Shown piece after piece: positions 1 through 64,000 of a stretch of 64,000 nucleotides of DNA. This DNA is from Schaalia sp. Marseille-Q2122. Lineage in GTDB: Bacteria > Actinomycetota > Actinomycetes > Actinomycetales > Actinomycetaceae. The stretch's first letter is position 1. Each line of letters starts with the position of its first letter. The position numbers and the translations under genes were made by a program. The notes under the pieces are model-generated. The model ran no database searches. It was given only the letters and a program-made list of their open reading frames with translations, and had not been told where the DNA came from. Location of the stretch: the NCBI RefSeq assembly GCF_903645355.1, contig NZ_CAHJXR010000005.1:124001-188000 (forward strand), given 5' to 3'.

Positions 1-807
1 AATATCCGTGGTGCCGATAATGCAGACGGGGTGGACGGGAACGAGGATGTCACCGTCGGCTGGGTAGACGCAGCGGTTGATCACACTTTGGCTGAGGCGG
101 TGATTCATGGCAATCATAATGCCGGCGCCGGGGACGACCTCGACGCCGTGGCAGTCGGCCATTTCAGCGAGTTTGCCCGCCCAAGGGCCTCCGCAGTTGA
201 GGACGAAGCGACACTCGATCATGATGTCTTCACCGCCGCGCTCGTCGTGGGCGATGACGGCACTGACCTGGTCGTTTTCGCGCAGGATTTGGGTGACGCG
301 GTGGTAGGTCAAGAGTTTGGCACCGTAGGCCTTCGCTGAGCGGACGGCACCCCAGACCATTTGCCAGCCGTCAACGGTGCCGTCTTCAACTTCAAAGGCG
401 CGCTTGATGCCGGGGTGGAGTCGGGGTTCACGGCGGAGGGCTTCAGCGATGGAGATTTCAGCGGCGGGAACTTTGGTGGCATTGGCTGCTGCGAGGAAGC
501 CATCGGCATAATCTTCTTCGTCGTGGGGGGTGACAACGAAGAGGCCCCCGCTGGATTCCACGGCGTTGGCGTTGATGCGTTTGAGGATGGCATTCTCTTC
601 GGCACATTCGGTGGCCGAGTGCGGGTCGGAGACGACGTATCGTCCGCCTGAGTGGAGTAGACCGTGGTAGCGACCGGAGGTTCCTTGGGCGAGGTCGCCA
701 CGTTCGATGAGTACGGCGTCGAATCCTCGCATTGCGACGTCGCGGATGACGCCTGCACCGGTGGAACCACCGCCGATGACTACGACATCAGTCCTCATAG
801 TCTTCAT
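1..807 (-). CDS. glpA: Anaerobic-type glycerol-3-phosphate dehydrogenase subunit A (5' part; C-terminus beyond window)
   Basis: Oxidises sn-glycerol 3-phosphate to dihydroxyacetone phosphate, passing electrons via FAD to the membrane quinone pool. Translating the minus strand from 807 gives 269 residues that run off the left edge. Near the N-terminus is the FAD-binding motif DVVVIGGGSTGAG. It is followed by RGDLAQGTSGRYHGLLHSGG, then ECAEENAILKRI, DGTVDGWQM, INRC.YPADGDILVP and IIGTTDI. This order matches E. coli GlpA rather than the aerobic GlpD. ATG at 807 (MKTMRTDVVVIGGG) is chosen; ATG at 798 is an in-frame alternative, and neither has a strong ribosome binding site. The rest of glpA, and probably glpB and glpC, should lie to the left. 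It is divergent from pepO, with about 270 bp between them. Confidence 0.87.
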   Translation of the reverse strand, partial: MKTMRTDVVVIGGGSTGAGVIRDVAMRGFDAVLIERGDLAQGTSGRYHGLLHSGGRYVVSDPHSATECAEENAILKRINANAVESSGGLFVVTPHDEEDYADGFLAAANATKVPAAEISIAEALRREPRLHPGIKRAFEVEDGTVDGWQMVWGAVRSAKAYGAKLLTYHRVTQILRENDQVSAVIAHDERGGEDIMIECRFVLNCGGPWAGKLAEMADCHGVEVVPGAGIMIAMNHRLSQSVINRCVYPADGDILVPVHPVCIIGTTDI

Positions 808-871
808 GTCTGCATCACTCTTTTCATGTCCGTCCTTGTGGCATGTGTGCTGTCACAGGGCGCCATTGCCT

Positions 872-937
872 ACCATCTGGAATAAATCATCTCGTGTTTT
901 CATCCCAGATGGTGGGACGTTCACCCCTCATGAACAT
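872..937. promoter_or_regulatory. Two inverted repeats in the divergent glpA/pepO intergenic region
   Basis: ACCATCTGG (872-880) and CCAGATGGT (904-912) form a perfect 9-bp inverted repeat with a 23-nt spacer. Just beyond it ACGTTCA (917-923) faces TGAACAT (931-937) across 7 nt, with one mismatch. The position between two divergent starts suggests operator sites, but no specific regulator is recognised. Confidence 0.35.
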
Positions 938-1074
938 ATGTGCACACACTGTCAGAATCACAGCCCATAGGGCACAGATGCGATTTTTTCAACAGCAACG
1001 CTAATAGCGGACAAAAGCACACAGCCGCACTGTCCTCCCTTCAGCTGCGCGCCCAACGCTCTAGGCTTGCCTAC

Positions 1075-3102
1075 ATGGAAAACACCCTTTTGGCCCGCGT
1101 CCTCGATACTTCCTTAATGGATGGCACGATCCGCCCCCAGGACGACTACTTCCGTCACATCAACGGCACATGGCTGCGCGAACACACCATCCCCGCCGAC
1201 CGCCCCACAGACGGCGCTTTCTATACGCTCCGTGACCTGTCAGAAGAACGCGGTAAAGCAATCGTCACCGACGCCATCGCCGGCAACATTGACGACCCAG
1301 ACGCCGCCAAAATCGCCACCCTCTACACCCAGTTCATGGACGAAGAGGCCATCGAAGCAGCAGGAGTTACCCCCATCCTCCCCCTCTTCGCAGACCTCGC
1401 CGCCGCAGGCGACCATGATGCACTCGCCGCCTTGACTGGCGCGCTGGCGCGAACAGGCATCTCCATCTTCTTTGGTGCCTACGTCGGTAACGACCTCAAC
1501 GACACCACCCGATACGTGACACACCTTGGACAAGCCGGCCTTGGCCTGCCCGATGAGTCCTACTACCACGAGGACGCCTACGCGCCCATCCGCCAGGCCT
1601 ACCTTGCCCACATTGAGCGCGCCCTCCACATGAGCACCTGGGCCAGCGACTACGCCAAGGTGGATGCCGCTGAACTCGCCCAGGCTGTCATGGATTTTGA
1701 AACCGCCCTGGCTGACCTCCATTGGGATGCCGTCACCCTGCGCGACACCCAAAAGGCGAATAACCCCCATTCCTGGGCTCGAATCGTTGCTGACTACCCC
1801 GGTTTCGACTGGGACGCATGGGCTCGCAACGCCGGATACGTGCCCACCGAAGGCCCCGATCTCAATGTCGGCCAGCCGGACTGCATCCAGGGTGCTGCCG
1901 CCCTGTGGCGTGACACTCCCCTGACTACTCTGAAGGCGTGGCTCGCACGCAAGATCGTTGACTCCTACTCCTCACTGCTGTCCAGTGACTTCGTCAACGA
2001 ATCCTTCGACTTCTACTCGCGCACCCTCGCTGGCACCGAGGAACTGCGCCCGCGTTGGAAGCGGGCCATGTCCCTCGTCGAAGGCACCCTTGGCGAATCC
2101 CTGGGGCGCCTGTGGGTGGAGCGCCACTTCCCGCCCACGCATAAGGAGGCCATGGACGACCTCGTGCGTCGCCTGTTGGACGCCTATGGTGAATCCATCC
2201 GTTCCTTGGATTGGATGGGCGAGGCAACCAAGGCACGCGCGTTGGAAAAGCTCGCCACCTTTAACCCCAAGATCGGCTACCCCACGAAGTGGCGCGACTA
2301 CAGCGGCCTCGAAATCTCTCCCGAGGCCTCCCTGGTCGACAACATCCGCGCAGCCGCAGACTTTGAAACCGACTACGAGTGGGGCAAACTCGGCACTCCC
2401 GTTGACCGCGACGAGTGGTTTATGACCCCTCAAACAGTCAACGCCTACTACAACCCCACGATGAATGAGATTGTCTTCCCCGCAGCAATCCTCCAGCCTC
2501 CCTTCTTTGATGTCGAGGCTGACCCCGCTGTGAACTTTGGTGCGATCGGCGCGGTTATTGGCCACGAGATCGGGCATGGTTTTGACGATCAGGGCTCCCA
2601 ATTTGATGCTCAGGGCAACCTGACGAACTGGTGGGAGGACGAGGACCGCGAGCGCTTCGAGGAACGCACCCGCGCACTCATCGCTCAATACGACGTGTGT
2701 GTGCCAGCCGCATTGGCAGATGTGGAGGGCCCCGAGGGCGGCTACCACGTTAATGGCGCGCTGACGATTGGTGAGAATATTGGCGACCTCGGTGGCCTCA
2801 CCATCGCATGGAAGGCGTGGGTGGCACTACTTAAGGAACAGGGTGTTGAGCGCGTTGAGGATGCCCCGATTATTGATGGTCTGACCGGTGCTGAGCGTTT
2901 CTTTGCTGCGTGGGCCAGGGCGTGGCGCACGAAGACTCGCAATGAGTACGCCATCCAGTTGCTCGCCATTGACCCCCACTCCCCCGCAGAGTTCCGCTGT
3001 AACCAGGTGCTGGCCAATATGGATGCTTTCGCTGAGAGTTTCCATGTTGCCGAGGGCGACGCGCTGTGGATCGCCCCTGAGGACCGCGTGCGTATCTGGT
3101 AG
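1075..3102 (+). CDS. pepO: M13 family metalloendopeptidase (neprilysin/PepO-like)
   Basis: A zinc endopeptidase that cleaves oligopeptides. 675 residues from ATG 1075 (MENTLLARVLDTSLMDG), the usual length for bacterial PepO. The reading frame stays open upstream to 940, but the M13 N-terminal signature (RPQDDYFRHINGTWL) begins about 20 residues after 1075, which supports this start. The zinc site is VIGHEIGHGFDDQG, with the HEIGH pair at about residues 497-501. The third ligand is in GENIGDLGG (Glu about 567), the ENxxD motif of family M13. NAYYNP upstream matches the substrate-binding NAYY element. No signal peptide or membrane anchor is visible, so it is probably cytoplasmic, as in lactic acid bacteria. 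A strong terminator follows. Confidence 0.93.
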   Translation: MENTLLARVLDTSLMDGTIRPQDDYFRHINGTWLREHTIPADRPTDGAFYTLRDLSEERGKAIVTDAIAGNIDDPDAAKIATLYTQFMDEEAIEAAGVTPILPLFADLAAAGDHDALAALTGALARTGISIFFGAYVGNDLNDTTRYVTHLGQAGLGLPDESYYHEDAYAPIRQAYLAHIERALHMSTWASDYAKVDAAELAQAVMDFETALADLHWDAVTLRDTQKANNPHSWARIVADYPGFDWDAWARNAGYVPTEGPDLNVGQPDCIQGAAALWRDTPLTTLKAWLARKIVDSYSSLLSSDFVNESFDFYSRTLAGTEELRPRWKRAMSLVEGTLGESLGRLWVERHFPPTHKEAMDDLVRRLLDAYGESIRSLDWMGEATKARALEKLATFNPKIGYPTKWRDYSGLEISPEASLVDNIRAAADFETDYEWGKLGTPVDRDEWFMTPQTVNAYYNPTMNEIVFPAAILQPPFFDVEADPAVNFGAIGAVIGHEIGHGFDDQGSQFDAQGNLTNWWEDEDRERFEERTRALIAQYDVCVPAALADVEGPEGGYHVNGALTIGENIGDLGGLTIAWKAWVALLKEQGVERVEDAPIIDGLTGAERFFAAWARAWRTKTRNEYAIQLLAIDPHSPAEFRCNQVLANMDAFAESFHVAEGDALWIAPEDRVRIW

Positions 3103-3111
3103 CACCCTCAG

Positions 3112-3156
3112 GGCGTGGTCGGCGCCTGCACTCAAGCGGCGCCAACCACGCCTTTT
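3112..3156 (+). terminator. Rho-independent terminator of pepO
   Basis: GGCGTGGTCGGCGCC (3112-3126) pairs with GGCGCCAACCACGCC (3138-3152) with one internal mismatch. TTTT follows at 3153. Confidence 0.8.
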
Positions 3157-3203
3157 CACTTAGATATCTCGAGACGAATCATTCTGACTAGAAGGAGCAC
3201 CCC

Positions 3204-4001
3204 ATGGCTTTCCTCGTTCGTAACCTCATTGACAATGACGACATCACCCTTGTGCAGTCCCTCGGGGCTTTCGACATCATCGAGTACAACCGTGATCTGT
3301 CTGTCGATCTGTCTTCGGCGCAGACCGCCTACTTCGCAGGCAAGATGAATGTCCGCCGCCGCCAGGCCATCGCCAAGCTGAATAACTCAGCTGTCACTCT
3401 TCAGGCTGGCGCCATGCAGTGGATGGTGGGCAATGTCTCTCTCACCAGCGGCGTTAAAGGGGCTGGTGACATGCTCGGCAAGATGCTGCGCAGCACAGTC
3501 ACGGGCGAGTCCGCTGTGAAGCCCGAATACAGCGGTTCTGGCCTGGTCGCATTGGAACCCACCTACAAGCACCTCTTGGCGGTGGATCTGGCTGACTGGA
3601 ACGGCAACCTCGTTGTTGAAGACGGCATGTTCCTTGCCTGTGAGTCCACGGTCCAGCAAAAGCTCGTTCACCGGAGCAGCATGTCTTCTGCTTTCGCTGG
3701 TGGCGAAGGCTTCTTTAACCTGGCTCTGGCCGGGCAGGGCGTGGTGCTGCTGGAGTCTTTCGTCCCTCGGGCCGAACTCATTGAGGTTGAACTCCAAGAC
3801 GATGTGCTCAAGGTCGACGGGTCTTTGGCTGTGGCGTGGTCAGGTTCCCTGAACTTCACCGTGGAGCGCAGCTCGAAGAGCCTGATGGGTTCTATGGCTT
3901 CGGGTGAGGGCTTGGTGAATGTCTACTCGGGCACTGGCCGGGTGCTCATGTCCCCTGTTGCGAGCACGTCTCCCCTGCTCAACGCCGTGTCGCGCGCCTG
4001 A
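3204..4001 (+). CDS. AIM24 family protein (TIGR00266-like)
   Basis: A 265-residue soluble protein starting at ATG 3204, with a clear ribosome binding site (AGAAGGAG) about 7 nt upstream. The pattern of glycine-rich beta-strands fits the AIM24/TIGR00266 family: 'QTAYFAGKMNVRRR', 'GAGDMLGKMLRSTVTGES', 'AVKPEYSGSGLVALEP', 'VVEDGMFLACESTV', then 'GQGVVLLES' and 'VYSGTGRVLM'. Members fold as a double-psi/cupin-like beta-barrel. The bacterial role is unknown; mitochondrial AIM24 is linked to inner-membrane organisation. No signal peptide or membrane helix is visible. It stands alone between two peptidase genes with its own upstream gap, so co-function with them is only a guess. Confidence 0.82.
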   Translation: MAFLVRNLIDNDDITLVQSLGAFDIIEYNRDLSVDLSSAQTAYFAGKMNVRRRQAIAKLNNSAVTLQAGAMQWMVGNVSLTSGVKGAGDMLGKMLRSTVTGESAVKPEYSGSGLVALEPTYKHLLAVDLADWNGNLVVEDGMFLACESTVQQKLVHRSSMSSAFAGGEGFFNLALAGQGVVLLESFVPRAELIEVELQDDVLKVDGSLAVAWSGSLNFTVERSSKSLMGSMASGEGLVNVYSGTGRVLMSPVASTSPLLNAVSRA

Positions 4002-4159
4002 TCGCAGGGCTCATACCGCAGGTAGTGCACATTTGAGCTGCTCCCAGTGTTGATTCGTGCGTTTGTTGGAACATCGTGGGAGAATGGCACGGTTGAGCAT
4101 CCTCGGATGCTGGTGCATATCACTGCTTATTCCATCCGTTACACAAGGAAGGTCTCCGA

Positions 4160-6715
4160 ATGCCGGGTCTGAATCTCACCCGTGACGAAGCCGCGCAGCG
4201 CGCTCAAGCGATTACGGCTGTCCATCATTACAACATCGAGCTTGATCTGAGCGGCGATGACAAGGACTTCCGTTCTCGCACCACGATCACCTTCGATGCA
4301 GTCCCGGGTTCGGCGTCCTTCGCTGACCTGGTCTCGAACTTCATTCACTCCATCGAACTCAATGGCGAGGCCGTGCCGGCCAGCGCTCACGCTGACCACC
4401 GCATCGCTTTGGAGAATCTGGCGGAAAACAACACCCTCGTCGTGGATGCAAACTGCCAGTACATGCATACCGGTGAGGGCCTGCACCGCTTCGTTGACCC
4501 CGCTGATGGCAAGTCCTACTGCTACTCCCAGTTCGAGGTGCCCGACGCGCGTCGCGTGTACGCCTCCTTCGAACAGCCTGACCTCAAGGCCACCTTTACC
4601 TTCACGGTGACCGTGCCTGCTGGCTGGATGGTCTTCTCAAACGCTCCCACCCCTGAGCCGGAGAAGAACGAAGCCACCTGGACCTACCGTTTCGCTGAGA
4701 CCGAGCGTATGTCCACCTACATCACTGCCGTGGTGGCGGGCCCCTACGAGGGCGTGACCGATTCCCTCGTTTCCTCTGATGGCCGCACCATCGACCTGGG
4801 TGTCTACTGCCGCGCTTCCCTGCTTGAGCACCTCGATCACGAGCGCATTATTGACACCACCAAGAAGGGTTTTGCGTTCTTCGAGAAGCAGTACGGTATC
4901 GCCTACCCCTTCACCAAGTACGATCAGATCTTCGTGCCCGAGTACAACGCTGGAGCCATGGAGAACGCTGGCTGCGTGACCTTCCGTGACCAGTACATCT
5001 TCCGCACTCGTCCCACCCACGCTCAGCTGGAAACCCGCGCCAACACGATCCTCCACGAGTTGGCTCACATGTGGTTCGGTGACCTGGTGACCATGAAGTG
5101 GTGGAATGACCTGTGGCTCAATGAGTCCTTCGCTGAATTCATGTCTCACTTTGCTTTGGCGGAGGGCACTGAGTTCGTTGACGCGTGGATCGGTTTTGGT
5201 CTGCGTAAGGACTGGGGCATGCGTCAAGATCAGCTGCCCACCACCCACCCCATCAAGGCTGAGATCCGCGATCTGGCCGATGTTGAGGTGAACTTCGACG
5301 GCATTACCTACGCCAAGGGCGCCGCCGTGCTGCGTCAGCTCGTCGCCTATGTTGGTCGCGACGCCTTCCTCACGGGCATCCACGAGTACCTGACGAAGCA
5401 CTCCTACGCCAACGCCACTCTGGCCGACCTTCTCTCTGAGCTGGAGGCTGCGTCGGGCCGCGACCTCACCGCATGGTCGAAGGTGTGGCTGGAGGAAGCC
5501 GGCATCACCTTGCTGCGTCCCGTGATTGAGACCGGCGAGGACGGCGTCCTGACCCGCCTGGCGATCGCTCAGGAATCCTTCTCTGAGGGTTCCTCCCTGC
5601 GTCCCCACCGCCTGGCAGTTGCAGGCTACTCCCTGGTAGATGGTGCGATTGAGCGCGTCTTCCATGAGGAACTTGACGTTGACGGTGAGGTGACCGAGGT
5701 TGAATCAGCAGCCGGTATTGCTCGCCCGGATCTGATTCTGGTCAACGACGGCGATCTTGCTTACGCCAAGGTTCGCCTTGATGAGGAATCTTTGGCTTTT
5801 GCCACCGCAAACATCGCTTCTTTCACTGACCCGTTGACTCGTAGTGTGCTGATGTCGACGGCATGGGATATGTGCCGCGACGGTGAGATGCCTGCTCGCG
5901 CCTACCTCAACCTCGCTCTGGCTGCCCTGCCCGTTGAGGACAACGCTATGATGCTTCAGCTGGCCCTGCGCCGCCTGGATGAAGCTCTGCGTACCTTCGT
6001 GTCGCCTGAGTACCGCACCGAGACTATTGCCGAGGTTGCTGAGCGTCTGCTGCTCTTGGCTCGCACGGCCGCATCCGGTTCGGATCAGCAGCAAATGCTG
6101 GTGCGTGCTGCCGCCCACAACGCCGCTACCCCCGCCCAGTTTGATGCCCTCAAGCTGCTGTACTCGGGCGAAGAGACCCTGTCGGGTCTTGACCTTGACG
6201 TTGACCTGAAGTGGGAACTCCTCATTGCTCTGGTGCGTGGTGGGGTTGCTGATGAAGCCGACATCGCGGCACTTGAGGCCGAGGATGACACGATGACGGG
6301 ACGTCAGAACGCTGCGTGTGCTCGCGCTGCTCGTTCGGATGCGTATGTCAAGGCTGAGGCGTGGGAATCGATCCTACGCGATCCGTCTTTGCCCAATGAC
6401 ACGCGTTGGTCGATGGTGGCGGGTTTCTGGGCACAGGCTCGTGTGACCCCCGAGCTCTACATCCCCTTCGTTGAGGACTACTTCTCTTCCCTTGAGTCCG
6501 TGTGGGCAGAGAACACCTTCCACACCGCTGAGGATATGGTGACTCTTATGTTCCCCTCAGCTATTGCTGGTTACAGCACCGAGGTTGATCTGGTTGCGCT
6601 TGGCAATGCCTGGATCGCTGAACACCCCGATGTGTCGCAGGCGCTGATCCGTATCCTTCGCGAGCGCATCTCTGTGGTGGAGCGTATGCTCACTGCCCAA
6701 GCGGCAGATGTCTGA
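4160..6715 (+). CDS. pepN: Aminopeptidase N (M1 family)
   Basis: A zinc aminopeptidase that removes N-terminal residues from peptides. 851 residues, typical of actinobacterial PepN. The start ATG 4160 follows AAGGAAGG. The exopeptidase motif GAMENAG is at about residues 265-271 and the zinc motif HELAHMWFGD begins at His299. The third ligand lies in NESFAEF (Glu about 322). The C-terminal half (from about residue 520) is the helical ERAP1-like domain. No signal peptide, so probably cytosolic. A 158-bp gap precedes it, suggesting its own promoter, and a strong terminator follows. With pepO nearby, this end of the window carries two metallopeptidases for peptide nutrition or turnover. Confidence 0.95.
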   Translation: MPGLNLTRDEAAQRAQAITAVHHYNIELDLSGDDKDFRSRTTITFDAVPGSASFADLVSNFIHSIELNGEAVPASAHADHRIALENLAENNTLVVDANCQYMHTGEGLHRFVDPADGKSYCYSQFEVPDARRVYASFEQPDLKATFTFTVTVPAGWMVFSNAPTPEPEKNEATWTYRFAETERMSTYITAVVAGPYEGVTDSLVSSDGRTIDLGVYCRASLLEHLDHERIIDTTKKGFAFFEKQYGIAYPFTKYDQIFVPEYNAGAMENAGCVTFRDQYIFRTRPTHAQLETRANTILHELAHMWFGDLVTMKWWNDLWLNESFAEFMSHFALAEGTEFVDAWIGFGLRKDWGMRQDQLPTTHPIKAEIRDLADVEVNFDGITYAKGAAVLRQLVAYVGRDAFLTGIHEYLTKHSYANATLADLLSELEAASGRDLTAWSKVWLEEAGITLLRPVIETGEDGVLTRLAIAQESFSEGSSLRPHRLAVAGYSLVDGAIERVFHEELDVDGEVTEVESAAGIARPDLILVNDGDLAYAKVRLDEESLAFATANIASFTDPLTRSVLMSTAWDMCRDGEMPARAYLNLALAALPVEDNAMMLQLALRRLDEALRTFVSPEYRTETIAEVAERLLLLARTAASGSDQQQMLVRAAAHNAATPAQFDALKLLYSGEETLSGLDLDVDLKWELLIALVRGGVADEADIAALEAEDDTMTGRQNAACARAARSDAYVKAEAWESILRDPSLPNDTRWSMVAGFWAQARVTPELYIPFVEDYFSSLESVWAENTFHTAEDMVTLMFPSAIAGYSTEVDLVALGNAWIAEHPDVSQALIRILRERISVVERMLTAQAADV

Positions 6716-6754
6716 GTTGGGATGGTAAGGCTTTTCGCCTGACCTGATCGTGTA

Positions 6755-6800
6755 CGGAACCCTGTCCGGTGTGATCTGACCGGACAGGGGTTCCGTTTTT
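6755..6800 (+). terminator. Rho-independent terminator of pepN
   Basis: A 16-bp stem, CGGAACCCTGTCCGGT with ACCGGACAGGGGTTCCG (one-base bulge, loop about 10 nt), is followed directly by TTTTT at 6796-6800. Confidence 0.88.
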
Positions 6801-6867
6801 CATTGCCTTGCATGTATTCTTACAGTGACTTTTCATAGTTTTCTTCTCCGACATCAGGATGGAATAC

Positions 6868-9800
6868 ATGTCATCAACGTTGATGAGGCGCAGAATTACC
6901 GCCACTCTCACCACATTTGCGCTGGCAAGCGCTGTTTTCTCTGGGATTCCCCTTCTCAATCCACCAGCAGCAAACGCCGCTCCGGGGCGCCCTGCAACCC
7001 TGGTGGGAGATTTTCAGAGCGAACTCTCCTGCGGGAGCGACTGGGATCCCGCATGTGCGAACACTCGGATGACTCAATCCTCCGATGACCCAAACCTCTA
7101 CGAATTTGTTACGACAGTTCCAGCAGGTTCATGGAAGTTTAAAGTCGCCATGGATGGGGCGTGGAACGAGGCTTACGGCAAAGACGGCCTCCCCGACAAT
7201 AACGTTCCCCTCATTCTTCAAGGCCCCACCCAAGTTGCCTTCACCTTCGACTACAGCTCGAAGAACATTGGCATCCGCCTCCCCCAGCTCCCCGGCGCCT
7301 ACGATCCCGCCACAGACGCTGCACTGATCCAAGAACCTGCCACGCACCCAGGGGCGGGCCAGCAGTTCTACTTCGTCCTCACCGACCGCTTTGCCAATGG
7401 CGACACCGCTAATGACCACGGCGCATCGGCCTCGACAGATCGACTTGTCACCGGCTTTGACCCCACAGACAAAGCCTTCTACCACGGTGGCGACATCAAG
7501 GGCCTGACTCAAAAACTCGATTACATCAAGAACCTGGGCACTACCGCCATCTGGCTCACCCCCTCTTTCACCAATATGCCCGTCCTCACCGACACCAACG
7601 GTGAAAACCCCTCTGCGGGCTACCACGGGTACTGGATCACCGACTTCACCTCCATCGATCCCCACCTGGGCAGCAACGAGGACCTCAAGGAACTCATCAC
7701 TGCTGCTCACGCTAAGGGCATGAAGGTCTACTTCGACATCGTTGTCAACCACACCGCTGACCTTATTAAGTACCGTGAAGGTGACGGGAAGGTCTATCGC
7801 GACACCGCCACCCACCCGTACAAGACGTCGGCTGGAATCCCCTTCAACCTCGCAGAGGTAGCCGGGAAGGACCCCTTCCCGCCTCTCAGTGCTGACACGT
7901 CCTTCCCCTACACGCCCTACCGCCCTGTCGGCAACGACGTTATGAAACCTGAGTGGCTTAATGACGTCACGCTCTACCACAATCGCGGCGACTCTACCTG
8001 GACGGGTGAATCCACCACACTGGGTGACTTCATCGGACTTGACGACCTCATGACCGAACACCCAAAGGTCATCAATGGCATGGCCGACATTTACAAGGCG
8101 TGGATTGACTTTGGCTTGGACGGATTCCGCATTGACACCGTCAAGCATGTCGATAATGTGTTCTGGGACCAGTGGACAAAGAAGATCGCTGACCATGCCA
8201 CGGCCGCCGGTAAAAACGAGTTCTTCACCTTCGGTGAGGTCTACAACTTTGAGGCCGCTGACCTTGCCCCCTACACGCGCGACACCTCGATGAACGGCAT
8301 TTTGGACTTCATGTTCCAAAATCGCGCCGTCAAATTCGCCAAGGGGGACAGCACCGAAACCCTGAGCGAGCTGTTCGCAGCCGACGACATCTATACCACC
8401 CCCACCTCACATGCGGGCCTCATGCCCACCTTCTTGGGTAATCACGACATGGGCCGAGTGGGCTACCTGGTGAACGTCCCCGGCTCAGGTGTGGAGCGCT
8501 CGAAGCTGGCGCACTCCCTCATGTACCTCACGCGAGGTCAACCCGTCGTGTACTACGGTGACGAACAAGGTTTCGTCGGTGAAGGCGATGGTACCGATAA
8601 GGAAGCCCGTCAGGACATGTTCGCCACGCGAACCTCTCACTTTGCCAACCAGAAGCTCCTTGACGGCCAAACCCTTGGCTCCCAGGATCGCTTTGACGAA
8701 AACGCTCCCCTCTATGGCCATATCGCGCAACTGGCCAAGCTACGTTCCGCCCACAAGGCGCTCAGCACCGGTGGGCAAATCGAACGCTGGGCAACCAGCG
8801 GCCCCGGCTTGTATGCCTTCTCCCGCGTCGACCGTGACGAGAAGATCGAATACTTCATCGCACTGAACAACTCCGGTGCTCCCGTCACCCAGCGGCCATT
8901 CACCCTGACCGCGAACGCGAGCTTTGAGCCCCTTTACGGGGCGAGCACACCCCTCACTTCTGACGCGTCAGGTGCTGTGAACGTGACAGTTCCCGCCTAC
9001 GGTGCTGTGGTCTACAAGGCGAACACGACTGTCGCATCAGGTGAAGTCACCGGCGAGCTCACCGTAGCCGGACACAAGCTCTCCGGTCGAGCACCCATTG
9101 GCACAACCGTTTCAGGCAACCAATGGTCAGAAACCTCCTTCTCCTACCGCCTTGCTGGGCAGACCGATTGGATGCCTCTGGGCGTTGACACCGGTCAGAA
9201 TGCCCGCGTCTACCACGATGTTTCCGCCCTGCCTGCTGGTACTGTCGTTGAATACCGTGCCATCACCACGGATGCTGCCGGGAACTCCCAGGCCTCGTCA
9301 GGGTGGGGGGTCGTCGGCGTTGACCTCGTTGGAGGGCCATCGGCCGGACCCGACACCTCTGCACTGGTCACCATTCCCGGCACCTTCAATAAGGCACTGG
9401 GATGTACCAAGGGCGCAGACGGGAACTGGGACCCGAGCTGCGAAAAGATCGCCCTGACCAAGGACGCAAACTCTCCCTGGTATAGCGGTACCTTCACCAT
9501 CCCCGCAGGCGAACACAACTACAAGATTGCTGTTGGTGGAAGCTGGGCAGAAAACTACGGCAAGAACGCCAACGAGCAGGGCGCACTCACCGTCGCCCCC
9601 GACGGCTCCGATGTTGCTTTCACCAGCACAGGTGAGCCCGTCACCTTCTACTACAACCCGATCACCCACTACTTCTTCAACACCGCTGAGCACGACCCCA
9701 TCACCCTGCCGGGCGACTTCACCCAGGCGATGGGTTGTACCGGCGGCGCAGGAGGCAACTGGGATCCGGCGTGCCTTGCCACCCTCATGGAACGCACCGA

Positions 9801-12800
9801 CGCTGACACCTTTACCTTCACCACCGACGCCCTGGCCGGTCGACAGATCGAGGTCAAGGCTGCTCACAAACTCGGCTGGGACGAATCCTACGGGCCTGAG
9901 GACAATCGCGGCGGAAACTACCGCTTCCACATTCCCGCAGGACAACGCGCCACCTTCACCTACACACTAAGCATCCACAACCTGACGCTAACCACCAAGG
10001 ATTTGGCCTCTATCGAATCCACCAACGCTGAAGCCCAGTGGATTGACGCGACCACCATTGCTCTACCGGCCTCGCTCTTTAAGGGCAATTTCCCTGGAGA
10101 GGCGACGGTTAAACTCCTGGCAGCGCCCAATGGCCGCGTGTCGATTGTTGGTAACCAGGCGGTGAGCACCATCGGTGACGTGGAGACAATCACCCTGGAA
10201 CGTGTGGGGGCAGCACCGAACGCCGAACAGCTGAAGAACTTCCGACACCTCTTCGGGTACTCCACCTACGCTCTACCTGCCGACCAGCAGGCACGGGCGA
10301 AGGAGCTTCTCAAGGGCGCATTGCACGTTGCTGTTGAAGCCAAGGGCATTCCGGTATCCCTTACCGGCGTGCAGATTCCCGGCGCACTCGATGCCCTTTA
10401 CGCTACTGCGGCACGAGCAGCCAACCTTGGCGTGACATGGGAAAACGCCGCTACCGATACAGCGACGCCGACCCTGAACCTGTGGGCGCCGACCGCTACC
10501 TCGGTTCACACTCGCCTGTGGGAAACTGAAGCGGCTGAGGGTGAGGGCACACTCCACCCGATGACCCTTAACCCGGACACTGGTATCTGGACTGTCACCG
10601 GTCAAGCCGACTGGAAGAACAAGGCCTACAAGTTTGAGGTTCAGGTCTACGTGCCCAGCACCGGTCAGATTGAAACCAATAGTGTCACTGACCCCTACTC
10701 TGTCGGCTTGGCAGTGGCCTCCACTCACTCGGTGCTACTCGACATGAAGGACCCCGCCCTGGCACCAGCCTCGTGGACCTCCATGACTATTCCCACCATT
10801 GCCCGCGCCGTTGACCAGATGATCTACGAACTGCATGTGCGTGACTTCTCCATCAACGACACCACCGTGCCTGAGAACCTGCGTGGCACCTACAAGGCCT
10901 TCACGCAAAGCGACTCTGCGGGCATGAAACACCTGGCGGAGGTTGGCGCAGCGGGCGTGAACGCCATTCACCTTCTGCCCACCTACGACATTGCCACCAT
11001 CCCTGAACCGCGCTCGCAGCAAACCAACCCCGTGGTTCCCGCGGCGGGCCCTGACCACGCTGAACAGCAGGCAGCGGTTGCTGCTGCGGCAGCGACCGAC
11101 GGCTTCAATTGGGGCTACGACCCCTACCACTACTTCGCACCTGAAGGCTCTTACGCATCCGACCCATCAGCGGCTGGACGCGTCAAGGAATACCGCGAGA
11201 TGGTTGCCGCCCTCGCCGGTTTGAAGATGCGTGTCATTGCTGACCAGGTGTTCAACCACACCGCCCAGTCCGGCCAGGGGGAAAAGTCGGTTCTCGACAG
11301 GATCGTGCCCGGCTACTACCACCGCCTGAACTGGCAGGGCGTGGTCGAAAACTCCACCTGCTGTGAGAACCTCGCCACCGAGCATCAAATGGGTGAAGAG
11401 CTCATGATCGACTCGGTCCTGACCTGGGCCCGCGACTACAAGGTCTCTGGCTTCCGTTTCGACCTGATGGGCCACCACAGCGCCTCTAACCTCACCACCA
11501 TCCAGTCGCGCCTGCGTGAACTCACCCTGGACAAGGACGGTATCGATGGCTCGACCATCCACATGTACGGCGAAGGCTGGAACTTCGGTGAGGTCGCTAA
11601 TAATGCGCGCTTCGACCAGGCCACCCAAGGCCAGCTGGGAAACACGCAGATCGGCACCTTCAATGACCGTCTGCGTGATGGCGTCCACGGTGAGGGCCTG
11701 ACTGGCCAGGGCTGGGGCACCGGCCAGGCCATGGAAACCCGACCCGGAAACGACGGCGGCTACGACCTGGGCAAGCTGCGCTACCAGACCGACCTTATTC
11801 GCGTGGGCCTGGCGGGTAACCTCAAGTCCTTCCGATTCCTCGCCTCTGACGGCAACTGGAAGACCGGCGCTGACCTGCGCTATGGGTCAAGCTCGGCTGG
11901 CTACGCTGACGACCCTGCTGATTCAGTCAACTACGTGGACGCTCACGACAATCAGACGCTCTACGACATCACTGTGATGCGCATGCCGCAAAGCCTGACC
12001 ATGGCTGACCGCGTGCGCATGAACACGGTGCAGCTTGCCACCGTCGCCCTTGGCCAGAGCCCTGCCTTCTGGCATGCAGGAACAGACCTCATGAGGTCGA
12101 AGTCTCTGGACCGTGATTCCTACAATTCGGGCGATCACTTCAATGCCATTGACTGGACGGGTCAGACCCACAACTTCGGTGTTGGTCTGCCTCCGGCAGA
12201 GAAGAACCAGAGCACATGGGACTACCAGGCTCCGCTGCTGCGTGATCCTGCGCTGAAGGCCTCCCCCGCTGATCTGGCTGCCTCCAAGGCGATGGCTCTG
12301 GACCTTGTTCGCCTGCGTTATGCCTCGCCTCTCATGCGACTGGGTTCGGCAGAACTCATCAATGAACGCGTGACCTTCCCTGCCTCTGGCCCCAATGCCC
12401 CGGCTGGCCTGATTGTCATGCATATCGATGACCGAACTGGCACTGACATTGACCCTGAGCGCGATGCGATCATGGCCGTGTTCAACCCCTCCCCCAATGC
12501 CATCACCCATAAGATTGATGGTTTCGAGGGACGCCGCTTCGCACTGTCAGCTATTCAGCGCGAGGGCGTGGACCCGGTTGTCAAGACCACGACCTGGGAT
12601 GAGGCAAGCGGCACGATCACCATTCCTGCACGTACCGTGGCCGTCCTCGATGGACTCCCCGCGCGCCTGGCTGATCGCCACACTGCCACCTACGCGGATA
12701 TGAACGCTGTGCGCGGTCTGGCAAGGCCCGTGGTGGGTGCGGCTCCGCTGGATGCTGATCCGGCAGGGAGCGCCTTGCCTGAGAACACTCGCTTTGCCTT

Positions 12801-15087
12801 GACTCCTCCTCCTAGCGCGGGCCAGGCCGACACTGCGGATGCTCCCACCGTTGAGGTGGCTGCCGATCAGGCCCGTTGGGTGGCGGTCAATGCCGCAACC
12901 GGCGCGTTGACGCTGACCCCCGGCTCGGATGTCGCTGTCGGCGAGCACACGGTCTTTGTGACTGTGACCTACTCTGATGGCAGTCGTGAGAAGGTGTCCG
13001 CGAAGGTGACGATCGCAGCATCACAGGCCGAGGGTTTTACCCCCACGTACTCTCCGCTCAGCGTCCACCAGGGCGCACGTGAGGTCCTCACCGCGCCCGT
13101 CGCCCCCGAAGGTGCTCTGCCAGAGCGCACCAGCTTCACTGCGGGTGCTTCGATGCCCGAGTGGGCGGAAGTGACGGACATCGGGCAGATCCTGGTCCGC
13201 CCGAGCACCGACGTGGCCCCCGGCGAGTACGCTCTTCCAGTCACCATCACCTACGCGGATAGCTCCACCGATGAGGTGAGCGCCACTGTGACCGTGAAGG
13301 CCCAGCCTCTCAATGTCACGCATGTCCCCGGGTACTCGCCACTCAGCGTTGTTCGTGGCCTGCCCGCGGCGACGAAGGGAGCCGCGCCCACCGACCTCGC
13401 TCCCGGCGGGAGTACCCTGCCTGCAGGAACGAGCTTCGCCCTCGCCGATTCGACCCCCGAGGCCGTGCGTGCGTGGCTGAGCGTGGATCCTGCAAGCGGC
13501 GCACTGAGCGCCCATCCGAATGGGTCTGTCGAGGCCAACGCTTACGAGGTTCGCGTGGACGTGACCTTCGCGGATCAGACGACCTCTTCAGTTGTCGCGG
13601 CCGTGACGGTGGTCCTCAATAGCGCTGATAAGTTCACGCCCTCCTACTCGGCTGCTTCGGTGACGCAGGAGCAGAGCGTGAGCCTCGCCGCCCCCACCGC
13701 TGCTGAGGGCGTTTTGCCTGATGGCACGCGCTTCCGCGCAGGCGAGGGATGGCCCAGCTGGGCGACCCTCGCCGAGGACGGTGCGATCACCCTGGCTCCT
13801 GGCAGCGACGTTGAAGCTGGCGCCGTGGCACTGAATGTTGTGGTCGCCTACGCCGACGGCAGTGAGGACGCGTTGCGCGCCGAGGTCACCGTCGTGGCCC
13901 GCCCGACACCCGAGGCTGAGCTCTACGACCCCACCTACGCGCCCGTCGAGGTCACGCGCGGCCTGCCGACAGTCACCACCACAGCGGCGCCGACGAATAC
14001 CTCGACTAGCGGAGAGGCGCTCCCTGCTGGTATCGCTTTCGCTCTGGCTGACGCTGACGAGGCTGCGCAGATCCCTGCGGCCCCCGAGTGGGTGAGCGTG
14101 GATCCCGCCACCGGCGCGCTTACTCTGGCACCGAGTGCTTCCGTTGAGCCTGGCCGCTTGGCTTTTGGCGTGCGTGTCGCCTATGCGGATGGCTCTAGCG
14201 AGGTCGTGCGCGTTGAGCTTGAGGTCCGTCAGGCTGTGGCCGAGGTGGAGGCCCCGGCTTATGCCGAGAGCATCAGCGGGACAACGCCTGGCGCCACTGT
14301 GAGAATTGCCCAGACGAATCTTGACCTGCCTGCGGGCGTCACTGCGGCGCTCATGGACAGCTCTGTCATTCCGCAGGGGTGGACGGTGACCGTCACCGAA
14401 CGCACCATCGAGGGTGCCTCGGTGCCCGCTGGTAACGGTGCTTCCGTGAGGATCCTGCCGCTGGAAAACCTAAGCCTGCCGCGTGTGGGTGACATTCATG
14501 TTGTCACTGCTGCTGATGCGAAGGCCGGAGACCGTGCAGTCATCCGCGTGCTCTTCACCTATCCTGACGCTTCGACTGCGCAGGCTATGCACGAGGTCGT
14601 CATCGCAGCTCAGACACCCACCCCCGGGGAGCCCGGCGATACGGGCAACCAAGGAGGAACAGGCGATCAAGGTGGGAACGCGCCTGGTGGTACTGGCGAT
14701 CAGGGCGGTACTGGCGATCAGGGCGGTAGCACTCCTGGTGGTAGTGACAACCAGGGAGGTTCCGGTGGTCAGGGTGGGAATACTCCTGGCGGGAACGGCA
14801 ACCAGGGCGGACACACCCCTGGTGGGGATACTCCTGGTGGGCACACTCCCCCGCCGAATGTGCCGCCAACCGGCCCCTCGCTGCCCAAACCGGGGAATAA
14901 TCCGACGCCGAATCCAGGGAACCCCTCGGCGCCCAACCCCGGTCACACAGACAATGGCAGCTCGGGGAACGCCAAGAACCATCCTCAGGCGAAACTTGCC
15001 TCAACCGGCGCTGCCGGACCCCTTGGGGCGATTCTTGCTCTGTTCCTTGGCGGTGCAGCCCTGAGTGCCTTGCGCAAGCGCCGATAG
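6868..15087 (+). CDS. Cell-wall-anchored bifunctional alpha-amylase/pullulanase (two GH13 modules, X25 modules, surface repeats)
   Basis: A secreted enzyme of about 2739 residues that should cut alpha-1,4 and alpha-1,6 bonds of starch or glycogen at the cell surface. ATG 6868 is preferred because AGGATGGA lies 5 nt upstream; ATG 6859 is an alternative. Order: signal peptide (cleavage near ANAA); X25-like carbohydrate module (about 43-140, 'GDFQSELSCGSDWDPAC'). Next is GH13 amylase (about 165-710), with DGFRIDTVKH (nucleophile Asp about 423), FGEVYNF (Glu about 457) and GNHDMG (Asp about 527). Two more X25 modules begin near 830 and 943. The pullulanase part (about 1200-1940) has MIYELHVRDFSI, FNWGYDPYHY, GFRFDLMGHH (Asp about 1532), YGEGWNFG (Glu about 1569) and VDAHDNQTLYD (Asp about 1694). 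Five Rib/Ig-like repeats of about 100 residues follow (nt 12690-14250), then a Gly/Asn/Gln/Pro-rich wall-spanning stretch. It ends in LASTG (about 2710), a hydrophobic helix and RKRR. Confidence 0.94.
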   Translation: MSSTLMRRRITATLTTFALASAVFSGIPLLNPPAANAAPGRPATLVGDFQSELSCGSDWDPACANTRMTQSSDDPNLYEFVTTVPAGSWKFKVAMDGAWNEAYGKDGLPDNNVPLILQGPTQVAFTFDYSSKNIGIRLPQLPGAYDPATDAALIQEPATHPGAGQQFYFVLTDRFANGDTANDHGASASTDRLVTGFDPTDKAFYHGGDIKGLTQKLDYIKNLGTTAIWLTPSFTNMPVLTDTNGENPSAGYHGYWITDFTSIDPHLGSNEDLKELITAAHAKGMKVYFDIVVNHTADLIKYREGDGKVYRDTATHPYKTSAGIPFNLAEVAGKDPFPPLSADTSFPYTPYRPVGNDVMKPEWLNDVTLYHNRGDSTWTGESTTLGDFIGLDDLMTEHPKVINGMADIYKAWIDFGLDGFRIDTVKHVDNVFWDQWTKKIADHATAAGKNEFFTFGEVYNFEAADLAPYTRDTSMNGILDFMFQNRAVKFAKGDSTETLSELFAADDIYTTPTSHAGLMPTFLGNHDMGRVGYLVNVPGSGVERSKLAHSLMYLTRGQPVVYYGDEQGFVGEGDGTDKEARQDMFATRTSHFANQKLLDGQTLGSQDRFDENAPLYGHIAQLAKLRSAHKALSTGGQIERWATSGPGLYAFSRVDRDEKIEYFIALNNSGAPVTQRPFTLTANASFEPLYGASTPLTSDASGAVNVTVPAYGAVVYKANTTVASGEVTGELTVAGHKLSGRAPIGTTVSGNQWSETSFSYRLAGQTDWMPLGVDTGQNARVYHDVSALPAGTVVEYRAITTDAAGNSQASSGWGVVGVDLVGGPSAGPDTSALVTIPGTFNKALGCTKGADGNWDPSCEKIALTKDANSPWYSGTFTIPAGEHNYKIAVGGSWAENYGKNANEQGALTVAPDGSDVAFTSTGEPVTFYYNPITHYFFNTAEHDPITLPGDFTQAMGCTGGAGGNWDPACLATLMERTDADTFTFTTDALAGRQIEVKAAHKLGWDESYGPEDNRGGNYRFHIPAGQRATFTYTLSIHNLTLTTKDLASIESTNAEAQWIDATTIALPASLFKGNFPGEATVKLLAAPNGRVSIVGNQAVSTIGDVETITLERVGAAPNAEQLKNFRHLFGYSTYALPADQQARAKELLKGALHVAVEAKGIPVSLTGVQIPGALDALYATAARAANLGVTWENAATDTATPTLNLWAPTATSVHTRLWETEAAEGEGTLHPMTLNPDTGIWTVTGQADWKNKAYKFEVQVYVPSTGQIETNSVTDPYSVGLAVASTHSVLLDMKDPALAPASWTSMTIPTIARAVDQMIYELHVRDFSINDTTVPENLRGTYKAFTQSDSAGMKHLAEVGAAGVNAIHLLPTYDIATIPEPRSQQTNPVVPAAGPDHAEQQAAVAAAAATDGFNWGYDPYHYFAPEGSYASDPSAAGRVKEYREMVAALAGLKMRVIADQVFNHTAQSGQGEKSVLDRIVPGYYHRLNWQGVVENSTCCENLATEHQMGEELMIDSVLTWARDYKVSGFRFDLMGHHSASNLTTIQSRLRELTLDKDGIDGSTIHMYGEGWNFGEVANNARFDQATQGQLGNTQIGTFNDRLRDGVHGEGLTGQGWGTGQAMETRPGNDGGYDLGKLRYQTDLIRVGLAGNLKSFRFLASDGNWKTGADLRYGSSSAGYADDPADSVNYVDAHDNQTLYDITVMRMPQSLTMADRVRMNTVQLATVALGQSPAFWHAGTDLMRSKSLDRDSYNSGDHFNAIDWTGQTHNFGVGLPPAEKNQSTWDYQAPLLRDPALKASPADLAASKAMALDLVRLRYASPLMRLGSAELINERVTFPASGPNAPAGLIVMHIDDRTGTDIDPERDAIMAVFNPSPNAITHKIDGFEGRRFALSAIQREGVDPVVKTTTWDEASGTITIPARTVAVLDGLPARLADRHTATYADMNAVRGLARPVVGAAPLDADPAGSALPENTRFALTPPPSAGQADTADAPTVEVAADQARWVAVNAATGALTLTPGSDVAVGEHTVFVTVTYSDGSREKVSAKVTIAASQAEGFTPTYSPLSVHQGAREVLTAPVAPEGALPERTSFTAGASMPEWAEVTDIGQILVRPSTDVAPGEYALPVTITYADSSTDEVSATVTVKAQPLNVTHVPGYSPLSVVRGLPAATKGAAPTDLAPGGSTLPAGTSFALADSTPEAVRAWLSVDPASGALSAHPNGSVEANAYEVRVDVTFADQTTSSVVAAVTVVLNSADKFTPSYSAASVTQEQSVSLAAPTAAEGVLPDGTRFRAGEGWPSWATLAEDGAITLAPGSDVEAGAVALNVVVAYADGSEDALRAEVTVVARPTPEAELYDPTYAPVEVTRGLPTVTTTAAPTNTSTSGEALPAGIAFALADADEAAQIPAAPEWVSVDPATGALTLAPSASVEPGRLAFGVRVAYADGSSEVVRVELEVRQAVAEVEAPAYAESISGTTPGATVRIAQTNLDLPAGVTAALMDSSVIPQGWTVTVTERTIEGASVPAGNGASVRILPLENLSLPRVGDIHVVTAADAKAGDRAVIRVLFTYPDASTAQAMHEVVIAAQTPTPGEPGDTGNQGGTGDQGGNAPGGTGDQGGTGDQGGSTPGGSDNQGGSGGQGGNTPGGNGNQGGHTPGGDTPGGHTPPPNVPPTGPSLPKPGNNPTPNPGNPSAPNPGHTDNGSSGNAKNHPQAKLASTGAAGPLGAILALFLGGAALSALRKRR
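12690..14250 (+). repeat. Five tandem Rib/Ig-like surface repeats inside the amylopullulanase
   Basis: Protein-level repeats of roughly 100 residues begin near nt 12690, 13027, 13320, 13630 and 13924. Each has an opening like 'FTPTYSPLSV' or 'YDPTYAPVEVTRGLP' and a closing strand like 'VTYSDGSREKVSAKVTI'. The Y-x-DGS motif is typical of Rib/alpha-like domains of Gram-positive surface proteins. The copies are diverged, so they are old duplications. Confidence 0.7.
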
Positions 15088-15127
15088 GCTGTAACAGCGC
15101 GGCCCGAGCAGGGACACTGCCCGAGGA

Positions 15128-15173
15128 GGGCGGGTGGTGAGCACTCAACGTGCTCACCACCCGCCCCTCCCCT
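15128..15173 (+). terminator. Terminator after the amylopullulanase gene
   Basis: A perfect 17-bp stem, GGGCGGGTGGTGAGCAC (15128-15144) with GTGCTCACCACCCGCCC (15150-15166) and a 5-nt loop, is followed by CTCCCCTTTC. Confidence 0.82.
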
Positions 15174-15293
15174 TTCATACCCCGACCAGAGAAAACTCTT
15201 CGCGAAACGCACACTTTCAACAGTCCGGGTGTAGGCTTAATAGCTATAGGCACGCGAATTCTCATCGCTTGCTGTGGGTCAAAGGAGGTCCCC

Positions 15294-15527
15294 ATGTCTG
15301 CAGCGCAGCAGATTCTTGACGCCCTCGGAGGGTGGTCCAATATTTCGCAACTTGATGCGTGCATCACCCGCCTCCGCGTGGAAATCAAAGACCCCACCCT
15401 CATTGACCCCGACGCCATCAAAGCGGCAGGCGCCCACGACGTGATCCTCGTGGCGTCTACCGCCCAGGTTGTCGTCGGACCCGACGCTGACGTCCTCGCT
15501 TCTCACATCCAGGAACTTGCTCCATGA
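15294..15527 (+). CDS. PTS EIIB component, glucose family (free-standing domain)
   Basis: A 77-residue soluble EIIB protein that takes a phosphate from EIIA on a cysteine and passes it to sugar at an EIIC. The start is ATG 15294 with an excellent ribosome binding site (AAAGGAGGT), although the frame is open further upstream. The active site is DACITRLRVE with Cys23, the canonical C-x-T-R-L-R of glucose/N-acetylglucosamine-type EIIB. In most bacteria this domain is fused to EIIC, but here it stands alone. The stop overlaps the start of the EIIA gene (ATGA), implying translational coupling. No EIIC is in the window. The neighbouring secreted amylopullulanase and downstream malQ suggest glucose or maltose uptake, which is inference. 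Confidence 0.9.
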   Translation: MSAAQQILDALGGWSNISQLDACITRLRVEIKDPTLIDPDAIKAAGAHDVILVASTAQVVVGPDADVLASHIQELAP

Positions 15528-15988
15528 CACTGACAATCCACGCTCCTCTTGCTGGCCTTCTCCAGCCCCTTGAGGTAGTTGATGACCCTGTATTCGCCCA
15601 TGAAATCGTTGGCCCCGGCGCAGCACTTGCCCCGGCTTCTCTTGAACGACAACAGGTCCTCTCCCCCATTGATGGCACCGTCGCCAAGATGATGGGTCAC
15701 GCTTTTGTTGTCGTGTCTCGTTCCGGGGTGCCGGTGCTTGTTCACATGGGCATCAACACCATCAACCTTGCTGGCGAGGGCTTTGAACCGATTCGACGCG
15801 AGGGTGATCAGGTGCGAGCAGGTGATCCCCTGACCTACTGGAACCCTCAGGTCGCTGTTGATGCTGGCCTGGCCCCCACCGTGCCTGTCATCATCCTTGA
15901 TTCCAAGACCCGCAGGGTCGACGTCACCGGCGACTACGACAGCGAGGTCACGCCTGTTGACGCGATCCTGGCGGTCAGCGACAACTGA
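15524..15988 (+). CDS. PTS EIIA component, glucose (Crr) family
   Basis: A 154-residue EIIA-Glc-like protein. It accepts phosphate from HPr and hands it to EIIB; in other bacteria this type also signals carbon status. Features: LSPIDGTVAKMMGHAF near residues 46-61, with His59 in GHAF, and the phosphorylated His74 in VLVHMGINTINLAGEGF. The two histidines correspond to the His75/His90 pair of E. coli EIIA-Glc. The start ATG 15524 overlaps the EIIB stop by 4 bp. It probably works with the upstream EIIB and possibly with the second EIIB at 19.3-19.6 kb. A gene-poor stretch of about 1.1 kb follows. Confidence 0.93.
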   Translation: MTLTIHAPLAGLLQPLEVVDDPVFAHEIVGPGAALAPASLERQQVLSPIDGTVAKMMGHAFVVVSRSGVPVLVHMGINTINLAGEGFEPIRREGDQVRAGDPLTYWNPQVAVDAGLAPTVPVIILDSKTRRVDVTGDYDSEVTPVDAILAVSDN

Positions 15989-16227
15989 TCTCCATTTCCG
16001 GCACTGCTCCTGGTTGCTGCCAAGGCGTTCAGGGCAGTGCAAGGAATCGCCAGCAATGCAGCTATCCCAAGGCACAGATCAGGCAGATTCAGGTGCGTCA
16101 TTGTGGTGAAGTATCGAGCGAAAGCCTCTGCCCCGTTCGTGTCCTCATTCTTTGCAGCGTCGCTGAGTTCAGGCTTGTCGGTAGGCGGGATGGACACATA
16201 TGGCAAGAACTGACCTTCACGGGTCAC
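15934..16227 (-). pseudogene. Possible remnant of a DUF6318-like lipoprotein gene
   Basis: A 97-codon minus-strand frame whose first half reads FLPYVSIPPTDKPELSDAA, then NGAEAFARYFTTMTHLN. This resembles the 'AEAFARYY' segment of DUF6318 proteins, small secreted proteins common in Actinomycetaceae, as I recall the family. The second half loses the expected pattern, there is no signal peptide, and the end overlaps the EIIA gene. It may be a decayed fragment or a chance frame. Confidence 0.28.
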
Positions 16228-16718
16228 CTGGTGCCATCTGACATACCCACCAGATCATCAGGAGAATCCGCCTGAGGGTGCACTGCATCCACCACAGCGC
16301 ATGGTCGCACAGCACCGGATTTCTTTGATGCCTTCAAAAAATCATCGCTCGCACACTACAACGCCACACCACGAGTGACTGAATAATCTGTCGACACCTC
16401 CCAGCCACCACTAGGCAGAGGTCACACACGGTCGGCCTTGCTTCACATCAGGAATCACCGCGACTTGGATTTCTCACGCGTTGAGAGCAAGACGGTCGCG
16501 GGCGTGGGATAAGTTGTCAGACAAGGGGACTTTTCCGCATGTTTACGTCGGCAAGTCGGTTCCAGAATCGCCAAAAATGCGATCGGCGGCGCTATAGCGT
16601 TGACCTGGGATTATGTGCTTGAATGGAGGGTGTTCGAGCCTTCGTCAACACCCCATTTTTGGTCGGCGGCGCACACGCAAGTAAAGCCGCAGGTCAGACG
16701 GGGTGAAAAACACGAGGA
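15989..16718. other. Gene-poor region upstream of the CRISPR array
   Basis: No convincing gene. It holds the possible DUF6318 remnant and a hairpin (GGGTGTT 16628-16634 with AACACCC 16647-16653, then ATTTTT) that looks like a small terminator. TCGGCGGCGC occurs twice (16584-16593 and 16663-16672). If the array is read on the plus strand, its leader would be the last 100-200 bp of this region. Confidence 0.5.
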
Positions 16719-16959
16719 GTCAGAAGGCTCCTAGCGCCATAAGGTGCATTGAGACCGTTAAGACGACTAGCGGTAGTGAAATGCCGCTCATGTCAGAAGG
16801 CTCCTAGCGCCATAAGGTGCATTGAGACTCTTCCAGTAGGATTTTTCCCAATTTGTGAGTTCGCGTCAGAAGGCTCCTAGCGCCATAAGGTGCATTGAGA
16901 CTGATCGCGTGCGATCGCATCGTAGCCTCCTCTCTGGTGTCAGAAGGCTCCTAGCGCCA
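16719..16959 (+). CRISPR. Orphan mini-CRISPR array: three intact 37-nt repeats plus one truncated repeat, three spacers
   Basis: The repeat begins GTCAGAAGGCTCCTAGCGCC and ends ATAAGGTGCATTGAGAC (37 nt). Intact identical copies lie at 16719-16755, 16792-16828 and 16865-16901. The fourth copy keeps only its first 21 nt (16939-16959) and then diverges. Spacers are 36, 36 and 37 nt (16756-16791, 16829-16864, 16902-16938) and unrelated to each other. The truncated repeat at the right suggests the leader is on the left and transcription runs plus-ward. No cas gene is in the window, and the repeat has only weak self-complementarity, so I do not assign a type. Confidence 0.9.
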
Positions 16960-17035
16960 CCCCACGCCCTCTCATCGCAATGCAATCGCTCCTCAGACCG
17001 CCGAAGACGTCAACATACCTATCTGACTCCACATA

Positions 17036-17074
17036 AGGGTGTGTCCCAGACGCTCAGCGTCTGGGACACACCCT
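17036..17074. terminator. Perfect 18-bp hairpin downstream of malQ
   Basis: AGGGTGTGTCCCAGACGC (17036-17053), loop TCA, then GCGTCTGGGACACACCCT (17057-17074). There is no T-run on either side, so it may be a malQ terminator of the U-less kind or the relic of a mobile-element end. It lies 40 bp beyond the malQ stop. Confidence 0.55.
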
Positions 17075-17114
17075 CTCCAAGATTCAGCTCTGAAGCTCTG
17101 GCACTACGTCATGA

Positions 17115-19247
17115 TCAGCGCAGCGACGAATCCACGGCCTCGAAGATCGCAGCAGCACGAGCATCCGTCGCCAGATCCTCAATGTAGATCTCCCTACCAT
17201 TGCCGTCACACAGGGGCACGCACCAGTTCGGGTACTCCGTGGAGGTACCCGGCAGGTTCTGCGGGCGCACATCGCCCACAACATCCACCAATGACACACC
17301 CACCAGCGCCGATGGGGTTGCAGCAGCGTAACGGTGCAGGGCGACGACGACCTCGTCAACTGTGGGGGTCTGAGCCTCCAGGAAACCGTACTCGCGCAGG
17401 CGAACCATCATCTGCTCCAGTTCACGGCGGTCAGCCGCGCGCACAGAATCAATATCCTCCACCAGCAGGCCCAACTTATGACGCAGCTCGGTCTGGACGC
17501 CCGCCAGGTAGCCGGCGGTGGGAGGCAGGTCGTGGGTGTTGACCGTCGACAGCGCACCCCAACGGTAGTGGCCCGCGTGCAACGGCCACCCCGAGCCTTC
17601 CTTCTCAAACCACACGACGGAAGTCCCCAGGATGCCACGGTCTGCCAGGTAGTCCCGCACCCACGGCTCCACGGTGCCCAGGTCCTCGCCGATCACCACA
17701 GCGCCTGCACGCTGGGCTTCCAGCAGGACGACGCCCACCATTGCCTCGTGGTCGAAGTAGACGTAGGTGCCTTCAGATGCCGGGCGGCCAGCAGGAATCC
17801 ACCACAGGCGGAACAGTCCCAAGATGTGGTCGATACGAATCGCGCCGGAGTGCGCCAACACGGCTCGCAGCATCTCCCGCAGTGGACGGTAACCGGTGCG
17901 AGCCAGAGCGCGGGGCGACCACGGCGGCTGGGACCAGTTCTGGCCCTGCTGAGAGTACATATCCGGCGGCGCGCCCACCTGCATGCCCGGTGCAAAGACA
18001 CCCGGCTCGGACCAGATCTCCGAACCATTAGCGTGCACGCCAACAGCCAGGTCGGCCATGATACCCATCTTCATACCCACTGCGCGGGCAACCTCGTGGG
18101 CCTTCACCAGCTGCTCACGGGTCACCCACTGGCACCACTGCCAAAACTCCACACGATCAGCCAAGGCTTCACGCTGAGCGTCAATAGCAGGCATGTCAGC
18201 GTTAGCAAATTCCTCAGGAAGAAGCAGGCCGCCTTCCTTTTCCACCAGCGCACACCACAGGGCGAAGTTCGCCAGATCCTGGCCGCCCTGGGCGACGAAA
18301 GCTTCAAATTCGGCCTGGCGGTGGTAGCTGCGCGGCAGGGTGAAGACGAGTTCGAGGGCCTTGCTCTTCGCTGCCCAGGTGCGGTCGCGCTCAATCGGCG
18401 CACCATTGTCTGCCGCTGCGCTCTCGCGCAGGGCCGCAATGGCCACACGCATCGACTCGGGCGCGTTCACGTATTCGGCGATGGTTTCAGGGCGGGCGTA
18501 GATGGGGTTCACCCAGCGGCGAGTCACCGGAAGGTAGGGCGAGTTCTCCATCGGAGCGACGGTGGCCGCAGCGTGAACGGGGTTGATGAGCAGGAAGTCT
18601 GCGCCCTTTTGGCCGCACACTGCGGCGAGGTTGGCAAGGTCTTCGGCATCCCCCATGCCCCAGGACGAGGCCGAACGCGCCGAGTACATTTGTGCGGCGA
18701 CACCCCAGTGGCGTCCCTGGTGGAGGACGGAGGGGCTGACGCGGTTGGGGACGACGATGAGCGGCGCGGAGTAGACGGCGCCGCCCTCGACAGTTGCGGT
18801 GAGGGTGTGCCACCCAAGGGGCAGGTGAGCGGGAACCTCGAAGGTCGCGCGGCCGGTGAGGACGTCATTGACGACGCGGGGCTCGACCCAGCGGTCGAGC
18901 TGGTGGAGGTCACCCTTGCCGCCTTCTTCGAGGGAGTAGTCGACGTGTACCCACGAGCCGTGGGGCACGTGGACGTGGATTTCCTTCGTAGCGCCTTCAC
19001 GAACGACGGCGCAGTCAGGCAGGGTCTGGAGCCAGAATTGGTCTTCGGTCCATGCCAGGGCTTCGTGGACGTCTTTGATGGTGGCGTTGGCGGTGACGGG
19101 GACACCCAGGGCTTCAAGTACGGCAAGGAGTGAACGCGATCCGACATTGCATTGGTTGCCGTACCAATCCCAGAAAGTGGTGGCGACACCATTTCGGTCG
19201 GCGAGGTGCTGGAGCAGCCCCAGATCGTCAACGGCAGGCGCGTTCAT
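17115..19247 (-). CDS. malQ: 4-alpha-glucanotransferase (amylomaltase, GH77)
   Basis: Transfers alpha-1,4-glucan chains between maltodextrins in the cytoplasm, releasing glucose. 710 residues from ATG 19247, where GAGAAGG is 7 nt upstream; an in-frame GTG lies 6 nt earlier. The N-terminal 170 residues form the beta-rich extension of the long actinobacterial MalQ type. The GH77 barrel follows, with SSWGMGDAEDLANL, NSPYLPVTRRWVNPIY, GIMADLAVGVHANGSEIW (catalytic Asp region), GAPPD.YSQQGQNWSQPPW, IRIDHILGLFRLWWIP, VIGEDLGTVEPWV and NTHDLPPTAGYLAG. These are the amylomaltase consensus blocks. A PTS EIIB gene ends about 50 bp upstream on the same strand, suggesting one transcript. It probably processes maltodextrins released by the surface amylopullulanase. 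Confidence 0.95.
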   Translation of the reverse strand: MNAPAVDDLGLLQHLADRNGVATTFWDWYGNQCNVGSRSLLAVLEALGVPVTANATIKDVHEALAWTEDQFWLQTLPDCAVVREGATKEIHVHVPHGSWVHVDYSLEEGGKGDLHQLDRWVEPRVVNDVLTGRATFEVPAHLPLGWHTLTATVEGGAVYSAPLIVVPNRVSPSVLHQGRHWGVAAQMYSARSASSWGMGDAEDLANLAAVCGQKGADFLLINPVHAAATVAPMENSPYLPVTRRWVNPIYARPETIAEYVNAPESMRVAIAALRESAAADNGAPIERDRTWAAKSKALELVFTLPRSYHRQAEFEAFVAQGGQDLANFALWCALVEKEGGLLLPEEFANADMPAIDAQREALADRVEFWQWCQWVTREQLVKAHEVARAVGMKMGIMADLAVGVHANGSEIWSEPGVFAPGMQVGAPPDMYSQQGQNWSQPPWSPRALARTGYRPLREMLRAVLAHSGAIRIDHILGLFRLWWIPAGRPASEGTYVYFDHEAMVGVVLLEAQRAGAVVIGEDLGTVEPWVRDYLADRGILGTSVVWFEKEGSGWPLHAGHYRWGALSTVNTHDLPPTAGYLAGVQTELRHKLGLLVEDIDSVRAADRRELEQMMVRLREYGFLEAQTPTVDEVVVALHRYAAATPSALVGVSLVDVVGDVRPQNLPGTSTEYPNWCVPLCDGNGREIYIEDLATDARAAAIFEAVDSSLR

Positions 19248-19297
19248 GTTCACACCTTCTCCTCAGTGTTGAGATGTTTTATCAGCTAGGGATGATT

Positions 19298-19585
19298 TTA
19301 TGACGCGTGGCGGGGTGCCGTCACCGAGGCCTGGGGGTGTTGGTGGGTTTGGCAGACCTGGATCATGTCTGCGGCGATTTCTTCGGAGATCTCTCCGGCG
19401 ACGATTTGAATGACTTCGTCGACGCGGACGAGGGCGATGACCGGCCCGATGCGCAGTGCCTGATCGTTGACTTTCAGAGGGTTACGCACCTCCACCCGAA
19501 TGCGAACCATGCAGGGTTCGATATCGGAAATATTCTCCGCACCGCCTAAAGCTTCAACGAGAGCATGGGCGATTTCTTGATTCAT
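19298..19585 (-). CDS. PTS EIIB component, glucose family (second copy)
   Basis: A free-standing EIIB of about 95 residues (ATG 19585; an in-frame GTG at 19597 is possible). ALVEALGGAENISDIEPCMVRIRVEVRNP carries the phosphorylatable Cys25. The following residues are MVRIR rather than the usual xTRLR, so the conserved Thr is replaced by Val. It precedes malQ in the same direction with a 50-bp gap, which may mean coexpression. Like the EIIB at 15.3 kb it has no EIIC partner nearby. It could serve a different EIIC or have shifted to a regulatory role; that is inference. Confidence 0.8.
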   Translation of the reverse strand: MNQEIAHALVEALGGAENISDIEPCMVRIRVEVRNPLKVNDQALRIGPVIALVRVDEVIQIVAGEISEEIAADMIQVCQTHQHPQASVTAPRHAS

Positions 19586-19697
19586 TACCTCTTCCACAAT
19601 CCTCTTTTGCGACTCGGATCACATAATAATCTGCTGTGTGATATCAAGCAATGTCCACCGCCTCGCTTATCCCCTCATTTCGTTAAAGAATGGTGCT

Positions 19698-20651
19698 ATG
19701 ACCACTCCGATCACTATTCCTCAGGGCTCGAATGAGCCTGTGGCCTCTGTTCTTCGCATCCTCGAACTCACCGAGACCGGCCACGATCGCTTCGAAGCAC
19801 ACTCCTTACCGCAGGTCAGGCGTGTTTACGGTGGTCAGGTCCTCGCCCAGTCCCTCCTGGCTGCTTGCGCCTCACTGGAGGACGCTGAGCGCCTTCCTCA
19901 CTCCTTCCACGCCTATTTCCTGCGCGGCGGCGACCCTTCGGCGACCTTCGAGCTGCAGGTGGAGCGCCTCCGTAACGGACGTTCCTTCTCGAGCCGCCGC
20001 GTGACCTGCACCCAGGATGATCGCGAGATCCTCTCCATGACCTGCTCCTTCCAGGGGCCAGAGGAGGGCTATGACACGGCTCTTCCGATGCCGCAGGTTC
20101 CTCACGCGTCCGAATTGCGTTCGGCGCTGGAGATCTTCCGCATGATGGATCACCCGGTGGGGCGTTTCCTGGGGAAGACCGCTGCTTTCGACGTGCGCCA
20201 TGTCCAAAAGGAGCTGTACACCAGCGCTGATCCTGAGGGCGGCAATATCCAGCAGCTGTGGATGCGTCCACGTTTTCCGATCGGCGAGGGCGTCCATCAG
20301 TACGTTCATCGCGCGCTTTTGGCCTATGTCATTGATCAGGTGATGTTTGAGCCGGCCATGCGCGTGACGGGGAATTCCTGGATGACGCCGGGGATGTCGG
20401 CGGCCTCGTTGGATCACGCGATGTGGTTCCACCGCGATGTTGATATCAATGATTGGTTGCTCTATGACGCGATCTGCCTATCGGTGAATAACGGGCGCAT
20501 GCTGTCTCATATGCGGGTGTTTACTGAGGATGGCGTGCTGGTAGCCGAGGCCAGCCAGCAGGGCATGTTGCGTGTGCCGCGTGATGGCAAGCAGGGCTCT
20601 GGTCAGTGGGGTTTTGGTGCTGTGCCGGACGACCCCTCAGCCACTGCCTGA
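19698..20651 (+). CDS. tesB: Acyl-CoA thioesterase II
   Basis: Hydrolyses acyl-CoA to free fatty acid and CoA. 317 residues from ATG 19698, with a tandem double-hotdog layout. The first half has GGQVLAQSLLAACASL and HSFHAYFLRGGDPS. The second half has DQVMFEPAMRVTGNSW, SLDHAMWFHRDVDINDWLLYD and GRMLSHMRVFTEDGVLVAEASQQGMLR. These are signature blocks of TesB/Acot8, including the Asp in SLDHAMWFH. The frame is open back to 19638, but the family N-terminus fits 19698. It is convergent with the DM13 gene and 3.5 kb from the fatty acid synthesis block, so a lipid-recycling role is plausible. Confidence 0.93.
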   Translation: MTTPITIPQGSNEPVASVLRILELTETGHDRFEAHSLPQVRRVYGGQVLAQSLLAACASLEDAERLPHSFHAYFLRGGDPSATFELQVERLRNGRSFSSRRVTCTQDDREILSMTCSFQGPEEGYDTALPMPQVPHASELRSALEIFRMMDHPVGRFLGKTAAFDVRHVQKELYTSADPEGGNIQQLWMRPRFPIGEGVHQYVHRALLAYVIDQVMFEPAMRVTGNSWMTPGMSAASLDHAMWFHRDVDINDWLLYDAICLSVNNGRMLSHMRVFTEDGVLVAEASQQGMLRVPRDGKQGSGQWGFGAVPDDPSATA

Positions 20652-20692
20652 GCACTGACGCTCGGTTATGACGCTGGCTTACCTGCCGGGAC

Positions 20693-21367
20693 TTAGTTGA
20701 CGGGACGTAGTTCTGCCGCACCGAAGGAGACGGAGAAGGCCTCGCACCACAGGGTGATGGACGTCCAGTCCTCGATGGTGGCGTCGGCTGGGATCGCGTA
20801 CACCTGGTTGCCGCGGTTGCCTTTGAGTTCACCGAGGTCAAGGTGGTCGTAGTTGGCTGCGGTGAACCAGCCGTCGAAACCTTCGATGACGGGCGCTTGG
20901 GAGAGCCAGACGTGCACGTCGGGGCCGGTGGTGGTTTCAAGGCCTTCGAGGGCGAGCTGATGGCTGCCGTCGGGCAGCCGGAAGATGCTGACCTGACCGC
21001 TGGTTTCGTGCTCGTGGGAGATGAGGGAGCCTTGTGCGATGAGAGCGGGACCTGCTGGGGCCTGCGGCTCTGGAGCTGGTGCAGGAGTAGTTGGGGTTGA
21101 AGGAGCGCCTTCAGTTGAGGAAGTCTCCTGAGAGCTTTGAGGCTGTGCGGCTGGTGCTGGGGTGCTTTGCGGGGCTGTGGCCGTGGGGATTTCGTCATTG
21201 ATTTCCGTGTTGACGAAGAGCAACCACGGTTGGAACACTGCCATGGCAATGGCGAAAAGGACGAGGGCGCCTGCGCCAAGAGCGATGAGTGTACGGCGTC
21301 GCTTCACGCGGGGTGAGCTGTGCTGCTCGTCTTGGGGCTTTTCGGGCTGCGGCTGCATTGTGGTCAT
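20693..21367 (-). CDS. DM13 domain membrane-anchored protein
   Basis: 224 residues. A short basic cytoplasmic N-terminus (VKRRR) is followed by one membrane helix (about 26-48, TLIALGAGALVLFAIAMAVF). Next comes a low-complexity Pro/Ala/Gln/Ser/Thr linker (about 60-105) and a C-terminal DM13 domain ('GSLISHEHETSGQVSIFRLP', 'LALEGLETTTGPDVHVWLS', 'LGELKGNRGNQVYAIP'). DM13 domains are proposed to be extracytoplasmic redox or electron-transfer modules. The single Cys (in LWCEAFSVSF) occupies the conserved position near the domain end. ATG 21367 has AGAAGGA upstream. Monocistronic; function otherwise unknown. Confidence 0.82.
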   Translation of the reverse strand: MTTMQPQPEKPQDEQHSSPRVKRRRTLIALGAGALVLFAIAMAVFQPWLLFVNTEINDEIPTATAPQSTPAPAAQPQSSQETSSTEGAPSTPTTPAPAPEPQAPAGPALIAQGSLISHEHETSGQVSIFRLPDGSHQLALEGLETTTGPDVHVWLSQAPVIEGFDGWFTAANYDHLDLGELKGNRGNQVYAIPADATIEDWTSITLWCEAFSVSFGAAELRPVN

Positions 21368-21540
21368 GAAAGAGTCCTTCTCGGTCTCGGCACGGCGAGT
21401 GCCTGGCCTAGCTGCTTGTCGCTGGGTGTTCGGCGCCCATTGGCAGGAGGTTTGTTTCTTCGGCTATTGCCTTCGTCACAGGAACTATCGGATGGCCAAG
21501 TTAGGCCCCTGACAGGTGGGCGGACGACGGTGCCAATGGC

Positions 21541-21587
21541 GAAAACACCCGTGGGGGCTGCAGTTTGATGCTGCGGCCCCCACGGGT
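21541..21587 (-). terminator. Terminator of ettA (minus strand)
   Basis: ACCCGTGGGGGCTGCAG (21547-21563) pairs with CTGCGGCCCCCACGGGT (21571-21587) with one mismatch. On the minus strand the stem is followed by GTTTTC. Confidence 0.8.
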
Positions 21588-21630
21588 GAATCATTCGAGG
21601 AGACGACGGTACGGATCGTCCTCAGCGCGT

Positions 21631-23313
<1,683 letters not shown>

Positions 23314-23372
23314 GTTTCTCCATCCAATGAAGTGATTGTCGAGGGCGTTTGTGCGAGCGTATTTTTCGCGGC

Positions 23373-23463
23373 GTTGCGCCTGAGATGCCCTCAATGGTGT
23401 CTCTACCATGCTAGGCCACTTCGGGGCTTTTGAGACAGCTCTACACCGTTGAGGTGGCGCAAC
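23373..23463. other. Long imperfect stem-loop in the ettA/birA intergenic region
   Basis: GTTGCGCC (23373-23380) pairs with GGCGCAAC (23456-23463). Inside, CCTCAATGGTGT pairs with ACACCGTTGAGG (one T:G pair), with an 8-nt bulge on the left arm. About 20 base pairs enclose a loop of roughly 40 nt. It lies 60 bp upstream of ettA, in the right place for a 5' leader or an operator. No known RNA family is recognised. Confidence 0.45.
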
Positions 23464-23512
23464 AGTGACACGCCCAACTGAGACAGGCCGCACGCGCGGA
23501 TAAAAACAGGCA

Positions 23513-23518
23513 TATAAT
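23513..23518 (+). promoter_or_regulatory. Candidate -10 box for birA
   Basis: A perfect TATAAT in an unusually AT-rich patch, 140 bp upstream of the birA start. No good -35 hexamer is visible, which is common for actinobacterial promoters. Confidence 0.4.
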
Positions 23519-23657
23519 TATCCTATATTTCACGCTTTGAAGCAAAGCTTGAGGCAGGGCGCGGCCCCATCATCACGCTCTACCTGACCTATAACTCAAC
23601 CCACACCATTCCTCCTCCGTATATCCAACGATCAACTTCTGCGAAAGGGGTGCACCC

Positions 23658-24602
23658 ATGCCTTATGTTTCAAATCTTGAACCTAAGTATTCTGAAGCTG
23701 AGCACTCTCATCACGAGCACCCCCACACGGAACTCCCCAACACCGGGCACCCCGGTCGCGAACGCCACGAAGCGGCCTTACCCCACCCCCTCATCCACCT
23801 CGACACCGTCAACTCCACCAACTCCTACGCCCGCTCACTCCTTTCTGGCACCACGGCCCCCGCGCACCTCACCACGATCGTCACCGACCACCAAAGCGCC
23901 GGACGCGGACGCCTCGGCCGGACCTGGGTCACAACCGCCCACAATGCCCTCACGGCCACCACCCTCCTGCGCCTCCCCTCCCCTCTTCCTCACGAAGCAC
24001 CCGCATGGTGCCTCCACGCCGCCGCCCTCGCCATCCGCGACGCACTCGCCCCACTGCTGCGCCCCCACGGCCACCGCGTGACCACTAAATGGCCCAATGA
24101 CGTGCTCATCGATGGTCAACGCAAGATCTGTGGCATCCTCGCCGAAGACCTTGGAGAACGCGACGGCACCCACTACCTGGCCGTCGGATACGGGGTGAAT
24201 ATCGTCATGGACGCCGATGCTCGCCCCGCCCCTCACGCCACTGCCCTGAGCCTTGAAGGCGACAGCGACGCAGCAACCTCTCCCCTTGCTCGACGCGACG
24301 CACTACTAGCCACCATCGTTGACGGCATCAACTCACGCTTCACCGCCCTCCACGCCGCCCAATGGGACCCTTCCGAAAGCGGCCTGCACGAGGAAGCCCA
24401 GGCCCACTGCGTCACCCTCGGCCAACGCGTCGCACTCCCCCAGCCTCACCAGCCCAGCCCTGACACGCAGAGCGCGCCCATGGAATACGGGCGAGCACTT
24501 GCTCTTGACCGCTCAGGCGCACTCATCGTGGAACGCGAGGACGGCACACACAGCCTCATCACGACCGGCGACGTCCTCCTCCCCCACGAATACCAGCCCT
24601 GA
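23658..24602 (+). CDS. birA: Biotin-[acetyl-CoA-carboxylase] ligase (monofunctional)
   Basis: Makes biotinyl-AMP and attaches biotin to the acceptor lysine of carboxylases. 314 residues from ATG 23658, preceded by AAAGGGG. Catalytic motifs: LDTVNSTNSYA, HQSAGRGRLGRTW (biotin/ATP loop), TTKWPNDVLIDGQRKICGIL and VGYGVNIV. There is no N-terminal DNA-binding domain, so this is a group I BirA that cannot act as the biotin-operon repressor. The first 45 residues are His/Pro/Glu-rich and unlike the family; a later true start cannot be excluded. It lies 75 bp upstream of a biotin carboxylase/BCCP gene, its probable substrate, in the same orientation. Confidence 0.93.
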   Translation: MPYVSNLEPKYSEAEHSHHEHPHTELPNTGHPGRERHEAALPHPLIHLDTVNSTNSYARSLLSGTTAPAHLTTIVTDHQSAGRGRLGRTWVTTAHNALTATTLLRLPSPLPHEAPAWCLHAAALAIRDALAPLLRPHGHRVTTKWPNDVLIDGQRKICGILAEDLGERDGTHYLAVGYGVNIVMDADARPAPHATALSLEGDSDAATSPLARRDALLATIVDGINSRFTALHAAQWDPSESGLHEEAQAHCVTLGQRVALPQPHQPSPDTQSAPMEYGRALALDRSGALIVEREDGTHSLITTGDVLLPHEYQP

Positions 24603-24677
24603 TCAGCACGCTCGCGTCCGCCACCACCAGAACCACCGACCTCACGAGTGACACTAACGAAGGAAGAAGACAACTAC

Positions 24678-26498
24678 ATGCGTCCGATTCACCGACTGCT
24701 CGTTGCCAACCGCGGCGAGATCGCCCTGCGCATCATTCGCACGGCCCGCGAAATGAATATCGCCACCGTTGCCGCCTACGCCGACGCAGACGCCGAAGCA
24801 CCCTTCGTCCACGCCGCCGACGAGGCCTGGGCCCTCGGCGGGGCCGACGCCACCAGCACCTACCTCAACGTCGAGGCCCTGCTCAAAATCGCCGACGCTA
24901 CCGGAGCTGACGCCATTCACCCCGGCTACGGATTCCTCTCCGAAAACGCTGACTTTGCCAACACCCTCGCCGACAAGGGCATCACCTGGATCGGCCCCGC
25001 AGGCAGCGTCATTGATGCCCTGGGCGACAAGATCCGCGCCCGCAACGTCGCCCACTCCTGCGGCGTCGACCCCGTGCCCGGTATCTTCACCCCCATTACC
25101 GACCCCGCGCAGATCACCGACTTCATCGCCGAACACGGCTACCCCGTCGTGTGCAAGCGCTCCGATGGCGGCGGCGGACGAGGCATCACCGTGCTGCGAA
25201 CCGACGCCGACACCGACATGTTCATCGCCCGCCACACCACCCCCGACGCCGAAGGCAACACCACCTTGCCCATGCACTTTGTCGAACGATTCGTGGAGGT
25301 CGCCCGACACGTCGAAACCCAGTGCATGCGCGACTCCCACGGGAACTTTCGCGTCGTCACCACCCGCGACTGCTCGGTTCAGCGCCGCAACCAAAAGCTC
25401 ATCGAAGAAGCCCCCGCTCCCTTCCTCTCCCCCGAAACGGACGCCCAGCTGGAACGCTGGTCACGTCAGCTTTTTGAGGCCGTGAACTACGTGGGTGTGG
25501 GCACCTGCGAGTTCCTCCTCGAACCCGACGGCTCCCTGTGGTTCCTTGAAGTCAACCCCCGCCTCCAGGTCGAACACCCCGTCTCCGAAGAGGTCGCGGG
25601 CGTGGACCTCGTCAGCGAACAGTTGCGCATCGCCCAGGGGCTGGCAATCTCCGAAGCCCTGCCCCCGCGCGGACACTCCTTCGAGTTCCGCATCACCTGC
25701 GAAGACCCCGCCGCTGACCTCATGCCCTCCGGCGGGAAGGTCACGCACATTACCTGGCCCGGCGGCCCCGGCATCCGCATCGACTCTGGCCTGGTCAGCG
25801 GCGACAGCGTCCACACCAGCTTTGACTCCATGATCGCCAAGATCATCGTCACCGCCCCCACCCGCGAGGCAGCCCTTGCCCGCTCGCGTCGCGCGCTCGC
25901 TGAGTTCTGCCTCGACGGCGTTCCCACCCCGCGCGACCTCTACGTTGACATCATCAACGATCCAGCCTTCAGCGGCGAAGGAGAAGGCGGCTTCACCGTC
26001 TCCACCCGCTGGCTGGAAAACTCCTTCCTGCCCACCCACACCTACGAGGCAAGCAACGCTCAAGAGAGCGCCTGCGCACTCCCGCCGGCGAAGCGTCAAT
26101 TCACCATCGAACTTGATGGCAAGCGCATGACCCTCTCCCTGCCGCCCGACCTCTTCCAGGGCGTCTTTGGTGGCCCTGCTCCCGCCCAACGCCCTGCCCA
26201 GCCCCTACGCCAGGCCCGCCAGGAGCGCGCCGCAGCGGCCGCCCCCGCCGCGTCGACCCAGACTGTCTTGGCTGACGGCACACTCGTGTCCCCCATGCAG
26301 GCCATCGTCGTCCACATGGCCGTCACCGAAAACCAAAAGGTCGCCGAGGGAGACCTCGTTGCTGTCCTTGAAGCAATGAAGATGGAAAAGTACGTGCACG
26401 CTCCCCACGCGGGCACCGTCGCGGAAATCTTCGTTGCCGCCGGCACTTCCATTAGCACCGGCGACCACCTTGTCCGCATCGAGAAGGAGAACGCATGA
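24678..26498 (+). CDS. Acyl-CoA carboxylase alpha subunit (biotin carboxylase plus biotin carrier domain)
   Basis: Carboxylates the biotin of its own carrier domain with ATP and bicarbonate, for acetyl- or propionyl-CoA carboxylation. 606 residues from ATG 24678 (MRPIHRLLVANRGEIALRI), preceded by GGAAGAAG. The biotin carboxylase part (about 1-450) has IHPGYGFLSENADFA, CKRSDGGGGRGITVL (ATP-grasp loop), EVNPRLQVEHPVSEEVAGVDLV and RITCEDP. An Ala/Pro/Gln linker leads to the BCCP domain (about 535-606) with VLEAMKMEK, biotinyl Lys at about 568. This alpha-chain fusion is typical of actinobacteria. The downstream carboxyltransferase overlaps by 4 bp (ATGA), indicating a coupled pair. It feeds the FAS-I gene just downstream with malonyl-CoA. 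Confidence 0.94.
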   Translation: MRPIHRLLVANRGEIALRIIRTAREMNIATVAAYADADAEAPFVHAADEAWALGGADATSTYLNVEALLKIADATGADAIHPGYGFLSENADFANTLADKGITWIGPAGSVIDALGDKIRARNVAHSCGVDPVPGIFTPITDPAQITDFIAEHGYPVVCKRSDGGGGRGITVLRTDADTDMFIARHTTPDAEGNTTLPMHFVERFVEVARHVETQCMRDSHGNFRVVTTRDCSVQRRNQKLIEEAPAPFLSPETDAQLERWSRQLFEAVNYVGVGTCEFLLEPDGSLWFLEVNPRLQVEHPVSEEVAGVDLVSEQLRIAQGLAISEALPPRGHSFEFRITCEDPAADLMPSGGKVTHITWPGGPGIRIDSGLVSGDSVHTSFDSMIAKIIVTAPTREAALARSRRALAEFCLDGVPTPRDLYVDIINDPAFSGEGEGGFTVSTRWLENSFLPTHTYEASNAQESACALPPAKRQFTIELDGKRMTLSLPPDLFQGVFGGPAPAQRPAQPLRQARQERAAAAAPAASTQTVLADGTLVSPMQAIVVHMAVTENQKVAEGDLVAVLEAMKMEKYVHAPHAGTVAEIFVAAGTSISTGDHLVRIEKENA

Positions 26499-28060
26499 CC
26501 AGCGCACCGCCTCCCGCAGATCGAAGCCGAAGCGCTCACACGCAGGCGATCGAGGCCGTCGTCACTCAAGCTGAGGAACGCGCCGCCGCCCGGCAACACC
26601 CCAAGGGGAAGATGACCGCCCGCGAGCGCATGGCCGCCTTCTTCGATGATGGCCAGTGGACCGAGGTTGGCCAGTTCATCGGTGGAGATGTGCGCAAGGG
26701 CGACATGGGGTCGGCGGTGCTGACCGGCTATGGCCCTGTTCAAGGGCGCATGGTTGCCGTGTACGCTCAGGATTTCTCCATTAAGGGCGGCACGCTGGGG
26801 CGTGTTGAGGGCGATAAGATCATCGCCATTATTGACACCGCGATCCGGATGCGTATCCCGATTGTTGGCATCCAGGATTCGGGCGGCGCGCGCATTCAAG
26901 AAGGTGTTGTCGCGCTGTCCCAGTATGGGCGAATCTTTCGCAAATCCTGCGAGGCCTCGGGGCTGATCCCGCAGATTAGCCTGATCTTGGGCCCCTGCGC
27001 GGGTGGTGCCGTGTACCAGCCTGCGTTGACGGACTTCATTGTCATGACGCGGGAGAACTCGCATATGTTCGTCACCGGCCCTGATGTGGTGCGCGCAACC
27101 ACCGGCGAGGACGTGTCCTTTGAGGAGCTGGGCGGTGCCGCTGTCCATAACTTCCAGTCCGGCGTTGCCCATCACATGGCTGATTCGGAGCAGGAGGCCA
27201 TTGATTACGTGCGCTCCCTGCTGGACTACCTGCCCTCGAACTGTGAGCAGGAAGCCCCCCGCTACGAGTACACGCCCCTCCCTGAGGATGAAGCCGCCGC
27301 CCAGGCCGTGGGTGATCTGGTGCCCTGCGAGCCTCGCGTGCCCTACAACGTCGTGGACGTCATTGAGAGTCTGGTGGACCACGGTGAGTTCGTGGAGATC
27401 CAGTCCTTCTTCGCTCCGCGTATCGTCATTGGTTTTGCCTGTATTGATGGGCGCAGCGTGGGCATTGTGGCGAACCAGCCGATGGAGGATGCCGGCACGC
27501 TGGACGTGGATGCCTCTGAAAAGGGCGCGCGTTTTGTTCGTTTCTGTGATGCTTTCGGCCTGCCGATTATCACGCTGGTGGATGTGCCCGGCTACCGTCC
27601 AGGCACCGAGCAGGAGCAGGCGGGCATTATTCGCCGCGGCGCGAAGCTCATCGTCGCCTATGCCAACGCCACGGTTCCGATGGTGACGGTGATTTTGCGC
27701 AAGGCCTATGGCGGCGCCTTCATCGTCATGGGTTCGAAGTCCATTGGCGCTGACCTGGCTTTCTCGTGGCCGAACGCTCAGATTGCCGTGATGGGTGCGG
27801 AGGGCGCTGTGTCGATCCTGCACCGACGTGAACTTGCCGCCGCCCATGAGGACGGCAGCTTTGAGCAGACGCGAGCCTCGTTGGTGGATGCCTACGAGAG
27901 CGAATGCGTCTCTCCTGACCTGTCCATTAAGACCGGCGAACTCGATGGGATTATCACGCCCGCGTCGACTCGTTCAGTCCTCATCAACTCGCTTCGACTC
28001 TTGGAGAGTAAGGACCAAGACACTCACAGCCCCAAGAAGCACGACAACGGTCCGCTGTGA
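26495..28060 (+). CDS. Acyl-CoA carboxylase beta subunit (carboxyltransferase)
   Basis: Transfers the carboxyl group from biotin to acyl-CoA, giving malonyl- or methylmalonyl-CoA. 521 residues, crotonase-fold carboxyltransferase of the PccB/AccD5 type. The N-terminal half has KMTARERMAAFFDDG, GTLGRVEGDKI and IQDSGGARIQEGV (oxyanion glycines), then GPCAGGAVYQPALTDF. The C-terminal half has DVPGYRPGTEQEQAGIIRRG, KAYGGAFIVMGSKSIGADLAFSWPNAQIAVMGAEGAV and a short tail. Substrate choice cannot be read safely. Placement before FAS-I argues for acetyl-CoA carboxylase activity. The start overlaps the alpha-subunit stop; FAS-I begins 47 bp downstream, so birA to fas may form one operon. Confidence 0.94.
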   Translation: MTSAPPPADRSRSAHTQAIEAVVTQAEERAAARQHPKGKMTARERMAAFFDDGQWTEVGQFIGGDVRKGDMGSAVLTGYGPVQGRMVAVYAQDFSIKGGTLGRVEGDKIIAIIDTAIRMRIPIVGIQDSGGARIQEGVVALSQYGRIFRKSCEASGLIPQISLILGPCAGGAVYQPALTDFIVMTRENSHMFVTGPDVVRATTGEDVSFEELGGAAVHNFQSGVAHHMADSEQEAIDYVRSLLDYLPSNCEQEAPRYEYTPLPEDEAAAQAVGDLVPCEPRVPYNVVDVIESLVDHGEFVEIQSFFAPRIVIGFACIDGRSVGIVANQPMEDAGTLDVDASEKGARFVRFCDAFGLPIITLVDVPGYRPGTEQEQAGIIRRGAKLIVAYANATVPMVTVILRKAYGGAFIVMGSKSIGADLAFSWPNAQIAVMGAEGAVSILHRRELAAAHEDGSFEQTRASLVDAYESECVSPDLSIKTGELDGIITPASTRSVLINSLRLLESKDQDTHSPKKHDNGPL

Positions 28061-28107
28061 CGCCACGTCGTTCTCTACTCCCCACCCGTTTCTACATTGG
28101 ATGATTC

Positions 28108-31100
28108 ATGTCTTCTTCGTTTTTTCTGGCTGAGCTGAACAACACTCCCACCACCTTGCTTTTTGCGGGGCAGTCCACTCCGTGGCAGCGCACCCTTGAG
28201 GCCCTCTCTCAGGATGCTGAGGCGCGCACGCTCATTACGCAGCTGTGCGAGGCCTCCGATGCTTACCTCTCTCCTGTTCGTATGTCCTTGGCGACGATGG
28301 AGCTGGCCTCCCTCGATTTCTTTGCTGACATTGCGCGCCCCAATACCTCGGGCGCGGGCTTCTCCATTCCGGGAATCCTCGCTACTCAGCTCGCTGCGGT
28401 TGCCGCCCTGGAGTCTGAGGGTATGACGTTGAGCGCGGCGCGCTTCCTCGGCCACTCGCAGGGCGTGTTGGGTGTGGCGGCTTCGCAAGCGTGGGCTCGG
28501 GGGGATCGCCCGGGAGCGGGCATGGTCTTTGCTCTGGCGCGCCTGATTGGTGCGGCCGCTCAGCAGGCTGTGGCTCGCGAAGGCGTCCACGCTGTTGGCG
28601 ATGCCACCCCGATGCTGTCGGTACGTAAGGTGCCCGCCGCTGTCATTGAAGAGATGGTCACCCAGTGGAACGAGGGCGCCGCCGCCGCTGGTGATGGTCC
28701 GATTAGCCTCGCTTTGCGTAATGGTGGGGAATCCTTCGTACTTTCGGGTGCCCCCACCGATCTGGCGACCCTGCGTGCTCTCCTTGAAGAGCGCAGCGCT
28801 ACTGAGCGCGCTGCCCGTGAGGCCAAGCAGATTGGCGGCACGCCCCTGTCGCCGGTGTTTGATTACCTGTGCGTGGATATCCCCTTCCATTCGGCCCTGA
28901 TGACGGGTGCTTTTGAGCAGGTTCAGCATTGGGCTCAGGCCTGTGGTCTTGACTCGGAGGAAAATATTGCGCTGGCTCGCGCTGTGCTGCTTGAGCCTGT
29001 GGATTGGGTTGCTCAGATTCATGCAGAGCTTGCCGCTGGCGTGCGCTGGCTGGTCGATGTTGGCCCCGGTTCAACGCTGGCCTCCTTCACTGCACCTCTT
29101 ATTCAGGGCCAGGGCGTCGGCATTGTTGAGGCTGGCAGTACAGAGGATCGCGACCGCCTCGTCACTCCCGGGTGGACTCCGCCCGTCCCGGCTGACTGGT
29201 CCTCCCTGGCGCCCTCGATCATTACCCTGCCTGATGGTCGCACCGTCATGGACACCGCTTTTTCCCGCTTGACCGGCCGTTCCCCTGTGCTCCTGGCGGG
29301 CATGACCCCCACCACCGTGGATCCAGAGATCGTCGCGGCAGCCGCGAATGCTGGCTACTGGGCGGAGCTCGCGGGCGGTGGCCAGGTCACCGAAGAGGTG
29401 TACATGGAAAACCTCGCCAGCTTGCGTGAACAGCTCGCACCTGGCGTGTCCGCACAGTTCAACTCCATGTTCTTGGACCGCTACCTGTGGAATCTGCAGT
29501 TCGGCTCTCAGCGTATTGTGTCGCGCTCGCGCGCCCAGGGTGCTCCCATTGATGGTGTCGTCGTTTCTGCTGGTATCCCTGAAGGGGATGAGGCTGCCGC
29601 CCTCGTTGCGCAGCTGCGCGGTGATGGCTTCCCGTGGGTGGCTTTCAAGCCTGGCACCGTTGACCAGATCCTTCAGGTGGTGGCTATTGCCAAGCAGGTT
29701 GCCCCCACGCCTGTCATTGTGCAGGTCGAGGATGGTCACTCTGGTGGCCACCACTCGTGGGAGGACCTGGATGATCTTCTCTTGTCCACCTACGCTCAAC
29801 TGCGCGCCGTCGATAACGTGGTGCTCTGTGTGGGTGGCGGTATTGGCACTCCTGAGCGCGCCGCCGACTACCTGTCTGGCCAATGGGCTCTAGAGCATGG
29901 CCGTCCCCTCATGCCCGTTGACGGCGTCCTTATTGGTACTGCTGCGATGACGGTGAAGGAAGCGCGTACCAGTGAAGAGGTCAAGCAGCGCCTCGTCGAT
30001 ACCCCCGGCATTGACGCTCACAGCCTACGCCGCGGCTGGGTAGGTGTTGGTGCCACTGACGGGGGCATGACCTCTGGCTTGTCGCACCTGCGTGCCGACA
30101 TGCACGAGGTTGACAACGCTGCGGCTGCTGCCGCCCGCCTCATTGCAGACCTCGGGTCGGATGCTGCCGCTGTTCAGGCTCGCCGTGAGGAGATCATTGA
30201 GGTTCTGGGCCGCACGGCAAAGCCCTACTTCGGCGACCTAGCGGAAATGACCTACGCCGAGTGGGTGACCCGTTTTGCTGACCTGTCCTACCCGTGGGTG
30301 GATCCGACCTGGACCCTGCGTTTCCATGACCTGCTGCAGCGTGTGGAGGCTCGCCTGGCTCCCGTTGACCACGGAACGGTCGAGACACTCTTCCCCACCG
30401 TCGCCGACGTGGAGGATGCTCCCGCAGCTGTGGCTCACATCCTTGAGGCCTACCCCACCGCTCATACGACCTTTGTCACGGCCATTGACCAGGCGTGGTT
30501 CCCCACCCTGTGCCGTTCCTATCCCAAGCCCATGCCTTTCGTGCCGGTCCTTGATGATGACCTGCTGCGCTGGTGGGGCCAAGATGGCCTGTGGCAGGCC
30601 CAGGATGCGCGCTACACCGCTGATTCAGTACGTATTATCCCCGGCCCTGTGTCGGTGGCTGGCATTGACCGTGTGAACGAGCCTGTCGCTGAACTCCTTG
30701 GCCGTTTCGAGGCTGCTGCCGTGGCCCGCGTCGCTGACATGGGCGTGACGGCTCAGCCCGCGTACTCCCGACTGGGATCTGTGGCTCCCTCGACCTCTGC
30801 CCACGAGTGGCTGCGTCAGGTGCCCCACATTATGTGGACCGGCCACCTCATGCTCAACCCTGCTGCCGTCCTTCCTGAAGAACAGGTGGAGCTGCGTGAC
30901 ACCGAGCGCGGTGTCGACATGGTCATCCACCTCGACACTGCGTGGGATGCTGATCTGCGCGGCACTGAAAAGCACGCTGTCCGCCAGCTCATCTTCCCCC
31001 TGGTCCTGCCTGGAACCGGCGCTTCAGGTGGTGTGCCCGTCATTGACGAGGATCGCCTGCCCGAACATATGTATGCCATGCTCGCTGCTACCGCGGGCGT

Positions 31101-34100
31101 GGGGTCGACCTCGATTACGGGCGATGCGATCACCGCCATGCCGGTCATGCAGCCCTCGGAGCTGTCGCCCTTCGGTGAGGCGCACTGGAGCTTTGCTCTG
31201 CCTGCTTCCCTTGGCCCCGACCACTACGCGGTGACGGGCGCTGGCCTGCCCGGTGGCCTCGTCCCCACGCGCTGCGTGCCCGACGCTTTGCTTGGCCCTG
31301 CCTGGCCGGCGATTTACGCGGCCCTGGGGTCAGCCATTTACCGTGATTACCCGGTCATTGAGGGCCTGCTCAACGCCGTTCATCTTGATCACCTCATTGA
31401 GTTCTCCACCGCCCCCGAAGAGCTGCGAGTTCAGGGCGTGGAGCGTATCGACGTAGTCTCCCACGTGGCGGCTATTGACGAATCCTCTTCGGGTCGTATT
31501 GTGACCGTGGCTTTGAGCCTGTCGGCGAACGGTCAGCCCGTGGGCTCCACCCGCGAGCGCTTCGCGATTCGCGGGCGCGCCACCGGCACGAATGTTCCCG
31601 ATGACGCACCCGCTGCTGGCGGCGTTGAGGGTAAGGTCATTGATACGCCACGTTCCGTTCTGCGCCGCGTGATGGTGACTGCTCCGTCTGATATGACGCC
31701 CTTTGCGATCGTGTCGGGTGACTTCAACCCCATCCACACCTCCTACGCTGCGGCGAAGGTTGCGGGTATGGATGCCCCGCTCGTGCATGGCATGTGGCTG
31801 TCGGCTACTGCCCAGCACGCGGCGAGCGCATCGGTGGCTGGCGGCGTGGGCCTGGAGCTGCGCGGGTGGACCTACTCCATGTACGGCGCTGTCGAACTCA
31901 ACGACCAGGTGGAGATCACCGTTGAGCGCGTGGGCCGTGTCGTGGGTGGCGGCCTGGCGCTGGAGGTCACCTGCCGCGTGGAGGGCAATATTGTCTCTCG
32001 CGCGACCGCGCACACGACTGCTCCTCGCACCGCCTACATCTATCCCGGCCAGGGCATTCAGTCTCGCGGCATGGGTCTGGATGAGCGCGCCAAGTCTGCG
32101 GCTGCTGACGCCACGTGGAAGCGGGCTGACGTCTTTACTCGTGAGGTCCTGGGCTTCTCGATCCTGACGATTGTGCGTGATAATCCCACGGAAATCACCG
32201 TCCGCGGCCTCACCCACCGTCACCCTGAGGGCGTCCTCAACCTCACCCAGTTCACTCAGGTTGCTCTGGCTACCTTGGCCATTGCCCAGACTGAGCGCCT
32301 ACGTGAAGAAGGTGCCCTCGTTGATGGCGCCGCCTTCGCAGGACACTCCCTGGGTGAATACGACGCTCTGGCCGCCTACGCGCAGGTCTTCCCCTTGGAG
32401 ACAGTCCTTGATCTGGTCTTCCACCGTGGCTCGACCATGCACGCCCTGGTGGGCCGCGATGAGCATGGCGCATCGAACTACCGCATGGGTGCCCTGCGCC
32501 CCAGCCAGTTCGGTATCAGCCATGAAGAGGTTGAGGATTACGTGTCCTCCATTGCGCAGGCCTCGGGTGAGTTCCTCCAGATCGTCAACTACAACCTGGC
32601 TGGCCAGCAGTATTCTGTGGCCGGCACGGTTGCTGGCCTTGAGGCCCTCGCAACCGACGCTGCCGAGCGCACTGCCAAGGCTGGCGGCAAGGGCGCATTC
32701 ATGTACGTGCCCGGCATCGACGTGCCTTTCCACTCCACCGTGTTGCGTGATGGCGTGGCTGACTTCCGTGAGCGCCTTGACGAGCGTATTCCCGCCGAGG
32801 TTGACCCCGATCTCCTCGTGGGCCGTTACATTCCGAACCTTGTGGCTCGCCCCTTCGAGTTGACGCGCTCCTTCGTGGAGTCGATCTGCGAGGTCGTTCC
32901 CGCCCGCGCACTCCAGGATCTGCTCGATTCTGAGTCGGCGTGGGAGGCCGCCGTGGCCGCACCCGCACAGTTGACGCGCCTGCTGCTCATTGAGCTGCTC
33001 TCCTGGCAGTTTGCCTCCCCCGTTCGCTGGATCGAAACCCAGGACGTGCTGCTGCGTACCGCCGAGGCCGGTGGCCTAGGTGTGGACGAGGTCGTTGAGG
33101 TGGGTCTGGGTGCTGCCCCGACCTTGGCGAATATGGCCGCCCGAACCCTGCAGCTGCCTGCTTTCACGGGCCGCGCGGTGACGGTGCTCAACGCTCAGCG
33201 TGATGAGGCACGCGTGCTGCGCACTGATGTTGCCGTGGCCGAAGAGGTCGAGGATGAAGCGCCCGCGGCTCCTGCTGCTGCGCCTGCCGCTGCACCCGAT
33301 GCTTCGCAGATTGCCCCTGCTCCCGCTGCTGAGGCCGCACCAGCTCCCGTGGCTGCCCCGCCTGCTCCTGCTGGCGGTGGCGTGTCGGGCGCCGACGTTG
33401 CCGATCTGCCTTTCAAGGCCTCCGACGCGATCCTGGCCCTCTTTGCTCTGGCAGCCAAGATCCGCGCCGACGAGGTTGGCGGCCGCGACACCACTGAAAC
33501 CCTGACCAATGGCGTGTCCTCACGCCGTAACCAGCTGCTCATGGACATGTCCGCTGAGCTTGGCCTGTCCTCCATTGATGGCGCAGCCGAAGCGGATGTC
33601 GCCACCCTGGGTGCTACCGTTGACCGCCTCGCCAAGGGCTACGCGGCCTTCGGCCCGGTCCTGGGCGATCAGGTGAAGGATCGCGTCCGTAAGCTCTTCG
33701 GTGGTGCCGGCGCGAAGGCCACCCGCATCGCCGAGCGTGTGACCGGCACCTGGCAGCTGGGCTCAGGCTGGGTGGACCACGTCACTGCTGAGATCCTGCT
33801 GGGCACCCGTGAGGGAGCCTCGACCCGTGAGGGTGAACTTGCAACCCTGTCCACTGCAGCTCCTGCCAATGCTGCTGGCGTTGATGAACTCATTGACGCT
33901 GCTGTGCGTTCAGTGGGTCAGCGTCATGGCATCAGCGTGACCATGCCTCAGGCCGGCGGTGGCGCTGGCGGCGGCGTTGTTGATTCTGCTGCCCTGGATG
34001 CTTTCGCTGAGAAGGTCACCGGTGTTGATGGTGTGCTCGCTTCTGCTGCTCGCCATATCCTCACCCAGCTGGGCCACGCCCCGGTTGTCCCCGTTGCTGA

Positions 34101-35202
34101 CACTGATGACGAGGCTGCCCGCGTTGTCGAGGCTGTTGCCGCTGAGCTCGGGTCGAAGTGGGTGGACATGGTGTCTCCCGCCTTCGATGCTCGTAAGGCC
34201 GTGCTCATTGATGACCGTTGGGCCAGTGCCCGCGAAGACCTCGCCCGCCTGTGGGCTGACGGGGAACTGGCTGGCTCGCCGGTCTTTGCTGGCGCGGGTC
34301 AGGCCGTTGCCGACCAGGCATCGTGGTGGGCTGAGCGTGCGCACAAGGCTGGCCGCCATGAACTGGCTGAGCTCTACCGCTCCATCAGCACGCAGGCGTT
34401 GACCCCGGGCGATGCAGAAGCGACGCGCTACGCAGCAGATGTGGCCGTGGTGACGGGTATGACGCCTACCTCCATTGGTGGCGCCGTGGTGGCTCGCCTG
34501 CTGGCTGGTGGCGCGACCGTTATTGCGACTTCCTCGCGTGTGGACGCTCGCCGTCTGGGCTTTGCTAAGCGTCTCTACCGTGAGCATGCTGCTCCGGGTG
34601 CGCGCCTGTGGCTGGTTCCTGCGAACCTGTCCTCCTACCGTGACGTTGACGCCCTGGCTGAATGGGTGGGTAGCCCCTACTCGACCTCGGTGGGCGGCTC
34701 AGCTGTGGAGCTCAAACCTGCGCTGACCCCAACGCTCTTCTTCCCCTTCGCTGCCCCACAGGTCAGCGGGACGATGGCTGATTCGGGTGCTCAGACGGAA
34801 AACCAGATGCGCCTGCTCCTGTGGAGTGTAGAGCGCTCGATCGTTGCTCTGGCTGCAATCGCTGCCGACACCGATGTGGATCACCGCCTGCACGTGGTGC
34901 TGCCCGGCTCACCTAACCGCGGCCTCTTCGGTGGGGATGGCGCCTACGCCGAATCCAAGGCATCCTTCGACGCGATCCTCGCTAAGTGGCACTCCGAGCC
35001 TGTCTGGTCCTCTCGCGTGTCCTTCGCTCACCCGCGTATCGGCTGGGTGCGCGGCACGGGCCTCATGGGTGGGAACGACCCGATGGTCGCCGCCGTAGAA
35101 TCCACCGGCGTGCGCACGTGGTCCACCGAGGAAATGGCTGACCAGCTCATGGCTTTGTGCTCGGCTCAGACCAGCTGCCTCTGCGGCACCTGTCGAGGCT
35201 GA
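28108..35202 (+). CDS. fas: Type I fatty acid synthase, N-terminal part (AT-ER-DH-MPT-ACP-KR); frame breaks at its end
   Basis: A multifunctional enzyme making long-chain acyl-CoA from acetyl- and malonyl-CoA. 2364 residues covering most of a bacterial FAS-I of about 3080. Domains in order: acetyltransferase (GHSQG, Ser about 117); enoyl reductase (LLAGMTPTTVDP near 397, then VEDGHSGGHHSWED); dehydratase/MaoC (GDFNPIHTSYAAAKVAG, His about 1210, then PLVHGMW). Next are malonyl/palmitoyl transferase (GHSLGEYDA, Ser about 1414), an Ala/Pro linker (about 1715-1755), ACP (NGVSSRRNQLLMD, likely phosphopantetheine Ser about 1804) and ketoreductase (VVTGMTPTSIGGAV near 2114, GAYAESKASFDAIL). The last residues (about SCLCGTCRG) are out of the family frame and end at TGA 35200. 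The ketosynthase is in the next reading frame. Confidence 0.92.
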   Translation: MSSSFFLAELNNTPTTLLFAGQSTPWQRTLEALSQDAEARTLITQLCEASDAYLSPVRMSLATMELASLDFFADIARPNTSGAGFSIPGILATQLAAVAALESEGMTLSAARFLGHSQGVLGVAASQAWARGDRPGAGMVFALARLIGAAAQQAVAREGVHAVGDATPMLSVRKVPAAVIEEMVTQWNEGAAAAGDGPISLALRNGGESFVLSGAPTDLATLRALLEERSATERAAREAKQIGGTPLSPVFDYLCVDIPFHSALMTGAFEQVQHWAQACGLDSEENIALARAVLLEPVDWVAQIHAELAAGVRWLVDVGPGSTLASFTAPLIQGQGVGIVEAGSTEDRDRLVTPGWTPPVPADWSSLAPSIITLPDGRTVMDTAFSRLTGRSPVLLAGMTPTTVDPEIVAAAANAGYWAELAGGGQVTEEVYMENLASLREQLAPGVSAQFNSMFLDRYLWNLQFGSQRIVSRSRAQGAPIDGVVVSAGIPEGDEAAALVAQLRGDGFPWVAFKPGTVDQILQVVAIAKQVAPTPVIVQVEDGHSGGHHSWEDLDDLLLSTYAQLRAVDNVVLCVGGGIGTPERAADYLSGQWALEHGRPLMPVDGVLIGTAAMTVKEARTSEEVKQRLVDTPGIDAHSLRRGWVGVGATDGGMTSGLSHLRADMHEVDNAAAAAARLIADLGSDAAAVQARREEIIEVLGRTAKPYFGDLAEMTYAEWVTRFADLSYPWVDPTWTLRFHDLLQRVEARLAPVDHGTVETLFPTVADVEDAPAAVAHILEAYPTAHTTFVTAIDQAWFPTLCRSYPKPMPFVPVLDDDLLRWWGQDGLWQAQDARYTADSVRIIPGPVSVAGIDRVNEPVAELLGRFEAAAVARVADMGVTAQPAYSRLGSVAPSTSAHEWLRQVPHIMWTGHLMLNPAAVLPEEQVELRDTERGVDMVIHLDTAWDADLRGTEKHAVRQLIFPLVLPGTGASGGVPVIDEDRLPEHMYAMLAATAGVGSTSITGDAITAMPVMQPSELSPFGEAHWSFALPASLGPDHYAVTGAGLPGGLVPTRCVPDALLGPAWPAIYAALGSAIYRDYPVIEGLLNAVHLDHLIEFSTAPEELRVQGVERIDVVSHVAAIDESSSGRIVTVALSLSANGQPVGSTRERFAIRGRATGTNVPDDAPAAGGVEGKVIDTPRSVLRRVMVTAPSDMTPFAIVSGDFNPIHTSYAAAKVAGMDAPLVHGMWLSATAQHAASASVAGGVGLELRGWTYSMYGAVELNDQVEITVERVGRVVGGGLALEVTCRVEGNIVSRATAHTTAPRTAYIYPGQGIQSRGMGLDERAKSAAADATWKRADVFTREVLGFSILTIVRDNPTEITVRGLTHRHPEGVLNLTQFTQVALATLAIAQTERLREEGALVDGAAFAGHSLGEYDALAAYAQVFPLETVLDLVFHRGSTMHALVGRDEHGASNYRMGALRPSQFGISHEEVEDYVSSIAQASGEFLQIVNYNLAGQQYSVAGTVAGLEALATDAAERTAKAGGKGAFMYVPGIDVPFHSTVLRDGVADFRERLDERIPAEVDPDLLVGRYIPNLVARPFELTRSFVESICEVVPARALQDLLDSESAWEAAVAAPAQLTRLLLIELLSWQFASPVRWIETQDVLLRTAEAGGLGVDEVVEVGLGAAPTLANMAARTLQLPAFTGRAVTVLNAQRDEARVLRTDVAVAEEVEDEAPAAPAAAPAAAPDASQIAPAPAAEAAPAPVAAPPAPAGGGVSGADVADLPFKASDAILALFALAAKIRADEVGGRDTTETLTNGVSSRRNQLLMDMSAELGLSSIDGAAEADVATLGATVDRLAKGYAAFGPVLGDQVKDRVRKLFGGAGAKATRIAERVTGTWQLGSGWVDHVTAEILLGTREGASTREGELATLSTAAPANAAGVDELIDAAVRSVGQRHGISVTMPQAGGGAGGGVVDSAALDAFAEKVTGVDGVLASAARHILTQLGHAPVVPVADTDDEAARVVEAVAAELGSKWVDMVSPAFDARKAVLIDDRWASAREDLARLWADGELAGSPVFAGAGQAVADQASWWAERAHKAGRHELAELYRSISTQALTPGDAEATRYAADVAVVTGMTPTSIGGAVVARLLAGGATVIATSSRVDARRLGFAKRLYREHAAPGARLWLVPANLSSYRDVDALAEWVGSPYSTSVGGSAVELKPALTPTLFFPFAAPQVSGTMADSGAQTENQMRLLLWSVERSIVALAAIAADTDVDHRLHVVLPGSPNRGLFGGDGAYAESKASFDAILAKWHSEPVWSSRVSFAHPRIGWVRGTGLMGGNDPMVAAVESTGVRTWSTEEMADQLMALCSAQTSCLCGTCRG

Positions 35203-35203
35203 C
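35165..35203 (+). other. Frame break in fas (KR-KS linker)
   Basis: Frame 1 reads ALCSAQTSCLCGTCRG-stop, whereas frame 2 from 35174 reads AASAAPVEADLTGGLGGG and joins smoothly to the ketosynthase part. One extra base (or two missing) near 35172 explains it. The whole 28108-37351 span is 9244 nt, one more than a multiple of three. It could be a sequencing error, a true mutation or programmed shifting; the TGA in 'GGC TGA C' loosely recalls the prfB +1 site. Confidence 0.85.
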
Positions 35204-35236
35204 CTGACCGGCGGCCTGGGTGGCGGCATTGACCTC

Positions 35237-37351
35237 GTGGCTCTGCGTCAGCAGGCAATGGAGAACGCTCCCACGCAGACGGCCGGTACTGCCGCCGCAG
35301 TTGCCACCGTTGAGGCTCTGCCCTCCCCCACCCTGTCCCTGCCCACCCACGTTGACCCTGCCCAGTGGGGAGCGGTCAATGCCGACCTGCACGAGACGGT
35401 CGTCATCGTGGGTCACGGCGAGGTCGGCCCCTGGGGTTCGGCGCGTACTCGTCTGGAGGCAGAGCTGGGTATCCAGTCCGACGGCACCGTTGAGCTCACC
35501 CCCGCTGGCGTCCTCGAACTGGCGTGGATGACTGGCCTGCTCACCTGGTCGGACACGCCCGTTGGCGGCTGGTACGACGCTGATGATCAGCTCGTCCCTG
35601 AAGCGCAGATCTTCGATCGTTACCGTGACGAGGTCGTGGCGCGTTCCGGCGTGCGATTCTTCACTGACGATGGCCCCCTCCATGACGGGTGGACTCCGGA
35701 GCTGACCACGATCTTCCTTGATCGTGACATCACCTTCACGGTCGATACCCGTGAGGAGGCCATGTCCTACCAGGTGGCAGATCCGGAATTCACCATCGTC
35801 ACCGAGGTCGACGGCGAATGGCAGGTCACCCGTAAGTCCGGTGGTCAGGCTCGCGTGCCTCGCCGCGCGACGGTAACCCGCCGTATCGGCGGCCAGTTCC
35901 CCACGGACTTTGACCCGTCGCGTTGGGGTATCCCCGCTTCGATGATTGACTCCATCGACCGTATTGCGGTGTGGAATCTTGTCACCGCTGTGGATGCCTT
36001 CGTCTCGGCTGGCTTTAGCCCCACCGAGCTGCTGCAGATCGTCCACCCGGCTGACGTGGCTTCCACGCAGGGCACGGGCTTTGGTGGCATGACCTCCATG
36101 CACCGCCTCTTTGTGGATCGTTTCCTCGGTGAGGAATTCCCCCAGGACATCCTCCAAGAGACTCTGCCCAACGTTGTGGCCGCACACACCATGCAGAGCT
36201 ACATCGGCGGTTACGGCTCGATGATTAACCCGGTCAGCGCCTGCGCAACGGCAGCGGTGTCCATTGAAGAGGGCGTGGATAAGATCCACTGCGGTAAGGC
36301 CGATTTCGTGGTGGCTGGTGCCATTGATGATATTCAGGTTGAGTCTGTGGTGGGCTTTGGTTCGATGAACGCCACCGCCAACTCCAATGACATGCTCGCC
36401 CAGGGTATTTCCGAGCGCTTTGTGTCGCGTGCGAATGACCGCCGTCGCGGTGGCTTCGTGGAGTCTCAAGGTGGAGGCACCGTACTGCTCACCCGTGCCT
36501 CTGTGGCTTTGGAGATGGGTCTGCCTGTCCTGGGTGTGGTGGCTTTTGCTCAGACCTTCTCTGATGGTTTCCATACATCCATCCCGGCTCCGGGTATTGG
36601 CGCCCTGGCATCAGCTCGCGGCGGGAAGGCCTCGCGTCTGGCCAGCCAGCTTGCTGCCTACGGCGTGAGCATTGATGACGTGGCGGTGGTGTCCAAGCAT
36701 GACACCTCCACCAACGCCAATGACCCCAATGAGTCTGACCTGCATACTCGTATTGGTCACGCGCTGGAACGCGACGCTGGCAACCCGCTCTTTGTCGTCT
36801 CCCAGAAGACCCTGACGGGCCACGCGAAGGGTGGCGCCTGTGTCTTCCAGGTCGGTGGCATCACTCAGCTCTTCCAGACGGGTGTCATTCCTGCGAATGC
36901 GTCCCTGGATTGTGTGGATGATGCAATGGCGGCTTACCCGCACCTGGTGTGGCTGCGTTCGCCGCTCAACCTGGGTGCATCAGGCCCGATTAAGGCTGCT
37001 TTTGCGACCTCGCTGGGCTTTGGTCACGTCTCCTCCCTGGTGGCTCTGGTTCACCCCGCAGCTTTTGAGGCTCTGGTGGTGTCCAGCGTTCACGATCGTG
37101 AGGCTGGTATGAGCCTGCTCGCCCAGTGGCGCAAGCGTTCGGATGCGCGCCTCATGGCGGCGCACCGTCATCGTGAGGCGGGCATGATGGGTCACCGCGA
37201 ACTCTTCGAGGCCGCTCCCGCCCGTCGCCTGCCTACCGGTGCTGCCCTGGAGGCCGCTGGTGGAGACGCTCACGAGGTTGAGGCCGCGATGCTCCTCGAT
37301 CCGAACGCTCGTTTGAGTGCTGAAGGCGTCTACACCTCTCGCTCACAGTAG
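35237..37351 (+). CDS. fas: Type I fatty acid synthase, C-terminal ketosynthase part
   Basis: The beta-ketoacyl synthase portion of FAS-I, condensing malonyl-ACP with the growing chain. 704 residues from GTG 35237, but family-like sequence in this frame already begins at 35174, so it is a continuation of the upstream reading frame rather than a clear separate gene. GTG 35237 and ATG 35258 are the only nearby starts and have no good ribosome binding site. Motifs: SMINPVSACATAAVSIEEG (nucleophile Cys about 336), KHDTSTNANDPNE (His about 488) and KTLTGHAKGGACVFQ (His about 529). No phosphopantetheinyl transferase domain follows, as is normal in bacteria; acpS lies 225 bp downstream. Confidence 0.9.
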   Translation: MALRQQAMENAPTQTAGTAAAVATVEALPSPTLSLPTHVDPAQWGAVNADLHETVVIVGHGEVGPWGSARTRLEAELGIQSDGTVELTPAGVLELAWMTGLLTWSDTPVGGWYDADDQLVPEAQIFDRYRDEVVARSGVRFFTDDGPLHDGWTPELTTIFLDRDITFTVDTREEAMSYQVADPEFTIVTEVDGEWQVTRKSGGQARVPRRATVTRRIGGQFPTDFDPSRWGIPASMIDSIDRIAVWNLVTAVDAFVSAGFSPTELLQIVHPADVASTQGTGFGGMTSMHRLFVDRFLGEEFPQDILQETLPNVVAAHTMQSYIGGYGSMINPVSACATAAVSIEEGVDKIHCGKADFVVAGAIDDIQVESVVGFGSMNATANSNDMLAQGISERFVSRANDRRRGGFVESQGGGTVLLTRASVALEMGLPVLGVVAFAQTFSDGFHTSIPAPGIGALASARGGKASRLASQLAAYGVSIDDVAVVSKHDTSTNANDPNESDLHTRIGHALERDAGNPLFVVSQKTLTGHAKGGACVFQVGGITQLFQTGVIPANASLDCVDDAMAAYPHLVWLRSPLNLGASGPIKAAFATSLGFGHVSSLVALVHPAAFEALVVSSVHDREAGMSLLAQWRKRSDARLMAAHRHREAGMMGHRELFEAAPARRLPTGAALEAAGGDAHEVEAAMLLDPNARLSAEGVYTSRSQ

Positions 37352-37440
37352 ACGCCGCTGCGCCTGCTTCGCCAAGCGAGGCAGCGCATAACGCCTTGGC
37401 GGCAGACGCGCTGTGGCACTGAGCTACCGCGTAGCATATG

Positions 37441-37486
37441 AGGTCTGTGGGCCGGTCGGGAGGAATCCCGACCGGCCCACAGACCT
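37441..37486. terminator. Perfect 21-bp hairpin between fas and acpS
   Basis: AGGTCTGTGGGCCGGTCGGGA (37441-37461), loop GGAA, then TCCCGACCGGCCCACAGACCT (37466-37486). No T-run follows, so it may be a U-less terminator or an RNA-stabilising hairpin separating fas from acpS. Confidence 0.65.
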
Positions 37487-37576
37487 ATCCGGGCTAGGCG
37501 TCTGTGTCCTCTCCTTTTCTGTCATCATGCCTTTGTGCAAGGGATTGCTGAGGCGGCGCGTGTTAGGTTTATCCTC

Positions 37577-38077
37577 ATGATCCTTGGGATTGGCATTGAC
37601 CTGGTTGACTGCGCGGCATTGAGTGAGCAGCTCGCTCAACCCGGTTCAGTCTTCCTCTCGCGAGTGTTCACTGCCAGAGAATGGCGAACGCTTGCCAGCC
37701 GCCTGGAAGAAAAACACGGACTCTCCTTCCAGATGGGCGACCCTCTTCCCTCGGCCGCAGTGCCGCATCTGGCGGCACGCTGGGCCGCGAAAGAGGCGGT
37801 CGTGAAAGCCTGGTCTGGGGCCCTGTACGGCATGTCTCCTCCTCTTGCTGCTGAAGAGGTTGACTGGCGTGAGATCGAGGTCATCCATGACCACTGGCAG
37901 CGGCCAGCACTCCGCCTTCACGGGCGTTTTGCTGAGAGTGTTCGCCACAGCCTGCAGGACCGTGTGGCCACCGTGGATAGACTGCGGTGGCATCTGTCCC
38001 TCAGCCACGACGGACCCCATGCGATTGCCTACGTCGTCCTGGAAGCTGCCACAGGCGGCCTCGGAAAGGACGAATGA
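37577..38077 (+). CDS. acpS: Holo-[acyl-carrier-protein] synthase
   Basis: Transfers 4'-phosphopantetheine from CoA to the ACP serine, activating FAS-I. 166 residues from ATG 37577 (MILGIGIDLVDCA), the family N-terminus; the frame is open 14 codons upstream. Motifs: GIGIDLVD (Mg-binding Asp), then RWAAKEAVVKAW (catalytic Glu/Lys) and LSLSHDGPHAIAYVVLE. The middle insert (about residues 33-60) is longer than in E. coli AcpS, as in other actinobacteria. It lies directly after the FAS-I gene, matching its role, although a large hairpin separates them. It is convergent with the ssb-like gene, with only 7 bp between the two stops. Confidence 0.93.
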   Translation: MILGIGIDLVDCAALSEQLAQPGSVFLSRVFTAREWRTLASRLEEKHGLSFQMGDPLPSAAVPHLAARWAAKEAVVKAWSGALYGMSPPLAAEEVDWREIEVIHDHWQRPALRLHGRFAESVRHSLQDRVATVDRLRWHLSLSHDGPHAIAYVVLEAATGGLGKDE

Positions 38078-38084
38078 ACACCGC

Positions 38085-38759
38085 TTATGCGGCACCCCCT
38101 GAGTAGTATGCATCGGCAAATACCGATTCTGCTCCCTGATCGCTCATCAACTCGCTCGGCTCCCCACTTCCTACCGCCACAGCATCGTCGCTGTTTTCTG
38201 TGCCAGGATGATCAGAGCTGGTGAGGAAATCGGCGTCCTCAACATCCGAGTGGTGCTCCCCGATGTGGGTACGCTCAACCGGTGTTTCTTCCCCCACCAC
38301 ATCGGCGTCTGTGGCGGCAGAGGAAGCGCGCGCGTTCGCCTCGTTAGTCGAAGAGGACGCTGTACCTTCAGCGCTGGGGTCATTCGTGTGAGGGGCCTGA
38401 CCACGCCTGAAGAACATGGCGCTGCCTTGCGACAGATCGTGGCCGATGGAGGAGGCGTTGATGACGATCTCGCTGTGGATCTGCCCGGCGGAATCAACCC
38501 ACGCGTTGGCCACCGGGCGGCCCACGACAATGACGGGCTGCCCCTTGGTCAAGGAGGTTCCGAGGTTAAGGGCCAGGCGGTCCCAGGCTCGCACTGTGTA
38601 CCAGCGCGGCTCAAGATCCTCATAGTCTCCAGAATCAGTGCGCCGCCACTGGGGAACGGCAATCCGGAAACGCACCACGGGCACTCCCCTGGTGGTTCGT
38701 CCCGATGTCAGGTCTGAGCCGACCCTGGCGCGGAAGGTCAAGGTTGCTGAGTCAGTCAT
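38085..38759 (-). CDS. Single-stranded DNA-binding protein, second-type paralogue
   Basis: 224 residues from ATG 38759 with GAGGAG upstream. Residues 1-110 form an SSB OB-fold: TLTFRARVGSDLTSGRTTRGVPVVRFRIAV, then RWYTVRAWDRLALNLGTSLTKGQPVIVVGRP and EIVINASSIGHDL. The remaining half is acidic, Ser/Thr-rich and disordered, and ends SVFADAYYSGGAA instead of the DDDIPF tip that recruits repair proteins. It therefore looks like the SsbB-type paralogue of actinobacteria rather than the essential SSB. There is no rpsF or rplI next to it, which agrees. A cluster of DnaA-box-like sites lies 110 bp upstream. Confidence 0.85.
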   Translation of the reverse strand: MTDSATLTFRARVGSDLTSGRTTRGVPVVRFRIAVPQWRRTDSGDYEDLEPRWYTVRAWDRLALNLGTSLTKGQPVIVVGRPVANAWVDSAGQIHSEIVINASSIGHDLSQGSAMFFRRGQAPHTNDPSAEGTASSSTNEANARASSAATDADVVGEETPVERTHIGEHHSDVEDADFLTSSDHPGTENSDDAVAVGSGEPSELMSDQGAESVFADAYYSGGAA

Positions 38760-38867
38760 GATGCTCCTCTTTTCGCGTCGTGAATGGCGATTCTTCGACC
38801 CTCAGTAGAAGGGCCACTTCCACTCTGCGCGAAAACAAGCCCCTTGCCACAACGCACGTCGCCTGCC

Positions 38868-38937
38868 TGTGGATAACGAAAATCCCCCGTCGAGGCTGTG
38901 GATAACCTCTTTGGGGGATATTTCAGATGGTGGATAA
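38868..38937 (-). promoter_or_regulatory. Three DnaA-box-like 9-mers between orn and ssb
   Basis: TTATCCACA occurs on the minus strand at 38868-38876 and 38897-38905 (both perfect), and TTATCCACC at 38929-38937 (one mismatch). All have the same orientation, spaced 29 and 32 bp. The middle box sits in the loop of the orn terminator hairpin. Confidence 0.6.
38877..38925 (-). terminator. Terminator of orn
   Basis: On the minus strand GAAATATCCCCCAAAGAGG is followed by a 10-nt loop and CCTCGACGGGGGATTTTCG. CCCCC and GAGG pair with CCTC and GGGGG around small internal loops, ending in ATTTTC. It starts about 20 bp after the orn stop. Confidence 0.65.
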
Positions 38938-38947
38938 CTTCCAGTGA

Positions 38948-39607
38948 CTAGCTCTCTACCTGGGGTGATGCCTGACCTTGGGAGTGCCCTAAAGCGGGAA
39001 TGTCCAAAGCAAGTGCCTCTGCAGCAGCCTGACGGGCATGCTCCCGAGTGATGGGCTGGGCCGGGAAGAGCGCCCGGCGGTAGTATTCGAGCTCCTGAAT
39101 GGAGTCAAGAATATCGGCCAAAGCGCGATGCCCACCGTGCTTGACCGGGGATTCCTCGAAGGCACAGCGGTGCCAGCGCTTGGCCAATTCCTTAATAGAA
39201 GACACGTCAACAATACGGTAATGCAGGTAGTTGATGACCTCAGGCATATTGGCCTCAAGGAACATCTTGTCGGTCCCCACCGAGTTACCCGCCAGCAAGG
39301 CCTTACGCGGGCAGGCAACGAAACGCTGAATGTACTCAAGGACTTGGCGCTGAGCTTCTTCCATCGTGATGCCCTGAGCAAGATCGTCAAGCAGGCCAGA
39401 GGAGGTATGCATCTGGCGGACGAAATCACTCATATTATCCAAGGCATCCTGAGGAGGAACGATGAGAATATCAATGCCGGGATCAAGGATGCGCAGATCA
39501 CCATCGGTGACAACGACGGCCACTTCAATGAGCGCATCTTTAGCGACGTCAAGGCCAGTCATTTCGCAGTCAATCCACACCAGCGGATCTTTTACACGTG
39601 TACTCAC
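38948..39607 (-). CDS. orn: Oligoribonuclease
   Basis: Degrades 2- to 5-nt RNAs to mononucleotides, finishing mRNA decay and clearing linear dinucleotides. 219 residues from GTG 39607. DEDDh exonuclease fold: LVWIDCEMTGLD (Asp13, Glu15), then GNSVGTDKMFLEANMPEVINYLHYRIVDVSSIKEL and KHGGHRALADILDSIQELEYYR (catalytic His and Asp). The C-terminal 30 residues extend past the E. coli enzyme, as is usual in actinobacteria. It is upstream of ssb in the same orientation but separated by a terminator, so probably monocistronic. Confidence 0.95.
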   Translation of the reverse strand: MSTRVKDPLVWIDCEMTGLDVAKDALIEVAVVVTDGDLRILDPGIDILIVPPQDALDNMSDFVRQMHTSSGLLDDLAQGITMEEAQRQVLEYIQRFVACPRKALLAGNSVGTDKMFLEANMPEVINYLHYRIVDVSSIKELAKRWHRCAFEESPVKHGGHRALADILDSIQELEYYRRALFPAQPITREHARQAAAEALALDIPALGHSQGQASPQVES

Positions 39608-39798
39608 ACTCTTATTCTACCGGTGGCCTGGGAAAGAAATTGTCGCGGCCAAGAGGGAACTACGGCACGACACGCGCCATGATGGCCAACCTGAGGGCGG
39701 ACGTCTGCTTGTCAACAGCAATATGAACGCTATGAGCCGAGCAATGGCAACGGGGGTTAAGATTTGTGCACATCATTGTCGTTTCTGGAGGAGAACCC

Positions 39799-41088
39799 AT
39801 GACGTCGCTGCCAGCCCTTCCCGTCACCCCCGCTCACATTGACGAGGCAGCGCAGATTCTTCGCGGTGTGGTGCATCAGACGCAGTTGGATCGTTCGGAG
39901 CGCCTATCAGACGCCCTGGGAGTGCCTGTTTTCCTGAAGCGTGAGGACACTCAAAAGTGCCGTTCCTTTAAGGTTCGTGGTGCGTACGCGCGCATGTCAG
40001 CGTTAAGCGCGGCGCAGCGTCAGGCGGGCGTGGTGTGTGCGTCGGCTGGTAACCATGCGCAGGGCATTGCTTACGCCTGTTCGCAGTTGAAGGTGCGAGG
40101 CACGATCTTTCTTCCGTCAAATACGCCCAAGCAAAAGCGTGACCGTATCCAGACTATTGGCGGGGATTGGGTAGAGCAGGTCATTGTTGATGGAACTTTC
40201 GATCGTGCGAATGCTCTGGCGCAAGAAGCCGCCCGCACCTCGGGTCGTGTCTATGTCCATCCTTATGACGATGCTGGCACTATTGCCGGTCAGGGGACGA
40301 TTGCTGCCGAACTGTGCGAGCAGATGCCCGAGAATACCTCGTGTGTGCTTGTCCCTGTTGGCGGTGGTGGTCTGCTGGCGGGTATTGCCACCCTGTTGAA
40401 GGCGCAGCGTCCTGAGATCCGTGTGATTGGTGTTGAGCCTGCGGGTGCTGCGTCGATGCGCGCCGCCCTTGATGCGGGTGAGCCTGTGACCTTGCCTGGC
40501 GTTGATCCTTTTGTTGACGGTACGGCTGTGGGGCGCGCAGGTAGTGTGGCTTTTGACATTGTTCGCCACTTGGTTGACGATGTCGTGGTCGTCCCTGAGG
40601 GGGCAGTGTGTACCGAGATGCTTGATCTTTACCATTCTGATGGTGTGATTGCTGAGCCTGCTGGCGCTCTGGCATCAACGGCGGCTCGCAACTACTTTGC
40701 AACACCCGAACAACGCGCTCTTTTGACGGGCTCTGCATCGGGGGCGATCGTATGCGTGACCTCGGGTGGAAATAATGATTTGACGAGGTATGCCGAGGTT
40801 CAAGAGCGCTCGTTGCGTCATGAGGGCCTGCGGCATTATTTCCTGGTGACCTTCCCTCAGCAGCCCGGTGCGTTGAGGATGTTCTTGGCCGATGTGCTGG
40901 GTCCTGGCGATGACATTGTCCACTTCCAGTACACGAAGAAAAACACTCGTGAGACGGGTCCGGCGTTGGTGGGCATTGACCTTTCAAGCCGCGATGATAT
41001 TCATGGCTTGCGTCAGCGTATGGAGGATTCTCCTTTGCATGTGGAGGAAGTACCGGCCGATTCTGAGATTTTCCGCCTGCTGATCTGA
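39799..41088 (+). CDS. ilvA: Threonine ammonia-lyase (threonine dehydratase)
   Basis: A PLP enzyme converting threonine to 2-oxobutanoate and ammonia, the first step to isoleucine. 429 residues from ATG 39799, with GGAGGAG upstream; the frame is open to 39766. Motifs: CRSFKVRGAYARM (PLP Lys58), CASAGNHAQGIAYAC, PVGGGGLLAGIATLL (phosphate loop) and VTSGGNNDL. The C-terminal 85 residues (HYFLVTFPQQPGALRMFL and onward) form one ACT-like regulatory domain, the short form found in Corynebacterium-type enzymes. Isoleucine feedback inhibition is likely but not provable here. Convergent with the winged-helix regulator gene. Confidence 0.94.
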   Translation: MTSLPALPVTPAHIDEAAQILRGVVHQTQLDRSERLSDALGVPVFLKREDTQKCRSFKVRGAYARMSALSAAQRQAGVVCASAGNHAQGIAYACSQLKVRGTIFLPSNTPKQKRDRIQTIGGDWVEQVIVDGTFDRANALAQEAARTSGRVYVHPYDDAGTIAGQGTIAAELCEQMPENTSCVLVPVGGGGLLAGIATLLKAQRPEIRVIGVEPAGAASMRAALDAGEPVTLPGVDPFVDGTAVGRAGSVAFDIVRHLVDDVVVVPEGAVCTEMLDLYHSDGVIAEPAGALASTAARNYFATPEQRALLTGSASGAIVCVTSGGNNDLTRYAEVQERSLRHEGLRHYFLVTFPQQPGALRMFLADVLGPGDDIVHFQYTKKNTRETGPALVGIDLSSRDDIHGLRQRMEDSPLHVEEVPADSEIFRLLI

Positions 41089-41104
41089 GCGCAAGGGGTA
41101 CGCT

Positions 41105-41545
41105 TCAGGCGGCGAGGGCGATGCAGCGCGCGCGGGCTTGGGTGGCGATGATGGCGACTGTTGGGGAGGTGTTGAGTCGGTAGCCTGCTCCCCTGACGGT
41201 CGAGATGAGGTCACGGTCGTGAAGTTTGACGCGGAGGCGTCGGATGTGAGCGTCCACAGTGCGTGATTGTGCGTCGAGGTCGCGGTGCGCCCAGACGGTG
41301 GAGAAGAGTTCGTCGCGAGAAACCGCATGATCAGCGTTGAGCGCGAGGTGTGCGAGGAGAGCGAATTCCTGGGTGGTGAGTTCAATGTCTTCGCAGTTGC
41401 GGCGAACTCGCTTGCGATCAATGTCGATGGTCAGGCTTACCTGAGTGAGGGTGAGGCCTGCGAGGATATCGAGGAATTGTTCGTAGGTGGTGTCTGCTGC
41501 GGAGTCGAAGGTACAGGTGTCTTCGGGCGTGTAGACGAGGGCCAT
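41105..41545 (-). CDS. Stand-alone OmpR/PhoB-type winged-helix DNA-binding protein
   Basis: 146 residues from ATG 41545. Residues 35-125 form a Trans_reg_C winged helix: VSLTIDIDRKRVRRNCEDIELTTQEFALLAHLAL, then AVSRDELFSTVWAHRDLDAQSRTVDAHIRRLRVKL and LISTVRGAGYRL. That is the complete effector domain of response regulators, but there is no receiver domain and no histidine kinase nearby. The first 34 residues are acidic and unrecognised. It may bind DNA constitutively or respond through the short N-terminus. Targets are unknown; ilvA is convergent, so autoregulation or distant targets are both possible. Confidence 0.82.
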   Translation of the reverse strand: MALVYTPEDTCTFDSAADTTYEQFLDILAGLTLTQVSLTIDIDRKRVRRNCEDIELTTQEFALLAHLALNADHAVSRDELFSTVWAHRDLDAQSRTVDAHIRRLRVKLHDRDLISTVRGAGYRLNTSPTVAIIATQARARCIALAA

Positions 41546-41880
41546 GACGGTGTATCCAATTTCTTTTGGCGCCGAACCCTGAAATCACGCAACAATGCGC
41601 ACAAAAGATCTATGGGGAGTCGGTTCGGCTGTGACGGACGTGGGATAGTCGGTCACATACACATTCGTGCGCATACGCCACCCATCAGGCGGCATGTCGG
41701 CGTCACGAAAGTTGTCATGACACTAAGTGTGAGTCCCCAACATGGATCAAGCAGAAGATGCCCATATAGTGAGATTCCGTAAAGCGCGCCCTCACAAAGC
41801 TTTTCCGTGCGCCTGTCACCGCAACATCTTTCGCGTTCTCAGCGTCCCACAGTCGGCTCATCTTCCTTCTGACCAGCTCA
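41546..41880. other. Intergenic region without a recognisable gene
   Basis: About 335 bp between the winged-helix gene and the tRNA-Arg promoter. It should hold the regulator's promoter. I see no conserved coding frame, RNA or repeat. Confidence 0.5.
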
Positions 41881-41910
41881 TTGTTCTACTTTCCGCGAAG
41901 GCGCTAAGCT
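41881..41910 (+). promoter_or_regulatory. Promoter of tRNA-Arg
   Basis: TTGTTC (41881-41886) and TAAGCT (41905-41910), spaced 18 bp, lie 34 bp upstream of the tRNA 5' end. Confidence 0.5.
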
Positions 41911-41943
41911 AGGGGTGCCTACTTGTGGGCGCTTCACACACCA

Positions 41944-42016
41944 GCCTCCGTAGCTCAATGGATAGAGCAAGGGCCTTCTAATCCCGAGGTTGCAGGTTCG
42001 AGTCCTGTCGGGGGTG
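41944..42016 (+). tRNA. tRNA-Arg (anticodon TCT)
   Basis: 73 nt with the cloverleaf GCCTCCG / GCTC...GAGC / loop CTTCTAA / GCAGG TTCGAGT CCTGT / CGGGGGT and discriminator G. The anticodon TCT reads AGA/AGG. CCA is not encoded. The anticodon stem AGGGC/TCCCG has mismatches at both ends (27:43 A-G and 31:39 C-T), leaving three G-C pairs, and the acceptor stem has G-T pairs at 1:72 and 4:69. It is somewhat degenerate but still a plausible tRNA. Confidence 0.88.
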
Positions 42017-42191
42017 CTATCGCAGATCACCACTGGTTTGAAGGTATTCCTGACCAAATATCACCTTTTCCAATGTGACAATGCTTCTATTTTCATTACC
42101 TAAAACCCTTCACGATCCTTTGCCGCACTGATAGGGTAATGATGTACAAACCATGCGGGTGGCCCCTGCGCCCGCAGAAGGAAATGACATC

Positions 42192-44210
42192 ATGTTCAAG
42201 AAGTTTGGAGCGGCACTGGCTACCTGCGCCCTTGCCGCCACACTCGGGGTTGTTGCAATCCCCGGCGCAATGGCCTCATCTGAGCCAGCAGTTCCCGTCG
42301 TTAAGCTGACGGCAGCAACGTGCAGTGCTCCGAGCAACACCATCAGTGTCAGCGGTCTCGATGCCCTCGGCACTAATGGACACCGCTTGGTCATTGAGAT
42401 TAACAACAAGCCTGCGAAGCAGATAAAAACACCACTTCGAAAGAAGCTGGCGGAGGGCCCTCAGGATGCTAAAACGCTCTTTTCTACCCTTGAGTTAAAA
42501 GTCGCCTACGGACAAAAAGTTGTCATCAAATCCTATTGGTTCAATAATGGCAAAAATAAGCTGTCTCACCTGGCAGACCGTGAAGCCACTGTTGAGTTCC
42601 AAATCGGTAGCCCTCTCAATGAGGCCGTACTTCTGGGCGCTTCGAATGAGATCACCCTGGTTGACCCAGCAACACTGAACTGCACTCCGGCTGCTCCTGC
42701 TCCGAAGGACAGCGCAGATGACATTACCGTCCCCACTTTCGCTCTCGCTGCTGCTCAGTGTGAGGCTGGTGAGGCTACCGATAACGTGATGACGGTGGAC
42801 AAGGCTCAAAAGCACGCCAACTACCGTTTCGTCGCAACCTACGACGGTAAGAGCATTTCCCTCAAGGAAGAGCTTCGCAACAAGCTGTGGACCGAAGGCA
42901 AGCTCACCGCTAGCGACATCAAGGCCGCCTACCCAACCTTCGTCTTCGACTACACCAAGCCGCTGATGGTGCAGGCTTACTGGTTCGATGCAGAAAAGGC
43001 TTACGCCCCCGCCCTGTACGACACCGCACTTAAACTCACTGTCGGCGACTCTGCTCGTTTCATCAAGCGCGGCGAGGCCAAGACCCTCACCCTCGCTGAC
43101 CCGGCAACACTGAACTGCACTCCGGCTGCTCCTGCTCCTAAGGACAGCGCAGACGACATTACCGTCCCCACTTTTACGCTCACTGCTGCTCAGTGTGAGG
43201 CTGGTAAGGCTACCGATAACGTCATGACGGTAGACAAGGCTCAAAAGCACGCCAACTATCGTTTCGTCGCAACCTACGACGGTAAGAGCATTTCCCTCAA
43301 GGAAGAGCTTCGCAACAAGCTGTGGACCGAAGGCAAGCTCACCGCTAGCGACATCAAGGCCGCCTACCCAACCTTCGTCTTCGACTACACCAAGCCGCTG
43401 ATGGTGCAGGCCTACTGGTTCGATGCGGAAAAGGCCTACGCCCCCGCCCTGTACGACACCGCGCTCAAACTCACTGTCGGCGACTCTGCTCGTTTCATCA
43501 AGCGCGGCGAGGCCAAGACCCTCACCCTCGTTGACCCGGCAACACTGAACTGCACTCCGGCTGTTCCTGCTCCTAAGGACAGCGCAGACGACATTACCGT
43601 CCCCACTTTTACTCTCACTGCTGCTCAGTGTGAGGCTGGTAAGCCCACCGATAACGCGATGATGGTGGACAAGGCTCAAAAGCACGCCAACTATCGTTTC
43701 GTCGCAACCTACGACGGTAAGAGCATTTCCCTCAAGGAAGAACTGCGCGACAAGCTCTGGACCGAAGGCAAGCTCACCGCCAAGGACATTCAGGCCGCCT
43801 ACCCGGCCTTCGTCTTCGACTACACCAAGCCTCTCACTGTCCAGGCCTACTGGTTCGATGCGGAAAAGGCCTACGCCCCCGCCCTGTATGACACCACACT
43901 CCAACTCACCGTTGGTAAGTCTGATCGATTCATCAAGCGCGGCGAGGCTAAAACCCTCACCCTCGTTGATCCAGCAACACTGAACTGCAAGAGCATTTCT
44001 AAGCCGGATGACAACCAAACTCCCAAGAATCCTCAGACTTCGGAAAAGCCTAAGGCAGACTCGAAGGCAAAGGATGCGAAGAGCACCTCGGTTAAACCGA
44101 AGGTTGCCAAGACTGGTTTCGATTCCACCCTGCTCTCTCTTGTTGCTCTCCTCGCGCTCGGTGGCGGAGCGATTGCCATGATCACTCTTCGTGCACGCAC
44201 GCGTCAGTGA
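42192..44210 (+). CDS. Sortase-anchored surface protein with Cys-bracketed tandem domains
   Basis: 672 residues from ATG 42192 (AGAAGGAAA upstream); the frame is open from 42153. A signal peptide (MFKKFGAALATCALAATLG, cleavage after AMA) is followed by one diverged and three near-identical domains of about 145 residues. It ends in VAKTGF, a hydrophobic helix and RARTRQ, a sorting signal of the LAxTG kind. Each domain starts with a Cys (AAQCEAG) and ends with another (DPATLNC); the diverged first copy keeps both (TAATCS and DPATLNC). A disulfide closing each domain is therefore likely. Inner motifs are HANYRFVATYDGKSISLKEE and VQAYWFDAEKAYAPALYD. I do not recognise the domain; adhesion or spacing is a guess. 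Confidence 0.85.
   Translation: MFKKFGAALATCALAATLGVVAIPGAMASSEPAVPVVKLTAATCSAPSNTISVSGLDALGTNGHRLVIEINNKPAKQIKTPLRKKLAEGPQDAKTLFSTLELKVAYGQKVVIKSYWFNNGKNKLSHLADREATVEFQIGSPLNEAVLLGASNEITLVDPATLNCTPAAPAPKDSADDITVPTFALAAAQCEAGEATDNVMTVDKAQKHANYRFVATYDGKSISLKEELRNKLWTEGKLTASDIKAAYPTFVFDYTKPLMVQAYWFDAEKAYAPALYDTALKLTVGDSARFIKRGEAKTLTLADPATLNCTPAAPAPKDSADDITVPTFTLTAAQCEAGKATDNVMTVDKAQKHANYRFVATYDGKSISLKEELRNKLWTEGKLTASDIKAAYPTFVFDYTKPLMVQAYWFDAEKAYAPALYDTALKLTVGDSARFIKRGEAKTLTLVDPATLNCTPAVPAPKDSADDITVPTFTLTAAQCEAGKPTDNAMMVDKAQKHANYRFVATYDGKSISLKEELRDKLWTEGKLTAKDIQAAYPAFVFDYTKPLTVQAYWFDAEKAYAPALYDTTLQLTVGKSDRFIKRGEAKTLTLVDPATLNCKSISKPDDNQTPKNPQTSEKPKADSKAKDAKSTSVKPKVAKTGFDSTLLSLVALLALGGGAIAMITLRARTRQ
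42663..43967 (+). repeat. Three tandem 435-bp coding repeats
   Basis: The junction GACCC.GCAACACTGAACTG recurs at 42663, 43098, 43533 and (as GATCCAGC) 43968, exactly 435 bp apart each time. Copies 1 and 2 are nearly identical in nucleotides; copy 3 differs at some tens of positions. Such homogeneity suggests recent duplication or gene conversion and possible copy-number variation. Confidence 0.92.
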
Positions 44211-44238
44211 TTCATCGATGAGCATTTGACACCCGCAT

Positions 44239-44277
44239 ATAGGTGAGGGGAATGCCATCGGTATTCCCCTCACCTAT
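44239..44277 (+). terminator. Terminator of the repeat surface protein gene
   Basis: ATAGGTGAGGGGAATGCC (44239-44256) pairs with GGTATTCCCCTCACCTAT (44260-44277) with one G-T pair, followed by TCTCTTATTT. Confidence 0.82.
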
Positions 44278-44368
44278 TCTCTTATTTGCCCGCTCTTCCC
44301 AACCTCCCTCTATCTCCTCGACTCTCGTTTATCTCCCTCCCTCACCCACAGAGTCCACTACTAGTCTT

Positions 44369-45121
44369 ATGCTGCCTCTGTACGATCTGAGCCCCGTTGC
44401 TTGGGGCATTCTTGTGGTTGCGGCATTTCTTATTGGGATTGCAAAGACTGCGCTACCGGGTCTTGTCACCTTTTCTATGGCTCTCTTCGCTGCGATTCTT
44501 CCAGCACGAGAATCCACAGCGATTATGCTCGGCCTCTTACTAGTGGGGGATCTATTTGCTATTTGGTTATACCGCCACCATGTAGATTGGCTGATACTTC
44601 GACGCCTCGTTCCACCGGTTCTCATCGGCCTGTTATGTGGGGTTCTCATTGTGTGGCTTCTGAGCAGTGAGCAACTTCGTCGCCTGATCGGCGTGATCCT
44701 TTTACTGCTCACCGCAGGGACCCTCGTTCTTTTACATTCCACACGGCATGATGCTCAATTGTTTTCTCGTAGTGCTCCCGCACGCTGGTTCTATGGCGCT
44801 CTTGGAGGCTTCACGACGATGGTGGCAAATGCTGGCGGGCCTCCAATGACCTTATATTTTGTCGCTTCTGGGATGGATATGGTTCGTTTCCTCGGCACCC
44901 AGGCGTATTTCTTTTTTGCCGTGAATCTGATGAAGATTCCCTTCCAGTACAGCCTGGGGCTGTACTCAGCGACTTCTCTTTCAACAGCTCTTGCCTTGCT
45001 AGCTCCGCTCCTTCTTGGCATTGCTATTGGGCGCGCATTCATCCGTTCAATCAAGCCAGAGTTTTTCACTCCTCTGATTGTGTCTCTCACCGTCGTGTCG
45101 TCGCTGTATCTGCTTGTATGA
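44369..45121 (+). CDS. TauE/SafE family sulfite-exporter-like permease
   Basis: 250 residues with about eight hydrophobic helices, the size and pattern of the TauE/SafE (DUF81) family. Members export sulfite, sulfoacetate or other small organic anions; the substrate here is unknown. Family blocks: the N-terminal helix with GIAKTALPGLVTFSMALFA, and its second-half counterpart GALGGFTTMVANAGGPPMTLYF, both carrying the conserved small-residue loop. ATG 44369 is chosen by family alignment. The frame is open to 44243, but that ATG lies inside the upstream terminator hairpin. No clear ribosome binding site is seen. Codon use is less GC-biased than in neighbours. Confidence 0.85.
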   Translation: MLPLYDLSPVAWGILVVAAFLIGIAKTALPGLVTFSMALFAAILPARESTAIMLGLLLVGDLFAIWLYRHHVDWLILRRLVPPVLIGLLCGVLIVWLLSSEQLRRLIGVILLLLTAGTLVLLHSTRHDAQLFSRSAPARWFYGALGGFTTMVANAGGPPMTLYFVASGMDMVRFLGTQAYFFFAVNLMKIPFQYSLGLYSATSLSTALALLAPLLLGIAIGRAFIRSIKPEFFTPLIVSLTVVSSLYLLV

Positions 45122-45201
45122 CGATCCTTCGCTTGACCTCGGCGCCTCATGCAGCAATGCCTGAAACACAGGAGCTGTCACAGTTTTCTCCTTTGTGAAC
45201 A

Positions 45202-45241
45202 GCGATGCCCGCCACCGGGTTCTTCCGGTGGCGGGCATCGC
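45202..45241. terminator. Bidirectional terminator between the TauE-like and ABC genes
   Basis: GCGATGCCCGCCACCGG (45202-45218), loop GTTCTT, then CCGGTGGCGGGCATCGC (45225-45241). A perfect 17-bp stem between two convergent genes. Confidence 0.78.
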
Positions 45242-45320
45242 GTTTCCATCACCCCGTGGAGTCAATCACGGGAGACTACAGGCGAAGGCTGGAGGAAGGG
45301 GGGAGATGCGCCCCCACCGA

Positions 45321-46316
45321 TCACTCGTAGACAGCCTTCTGGATATTCGGATCGTCAAGGTTGCTCGCGTCGTACCAGTAGAAGCCGGAGTCAGTGAACT
45401 TCTCAAGCTTTTCACCCTTGAGGACCTTATCGACGGAGACAATGGTGTCGTAGCCCATCTGGAAGGGGTTCTGGGTGATCGAGCCTGCAATCACGCCTTC
45501 CTTGATGAGTTCAAGCTGGGGCTTACCCGAGTCGAAGCCAACGATCTTCACTTCACCACGCCCGGCGGTCTTCGCTGCCTGCGCAGCGGCGACAGCACCG
45601 TCGTCATCAGTGGCAAAGAGGCCAGCTAGGTCGGGGTGTGCCTGCAGGATTGCGCCTGCTTGCTGCTGGGCGACAGCCTGGTCGGAGTTATTGTATTGGA
45701 CCTCAACGACCTCAACCTCAGGGGCGTTGGTTGCCAGCCATTCACGGAAACCCTGCTCGCGGTCCTGGCCGGTCAGCGAGGTCTGCGAGTGGCAGATGAT
45801 GGCGACTTTCCCCTTCTTGCCGATGAGGTCGGAGAGGTTCTTTGCGCCTTCTGCTGCGGCGGCCTTGTTGTCGGTGGCGACGGTGGTCAGGGGAATGTCG
45901 GAACCGGGAACGCCCGAGTCGAAGGCGACGACGGGAATGCCAGCGTCTGCAAATTGCTGCAGCACAGAGGACTGTGCGGTGGAGTCAAGTGCTGCGAAGG
46001 CCAGTGCAGCGGGGTTGCGCACGAGCGCCTGGTTGAGCTGGTCGTTTTGGCGGGTGACGTCCGTTTCATTGTCGGGGCCGTTGAAGGTGACTTCGTAGCC
46101 GAGGTCCTTGCCTGCAGCTTCGACGCCGGACTTGACGGCTGCCCAGAAGGGGCTGGCGTAGCCCTTGGCGACGACGGCGATGGACTTGTTGGTGCCATCA
46201 GCTGTGGGAGCGCCGGAGGCGCCCGAGCTGGAGGCAGTGTCACCCGAGCATGCGCTCAGGCTCACGGCGGACAGCGCCAGTGCTGCTACCAGTGCGAGCG
46301 GCTTGGTGAGCTTCAT
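45321..46316 (-). CDS. Sugar ABC transporter substrate-binding lipoprotein (RbsB-like)
   Basis: 331 residues from ATG 46316, with GAGGAAG upstream. The lipobox LSAVSLSACSG puts the lipidated Cys near residue 23, and a Ser/Gly linker follows. The periplasmic-binding-protein type 1 fold has AVVAKGYASPFWAAVKSGVEAAGKDLG, ALAFAALDSTAQ, GIPVVAFDSGVPGSD, and LAGLFATDDDGAVAAAQAA, IVGFDSGKPQLELIKEG, GSITQNPFQMGYDTI. That is the ribose/galactose/inositol subgroup (CUT2). It is the last gene of the minus-strand cluster iolG-ATPase-permease-binding protein. The ligand is unknown; the dehydrogenase at the head suggests a polyol such as inositol. Confidence 0.92.
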   Translation of the reverse strand: MKLTKPLALVAALALSAVSLSACSGDTASSSGASGAPTADGTNKSIAVVAKGYASPFWAAVKSGVEAAGKDLGYEVTFNGPDNETDVTRQNDQLNQALVRNPAALAFAALDSTAQSSVLQQFADAGIPVVAFDSGVPGSDIPLTTVATDNKAAAAEGAKNLSDLIGKKGKVAIICHSQTSLTGQDREQGFREWLATNAPEVEVVEVQYNNSDQAVAQQQAGAILQAHPDLAGLFATDDDGAVAAAQAAKTAGRGEVKIVGFDSGKPQLELIKEGVIAGSITQNPFQMGYDTIVSVDKVLKGEKLEKFTDSGFYWYDASNLDDPNIQKAVYE

Positions 46317-46403
46317 GTTCTTCCTCATTTCTCTTGTCAGACCAGCTGTTGCTGGACACTGAAATCTGGGATGCGGCTGGCTGCCGCGTGGGGGGTGGAT
46401 GGA

Positions 46404-47426
46404 TTATTGGTCGCGGCGGCGGGTATCGAGGTAGACCGCAGCGAGAACGACGGCACCGAGGAGGACCTTTTGCCACTGGTCGGGAATGCCCATGAGTACG
46501 GCGCCGTTGCGGATGGTGGCGATGAGAATGGCGCCGATGACCGAGCCGAATACGGAGGCTTTACCGCCTCGCAGGGAGGCGCCACCGAGGACGGCCGCGG
46601 CAATGGCGTACATTTCGTAGGACTGGCCGACGTCGGGTTTACCGGAGGCGAGGCGTGAGGCCATGAGCACGCCTGCTAGGCCGGTGAAGGAACCGGCGAG
46701 CATGTAGACGCGGAACTTCCACCGTTGGACGTTAACACCGGACAGGCGGGTAGCTTCTTCATTGGAGCCCATTGCCAGTGCGTAACGGCCGATGAGGGTG
46801 CGGTTGAGGAGGAAGGCGGCAATGAGGGCGGCAATGAGGATGAGGTACATGGCGTTCGTCAGGCCGAGGGTTCGTCCTTGTCCGAGTTCAAGGAAGGTGG
46901 TGAACTCAGTGAGGGGGATGGCAGAGGTGCCGGAGAGGACCATGGCCAGGCCCCAGGCGACGAGCATCATGGCCAGGGTGGCGATCATGGGCTGCATATT
47001 GAGGTAGGCGACCATGAGGCCGTTGGCGGCGCCGAGGACTGCGCCTGAGGCTATGCCGACGATGACGCCGATGAGGATGCACAGCCACATGGGTAGGCCT
47101 GCGTTGAGCGCCCATTTCATGGCCACGGCGAGGCAGACGCCGGTGAAGGCGATGCCAAAGCCCGGGGTCAGGTCGATGCCGCCGGTAGCGATGACGAAGG
47201 TCAGGCCAAGGGCCAGGAGGATGTAGACGGAGGCGTCAAGGAGGAGTGCGGAGAAGTTGTTGACCTGGAAAAAGTAGGGGCTCGCCAGGGAGAATCCGAT
47301 AATCAGGATGATTTCGGAGACGAGAACCAGCACTTGGGAGGCGTGGCGACGGAAGTACAACATTGCGTCGCTGGGGCGTGTCACGTCGGCGGGGGCCGAG
47401 GCTGCGGAAGTGGGTGTGGTGCTCAC
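46404..47426 (-). CDS. Sugar ABC transporter permease (RbsC-like)
   Basis: 340 residues, about ten hydrophobic segments, CUT2-type permease that forms a homodimeric channel with the double ATPase. Recognisable blocks: LGLTFVIATGGIDLTPGFGIAFTG, AANGLMVAYLNMQPMIATLAMM, RYALAMGSNEEATRLSGVNVQRWKFRVYMLAGSFTGLAGVLMASRL (the coupling loop region) and GGASLRGGKASVFGSVIGAIL. The start ATG 47426 overlaps the upstream ATPase stop by 4 bp, so the two are translationally coupled. Confidence 0.93.
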   Translation of the reverse strand: MSTTPTSAASAPADVTRPSDAMLYFRRHASQVLVLVSEIILIIGFSLASPYFFQVNNFSALLLDASVYILLALGLTFVIATGGIDLTPGFGIAFTGVCLAVAMKWALNAGLPMWLCILIGVIVGIASGAVLGAANGLMVAYLNMQPMIATLAMMLVAWGLAMVLSGTSAIPLTEFTTFLELGQGRTLGLTNAMYLILIAALIAAFLLNRTLIGRYALAMGSNEEATRLSGVNVQRWKFRVYMLAGSFTGLAGVLMASRLASGKPDVGQSYEMYAIAAAVLGGASLRGGKASVFGSVIGAILIATIRNGAVLMGIPDQWQKVLLGAVVLAAVYLDTRRRDQ

Positions 47427-48958
47427 GCTGACTCCTTTGTCGTGCTGATTCCCTGCCCGGTGGCGAGGGTCATAATCGAGTTTTGGGTGGCTTCTTCATT
47501 GGTCAGAATGCCGGTCACTTGGCCTTCCCACATGACAACGATGCGTTGGGACAGACGGAGGACTTCTGGGATCTCAGAGGAGATCACGATGATGGATTTG
47601 CCTTGGGCGACGAGTTCGCCGAGCAGGTCGTAGATTTCATCTTTCGCGCCGACGTCAATCCCTCGGGTGGGTTCATCGAAGATGAGGATCTCGCAGTCAC
47701 GTGCCAGCCATTTGGCGAGGACGACCTTTTGTTGGTTGCCGCCGGAGAGGTTCTTGGCGCGTTGGTGGACGGAGGGGGTTTTGACGCGGAGTCGCTTGAC
47801 GTAGGTTTCGGCTACTTCCTCGGCTTTAGAGTCGTCAACGATGCTGGCTCGTGACCAGATGCGGTAGGACGGCAGGCCCGTGTTAATAATGAGGTCTTTA
47901 TCCAAGAGCAGACCGAATTGTTTGCGATCTTCGGAGAGGTAGGCGATGGATTGGCGGACGGCGTCTTCGGGGCTCTTGATCTTGACGTTTGCGCCTTTGA
48001 TGAAGATTTCCCCTGCGGTGATGGGGTCAGCGCCGATGAGGGCTCGCGCTACTTCGGTGCGTCCGGCGCCGACGAGACCGGCAAAGCCGAGGATTTCGCC
48101 GCGTTTGAGGTCGAAGGAGACGTCTTTGAGGAGATCGCGGGTGGAGAGTCCGCGCACTTCAAGGACGGTTTCTCGTCCGTCTGGGAGGGGTTCGGGGCGG
48201 ATGTTGGAGACGATTTGGCGCCCGACCATGCGCTCGATGATGTCGTCGATTTCGAGGTCTTCGGCGGCGTCGGTGGAGATCCAGCGCCCATCTCGCATGA
48301 CGGTGATGGCATTGGAGACGCGTTTGATCTCTTCCATGCGGTGAGAGATGTAGACGATACCGGTGGTGGGTGAGACGAAGTCTTCCATCACTTGGAAGAG
48401 GGCTTCGACTTCGCGTTGGGTGAGCGCTGCCGTGGGCTCGTCCATGATGAGGACTTTTGCCTCGAAGGAGAGGGCCTTGGCGATTTCCACCATCTGTTGG
48501 TTGGCTACTGTCAGGTGTCCGACCTTGACTTCTGGGTCGAGGTCGAGGCCGATTCGGTCCAGGAGTTCTCGCGTCTCTGCAAGGAGTTTCTTGGGTGAGA
48601 GGGTGAATCGGGTGCCTGTCCAGGGTTCACGCCCGAAGAAGATGTTCTCTGCGACCGTCAGGTCGGGCATGAGGTTGAGCTCCTGGTGGATGATGGAGAT
48701 GCCCTTGTTTTGGGCGTCAAGGGGTCCGCTGATGCGGGTCTCTTGTCCATCAAGGAAGACGCTTCCAGCATCGGGGGTGTAGATACCTCCGAGGACTTTC
48801 ATCATCGTGGATTTGCCGGCGCCATTTTCGCCGACGAGGGCGTGTACCTCTCCTGGGCGCAGCGCGAACTGCGCATCATCGAGAGCTAGCACACCGGGGA
48901 ACTTCTTTGTTATCCCTTTTGCCTCAATGAGAGGCACCACAGTGGTGTCAATAGCCAT
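47423..48958 (-). CDS. Sugar ABC transporter ATP-binding protein (RbsA-like, double nucleotide-binding domain)
   Basis: 511 residues with two ATPase domains. The first has Walker A GENGAGKST, signature LTVANQQMVEIAKAL and Walker B VLIMDEPTAAL. The second has the degenerate Walker A GLVGAGRTE, then signature LSGGNQQKVVLAKWL and ILIFDEPTRGID. This intact-plus-degenerate pair is characteristic of CUT2 ATPases for ribose, xylose, galactose or inositol. It is the second gene of the cluster, 41 bp after iolG. Overlap with the permease start indicates coupling. Confidence 0.94.
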   Translation of the reverse strand: MAIDTTVVPLIEAKGITKKFPGVLALDDAQFALRPGEVHALVGENGAGKSTMMKVLGGIYTPDAGSVFLDGQETRISGPLDAQNKGISIIHQELNLMPDLTVAENIFFGREPWTGTRFTLSPKKLLAETRELLDRIGLDLDPEVKVGHLTVANQQMVEIAKALSFEAKVLIMDEPTAALTQREVEALFQVMEDFVSPTTGIVYISHRMEEIKRVSNAITVMRDGRWISTDAAEDLEIDDIIERMVGRQIVSNIRPEPLPDGRETVLEVRGLSTRDLLKDVSFDLKRGEILGFAGLVGAGRTEVARALIGADPITAGEIFIKGANVKIKSPEDAVRQSIAYLSEDRKQFGLLLDKDLIINTGLPSYRIWSRASIVDDSKAEEVAETYVKRLRVKTPSVHQRAKNLSGGNQQKVVLAKWLARDCEILIFDEPTRGIDVGAKDEIYDLLGELVAQGKSIIVISSEIPEVLRLSQRIVVMWEGQVTGILTNEEATQNSIMTLATGQGISTTKESA

Positions 48959-48999
48959 GTGGTCCTTCCTTTTCTCTCGTGTGCCGCGGGGGTGATGGT

Positions 49000-50052
49000 T
49001 TAGTGCTGGCGGATTTCCGACAGCTTGACAGGGCGTCCTTCTTCGCGTGATTTGCCAACGGCTAAAGCGATGTGGAGTGCTTCGAGGGCGTCTTCGATGG
49101 GGCAGGGGCTTGGCGTTATCCCTCTGACGACGTCAACGAATGCGCGCAGTTCGATGTCGTAGCAGTGGCGGAATCGTGCGATGAAGTCCACCCATGGTTC
49201 GTCGTCGGGGAAGGTGACACCTGGTTCGACGCTGACGAGGGGAACCTTGGGTTCGAGTCCGACGGTGGCATTGGCGGTGGTGCCGGAGATTTCCATGCGG
49301 ACGTCGTAGCCTTGGCCGTTGTTTCGTGAGGTGTGGGCGGTGACGAGGGTGTCGTCGTCCATTCGTAGGAGGGCGACGCCTTCGTCGACGTCTCCGTGGG
49401 TGCGGAAGTAGTCGGCTCCGCGGACTGCTCCGTAGGCGAAGACCTCGTCAACTTCGCGGCCGGTGACCCAGCGGAGGATGTCAAAGTCGTGGATGAGGCA
49501 GTCGCGCCAGATGCCACCGGATTCTGCGACGAAGTATTCGGGGGGTGGGTTTTGGTCGCAGGTCATCATGTGGACGCGGTGGACTTCGCCGAGTTCTCCG
49601 TTGTGGACGCGGCGGCGGGCTTCGGCGTAGGCGGGGTCGAAGCGGCGTTGGAAGCCGATTTGCGAGGCGATGCCGGCGGCTTGGACGGCTCGAATGCAAC
49701 GAAGGGTGCCGTCAAGGTCGACGGCGACGGGCTTTTCACAGAAGAAGGGGAGTTTCGCTGCGGCGCAGCGAAGGATGAGTTCTTCGTGGGTTGCCGTGGG
49801 TGTGGCGATGACAATGCCGTCGTAGTGCTCGGGGTGGGCGAAGACTTCGTCGGGAGTGGCATGGTTGACGGTGGTGCCAGGGTGTTGGGTGGCGAGGTCG
49901 TCGGCGACTTGCTGTGCTCGGTGAGGGTCGACATCGCAGATTGTTAGGTGTATATCAGGGATTGTCACTAGCGCTGCGCCGTGGCCCACTCCGATGCGTC
50001 CAACTCCGATGAGGGCGATACGGGTCGCCTTCTCATTGTGCTGCTGCGTCAT
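49000..50052 (-). CDS. iolG: Gfo/Idh/MocA family oxidoreductase, inositol 2-dehydrogenase-like
   Basis: 350 residues from ATG 50052, with AAGGAG 7 nt upstream; the frame is open 48 codons further. The Rossmann N-terminus is RIALIGVGRIGVGHGAAL (NAD binding), followed by IVIATPTATHEELI and FFCEKPVAVD (the EKP motif with catalytic Lys). QIGFQRRFDPAYAEARR and SGGIWRDCLIHDFDILRWVTG (Asp/His catalytic pair) match myo-inositol 2-dehydrogenases best. It would oxidise inositol or a related polyol with NAD+. It heads the cluster with the CUT2 ABC transporter, so transporter and enzyme probably share a substrate. No other inositol-catabolic gene is in the window, so the symbol is tentative. Confidence 0.8.
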   Translation of the reverse strand: MTQQHNEKATRIALIGVGRIGVGHGAALVTIPDIHLTICDVDPHRAQQVADDLATQHPGTTVNHATPDEVFAHPEHYDGIVIATPTATHEELILRCAAAKLPFFCEKPVAVDLDGTLRCIRAVQAAGIASQIGFQRRFDPAYAEARRRVHNGELGEVHRVHMMTCDQNPPPEYFVAESGGIWRDCLIHDFDILRWVTGREVDEVFAYGAVRGADYFRTHGDVDEGVALLRMDDDTLVTAHTSRNNGQGYDVRMEISGTTANATVGLEPKVPLVSVEPGVTFPDDEPWVDFIARFRHCYDIELRAFVDVVRGITPSPCPIEDALEALHIALAVGKSREEGRPVKLSEIRQH

Positions 50053-50658
50053 CTGCAGTCTCCTTGCATTGTCACTGATCCCGCCATTCGTCCGCCCTTG
50101 GACAAATATGAGATTTTCTGGCGCTTTGACCGATTTCGACCCCTCCTTTGGGGCCTCCCTATACAGGAGACGATCATCGCTTCCTTTAGCGAGCAACTAC
50201 TTTGTCGCTCTGTTCACGATCGTACACCAGAAGACTACTTTGTAAAGACATACGAAATACCAATGCTGACAATGCGACACAATCGCAACATTGAGATGAG
50301 CTCACCCAGTCAGCATTCTCACCGTGCCACAGCATCGGGAGGCGATGGATCAGCACCCGAAGAGGCGCAGGAACACGCCGCTTCGAACACTTTGCCCCAG
50401 GGAAAGAAGAAGCACCTCCCCCCTCCCCCTCCCCCATCGAGAGCGTTATTACACAGACAAAAATCAGGAAGATCCCAGCACAAATCCAGCCAGGGTGGGC
50501 GTTTCGCCCCACCCCAACCACCAACTCCCCTCCAATTCACCCACATCTTCCCTCAGAAACAGTTACGCTATTAAGGTCAATTACAGGATTCTTGGAGCTT
50601 CGCTCTCCTGAGCCCCATGATCCCCCCATGTCCGGACACCCAATGAAAGTCTGATCGC
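50053..50658. other. 606-bp divergent intergenic region between iolG and the flotillin gene
   Basis: No convincing gene; the frames here lack family similarity and have odd composition. It is lower in GC than its neighbours. ACTACTTTGT occurs twice (50196-50205 and 50234-50243), which may mark an operator for the ABC operon. A GGGTGGG/CCCACCC hairpin lies at 50493-50514, and a CT-rich run near 50417-50434. Confidence 0.45.
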
Positions 50659-52143
50659 ATGACCACCGTGCTCATTGAGCTCCTTATCCCCTTCCTCATC
50701 ATCCTTGCCCTCTTTGCCCTCGTCTTTGGCCTCATCCTTTTCGGCCTGCGCCGCTGGATCCGCGTGGCCTCGCCCGACGAAGCCCTGGTCATCAGTGGTC
50801 GCAAGCAGACCATTGATGGAGAGACCTCTCCCGTGACTGTCGTCGTCAACGGTCGCGCCCTCATTAACCCCATTACACAGCGCGCTGAAACAATCTCCCT
50901 GCGCTCACGCCAGGTGTCCTTGCAGGCTGAAGCGCAGTCCGAAGACAACGTGACCTTGCAGGTCGAGGGCGTTGCCATCGTCAAGATCGGCTCCTCCCCC
51001 ACCCTCGTACGTCGCGCCGCCGAACGTTTTGCCAGCCAAGACAGCGCCATTGAGCACTTCACCACCGAGCAGCTCGAAGGCGCCCTCCGCGGCGTCGTCG
51101 CCACCTTGAGCGTCGAAGTGCTCATGCGTGACCGCAAGAAGTTCTCCGATCAGATTGCCACCGATGTCTCCGCTGAGCTTGAAGAGCAGGGTTTGATCCT
51201 CGACTCCTTCCAGATCAAGGGCATTACCGACGCTGTGGGCTACATCCAAAGCCTCGGCGTTCCTCAGATCCAGGCCAAGCGCCGCGAAGCTGAGATCGCC
51301 CAAACCAACGCCGAGCGTGCGATCACTCAGCGCCAAATCGCCACCGACGAAGAAAACCTCGTCGAACAGACGCGCCTTGATCAAAACCGCGCCAACGCCG
51401 AAGCTGAAGTCGGCAAGGCCCAGGCAGAAGCCGAGCAGGCCGAAGCCCTCGCACGCGCTCAAGCCCAACAGCGTGTCCTCGAGCAGGAAGCCCTCAACCG
51501 TCAAGCTCAGCTTGACGCCGAGGTTCGCCGCACGGCAGAAGCCGACCGCTACCGCCGCGAGCAGGACGCCGAGGCAAAGGCCTACGAGCAAACGAAGGCT
51601 GCTGAGGCCCGCGCCTACGAGCAGATCAAGGATGCTGAAGCAAAGGCCAGCATTATCGAACGTCAGGCTGAGGCCCGCCTCTTCGAGGCAGAAAAGGATG
51701 CCGAGGCACGCCGCTTCCAAGCTGAAAAGGAAGCAGAAGGCATCCGCTTGAAGGCCAGTGCTAATGCCGAGGCTATCGAGGCTGAGGGCCGCGCCCGCGC
51801 CGAGGCCCTGCGTCAAGAAGCCGACGCTCTGTCCTACAACCAGCAGGCACTTTTGGCCGTCCGTGCTCTGGAAACCCTGCCCTCTCTTATGTCCTCCTTC
51901 GCTGAGGGCTACTCCAACGTCGGTGAAGTAACACTAATTGGAGGTGCTGACTCGTCCATGGCCGAACACTTCAACGGCGAGCAGAGCACCGCTCTTGCCA
52001 GCACTTTCGCCACCGTGAAGGCAGCCACCGGTATCGATATGGGTGCCCTCATTCAGGGCCGCATCGAGGGTGCTGCCATGGGCAGGGCCATTGGTGAGGA
52101 ACTTTCAGCACACACAAAGGATGCGACCCCCGCAGCCGAGTGA
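50659..52143 (+). CDS. Flotillin-like SPFH/Band 7 domain protein
   Basis: 494 residues. An N-terminal membrane segment (about 5-30, LIELLIPFLIILALFALVFGLILFG) is followed by an SPFH domain (about 33-190, SPDEALVISGRK to LDSFQIKGITDAVGY). Then comes a long Ala/Glu/Gln-rich coiled coil (about 205-390) and a C-terminal tail with LETLPSLMSSFAEGYSNVGEVTLIG. This matches bacterial flotillins that scaffold ordered membrane microdomains. The start ATG 50659 directly precedes the membrane helix. No NfeD-type gene, often paired with flotillins, is adjacent. Confidence 0.9.
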   Translation: MTTVLIELLIPFLIILALFALVFGLILFGLRRWIRVASPDEALVISGRKQTIDGETSPVTVVVNGRALINPITQRAETISLRSRQVSLQAEAQSEDNVTLQVEGVAIVKIGSSPTLVRRAAERFASQDSAIEHFTTEQLEGALRGVVATLSVEVLMRDRKKFSDQIATDVSAELEEQGLILDSFQIKGITDAVGYIQSLGVPQIQAKRREAEIAQTNAERAITQRQIATDEENLVEQTRLDQNRANAEAEVGKAQAEAEQAEALARAQAQQRVLEQEALNRQAQLDAEVRRTAEADRYRREQDAEAKAYEQTKAAEARAYEQIKDAEAKASIIERQAEARLFEAEKDAEARRFQAEKEAEGIRLKASANAEAIEAEGRARAEALRQEADALSYNQQALLAVRALETLPSLMSSFAEGYSNVGEVTLIGGADSSMAEHFNGEQSTALASTFATVKAATGIDMGALIQGRIEGAAMGRAIGEELSAHTKDATPAAE

Positions 52144-52163
52144 CGCCCGCTCGTTCCTGACTC

Positions 52164-52216
52164 GGGCCCCTGAGTTGCGCCTTCCATTACGGACACGACG
52201 CGCCACTCAGGGGCCC
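52164..52216 (+). terminator. Hairpin downstream of the flotillin gene
   Basis: GGGCCCCTGAGT (52164-52175) and ACTCAGGGGCCC (52205-52216), a perfect 12-bp stem with a 29-nt loop and no T-run. Confidence 0.5.
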
Positions 52217-52265
52217 AAGTTCATGGGAAGCCCTCCGCCTAACTGACAGGGCAGGCTGGGCATAA

Positions 52266-52296
52266 GAAAAACCCGGCACCATGCGGTACCGGGTTT
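52266..52296 (-). terminator. Terminator of rpmF
   Basis: On the minus strand AAACCCGGTACC, loop GCAT, GGTGCCGGGTTT and a following TTC give a strong stem with a T-rich end, 14 bp after the rpmF stop. Confidence 0.85.
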
Positions 52297-52309
52297 CCTC
52301 GTGCGTTAA

Positions 52310-52480
52310 TCAGGCCTCGACGTCCAGCAGGCCGTTCTTGTAGGCCTTCGCCAGGCGACGGGGGACGCGGACCTCGCGGCCGTTCACCTTAATGGTGTTC
52401 AGCTCGGTCAGGTCGGCCTTCCATGCAGACCGGCGAGTGCGGGTGTTTGCACGGGACATCTTGCGCTTGGGAACTGCCAT
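52310..52480 (-). CDS. rpmF: 50S ribosomal protein L32 (cysteine-free form)
   Basis: A 56-residue protein from ATG 52480: [20 protein letters not shown] at the N-terminus, then [20 protein letters not shown] and a short tail ending LLDVEA. The [10 protein letters not shown] start is diagnostic for L32. The zinc-ribbon CxxC pairs found in many L32 proteins are absent, so this is the C-minus form, as in mycobacterial RpmF. In some actinobacteria such zinc-free paralogues replace zinc-bearing ones under zinc limitation, controlled by Zur; whether a second L32 exists here is not visible. It has its own terminator and is divergent from the YigZ gene. Confidence 0.95.
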
Positions 52481-52793
52481 GACCCTACCGCTCCTCTATC
52501 TCTCAGGTTGATTGTCGACTTACCGGCGCAGCACCCTCCCTAACTACCTGGCGATAGCCTCGGTCAAGTGCGCTGCGGTGCGACGCATTGAGATCGATCG
52601 CGTTCCGGCAACCCGACAAGGTTAGCACGCTAACCCCAGGTTCTCCCAACCACATCCGCCTTTCCCCATGCGATACTCGCCACCTTCTCACGCGAGGCAC
52701 TAGGCTAAAGGAAGGCGGCGTGAGCCTCGTTCATCATCGCTCGTATCCGCCCCACCCACCAGCACCACCCACGTCCCACGTCATGGAGGAGAG
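52481..52793. other. Divergent intergenic region between rpmF and the YigZ gene, with a perfect palindrome
   Basis: No gene is supported in these 313 bp. GGTTAGC-AC-GCTAACC at 52620-52635 is a perfect 7-bp inverted repeat with a 2-nt centre, the look of a dimeric repressor site. It does not match the Zur consensus I know. Confidence 0.45.
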
Positions 52794-53450
52794 ATGACAG
52801 CGATCTCCACGATCCGCTCCGGCACCCTCCTCACTCACGACATCGAGATTAAGCGCTCCCGCTTCATCGCAACGATCGCACGCACCGATTCCCCCCAAGA
52901 CGCCCAGGCCCTCATTGACGCCGTCAAAAGCGAACACCCTCAGGCTCGCCACAACTGCTCGGCATACCTCATTCAGGTTGATGGGCGTAATCCCCACCAG
53001 CACTCCAGTGACGATGGCGAACCCTCAGGCACAGCTGGCACACCAATGCTTGAAGCCCTGCGCGCCGCAGGCGTGTGGAATGTGACAGCCGTCGTGACGC
53101 GCTACTTTGGCGGAATCCTACTGGGCGCAGGTGGCCTCGTGCGCGCCTACTCTACCGCCGTGTCCGAAGCCCTCGCCCTGGCTCCCCGTGCAGAGTTGCG
53201 CGCCATGACCGTCCTTGAAGCGCACCTCTCCCCCACTGATGCGGGGCGTATCGAGGCCGACCTGCGCCACTGCGGCGCCCAGGTGCTCGACACCCAATGG
53301 GGCGCTGACGTTGCGCTCCGCATCGGCACCGACGCTTCCGAGGTTGCGTTCTTACAGGAACGCCTCGCCCAACTCACGGGCGGCGTGGCAGAGTTTCAGA
53401 TGGCGGGAGCCACAGTCGTTGAAGTCGACATCCCTTCCCCACAGGCATAA
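52794..53450 (+). CDS. YigZ/IMPACT family protein
   Basis: 218 residues from ATG 52794, with GGAGGAGAG just upstream. The N-terminal UPF0029/IMPACT domain has DIEIKRSRFIATIARTDS, ARHNCSAYLI, SSDDGEPSGTAGTPMLEAL and VVTRYFGGILLGAGGLVRAYS, the complete family signature. The C-terminal DUF1949-like ferredoxin fold has LSPTDAGRIEADLRHCGAQVLDTQWGADVALRI. E. coli YigZ structures suggest nucleic-acid or translation-factor contacts, but the cellular role is not settled; eukaryotic IMPACT modulates GCN2. It probably has its own promoter. Confidence 0.92.
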   Translation: MTAISTIRSGTLLTHDIEIKRSRFIATIARTDSPQDAQALIDAVKSEHPQARHNCSAYLIQVDGRNPHQHSSDDGEPSGTAGTPMLEALRAAGVWNVTAVVTRYFGGILLGAGGLVRAYSTAVSEALALAPRAELRAMTVLEAHLSPTDAGRIEADLRHCGAQVLDTQWGADVALRIGTDASEVAFLQERLAQLTGGVAEFQMAGATVVEVDIPSPQA

Positions 53451-53462
53451 AGTGTTTTCGTG

Positions 53463-53570
53463 ATGAACAGCGTGCGTATTGATATCCACCCAGATGGGGA
53501 TTCCTTCGCGCTGCCCATGCGTGGGGCCTACGTTATTTCTTTTGCGCATTGCCACGCCGACTGTATGTAG
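53463..53570 (+). CDS. Candidate Cys-codon leader peptide upstream of cysK
   Basis: A 35-codon frame from ATG 53463 ending ...SFAHCHADCM-stop, or a 17-codon version from ATG 53517 (MRGAYVISFAHCHADCM). Two Cys codons fall within the last six codons, immediately before a perfect hairpin and 113 bp upstream of cysK. Ribosome binding sites are weak for both starts. The arrangement fits cysteine-responsive leader peptides described in actinobacterial sulfur genes. Evidence is positional only. Confidence 0.4.
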   Translation: MNSVRIDIHPDGDSFALPMRGAYVISFAHCHADCM

Positions 53571-53611
53571 GGCGGATAGCTTCTCCGCGCCCACACTCGC
53601 CCTATCCGCCC
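53570..53611 (+). promoter_or_regulatory. Perfect 10-bp stem overlapping the leader stop codon, upstream of cysK
   Basis: GGGCGGATAG (53570-53579) and CTATCCGCCC (53602-53611) pair perfectly across 22 nt. The left arm begins at the last base of the leader's TAG stop, so a ribosome stalled at the Cys codons would cover it. This looks like an attenuator or anti-folding element for cysK. Confidence 0.5.
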
Positions 53612-53682
53612 ATCCTCTCCCGCGCGAGATTCATGCCTCTTCACGGCACTCTTTGCCGACACAACCTATTGAAGGAAAACCC

Positions 53683-54615
53683 ATGGCTGCTATTGCTCAA
53701 AACATCACTGAACTCATTGGCCGCACTCCCCTGGTGCGCATTAACCGCCTGACCTCGCCCGATGCGACGGTCCTGGCCAAGGTCGAATCTTTCAACCCCG
53801 CCTCCTCTGTCAAGGACCGTATCGCGGCCTCCATTATTGACGCCGCCGAAGCGTCGGGCGATCTCCAGCCCGGCGGCACCATCATCGAAGCCACCTCGGG
53901 GAACACCGGTGTTGCCCTGGCAATGGTGGGGGCAGCTCGCGGCTACAAGGTGGTCATCACGATGCCCTCGTCCATGTCGGTGGAGCGCCGTATTCTCATG
54001 CGCGCTTTCGGCGCAGAGCTGATCCTCACTGATCCCGCTGAAGGGATCAAGGGGTCGGTGGCGAAGGCTGAGGAAATCCGCGATGAGCGCCCCGGTTCCA
54101 TCATTGCCTCCCAGTTCACGAACCCTGCCAACCCTGCCGTCCACCGTCGCACGACCGTGGAAGAGATTCTGGCCGATACCGATGGCGCAGTGGATATCTT
54201 CATTGCGGGCGTCGGCACTGGCGGCACCGTGTCGGGCGTGGGCGCCGTCCTGAAGGAGCGCGTCCCCGGCGTTCAGATTATCGCCGCCCAACCCGAGGAA
54301 TCTCCCCTACTGACCGGCGGCTCCCCCTCCCCCCACGGCATTCAGGGCATGGGGCCGAACTTCGTCGCACAGACCTACGATGCTTCCGTCGTTGACGAGG
54401 TCATTGACGTCAACACTGCTACCGCCATGTCTTTCGCACGCCGCGCTGCCGCTGAGGAGGGCCTGCTGGTGGGCATTTCTTCCGGTGCTGCACTGGCGGT
54501 TGCCGCCGAGGTGTCAGCCCGTCCTGAGAATGCCGGAAAGACGATCGTCGTGATCCTTCCTGACACGGGTGAGCGCTACCTCTCCACCCCCCTGTTTGAG
54601 GATCTGCGCGACTGA
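53683..54615 (+). CDS. cysK: O-acetylserine sulfhydrylase (cysteine synthase A)
   Basis: A PLP enzyme making L-cysteine from O-acetylserine and sulfide. 310 residues from ATG 53683, with GAAGGAAA upstream; the frame is open to 53479 but is not family-like there. Motifs: FNPASSVKDRIA (PLP Lys44), EATSGNTGVALAMVGAARGYKV (substrate loop), GVGTGGTVSGVGAVLKE (phosphate loop), HGIQGMGPNF and GISSGAA. The start MAAIAQNITELIGRTPLVRIN is typical. cysE follows 117 bp downstream, and the two products normally form the cysteine synthase complex. A candidate Cys-responsive leader and hairpin lie upstream. Confidence 0.96.
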   Translation: MAAIAQNITELIGRTPLVRINRLTSPDATVLAKVESFNPASSVKDRIAASIIDAAEASGDLQPGGTIIEATSGNTGVALAMVGAARGYKVVITMPSSMSVERRILMRAFGAELILTDPAEGIKGSVAKAEEIRDERPGSIIASQFTNPANPAVHRRTTVEEILADTDGAVDIFIAGVGTGGTVSGVGAVLKERVPGVQIIAAQPEESPLLTGGSPSPHGIQGMGPNFVAQTYDASVVDEVIDVNTATAMSFARRAAAEEGLLVGISSGAALAVAAEVSARPENAGKTIVVILPDTGERYLSTPLFEDLRD

Positions 54616-54623
54616 CGCTCGCC

Positions 54624-54672
54624 GTGGAGTGCTGCGGGGGCCGTCACGCTCAATATGCGGCCCCCGCACCAC
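54624..54672 (+). terminator. Hairpin between cysK and cysE
   Basis: TGCGGGGGCCG (54633-54643) pairs with CGGCCCCCGCA (54658-54668), with GTGG/CCAC outside. No T-run, so it may attenuate or protect rather than fully terminate. Confidence 0.6.
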
Positions 54673-54732
54673 TCACCTCGCGCACGCACTGTTAGCGTGT
54701 ATCCCAGTTGCCGTCCCCCAAGTGAGGCCACC

Positions 54733-55434
54733 ATGACTTCAACACCGCACAGTCCCACACCGCGCCCGGGATTCTTCGCCCTGATGCGTGAGGACCTTGA
54801 TAATGTGCGTCGCCGCGACCCCGCTGCGACCTCACGCGTGGAGATTGCCCTGACCTATCCGGGAGTGCACGCGATCTGGGCTCACCGTATGGCTCATGGC
54901 CTGTGGAAACGCCGTTGGTCGACAACCGCTCGTATGGTCTCTTCCTTTGCCCGTACCTTCACCGGGGTGGATATTCACCCCGGCGCCACCATTGGTCGGC
55001 GCGTCTTTATTGATCACGCGACAGGCGTTGTTATTGGCGAAACGGCAGAAGTTGGCGAGGATGTCGTGATCTTCCATGGCGTGACCCTGGGTGGCGTGTC
55101 CATGAATCCTGGCAAGCGACACCCCACTGTCGGTAATCACGTGATGATCGGTGCCGGGGCGAAGGTTCTGGGCCCCATTGAGATTGGCAATAATGTCAAG
55201 ATCGGCGCCAATGCGGTGGTCACGAAGGATGTGCCGTGCGGTTCAGTGGCCATTGGTATTCCAGCCTCGATTCGTCCACCGAAGGTCCACGATGAGTGCG
55301 ATGAGGATCTGATTGTTGATCCGAACTGCCACGAGGCGGGCTTTGAGGAAGAGGCAGAGCGCATTGCCGCTGAGTTGCTGGCCAAGCGCGCACAGCAGAT
55401 GGCTGAGGAAGGCGACCCGTCCCTCTTTATCTGA
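54733..55434 (+). CDS. cysE: Serine O-acetyltransferase
   Basis: Acetylates serine with acetyl-CoA to supply CysK. 233 residues from ATG 54733 (GAGG upstream). N-terminal helices ([39 protein letters not shown]) precede a left-handed beta-helix of hexapeptide repeats. The latter includes [70 protein letters not shown] and [12 protein letters not shown]. Catalytic Asp/His lie in [12 protein letters not shown]. The C-terminus extends about 45 acidic residues past the helix and ends DPSLFI. A terminal Ile is the residue that inserts into the CysK active site in the CysE-CysK complex, so complex formation is plausible. Confidence 0.95.
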
Positions 55435-55601
55435 GGCCGGTAGCGCTTGCTGAGCTGCGTCTCCAAGACGCGCCTTCGTGTTGAGAGTGCTCTTAGTCTC
55501 CGACGAGGCGACCTCCCCTCACCCAAGGCGTATTCGCTGCACTCGTGCGCCACTCCCGCAATTGCCTATCTTTTGTGGCCCAGCTCACCTACACTGGGTG
55601 T

Positions 55602-56096
55602 ATGAGCGAACGTACCTTACGAGCAGATCTGGATGTATTGGCGGATGTCGAGCGTCTTGAAGGCCTCGAGGTCGCCTCTCTCACGCGCTACGACATTCCC
55701 GCACTCGCAGCGCTGCACGTCGTCGCCTATGACGAACCCCCCACCGCAGAGAACCTGTGGGAATCAGCGGAAGAAATGCGCATGTGTTTCGAGGGAGCTT
55801 TTGGCGAGCCTCTCGATCATTCCTTTATCGGAGCCTGGGACGACGGGCTGCTGGTGGGAGCTATTCTCTGCGTTGCCCAATCCCCCTGGGATGACTTCCC
55901 CACTGGCCCATGCGTCATCGACCTCATGGTTGATCCCGAGTATCGTCGCCGCGGCATCGCCACCGGCCTCGTTGCCGAACTGGCGCGGCGCGCTATCGAA
56001 TGGGGTTGGGGATCCCTGACCCTCAGGGTAGGGCCACGTCACGGGGCTGCTGCAAAGCTCTACGAGCTATTGGGCTTCACCGACGTCCCCGCCTAA
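55602..56096 (+). CDS. GNAT family N-acetyltransferase
   Basis: 164 residues from ATG 55602. The acetyl-CoA-binding motif A is CVIDLMVDPEYRRRGIATGLVAELARRAIEWG (R-R-G-I-A loop), followed by LTLRVGPRHGAAAKLYELLGFTDVP, the usual motif B with the 'A..LYE.LGF' helix. It resembles RimI-like and small-molecule acetyltransferases; the acceptor substrate is unknown. The N-terminal 25 residues are acidic and variable. It is convergent with the Nei/Fpg gene, with only 18 bp between stops. Confidence 0.85.
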   Translation: MSERTLRADLDVLADVERLEGLEVASLTRYDIPALAALHVVAYDEPPTAENLWESAEEMRMCFEGAFGEPLDHSFIGAWDDGLLVGAILCVAQSPWDDFPTGPCVIDLMVDPEYRRRGIATGLVAELARRAIEWGWGSLTLRVGPRHGAAAKLYELLGFTDVPA

Positions 56097-56114
56097 AAGT
56101 CGCGGAGAGCGCCC

Positions 56115-57089
56115 TTAGCGCTGGCAACTGGGGCACCAGAACAAACGACGCCCCTGCATGGGCTTTTCCGCCACGGGCGTCCCGCAACGTAGGCAGGGGC
56201 GGCCCGTCCGGTGGTAGACGTACCAGCGCGAGGCCTCCGCATCCCCTGGAATCTCCTGTTCGGGGGCTTCCTGCGGGTCCATCGTATCGAGGCGCCCGGC
56301 CGCCAGCCCTCGGTTCATAATGTCACAGGTGAGTCGCCACAGCTCTGCCACCCGCGAAGCAGCAATGCGATTCCCTGTCCTCATGGGCGAAAGCCCCGCG
56401 AGGAAAAGAATGTCTGCGCGGTAGATATTGCCCACTCCTGCAACAATCGACTGATCCATCATGAGCTCTCCAATTGCTCGCTTACGAGAGCGCACAGCCT
56501 GAACGAATGCTTCTGTCGCCTCCTGATCGTCGCGCGCGCCGGGAACCAGCGGATCGGGGCCCAGCTTTGCCAGGGCCACCTGCCGTTCAGCGTCGGTAAT
56601 CACCTCGCAGCGGTTGGGGCCAGACAGGTCTCCCACCGCGTAGGGGGTGAGGATACGCAGCCGCACTTGGCCGATAGGAGCAGGCGGATTCCAGGCGCCT
56701 CCCTCGTAGGAACCACCTGAATTCCACCGCTCGGCCTTGTGGGCGCCCTCGGGGCCGGGGCGCGCAGGTTCGGGGGCGAGGCGCTCAACCACGCCATGCC
56801 CGTGGTCCACGAGGCTTTCATCGCCGCTGAATCGCCAGGTGCCATACAGTCCTAGGTGGATGTGGATCCAGTGATCAATGTCTGCCTCGCCGCCGTCGGA
56901 GAGCTCCGGCGGGACGAAGCCAATAAACATGTGCTTGCCGTGAGCGTGGACGCGCTCCATCACCCACCCGTCAAGCAATGCCGCTGAGGAGGCAAAACGC
57001 CCCTGCGGGGAGCTCAATTCACAGCTCTGCCCACCAAAGACATCGGTCAATGTGGTGGCAAGACGCCGCACGGCATCACCTTCAGGCAT
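56115..57089 (-). CDS. Fpg/Nei family DNA glycosylase (Nei2-like endonuclease VIII)
   Basis: Removes oxidised bases and nicks the strand at the resulting abasic site. 324 residues from ATG 57089. MPEGDAVRRLA gives the catalytic Pro2 (after Met removal) and Glu3; RVHAHGKHMFIGF contains the conserved Lys. The H2TH region is RAIGELMMDQSIVAGVGNIYRADILFLAGLSP. A C-terminal zinc finger, CLRCGTPVAEKP to WCPSCQ, has four cysteines. MPEGD rather than MPELP suggests a Nei2-type enzyme as in mycobacteria. A Gly/Pro-rich insert (about 105-140) is unusual. leuS lies upstream on the same strand, separated by a terminator. Confidence 0.9.
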   Translation of the reverse strand: MPEGDAVRRLATTLTDVFGGQSCELSSPQGRFASSAALLDGWVMERVHAHGKHMFIGFVPPELSDGGEADIDHWIHIHLGLYGTWRFSGDESLVDHGHGVVERLAPEPARPGPEGAHKAERWNSGGSYEGGAWNPPAPIGQVRLRILTPYAVGDLSGPNRCEVITDAERQVALAKLGPDPLVPGARDDQEATEAFVQAVRSRKRAIGELMMDQSIVAGVGNIYRADILFLAGLSPMRTGNRIAASRVAELWRLTCDIMNRGLAAGRLDTMDPQEAPEQEIPGDAEASRWYVYHRTGRPCLRCGTPVAEKPMQGRRLFWCPSCQR

Positions 57090-57136
57090 GGAACTCTTCT
57101 TTCATCGCAGACCTATCATGCAGTGGCGTGATGACA

Positions 57137-57174
57137 ATGGTGTTGGCAGAGGCTTGCGCCCCTGCCAACACCAT
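57137..57174 (-). terminator. Terminator between leuS and the glycosylase gene
   Basis: ATGGTGTTGGCAG (57137-57149) and CTGCCAACACCAT (57162-57174) form a perfect 13-bp stem with a 12-nt loop, 38 bp past the leuS stop. Confidence 0.7.
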
Positions 57175-57211
57175 CATGGACAATATTCGGCTCTCGCGCC
57201 CGAGGTAGCCA

Positions 57212-60163
57212 TCACTTACGCGGCAGCACCACATTCACCAGATTCGGTGCGCGCACAATGACCTTGAGCGGCTCAGCACCATCCAAAGCGCGAGCGATCG
57301 GCTCACACTCCAAGGCGGCAGCACGCAGGTCGTCCTCGCTAATCGAGGGGGCAACCTCAAGGCGGGCACGCACCTTGCCATTGACCTGGATAACGCAGGT
57401 GACAGAGTCCTCCACCAGCAAGGACTCATCCTCCACCAGGGGGAAGGGCACGCGGGCCAGGGACTCACTGTGGCCGAGACGCTCCCAGAGCTCCTCAGCA
57501 ATGTGCGGAGCGACCGGAGAGACCATGAGAACCAGGGGCTCGATGGCTTCACGAGGCACCACGGGCAGACCCGTCAGGTGATTGTTGAGGACGATGAGCT
57601 TGGCGATACCCGTGTTAATACGCAGGTTCTCGAACTCAACAGTGGCATCAGCAATCGTGCGAGCCACGAGGCGCTTGGTTTCCAGATCGGCAGGTTCGTC
57701 AGAAACGGTGACCTGACCGGTGGCCTCGTCAATGACGTTACGCCACAGGCGCTGGAGGAAACGCTGCGAGCCAACAACGGCGCGGGTGTCCCAGGGGCGG
57801 GACAGGTCCAGCGGCCCCATGCTCATCTCGTAGACGCGGAAGACGTCGGCGCCGTAGGCGTCATACATCTCGTCGGGGGTGACGATGTTCTTCAGCGACT
57901 TACCCATCTTGCCGTATTCCTGGGTGACGGGTTCGCCCTGCCAGGTGAAGCCAGCCTCAGCGTCGCCCTCAACCTCGTCAGCTGGCACGTACTGGCCGCG
58001 CGCGTCCTTGTAGGCGTAAGCCTGGACGTAGCCCTGGTTGAAGAGGCGATGGTAGGGCTCAGCGTCAGGCACGTGGCCCAGGTCGAAAAGGACCTTTTGC
58101 CAGAAGCGCGCGTAGAGCAGGTGCAACACCGCGTGCTCGACGCCACCGATGTACAGATCAGTACCGCCCATAGGCTTGCCCTCGCGCGGCCCCATCCAGT
58201 AGTTGAGGTTCTCCAAGGCGGAGAAGGCCTCATCGTTATGAGGATCGGTGTAGCGCATTTCGTACCAGCACGAGCCTGCCCACTGGGGCATAGTGTTCGT
58301 TTCGCGGCGGTACATCTTGGGGCCATCCCCCAGATCAAGCTCAACATTGACCCATTCTTGAGCGCGGCCCAGCGGAGCTTCAGGCTCAGAGTTGGCGTCT
58401 TCGGGGTCGAAGGTGCGGGGCGAGTAGTCGCTGATCTCAGGCAGTTCGACGGGCAGCATATCCTCGGGCACGCCGTGGGGCAGGCCGTCCTCGTCCCACA
58501 CGATGGGGAAGGGCTCACCCCAGTAGCGCTGGCGGGAGAAGAGCCAGTCGCGCAGGCGGTAGGTGACGGTACCTTCGCCCAGCCCCTTGGCAACGAGCCA
58601 TTCGATCATGGCGGCCTTAGCCTCGTCCTTGGACAGGCCGTTGAGGGAGAGCTCGTCATTGGCAGAGTCAACAGCGATGCCATCGCCCGTGTAGGCGCTC
58701 TCGCTCAGGTCGTGACCGTAGGGGTCATCAGCGGGGCCAATAGTGCGGATAATGTCGAGCTCATACTTCGTGGCGAAAGCCCAGTCGCGCTCGTCATGGG
58801 CGGGGACGGCCATAATGGCGCCCGTGCCATAGCCCCACAGGACGTAGTCGGCGACGAAGATCGGCACCTGGCGTCCATCCACGGGATTCACGCCGAAGAG
58901 GCCGGTAAAGACACCTGTCTTTTCACGGTCGTCAGCGGTGCGTTCCGTTTCAGACTTGGCTGCTGCCTGCCCGCAGTAGGCGGCGACGGCTTCCACGGGG
59001 GTGCCGGCCCCTCCGGTCCAGGCATCCTTGGTGCCTTCAGGCCAGGTGGCGGGCACGGTCAGCGCCTCGGCGTCTGCGGCCTCACCGGCGACGGTGCCCC
59101 CCAGGATCGGGTGCTCGGGGGCGACCACCATGAAGGTCGCACCAAAGAGGGTGTCGGGGCGCGTGGTGTAGACATCCAGGCTCGAGGTTGCGGCGCCGAC
59201 CTCGTGGGCTGCGGGCACCTCGAAACGCACGGTGGCGCCCTCAGAACGGCCGATCCAGTTGCGCTGCATGGTGCGCACCTTCTCAGGCCAGTCGATGCCG
59301 TCAAGGTCGTCGGTGAGGCGCTTGCCGTAGGCGGTGATACGCATCATCCACTGACGCAGGTTGCGCTTGAATACGGGGTAGTTGCCGCGTTCGGAGCGGC
59401 CATCGACGGTGACTTCCTCGTTGGCGAGAACGGTGCCCAGGCCGGGGCACCAGTTGACGGGCGCTTCAGAGATGAAGGCCAAGCGGAAGGAGTCAACCAC
59501 CTTTGCTTGTTCAACGGCGTTCAGTTCAGCCCAGTTGCGGCCGTCGGGAACGGCGACCTCACCGGAGGTGAGCTTCGCACGCAATTCGTCAATGGGGCGG
59601 GCAGCGCCAATAGAGCCGTCGGGGGCGGTGGCTTCCGGATCAAACCAGGAGTTGAAGATCTGGAGGAAGATCCACTGCGTCCAACGCACGTAGTCCACGT
59701 CAGTGGTGGACAAGCTGCGGCGAGAGTCGTAGGACAGGCCCATGCGGGACAGCTGGCGGCGCATATTCGCCACGTTTTCTTCGGTGGTAATGCGCGGGTG
59801 CTGGCCGGTCTGGACGGCGTACTGCTCGGCGGGCAGGCCGAAGGCGTCGTAGCCCATGGTGTAGAGGACGTTGTCGCCCTTCATGCGGCGGAATCGTGCG
59901 ACGGTGTCGGTCGCAATGTAGCCCAGGGGGTGGCCCACGTGCAGGCCTTTACCCGAGGGGTAGGGGAACATGTCCAGAAGGAAGAAGGGGGCACGCTCGG
60001 CGAGGGGGCCGACAAGGTCGCCGACGGGATTGTCAGCGTGGAAGGTGCCGAGTTCCTCCCAGCGTTCCTGCCATTTTTGTTCGATGTCACCGGCCATTTC
60101 GGCGGTGTAGCGGTAGGTGGGCTCAGTTGCCACAGGCGCCTGAACGGCCTGGTCCTCACTCAC
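57212..60163 (-). CDS. leuS: Leucyl-tRNA synthetase
   Basis: Charges tRNA-Leu. 983 residues from GTG 60163, preceded by GGGAG at 7 nt. Class I signature: [20 protein letters not shown] (HIGH equivalent HVGH near residue 74) and KMGKSLKN (KMSKS equivalent near 752). The editing domain (about 300-520) includes [20 protein letters not shown] and [19 protein letters not shown], whose Thr-rich and Asp positions hydrolyse mischarged t[22 protein letters not shown] and a C-terminal domain ending NVVLPRK complete it. It is slightly longer than E. coli LeuS, typical of actinobacteria. Confidence 0.97.
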
Positions 60164-60370
60164 GTGGTGTCTCCCATTTCTTCCGTGAAATCAACCCTTC
60201 AAGGGTAGCTCATTCACCCCGTTTTTCTTGGAGACGTCCGGGTGAGATTGACCCATTTTCTGGGGTGCGCGTGTCGGAGTGCTCTGGCGCGCTCACCTCA
60301 GTGCAGGCCAGCTTGTCATCGCGTCGCTCCGCGCTGGCCTTGGAGGGCGTGCTAGCGCACAATGGGAGGC

Positions 60371-60823
60371 ATGAGTACCGTGTTTGAAAAGATCATCAGC
60401 GGCGAGTGGGCGGGGCGTTTCTGCTGGGCAGAAGATTCCTGCGTCGTGTTTGCCACCATTGCGCCCACCGCCCCTGGCCATATGTTGGTTGTCCCACGTG
60501 AGCCGTGGGCGAAGTGGACGGATCTGCCCGCCGAGGTTGCCGCCCGCCTCTTTGAGGTGGCGCGGATTATTGGCAGCGTGCAGGAAACGGTTTTCGATGT
60601 GCCACGTTCAGGCCTGGTCATCGCCGGTTTCGAGGTTCCCCACACGCACCTTCACGTCATCCCCTTGCGTTCGGAGGCTGATGTTTCATTGGCTAACGCT
60701 ACCCCCGCCTCCGATGAGGCTCTCGACGACACCACTGCACGTCTACGCACCGCTTTGGTCGAGGCTGGCTTCGGAGAGTTCATACCCCCGGAGATGAACG
60801 TCTGCCCGCCGACTTCACGCTAA
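60371..60823 (+). CDS. HIT family hydrolase
   Basis: 150 residues. The histidine-triad HTHLHVIPL (His-x-His-x-His) is in place, preceded by GHMLVVPREPWAKWTDLPAE, the usual Hint/HinT layout. It is a nucleotide phosphoramidase or related nucleotidyl hydrolase; the substrate is unknown. Two in-frame ATGs, 60362 and 60371, are possible. GGAGG lies only 1 nt before 60371, too close to serve it well, and nothing serves 60362, so the transcript may be leaderless or nearly so. Divergent from leuS. Confidence 0.87.
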   Translation: MSTVFEKIISGEWAGRFCWAEDSCVVFATIAPTAPGHMLVVPREPWAKWTDLPAEVAARLFEVARIIGSVQETVFDVPRSGLVIAGFEVPHTHLHVIPLRSEADVSLANATPASDEALDDTTARLRTALVEAGFGEFIPPEMNVCPPTSR

Positions 60824-60891
60824 TCCTTGAGCCCGACATGGCAAGCCGCCTCGCACTGCGCTAGCCCGCCTCACACAGGGCTTGGCCGGTA

Positions 60892-61587
60892 TCAGACGCT
60901 GGCCTCTTCAGCCACGAGGTGCACAGACTGGACGTGCTCAACACCTAACACGACGCGACGCTCGCTGTCTTCACCGAGGATGGTCACGCTCAAGCCTCGT
61001 CCTTCATGGATCTGCACAACGCGGATCCGCACATCCGGGGCGATCCCCTGGCGCTCGAGATCCCGCAAGACTTGGGCGTTTCGATCAGAGATGCGGGCGA
61101 CCACACCCTCGTCTCCGGCAGGCGACTCGCTGAGCGGCCGGGTCAGGGGCGCTACCCACTCCCCCGTCGCTGTCGGGATCGGATCACCATGAGGATCGCG
61201 TGTGGGGTAGCCCAGGGCCTGATCGAGTCGGTCGAGTAAGCGGTCTGAAATGGCATGCTCAAGGATCTCAGCTTCAACATGCACCTCGTCCCACTCAAAA
61301 CCGAGCGCTTCATGGAGGTAGGTTTCGATAATACGATGGCGACGCACCATCCCCACCGCGATGGCCCGCCCCTCGTCAGAAAGGTGCACCTTCTGGTAGG
61401 GGGCGTGATCAACAAGGCCCTGCTCTTTGAGGCGGCTAACATTCTCGGATGCGGTGGAGGGAACGACGCCCATTTTGGCGGCGAGCTCATTGATTGAGAT
61501 ACCCTGACCGCGGGTCTCCGCCGACCAAATGGCCTTCAGGTAGTCCTCGGTGACAGCGGTGCGGGCTCTTTTCGCCTCGGTGCTCAT
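60892..61587 (-). CDS. mntR: DtxR/MntR family metal-dependent repressor, probably manganese-responsive
   Basis: 231 residues from ATG 61587 with GGGGGAGGA upstream. An N-terminal winged helix (TEDYLKAIWSAETRGQGISI, then AAKMGVVPSTASENVSRLKEQG) is followed by a dimerisation and metal-binding domain (84-HRIIETYLHEALGFEWDEV, then EAEILEH at 105-111). A C-terminal SH3-like domain (about 155-225) completes it. Ligand positions differ from iron-sensing DtxR. The residue equivalent to Met10 is Asp15, and that equivalent to Cys102 is Glu107, with Glu110 and His111 kept. This pattern is MntR-like, so Mn(II) is the likely corepressor (inference). A TTAGC-N8-GCTAA element upstream suggests autoregulation. 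Confidence 0.83.
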   Translation of the reverse strand: MSTEAKRARTAVTEDYLKAIWSAETRGQGISINELAAKMGVVPSTASENVSRLKEQGLVDHAPYQKVHLSDEGRAIAVGMVRRHRIIETYLHEALGFEWDEVHVEAEILEHAISDRLLDRLDQALGYPTRDPHGDPIPTATGEWVAPLTRPLSESPAGDEGVVARISDRNAQVLRDLERQGIAPDVRIRVVQIHEGRGLSVTILGEDSERRVVLGVEHVQSVHLVAEEASV

Positions 61588-61605
61588 GCCATCCTCCCCC
61601 TAGTT

Positions 61606-61623
61606 TTAGCGAGTCATAGCTAA
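61606..61623. promoter_or_regulatory. Candidate MntR operator
   Basis: TTAGC GAGTCATA GCTAA, an 18-bp inverted repeat, lies 19 bp upstream of the mntR start and overlaps likely -10 hexamers (TATGCT or TATGAC on the minus strand). Confidence 0.45.
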
Positions 61624-61687
61624 GCATAGGGGGTTTCGCGGGGCGCGTAGCGGTCAGAAAATGTGGCCCGATCCGCACACTATGGAT

Positions 61688-61717
61688 TTGCCAGGTGGGC
61701 CGCTCCCCCGCTAGAGT
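61688..61717 (+). promoter_or_regulatory. Promoter of the tRNA-Lys pair
   Basis: TTGCCA (61688-61693), an 18-bp spacer and TAGAGT (61712-61717), 22 bp before the first tRNA. Confidence 0.55.
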
Positions 61718-61738
61718 TTTCTTTTGTCGAAAGACGCC

Positions 61739-61811
<73 letters not shown>

Positions 61812-61856
61812 CCATCTGAATGGTGCTCAACACTAGTTGTGGATCATGCAGATCCC

Positions 61857-61929
<73 letters not shown>

Positions 61930-61934
61930 CTTTT

Positions 61935-61965
61935 CCCCCGGATCGTATAACGGTTCGGGGTTTTG
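61935..61965 (+). terminator. Terminator of the tRNA-Lys transcript
   Basis: CCCCCG and CGGGG pair across an approximately 16-nt loop that can pair further (TCG/CGG), and TTTTG follows. Confidence 0.65.
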
Positions 61966-62163
61966 TCTTGCCGGGCTCCTGGGCGCCTCAGTGCTGCCCC
62001 GCGCATTGACCTCGCCGAGATGCTGTCGGGTGTACAAGATAGCAGTCCTGTGCCCCCTTTGTTTCGTGTGTGAGGCGAGGTTTCGACCGATGAAGGGCGA
62101 GGGTGCACCCCACGAACGAATACCTGGAATCACGGCCGCGGTCTGATCTTGCTTGTTGATGAC
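61966..62163. other. Intergenic stretch after tRNA-Lys
   Basis: No gene, RNA or repeat recognised between the tRNA terminator and the minisatellite. Together with the repeat tract it makes a gene-free interval of about 570 bp. Confidence 0.5.
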
Positions 62164-62277
62164 GTGACACTTGTTGCGCTGGGTGACACTTGTTGCGCTG
62201 GGTGACACTTGTTGCGCTGGGTGACACTTGTTGCGCTGGGTGACACTTGTTGCGCTGGGTGACAGTTGCGACTTTTT
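62164..62277. repeat. 19-bp minisatellite: five exact units plus a degenerate sixth
   Basis: The unit GTGACACTTGTTGCGCTGG starts at 62164, 62183, 62202, 62221 and 62240. A partial unit (GTGACAGTTGCGAC) begins at 62259. An inverted piece, GCAACAAGTGTCAC, lies at 62322-62335. The frames across it are repetitive and unlike proteins. Confidence 0.95.
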
Positions 62278-62332
62278 GTGACATCTCTACCTGTCACGCA
62301 AGGACACACATGCTCCTTCATGCAACAAGTGT

Positions 62333-62430
62333 CACGCAACTCCCCTCGCGCAAAGCAAGCTCTGAGCAGGCCGACATGCACTGGGCGGCCAACCACGCAA
62401 CTGCCTTCGCGCATGGCAAGCCCTCTGGAC
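62333..62430. repeat. Imperfect 61-bp-spaced direct repeat
   Basis: CACGCAACTCCCCTCGCGCA (from 62333) and CACGCAACTGCCTTCGCGCA (from 62394) are followed by similar GCAAGC.CTCTG sequence. About 30 bp of imperfect duplication, 61 bp apart. Confidence 0.6.
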
Positions 62431-62501
62431 ATCCGGCCCGGAGTCTCCCCTCGACAAGCGCTCCTGCCCTTCACTCGGATGCTCGCCCCTAGCAGCGTCG
62501 C

Positions 62502-63386
62502 CTAGCCCTGCGCGTCTACAACCTGCCCATGCACGACGTGCCCTTCAATCACGCCAACCCCCTTAGCGGGCGGCAAAGTCCGCAGATAGGCTTGCAGGCG
62601 CTTTGCCGAAGGCTTAAAGGTTGCATAGGTCATGCCACCGGAGATCACGCCACCCACGAGGGGCATCATCTTCCCTACGGCCTTCGACGCGGCCTCTTCG
62701 GTGAGCTTGATGCCCAGGACACGCAGGATCAAGCGCCGGACCGGTGACTCAGCGGTCGCCATCAGGGCCTTACGCTTGGCAGCCTTTGCCATAGAGTGCT
62801 GGGCGACCGTTGTCGCCAGGGAGGTCACGGCCTTCTCAGCTGCCTCCACTCCCAGCATGACGCCCATGAGGAGCATGAGCTGGTTCATGGTGTTGTCGTC
62901 GACCTCGCCGTCCTCATTGAGCATGGACCGCCAACCGTAGAGGTAGGCAAGCTTTTGCTCAACGCGCATGACGTGCGCAAAATACTGGGCAACATCGGCG
63001 GGCACAGCAACAGCCAGGCCAATACCGCCCGGCAAACCGGTCAGGAAGGACAGGCCTGCGGTCTGCTTCGTTTCGGCTTGAATGACCCTGCGGGCAATCT
63101 TGTCGATCTGAGCGAGGGTCAAGCCTGCAGCGGTGGGAGAGAGCGCAACAGCACGCTCAATATCGACACCCGGGTAGTGGCGTGCGATCTCCTTACGCAA
63201 GAATGCCTCACGATTGACCTTCACCATCGGAAGAGAAGCTGCCCTGCGCAGAACAGAGGCGGCGAATTCTTCGGTTTCTCCGTCCACAAAAGAGGCCATT
63301 TCAGGGCTGAGGGCCTTCGCGCCAGGGATCAGGCTGCTCACACCCTCACCTGCGGGCATGATCTCTTTCTTTGAGCGTCCAAACAT
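62502..63386 (-). CDS. Uncharacterised EcsC-family-like protein
   Basis: 294 residues from ATG 63386, with GGGAG 7 nt upstream. No signal peptide. The central part reads SFLTGLPGGIGLAVAVPADVAQYFAHVMRVEQKLAYLYGW, a pattern of EcsC-type proteins (Gly-rich loop, then 'P.D..Q......R..Q.LAYLYG'). A second Gly-rich stretch lies near residues 238-252 (GKMMPLVGGVISGGMTYATF). Hydrophobic segments suggest membrane association rather than full spanning. Function is unknown. It starts 4 bp after the SugE stop on the same strand, so the two are probably cotranscribed and coupled. Confidence 0.6.
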   Translation of the reverse strand: MFGRSKKEIMPAGEGVSSLIPGAKALSPEMASFVDGETEEFAASVLRRAASLPMVKVNREAFLRKEIARHYPGVDIERAVALSPTAAGLTLAQIDKIARRVIQAETKQTAGLSFLTGLPGGIGLAVAVPADVAQYFAHVMRVEQKLAYLYGWRSMLNEDGEVDDNTMNQLMLLMGVMLGVEAAEKAVTSLATTVAQHSMAKAAKRKALMATAESPVRRLILRVLGIKLTEEAASKAVGKMMPLVGGVISGGMTYATFKPSAKRLQAYLRTLPPAKGVGVIEGHVVHGQVVDAQG

Positions 63387-63390
63387 TGGG

Positions 63391-63708
63391 CTACTCCCCC
63401 ACTACTTTCAGACCAGCAATACAGGCAATTAAACCGATTAACAGTGCGACGCGCACGACAGAAACGGTTTCCGCGCCGGTGACCATTGCCCACGCGACGG
63501 TGGCACCAGCACCTACACCCACCCACACCGCGTAGCCCGTCCCAACGGGGATCTCGCGCAGCGCCCAGGCCAGGCCCGCCATTGAGATGATCAGACCGAC
63601 GAGGAACACCAACGAGGGAACCAGGCGGGTAAATCCTTCACTTTTACTCAGAGCCGTCGCCCACACTGCCTCAAACAGGCCTGAACCAATCAGTACCACC
63701 CACGCCAC
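63391..63708 (-). CDS. sugE: Small multidrug resistance family exporter, SugE/Gdx type
   Basis: 105 residues with four membrane helices, functioning as an antiparallel dimer. GTG 63708 is chosen (VAWVVLIGSGLFEAVWATAL) because GGAG lies 7 nt upstream and the conserved Glu then falls at position 13. The frame extends 48 codons further without family similarity. GFTRLVPS, LAWALREIPVGTGYAVWVGVGA and GLKV at the end match the SugE/Gdx branch, which exports guanidinium, rather than EmrE. No guanidine riboswitch is recognised upstream. It lies between bcp and the EcsC-like gene, all on the minus strand. Confidence 0.9.
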   Translation of the reverse strand: MAWVVLIGSGLFEAVWATALSKSEGFTRLVPSLVFLVGLIISMAGLAWALREIPVGTGYAVWVGVGAGATVAWAMVTGAETVSVVRVALLIGLIACIAGLKVVGE

Positions 63709-63743
63709 GTTGATTCTCCACACTCTCACGCCCGCAGCGTCGA

Positions 63744-63776
63744 CCTCGTTGATCAATGAGCCATTGACCAACGAGG
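63744..63776 (-). terminator. Hairpin between bcp and sugE
   Basis: CCTCGTTGATCAATG (63744-63758), loop AGC, CATTGACCAACGAGG (63762-63776), with one mismatch. No T-run on the minus strand. It may end bcp or regulate sugE. Confidence 0.55.
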
Positions 63777-63811
63777 CAAACGCCGATGGGCTGTTTCGTG
63801 ACAAACGACCG

Positions 63812-64000
63812 TCAGTCGTCGATTCCGAGTTCCTTACGCAGACGCGCGACATGCCCGGTGGCCTTGACGTTGTACTTGGCCAGGACGATCACACCGTCCT
63901 TGTCGATGACGATGGTGGAGCGCTTAATTCCCTGGAAGATCTTGCCGTAGTTCTTCTTGTCGCCCCACACTCCCCATTCGGTGAGCATCCCCTTGGAGGG
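63812..64000 (-). CDS. bcp: Thioredoxin-dependent peroxiredoxin Bcp/PrxQ (C-terminal part)
   Basis: The last 62 residues of a Bcp-type peroxiredoxin, which reduces hydroperoxides using thioredoxin; the catalytic N-terminal part is outside the window. Visible: PSKGMLTEWGVWGDKKNYGK, then IFQGIKRSTIVIDKDGVIVL and a tail with YNVKATGHVARL. The 'GVWG.KKNYGK..GI.RSTFVID.DG' and 'NVKA.GHV' pattern is diagnostic for Bcp. The stop TGA is at 63812. Confidence 0.92.
   Translation of the reverse strand, partial: PSKGMLTEWGVWGDKKNYGKIFQGIKRSTIVIDKDGVIVLAKYNVKATGHVARLRKELGIDD

Follow-up and report, generated by a model that had tools for sequence, protein, structure and literature searches.

The closest described counterparts of the enzyme considered here are the single-chain type I fatty acid synthases (FAS-I) of actinobacteria, represented by the FAS-I of Schaalia canis and by 4v8v and 6gjc, which we take to be mycobacterial FAS chains. 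Type I FAS coded in two open reading frames is well established in fungi; the available text of PMC6972935 distinguishes Ascomycota, Tremellomycetes and Rhodosporidium types and places the split points at three locations: the MPT domain, a 4-helical bundle packing at the KR/KS interface, and the SBS sheet. Yeast FAS re-engineered to carry the remaining two split points still assembles and is functional, and removal of the new terminal helices created by the bundle-type split stops fatty acid synthesis, as far as the available parts of PMC6972935 and PMC7300031 describe it. The yeast strain list in PMC6972935 contains an entry fas2 delta 428-1887 which, taken together with our alignment, suggests that the fungal bundle cut lies near residue 428 of the yeast alpha chain, before KR. 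FAS-I has also been lost altogether: many corynebacteria are described as lacking it and as needing fatty acids from their habitat (PMC8733736 and PMC3350403, in the portions available). As these species show, loss of FAS-I is survivable in a host-associated actinobacterium. Among titles and abstract openings, no report of a broken or split bacterial FAS-I, or of a fatty acid requirement in the present group, was found, save for a remark in the accessible text of PMC8733736 that concerns fragments of FAS-I in an assembly of C. xerosis.

The DNA analysed here (the window, 64,000 nucleotides) belongs to a Schaalia sp. genome of 2.71 Mb in 12 contigs; a search of a plasmid collection gave no match. 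It contains a run of + strand genes (23658-38077) for a biotin ligase, two acyl-CoA carboxylase subunits, FAS-I and an AcpS-type phosphopantetheinyl transferase. The biotin carboxylase/biotin carrier subunit (24648-26498) and the carboxyltransferase subunit (26495-28060), the latter directly upstream of FAS-I, are open frames identified by Pfam, as is the AcpS-like gene (37535-38077; Pfam ACPS), which is likely to be the FAS-I partner gene.

FAS-I itself occupies two frames on the + strand. The first (28108-35202) runs for 2364 amino acids to a premature TGA at 35200-35202, with the C-terminus LCSAQTSCLCGTCRG, and has homology covering AT, ER, DH, MPT, ACP and KR. Pfam recognizes the AT, helical, MaoC (DH) and acyl transferase (MPT) domains; its ACP match, at 24.8 bits, falls short of the 30.6 cut-off, and neither ER nor KR has a Pfam match of its own. 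This part also aligns to the fungal beta and alpha chains. The second frame, reached by a +1 shift, is free of stops from 35099 to 37351, so that the two overlap over 35099-35202; it reads through AASAAPVEADLTGGL, and its first ATG, GTG or TTG is the GTG at 35237. From that codon the frame gives 704 amino acids (35237-37351) comprising both ketoacyl synthase halves (ketoacyl-synt N and C). Both parts match the solved FAS chain 4v8v_A in order, the first over residues 42-2383 and the second (query from 35174) over residues 2384-3084. A conserved segment at the end of KR, AASAAPVEADLTGGLGGGIDL (35174-35236), lies in neither of the two possible chains. The change of frame is real in the sequence and far beyond chance, as the first-pass annotation had it when it described a FAS-I gene interrupted by a single frame change in the KR-KS linker.

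The nearest named relative at the locus is S. canis OH770, with 94-95% identity over the KS part. Its FAS-I is a single open reading frame of 3083 amino acids spanning both parts of the window gene, which bears out the earlier expectation of one chain of about 3080 residues; S. canis residues 1-2356 match one window frame (93.2% identity) and residues 2351-3080 the other (93.1%). The window gene therefore resembles single-chain actinobacterial FAS-I in its full-length, ordered homology, its length of about 3080 codons and its 93-94% identity to S. canis, and differs in that a net shortage of five bases breaks its frame between KR and KS. A DNA search of the genus matched 30 of 35 genomes, the window's own included, and left 29 other loci for comparison. 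In all 29, LTGG follows the GVxxW-type motif at the end of KR at a distance of exactly 33 codons (99 nt), in frame and without a stop, and the alignment of S. canis with 4v8v_A is ungapped across this stretch; because of this constancy, the 94 nt found in the window are to be read as five bases too few. The shortage falls somewhere within 35171-35177, its placement being ambiguous with equal scores throughout. It had been proposed that one extra base accounts for the break. Removing a base does join the frames on paper, but leaves the segment two codons short of all 29 genus loci, and the alignment with relatives points instead to a net five-base loss within a segment of invariant length. As judged from the sequences compared, a single loss of five bases would be the preferred event; loss of two codons together with the gain of one base is possible and would be less simple.

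A break at this place between KR and KS is seen in the window genome only, the orthologue being intact in its near relatives (S. canis and all 29 genus loci). In a sample of the order this KS was found in 48 of 396 genomes, seven of them from the genus and the window's own included. The latter has its KS in a 750-aa frame; 43 of the 48 carriers have frames of at least 2973 aa. The remaining shortened frames (G130, G329, G200 and G338) are set aside as splits, since each is truncated by a contig end or close to one, and its frame passes unbroken through the KR-KS junction. The KS search of the genus gave a match in 31 of 35 genomes. Here G004 holds the KS end only, near a contig end, so that five draft assemblies in all (G130, G329, G200, G338 and G004) break inside FAS-I at or near the end of a contig. 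G010 and G001 carry duplicated or scrambled pieces, and G014 is represented by a short contig; none of these was accepted as a split. In G010 (L050, G010:C2:661000-679000) FAS-I is spread over several pieces that partly overlap and are in different frames, which suggests duplication or misassembly. Eight of the 43 order genomes with long frames (G236, G269, G311, G144, G319, G407, G037 and G071) were reported with one internal stop in the KS match, and have open frames of about 3100-3270 aa.

Both halves of the window gene bear the mark of strong purifying selection. Relative to S. canis, dN/dS is 0.045 over the 2354 codons before the break and 0.050 over the 725 codons after it, within the range of five control genes (0.007, 0.017, 0.063, 0.100 and 0.153). 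With two outgroups, the amino acid changes assigned to the window and S. canis branches number 27:24 and 23:25 before the break (58 and 62 differences being unassignable to a branch) and 11:7 and 12:13 after it (26 and 23 unassignable), and none of these ratios is significant. Thus, neither dN/dS nor the branch counts give any sign of relaxed selection on the window branch. As a rough bound, FAS-I would have drifted freely for at most about 3-6% of that branch; this bound used an upper share of 0.80 downstream of the break, for which the computed values are 0.83 and 0.69. Because selection is strong in both halves and the window branch shows no excess of changes, a lesion that killed the gene must be young. 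It should be noted that low dN/dS with no branch excess fits a very young lesion, an error in the sequence or a gene that still works.

We consider it most likely that FAS-I here is an ordinary broken gene and no new kind of split enzyme, and assign a probability of roughly 0.55 to a recent loss-of-function mutation, a net five-base deletion, in the single FAS-I of the sequenced isolate. The proposed course of events is that five bases (net) were recently deleted just after the ketoreductase in the only FAS-I gene found. Translation would then end about 28 bases downstream of the lesion, at the TGA, giving an AT-ER-DH-MPT-ACP-KR chain devoid of its ketoacyl synthase, and little or no KS would be produced. 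Fatty acid synthesis de novo would be lost, and the strain would presumably draw its fatty acids from the host or the medium. The gene would, on this account, be a young loss-of-function allele, neither an evolved two-chain enzyme nor a recoded one. Against it stands the expectation that FAS-I should matter for growth, in a genome where neither a FabH nor a genuine second ketoacyl synthase is evident (below). The open acpS and carboxylase genes would also suit an intact FAS-I in the real genome, whereas corynebacteria without FAS-I are described in the available text of PMC8733736 as being without AcpS too, and a gene still at work would give an equally low dN/dS. Many of the same observations suit the other leading reading, in which the five bases are missing in the assembly only and the single-chain FAS-I of the organism is as normal as that of its relatives: the strong purifying selection before and after the break, without excess change on the window branch, a sole FAS-I with no FabH found, the open site in all 29 other genus loci, and the open acpS and carboxylase genes. 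A comparable case may exist in G018, the genome of which is a single contig. There, one extra base in the KS region relative to G013 changes the FAS-I frame at a different site (L044, about 5420-5450; G018:C1, about 525420-525450), and this may also be an error. The usual sequencing error is the gain or loss of one base in a homopolymer, and a five-base loss is of another kind. The net loss in the window lies outside any run of at least five identical bases (none was found in 35091-35260), which is atypical of errors. Moreover, the surrounding assembly looks clean, although compatible with a single error. Among 43 S. canis open reading frames listed against the window, the only clean frame switches are FAS-I and one tandem-repeat locus. 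Over the adjoining 70 kb of the contig, 57 were listed and one was flagged; its first 116 codons overlap its neighbour, as the coordinates show, and it was not counted as a break. Over the 100 open reading frames listed, covering about 134 kb, no clear break besides FAS-I is thus seen outside the tandem-repeat locus. An assembly error is accordingly a serious but distinctly less probable explanation than a genuine deletion. Mutation and an indel error, the latter already named among the options at the outset, are the two leading readings. If the lesion is an error it needs to be flagged, lest it be cited as a split FAS-I.

It has to be asked whether the two frames could instead yield a working enzyme. 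A two-chain FAS-I would have its first chain end at 35202 and a restart at the GTG at 35237, 34 bases past the stop, to give a separate KS that joins the barrel as in the split fungal FAS. In its favour, both parts are conserved by dN/dS, a start codon follows closely behind the stop, and type I FAS withstands division at several places, both in nature and by engineering (PMC6972935, PMC7300031, in their available parts). The predicted ribosome-binding energy at the GTG (-7.5 kcal/mol) is unremarkable, 5% of random sites lying at -9.7 and 25% at -6.3. This is a weak test and the codon cannot be dismissed on that score, because seven other starts at the locus are no better as a class (FAS -3.3, accA -1.3, accD -9.7 and acpS -2.2; the others -9.8, -8.6 and -5.0). 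Against a working split, the restart would drop 21 residues, among them a DLTGGL block that is invariant in 13 of 13 aligned relatives and present in 4v8v_A. Since the first usual start codon lies beyond this block, which is consequently missing from both chains, a two-chain enzyme is unlikely; a cut that drops so conserved a block would, by analogy, be unlikely to be tolerated. In addition, the C-terminus of the first chain consists of missense residues, and a break here occurs in none of the 47 other carriers of the order sample and none of the 29 other genus loci. We therefore regard a working enzyme in two pieces as improbable, and the earlier suggestion of KS as a separate working chain fares poorly. 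A structure prediction of the KR-linker-KS stretch for 13 sequences was poor (mean pLDDT 41) and was not used.

The most novel form of this reading, and one as improbable, is a naturally split bacterial FAS-I in which a separate KS, restarted just past the KR stop, assembles with an AT-ER-DH-MPT-ACP-KR chain, divided at a point not described for fungi in the available text of PMC6972935 and PMC7300031. In the alignment with the yeast alpha chain KR begins at about residue 676 and the window break falls near 915; because the bundle cut would be at about 428, the present split point would be a new one. The annotation's description of the division as unlike the fungal one thus seems to hold for its position in the sequence. 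A split as such would not be without precedent, since two-part type I FAS is well established (PMC6972935, as far as available). The window gene shares with the fungal enzymes a type I FAS coded in two open frames, but its cut omits a conserved block and shows no sign of age. Only in the unlikely event of a two-chain enzyme would the locus be of wider interest. The least probable reading, which we consider very remote, is recoding, in which a +1 shift by ribosomes near the TGA would yield some full-length FAS-I. UGA followed by C is a weak stop context. The shift required is indeed +1 and the frames overlap, and a shift at the TGA would retain the DLTGGL block. Nevertheless, no X XXY YYZ slippery site was found in 35099-35202 and no homopolymer of at least five bases in 35091-35260, and S. 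canis, like each of the 28 further genus loci, reads the stretch in frame, with the shift in 0 of 29, so that the programmed shifting put forward earlier is not supported. Because of the five-base shortage, mutation is the simpler cause.

Returning to the proposed recent deletion, its consequences depend on what else the genome could use. No second copy of FAS-I was found in it. FabH was found in 0/1 and 0/6 genus genomes, the window's own being in both sets, with a control that was positive in 10 of 14 well-known genomes. The genome has one other match to PF00109 (27.2 bits, cut-off 20.8), considered as a backup ketoacyl synthase and rejected as a thiolase. With one FAS-I, no FabH and only this thiolase, de novo synthesis should therefore stop if the lesion is real. 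The isolate should then be a natural fatty acid auxotroph, joining the host-associated actinobacteria without FAS-I. For a FakB/DegV route of exogenous fatty acid use there is no support from PF02645, found in none of six genus genomes (control positive in 6 of 14). The likeness to the lipophilic corynebacteria (PMC8733736, PMC3350403, as far as available) would be that the only de novo synthase is lost, as we propose for the window, in a host-associated actinobacterium; the difference is that in those species the gene is absent, as acpS is described to be, whereas the window has one small lesion and an open acpS.

FAS-I loss has a likely precedent within the genus, because none was found in two near-complete genomes: in G017 and G029, both 99% complete, searches for the FAS-I KS, a 1000-aa middle part of FAS-I, PF00109 and FabH all gave nothing. 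The survey thus suggests two further members of the genus without FAS-I. G008, which is 70% complete, shows the same absences of FAS-I, PF00109 and FabH. Judging from these gene contents, G017 and G029, and also G008, may be natural fatty acid auxotrophs.

Three further features of the window were noted. The tandem-repeat locus mentioned above (42153-44210) is an open reading frame with three copies of a 435-base unit, of which S. canis has one copy; in S. canis the locus comprises two open reading frames in different frames, and no Pfam family is matched above the cut-off. Next to it, a TauE-type gene (44243-45121) shows a two-base difference near 44367, with the first part of the S. canis gene in another frame and the window version longer than that of S. 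canis. Finally, 6859-15087 codes for a large surface pullulanase of 2742 aa that matches alpha-amylase, pullulanase and, in five places, long Rib domains.
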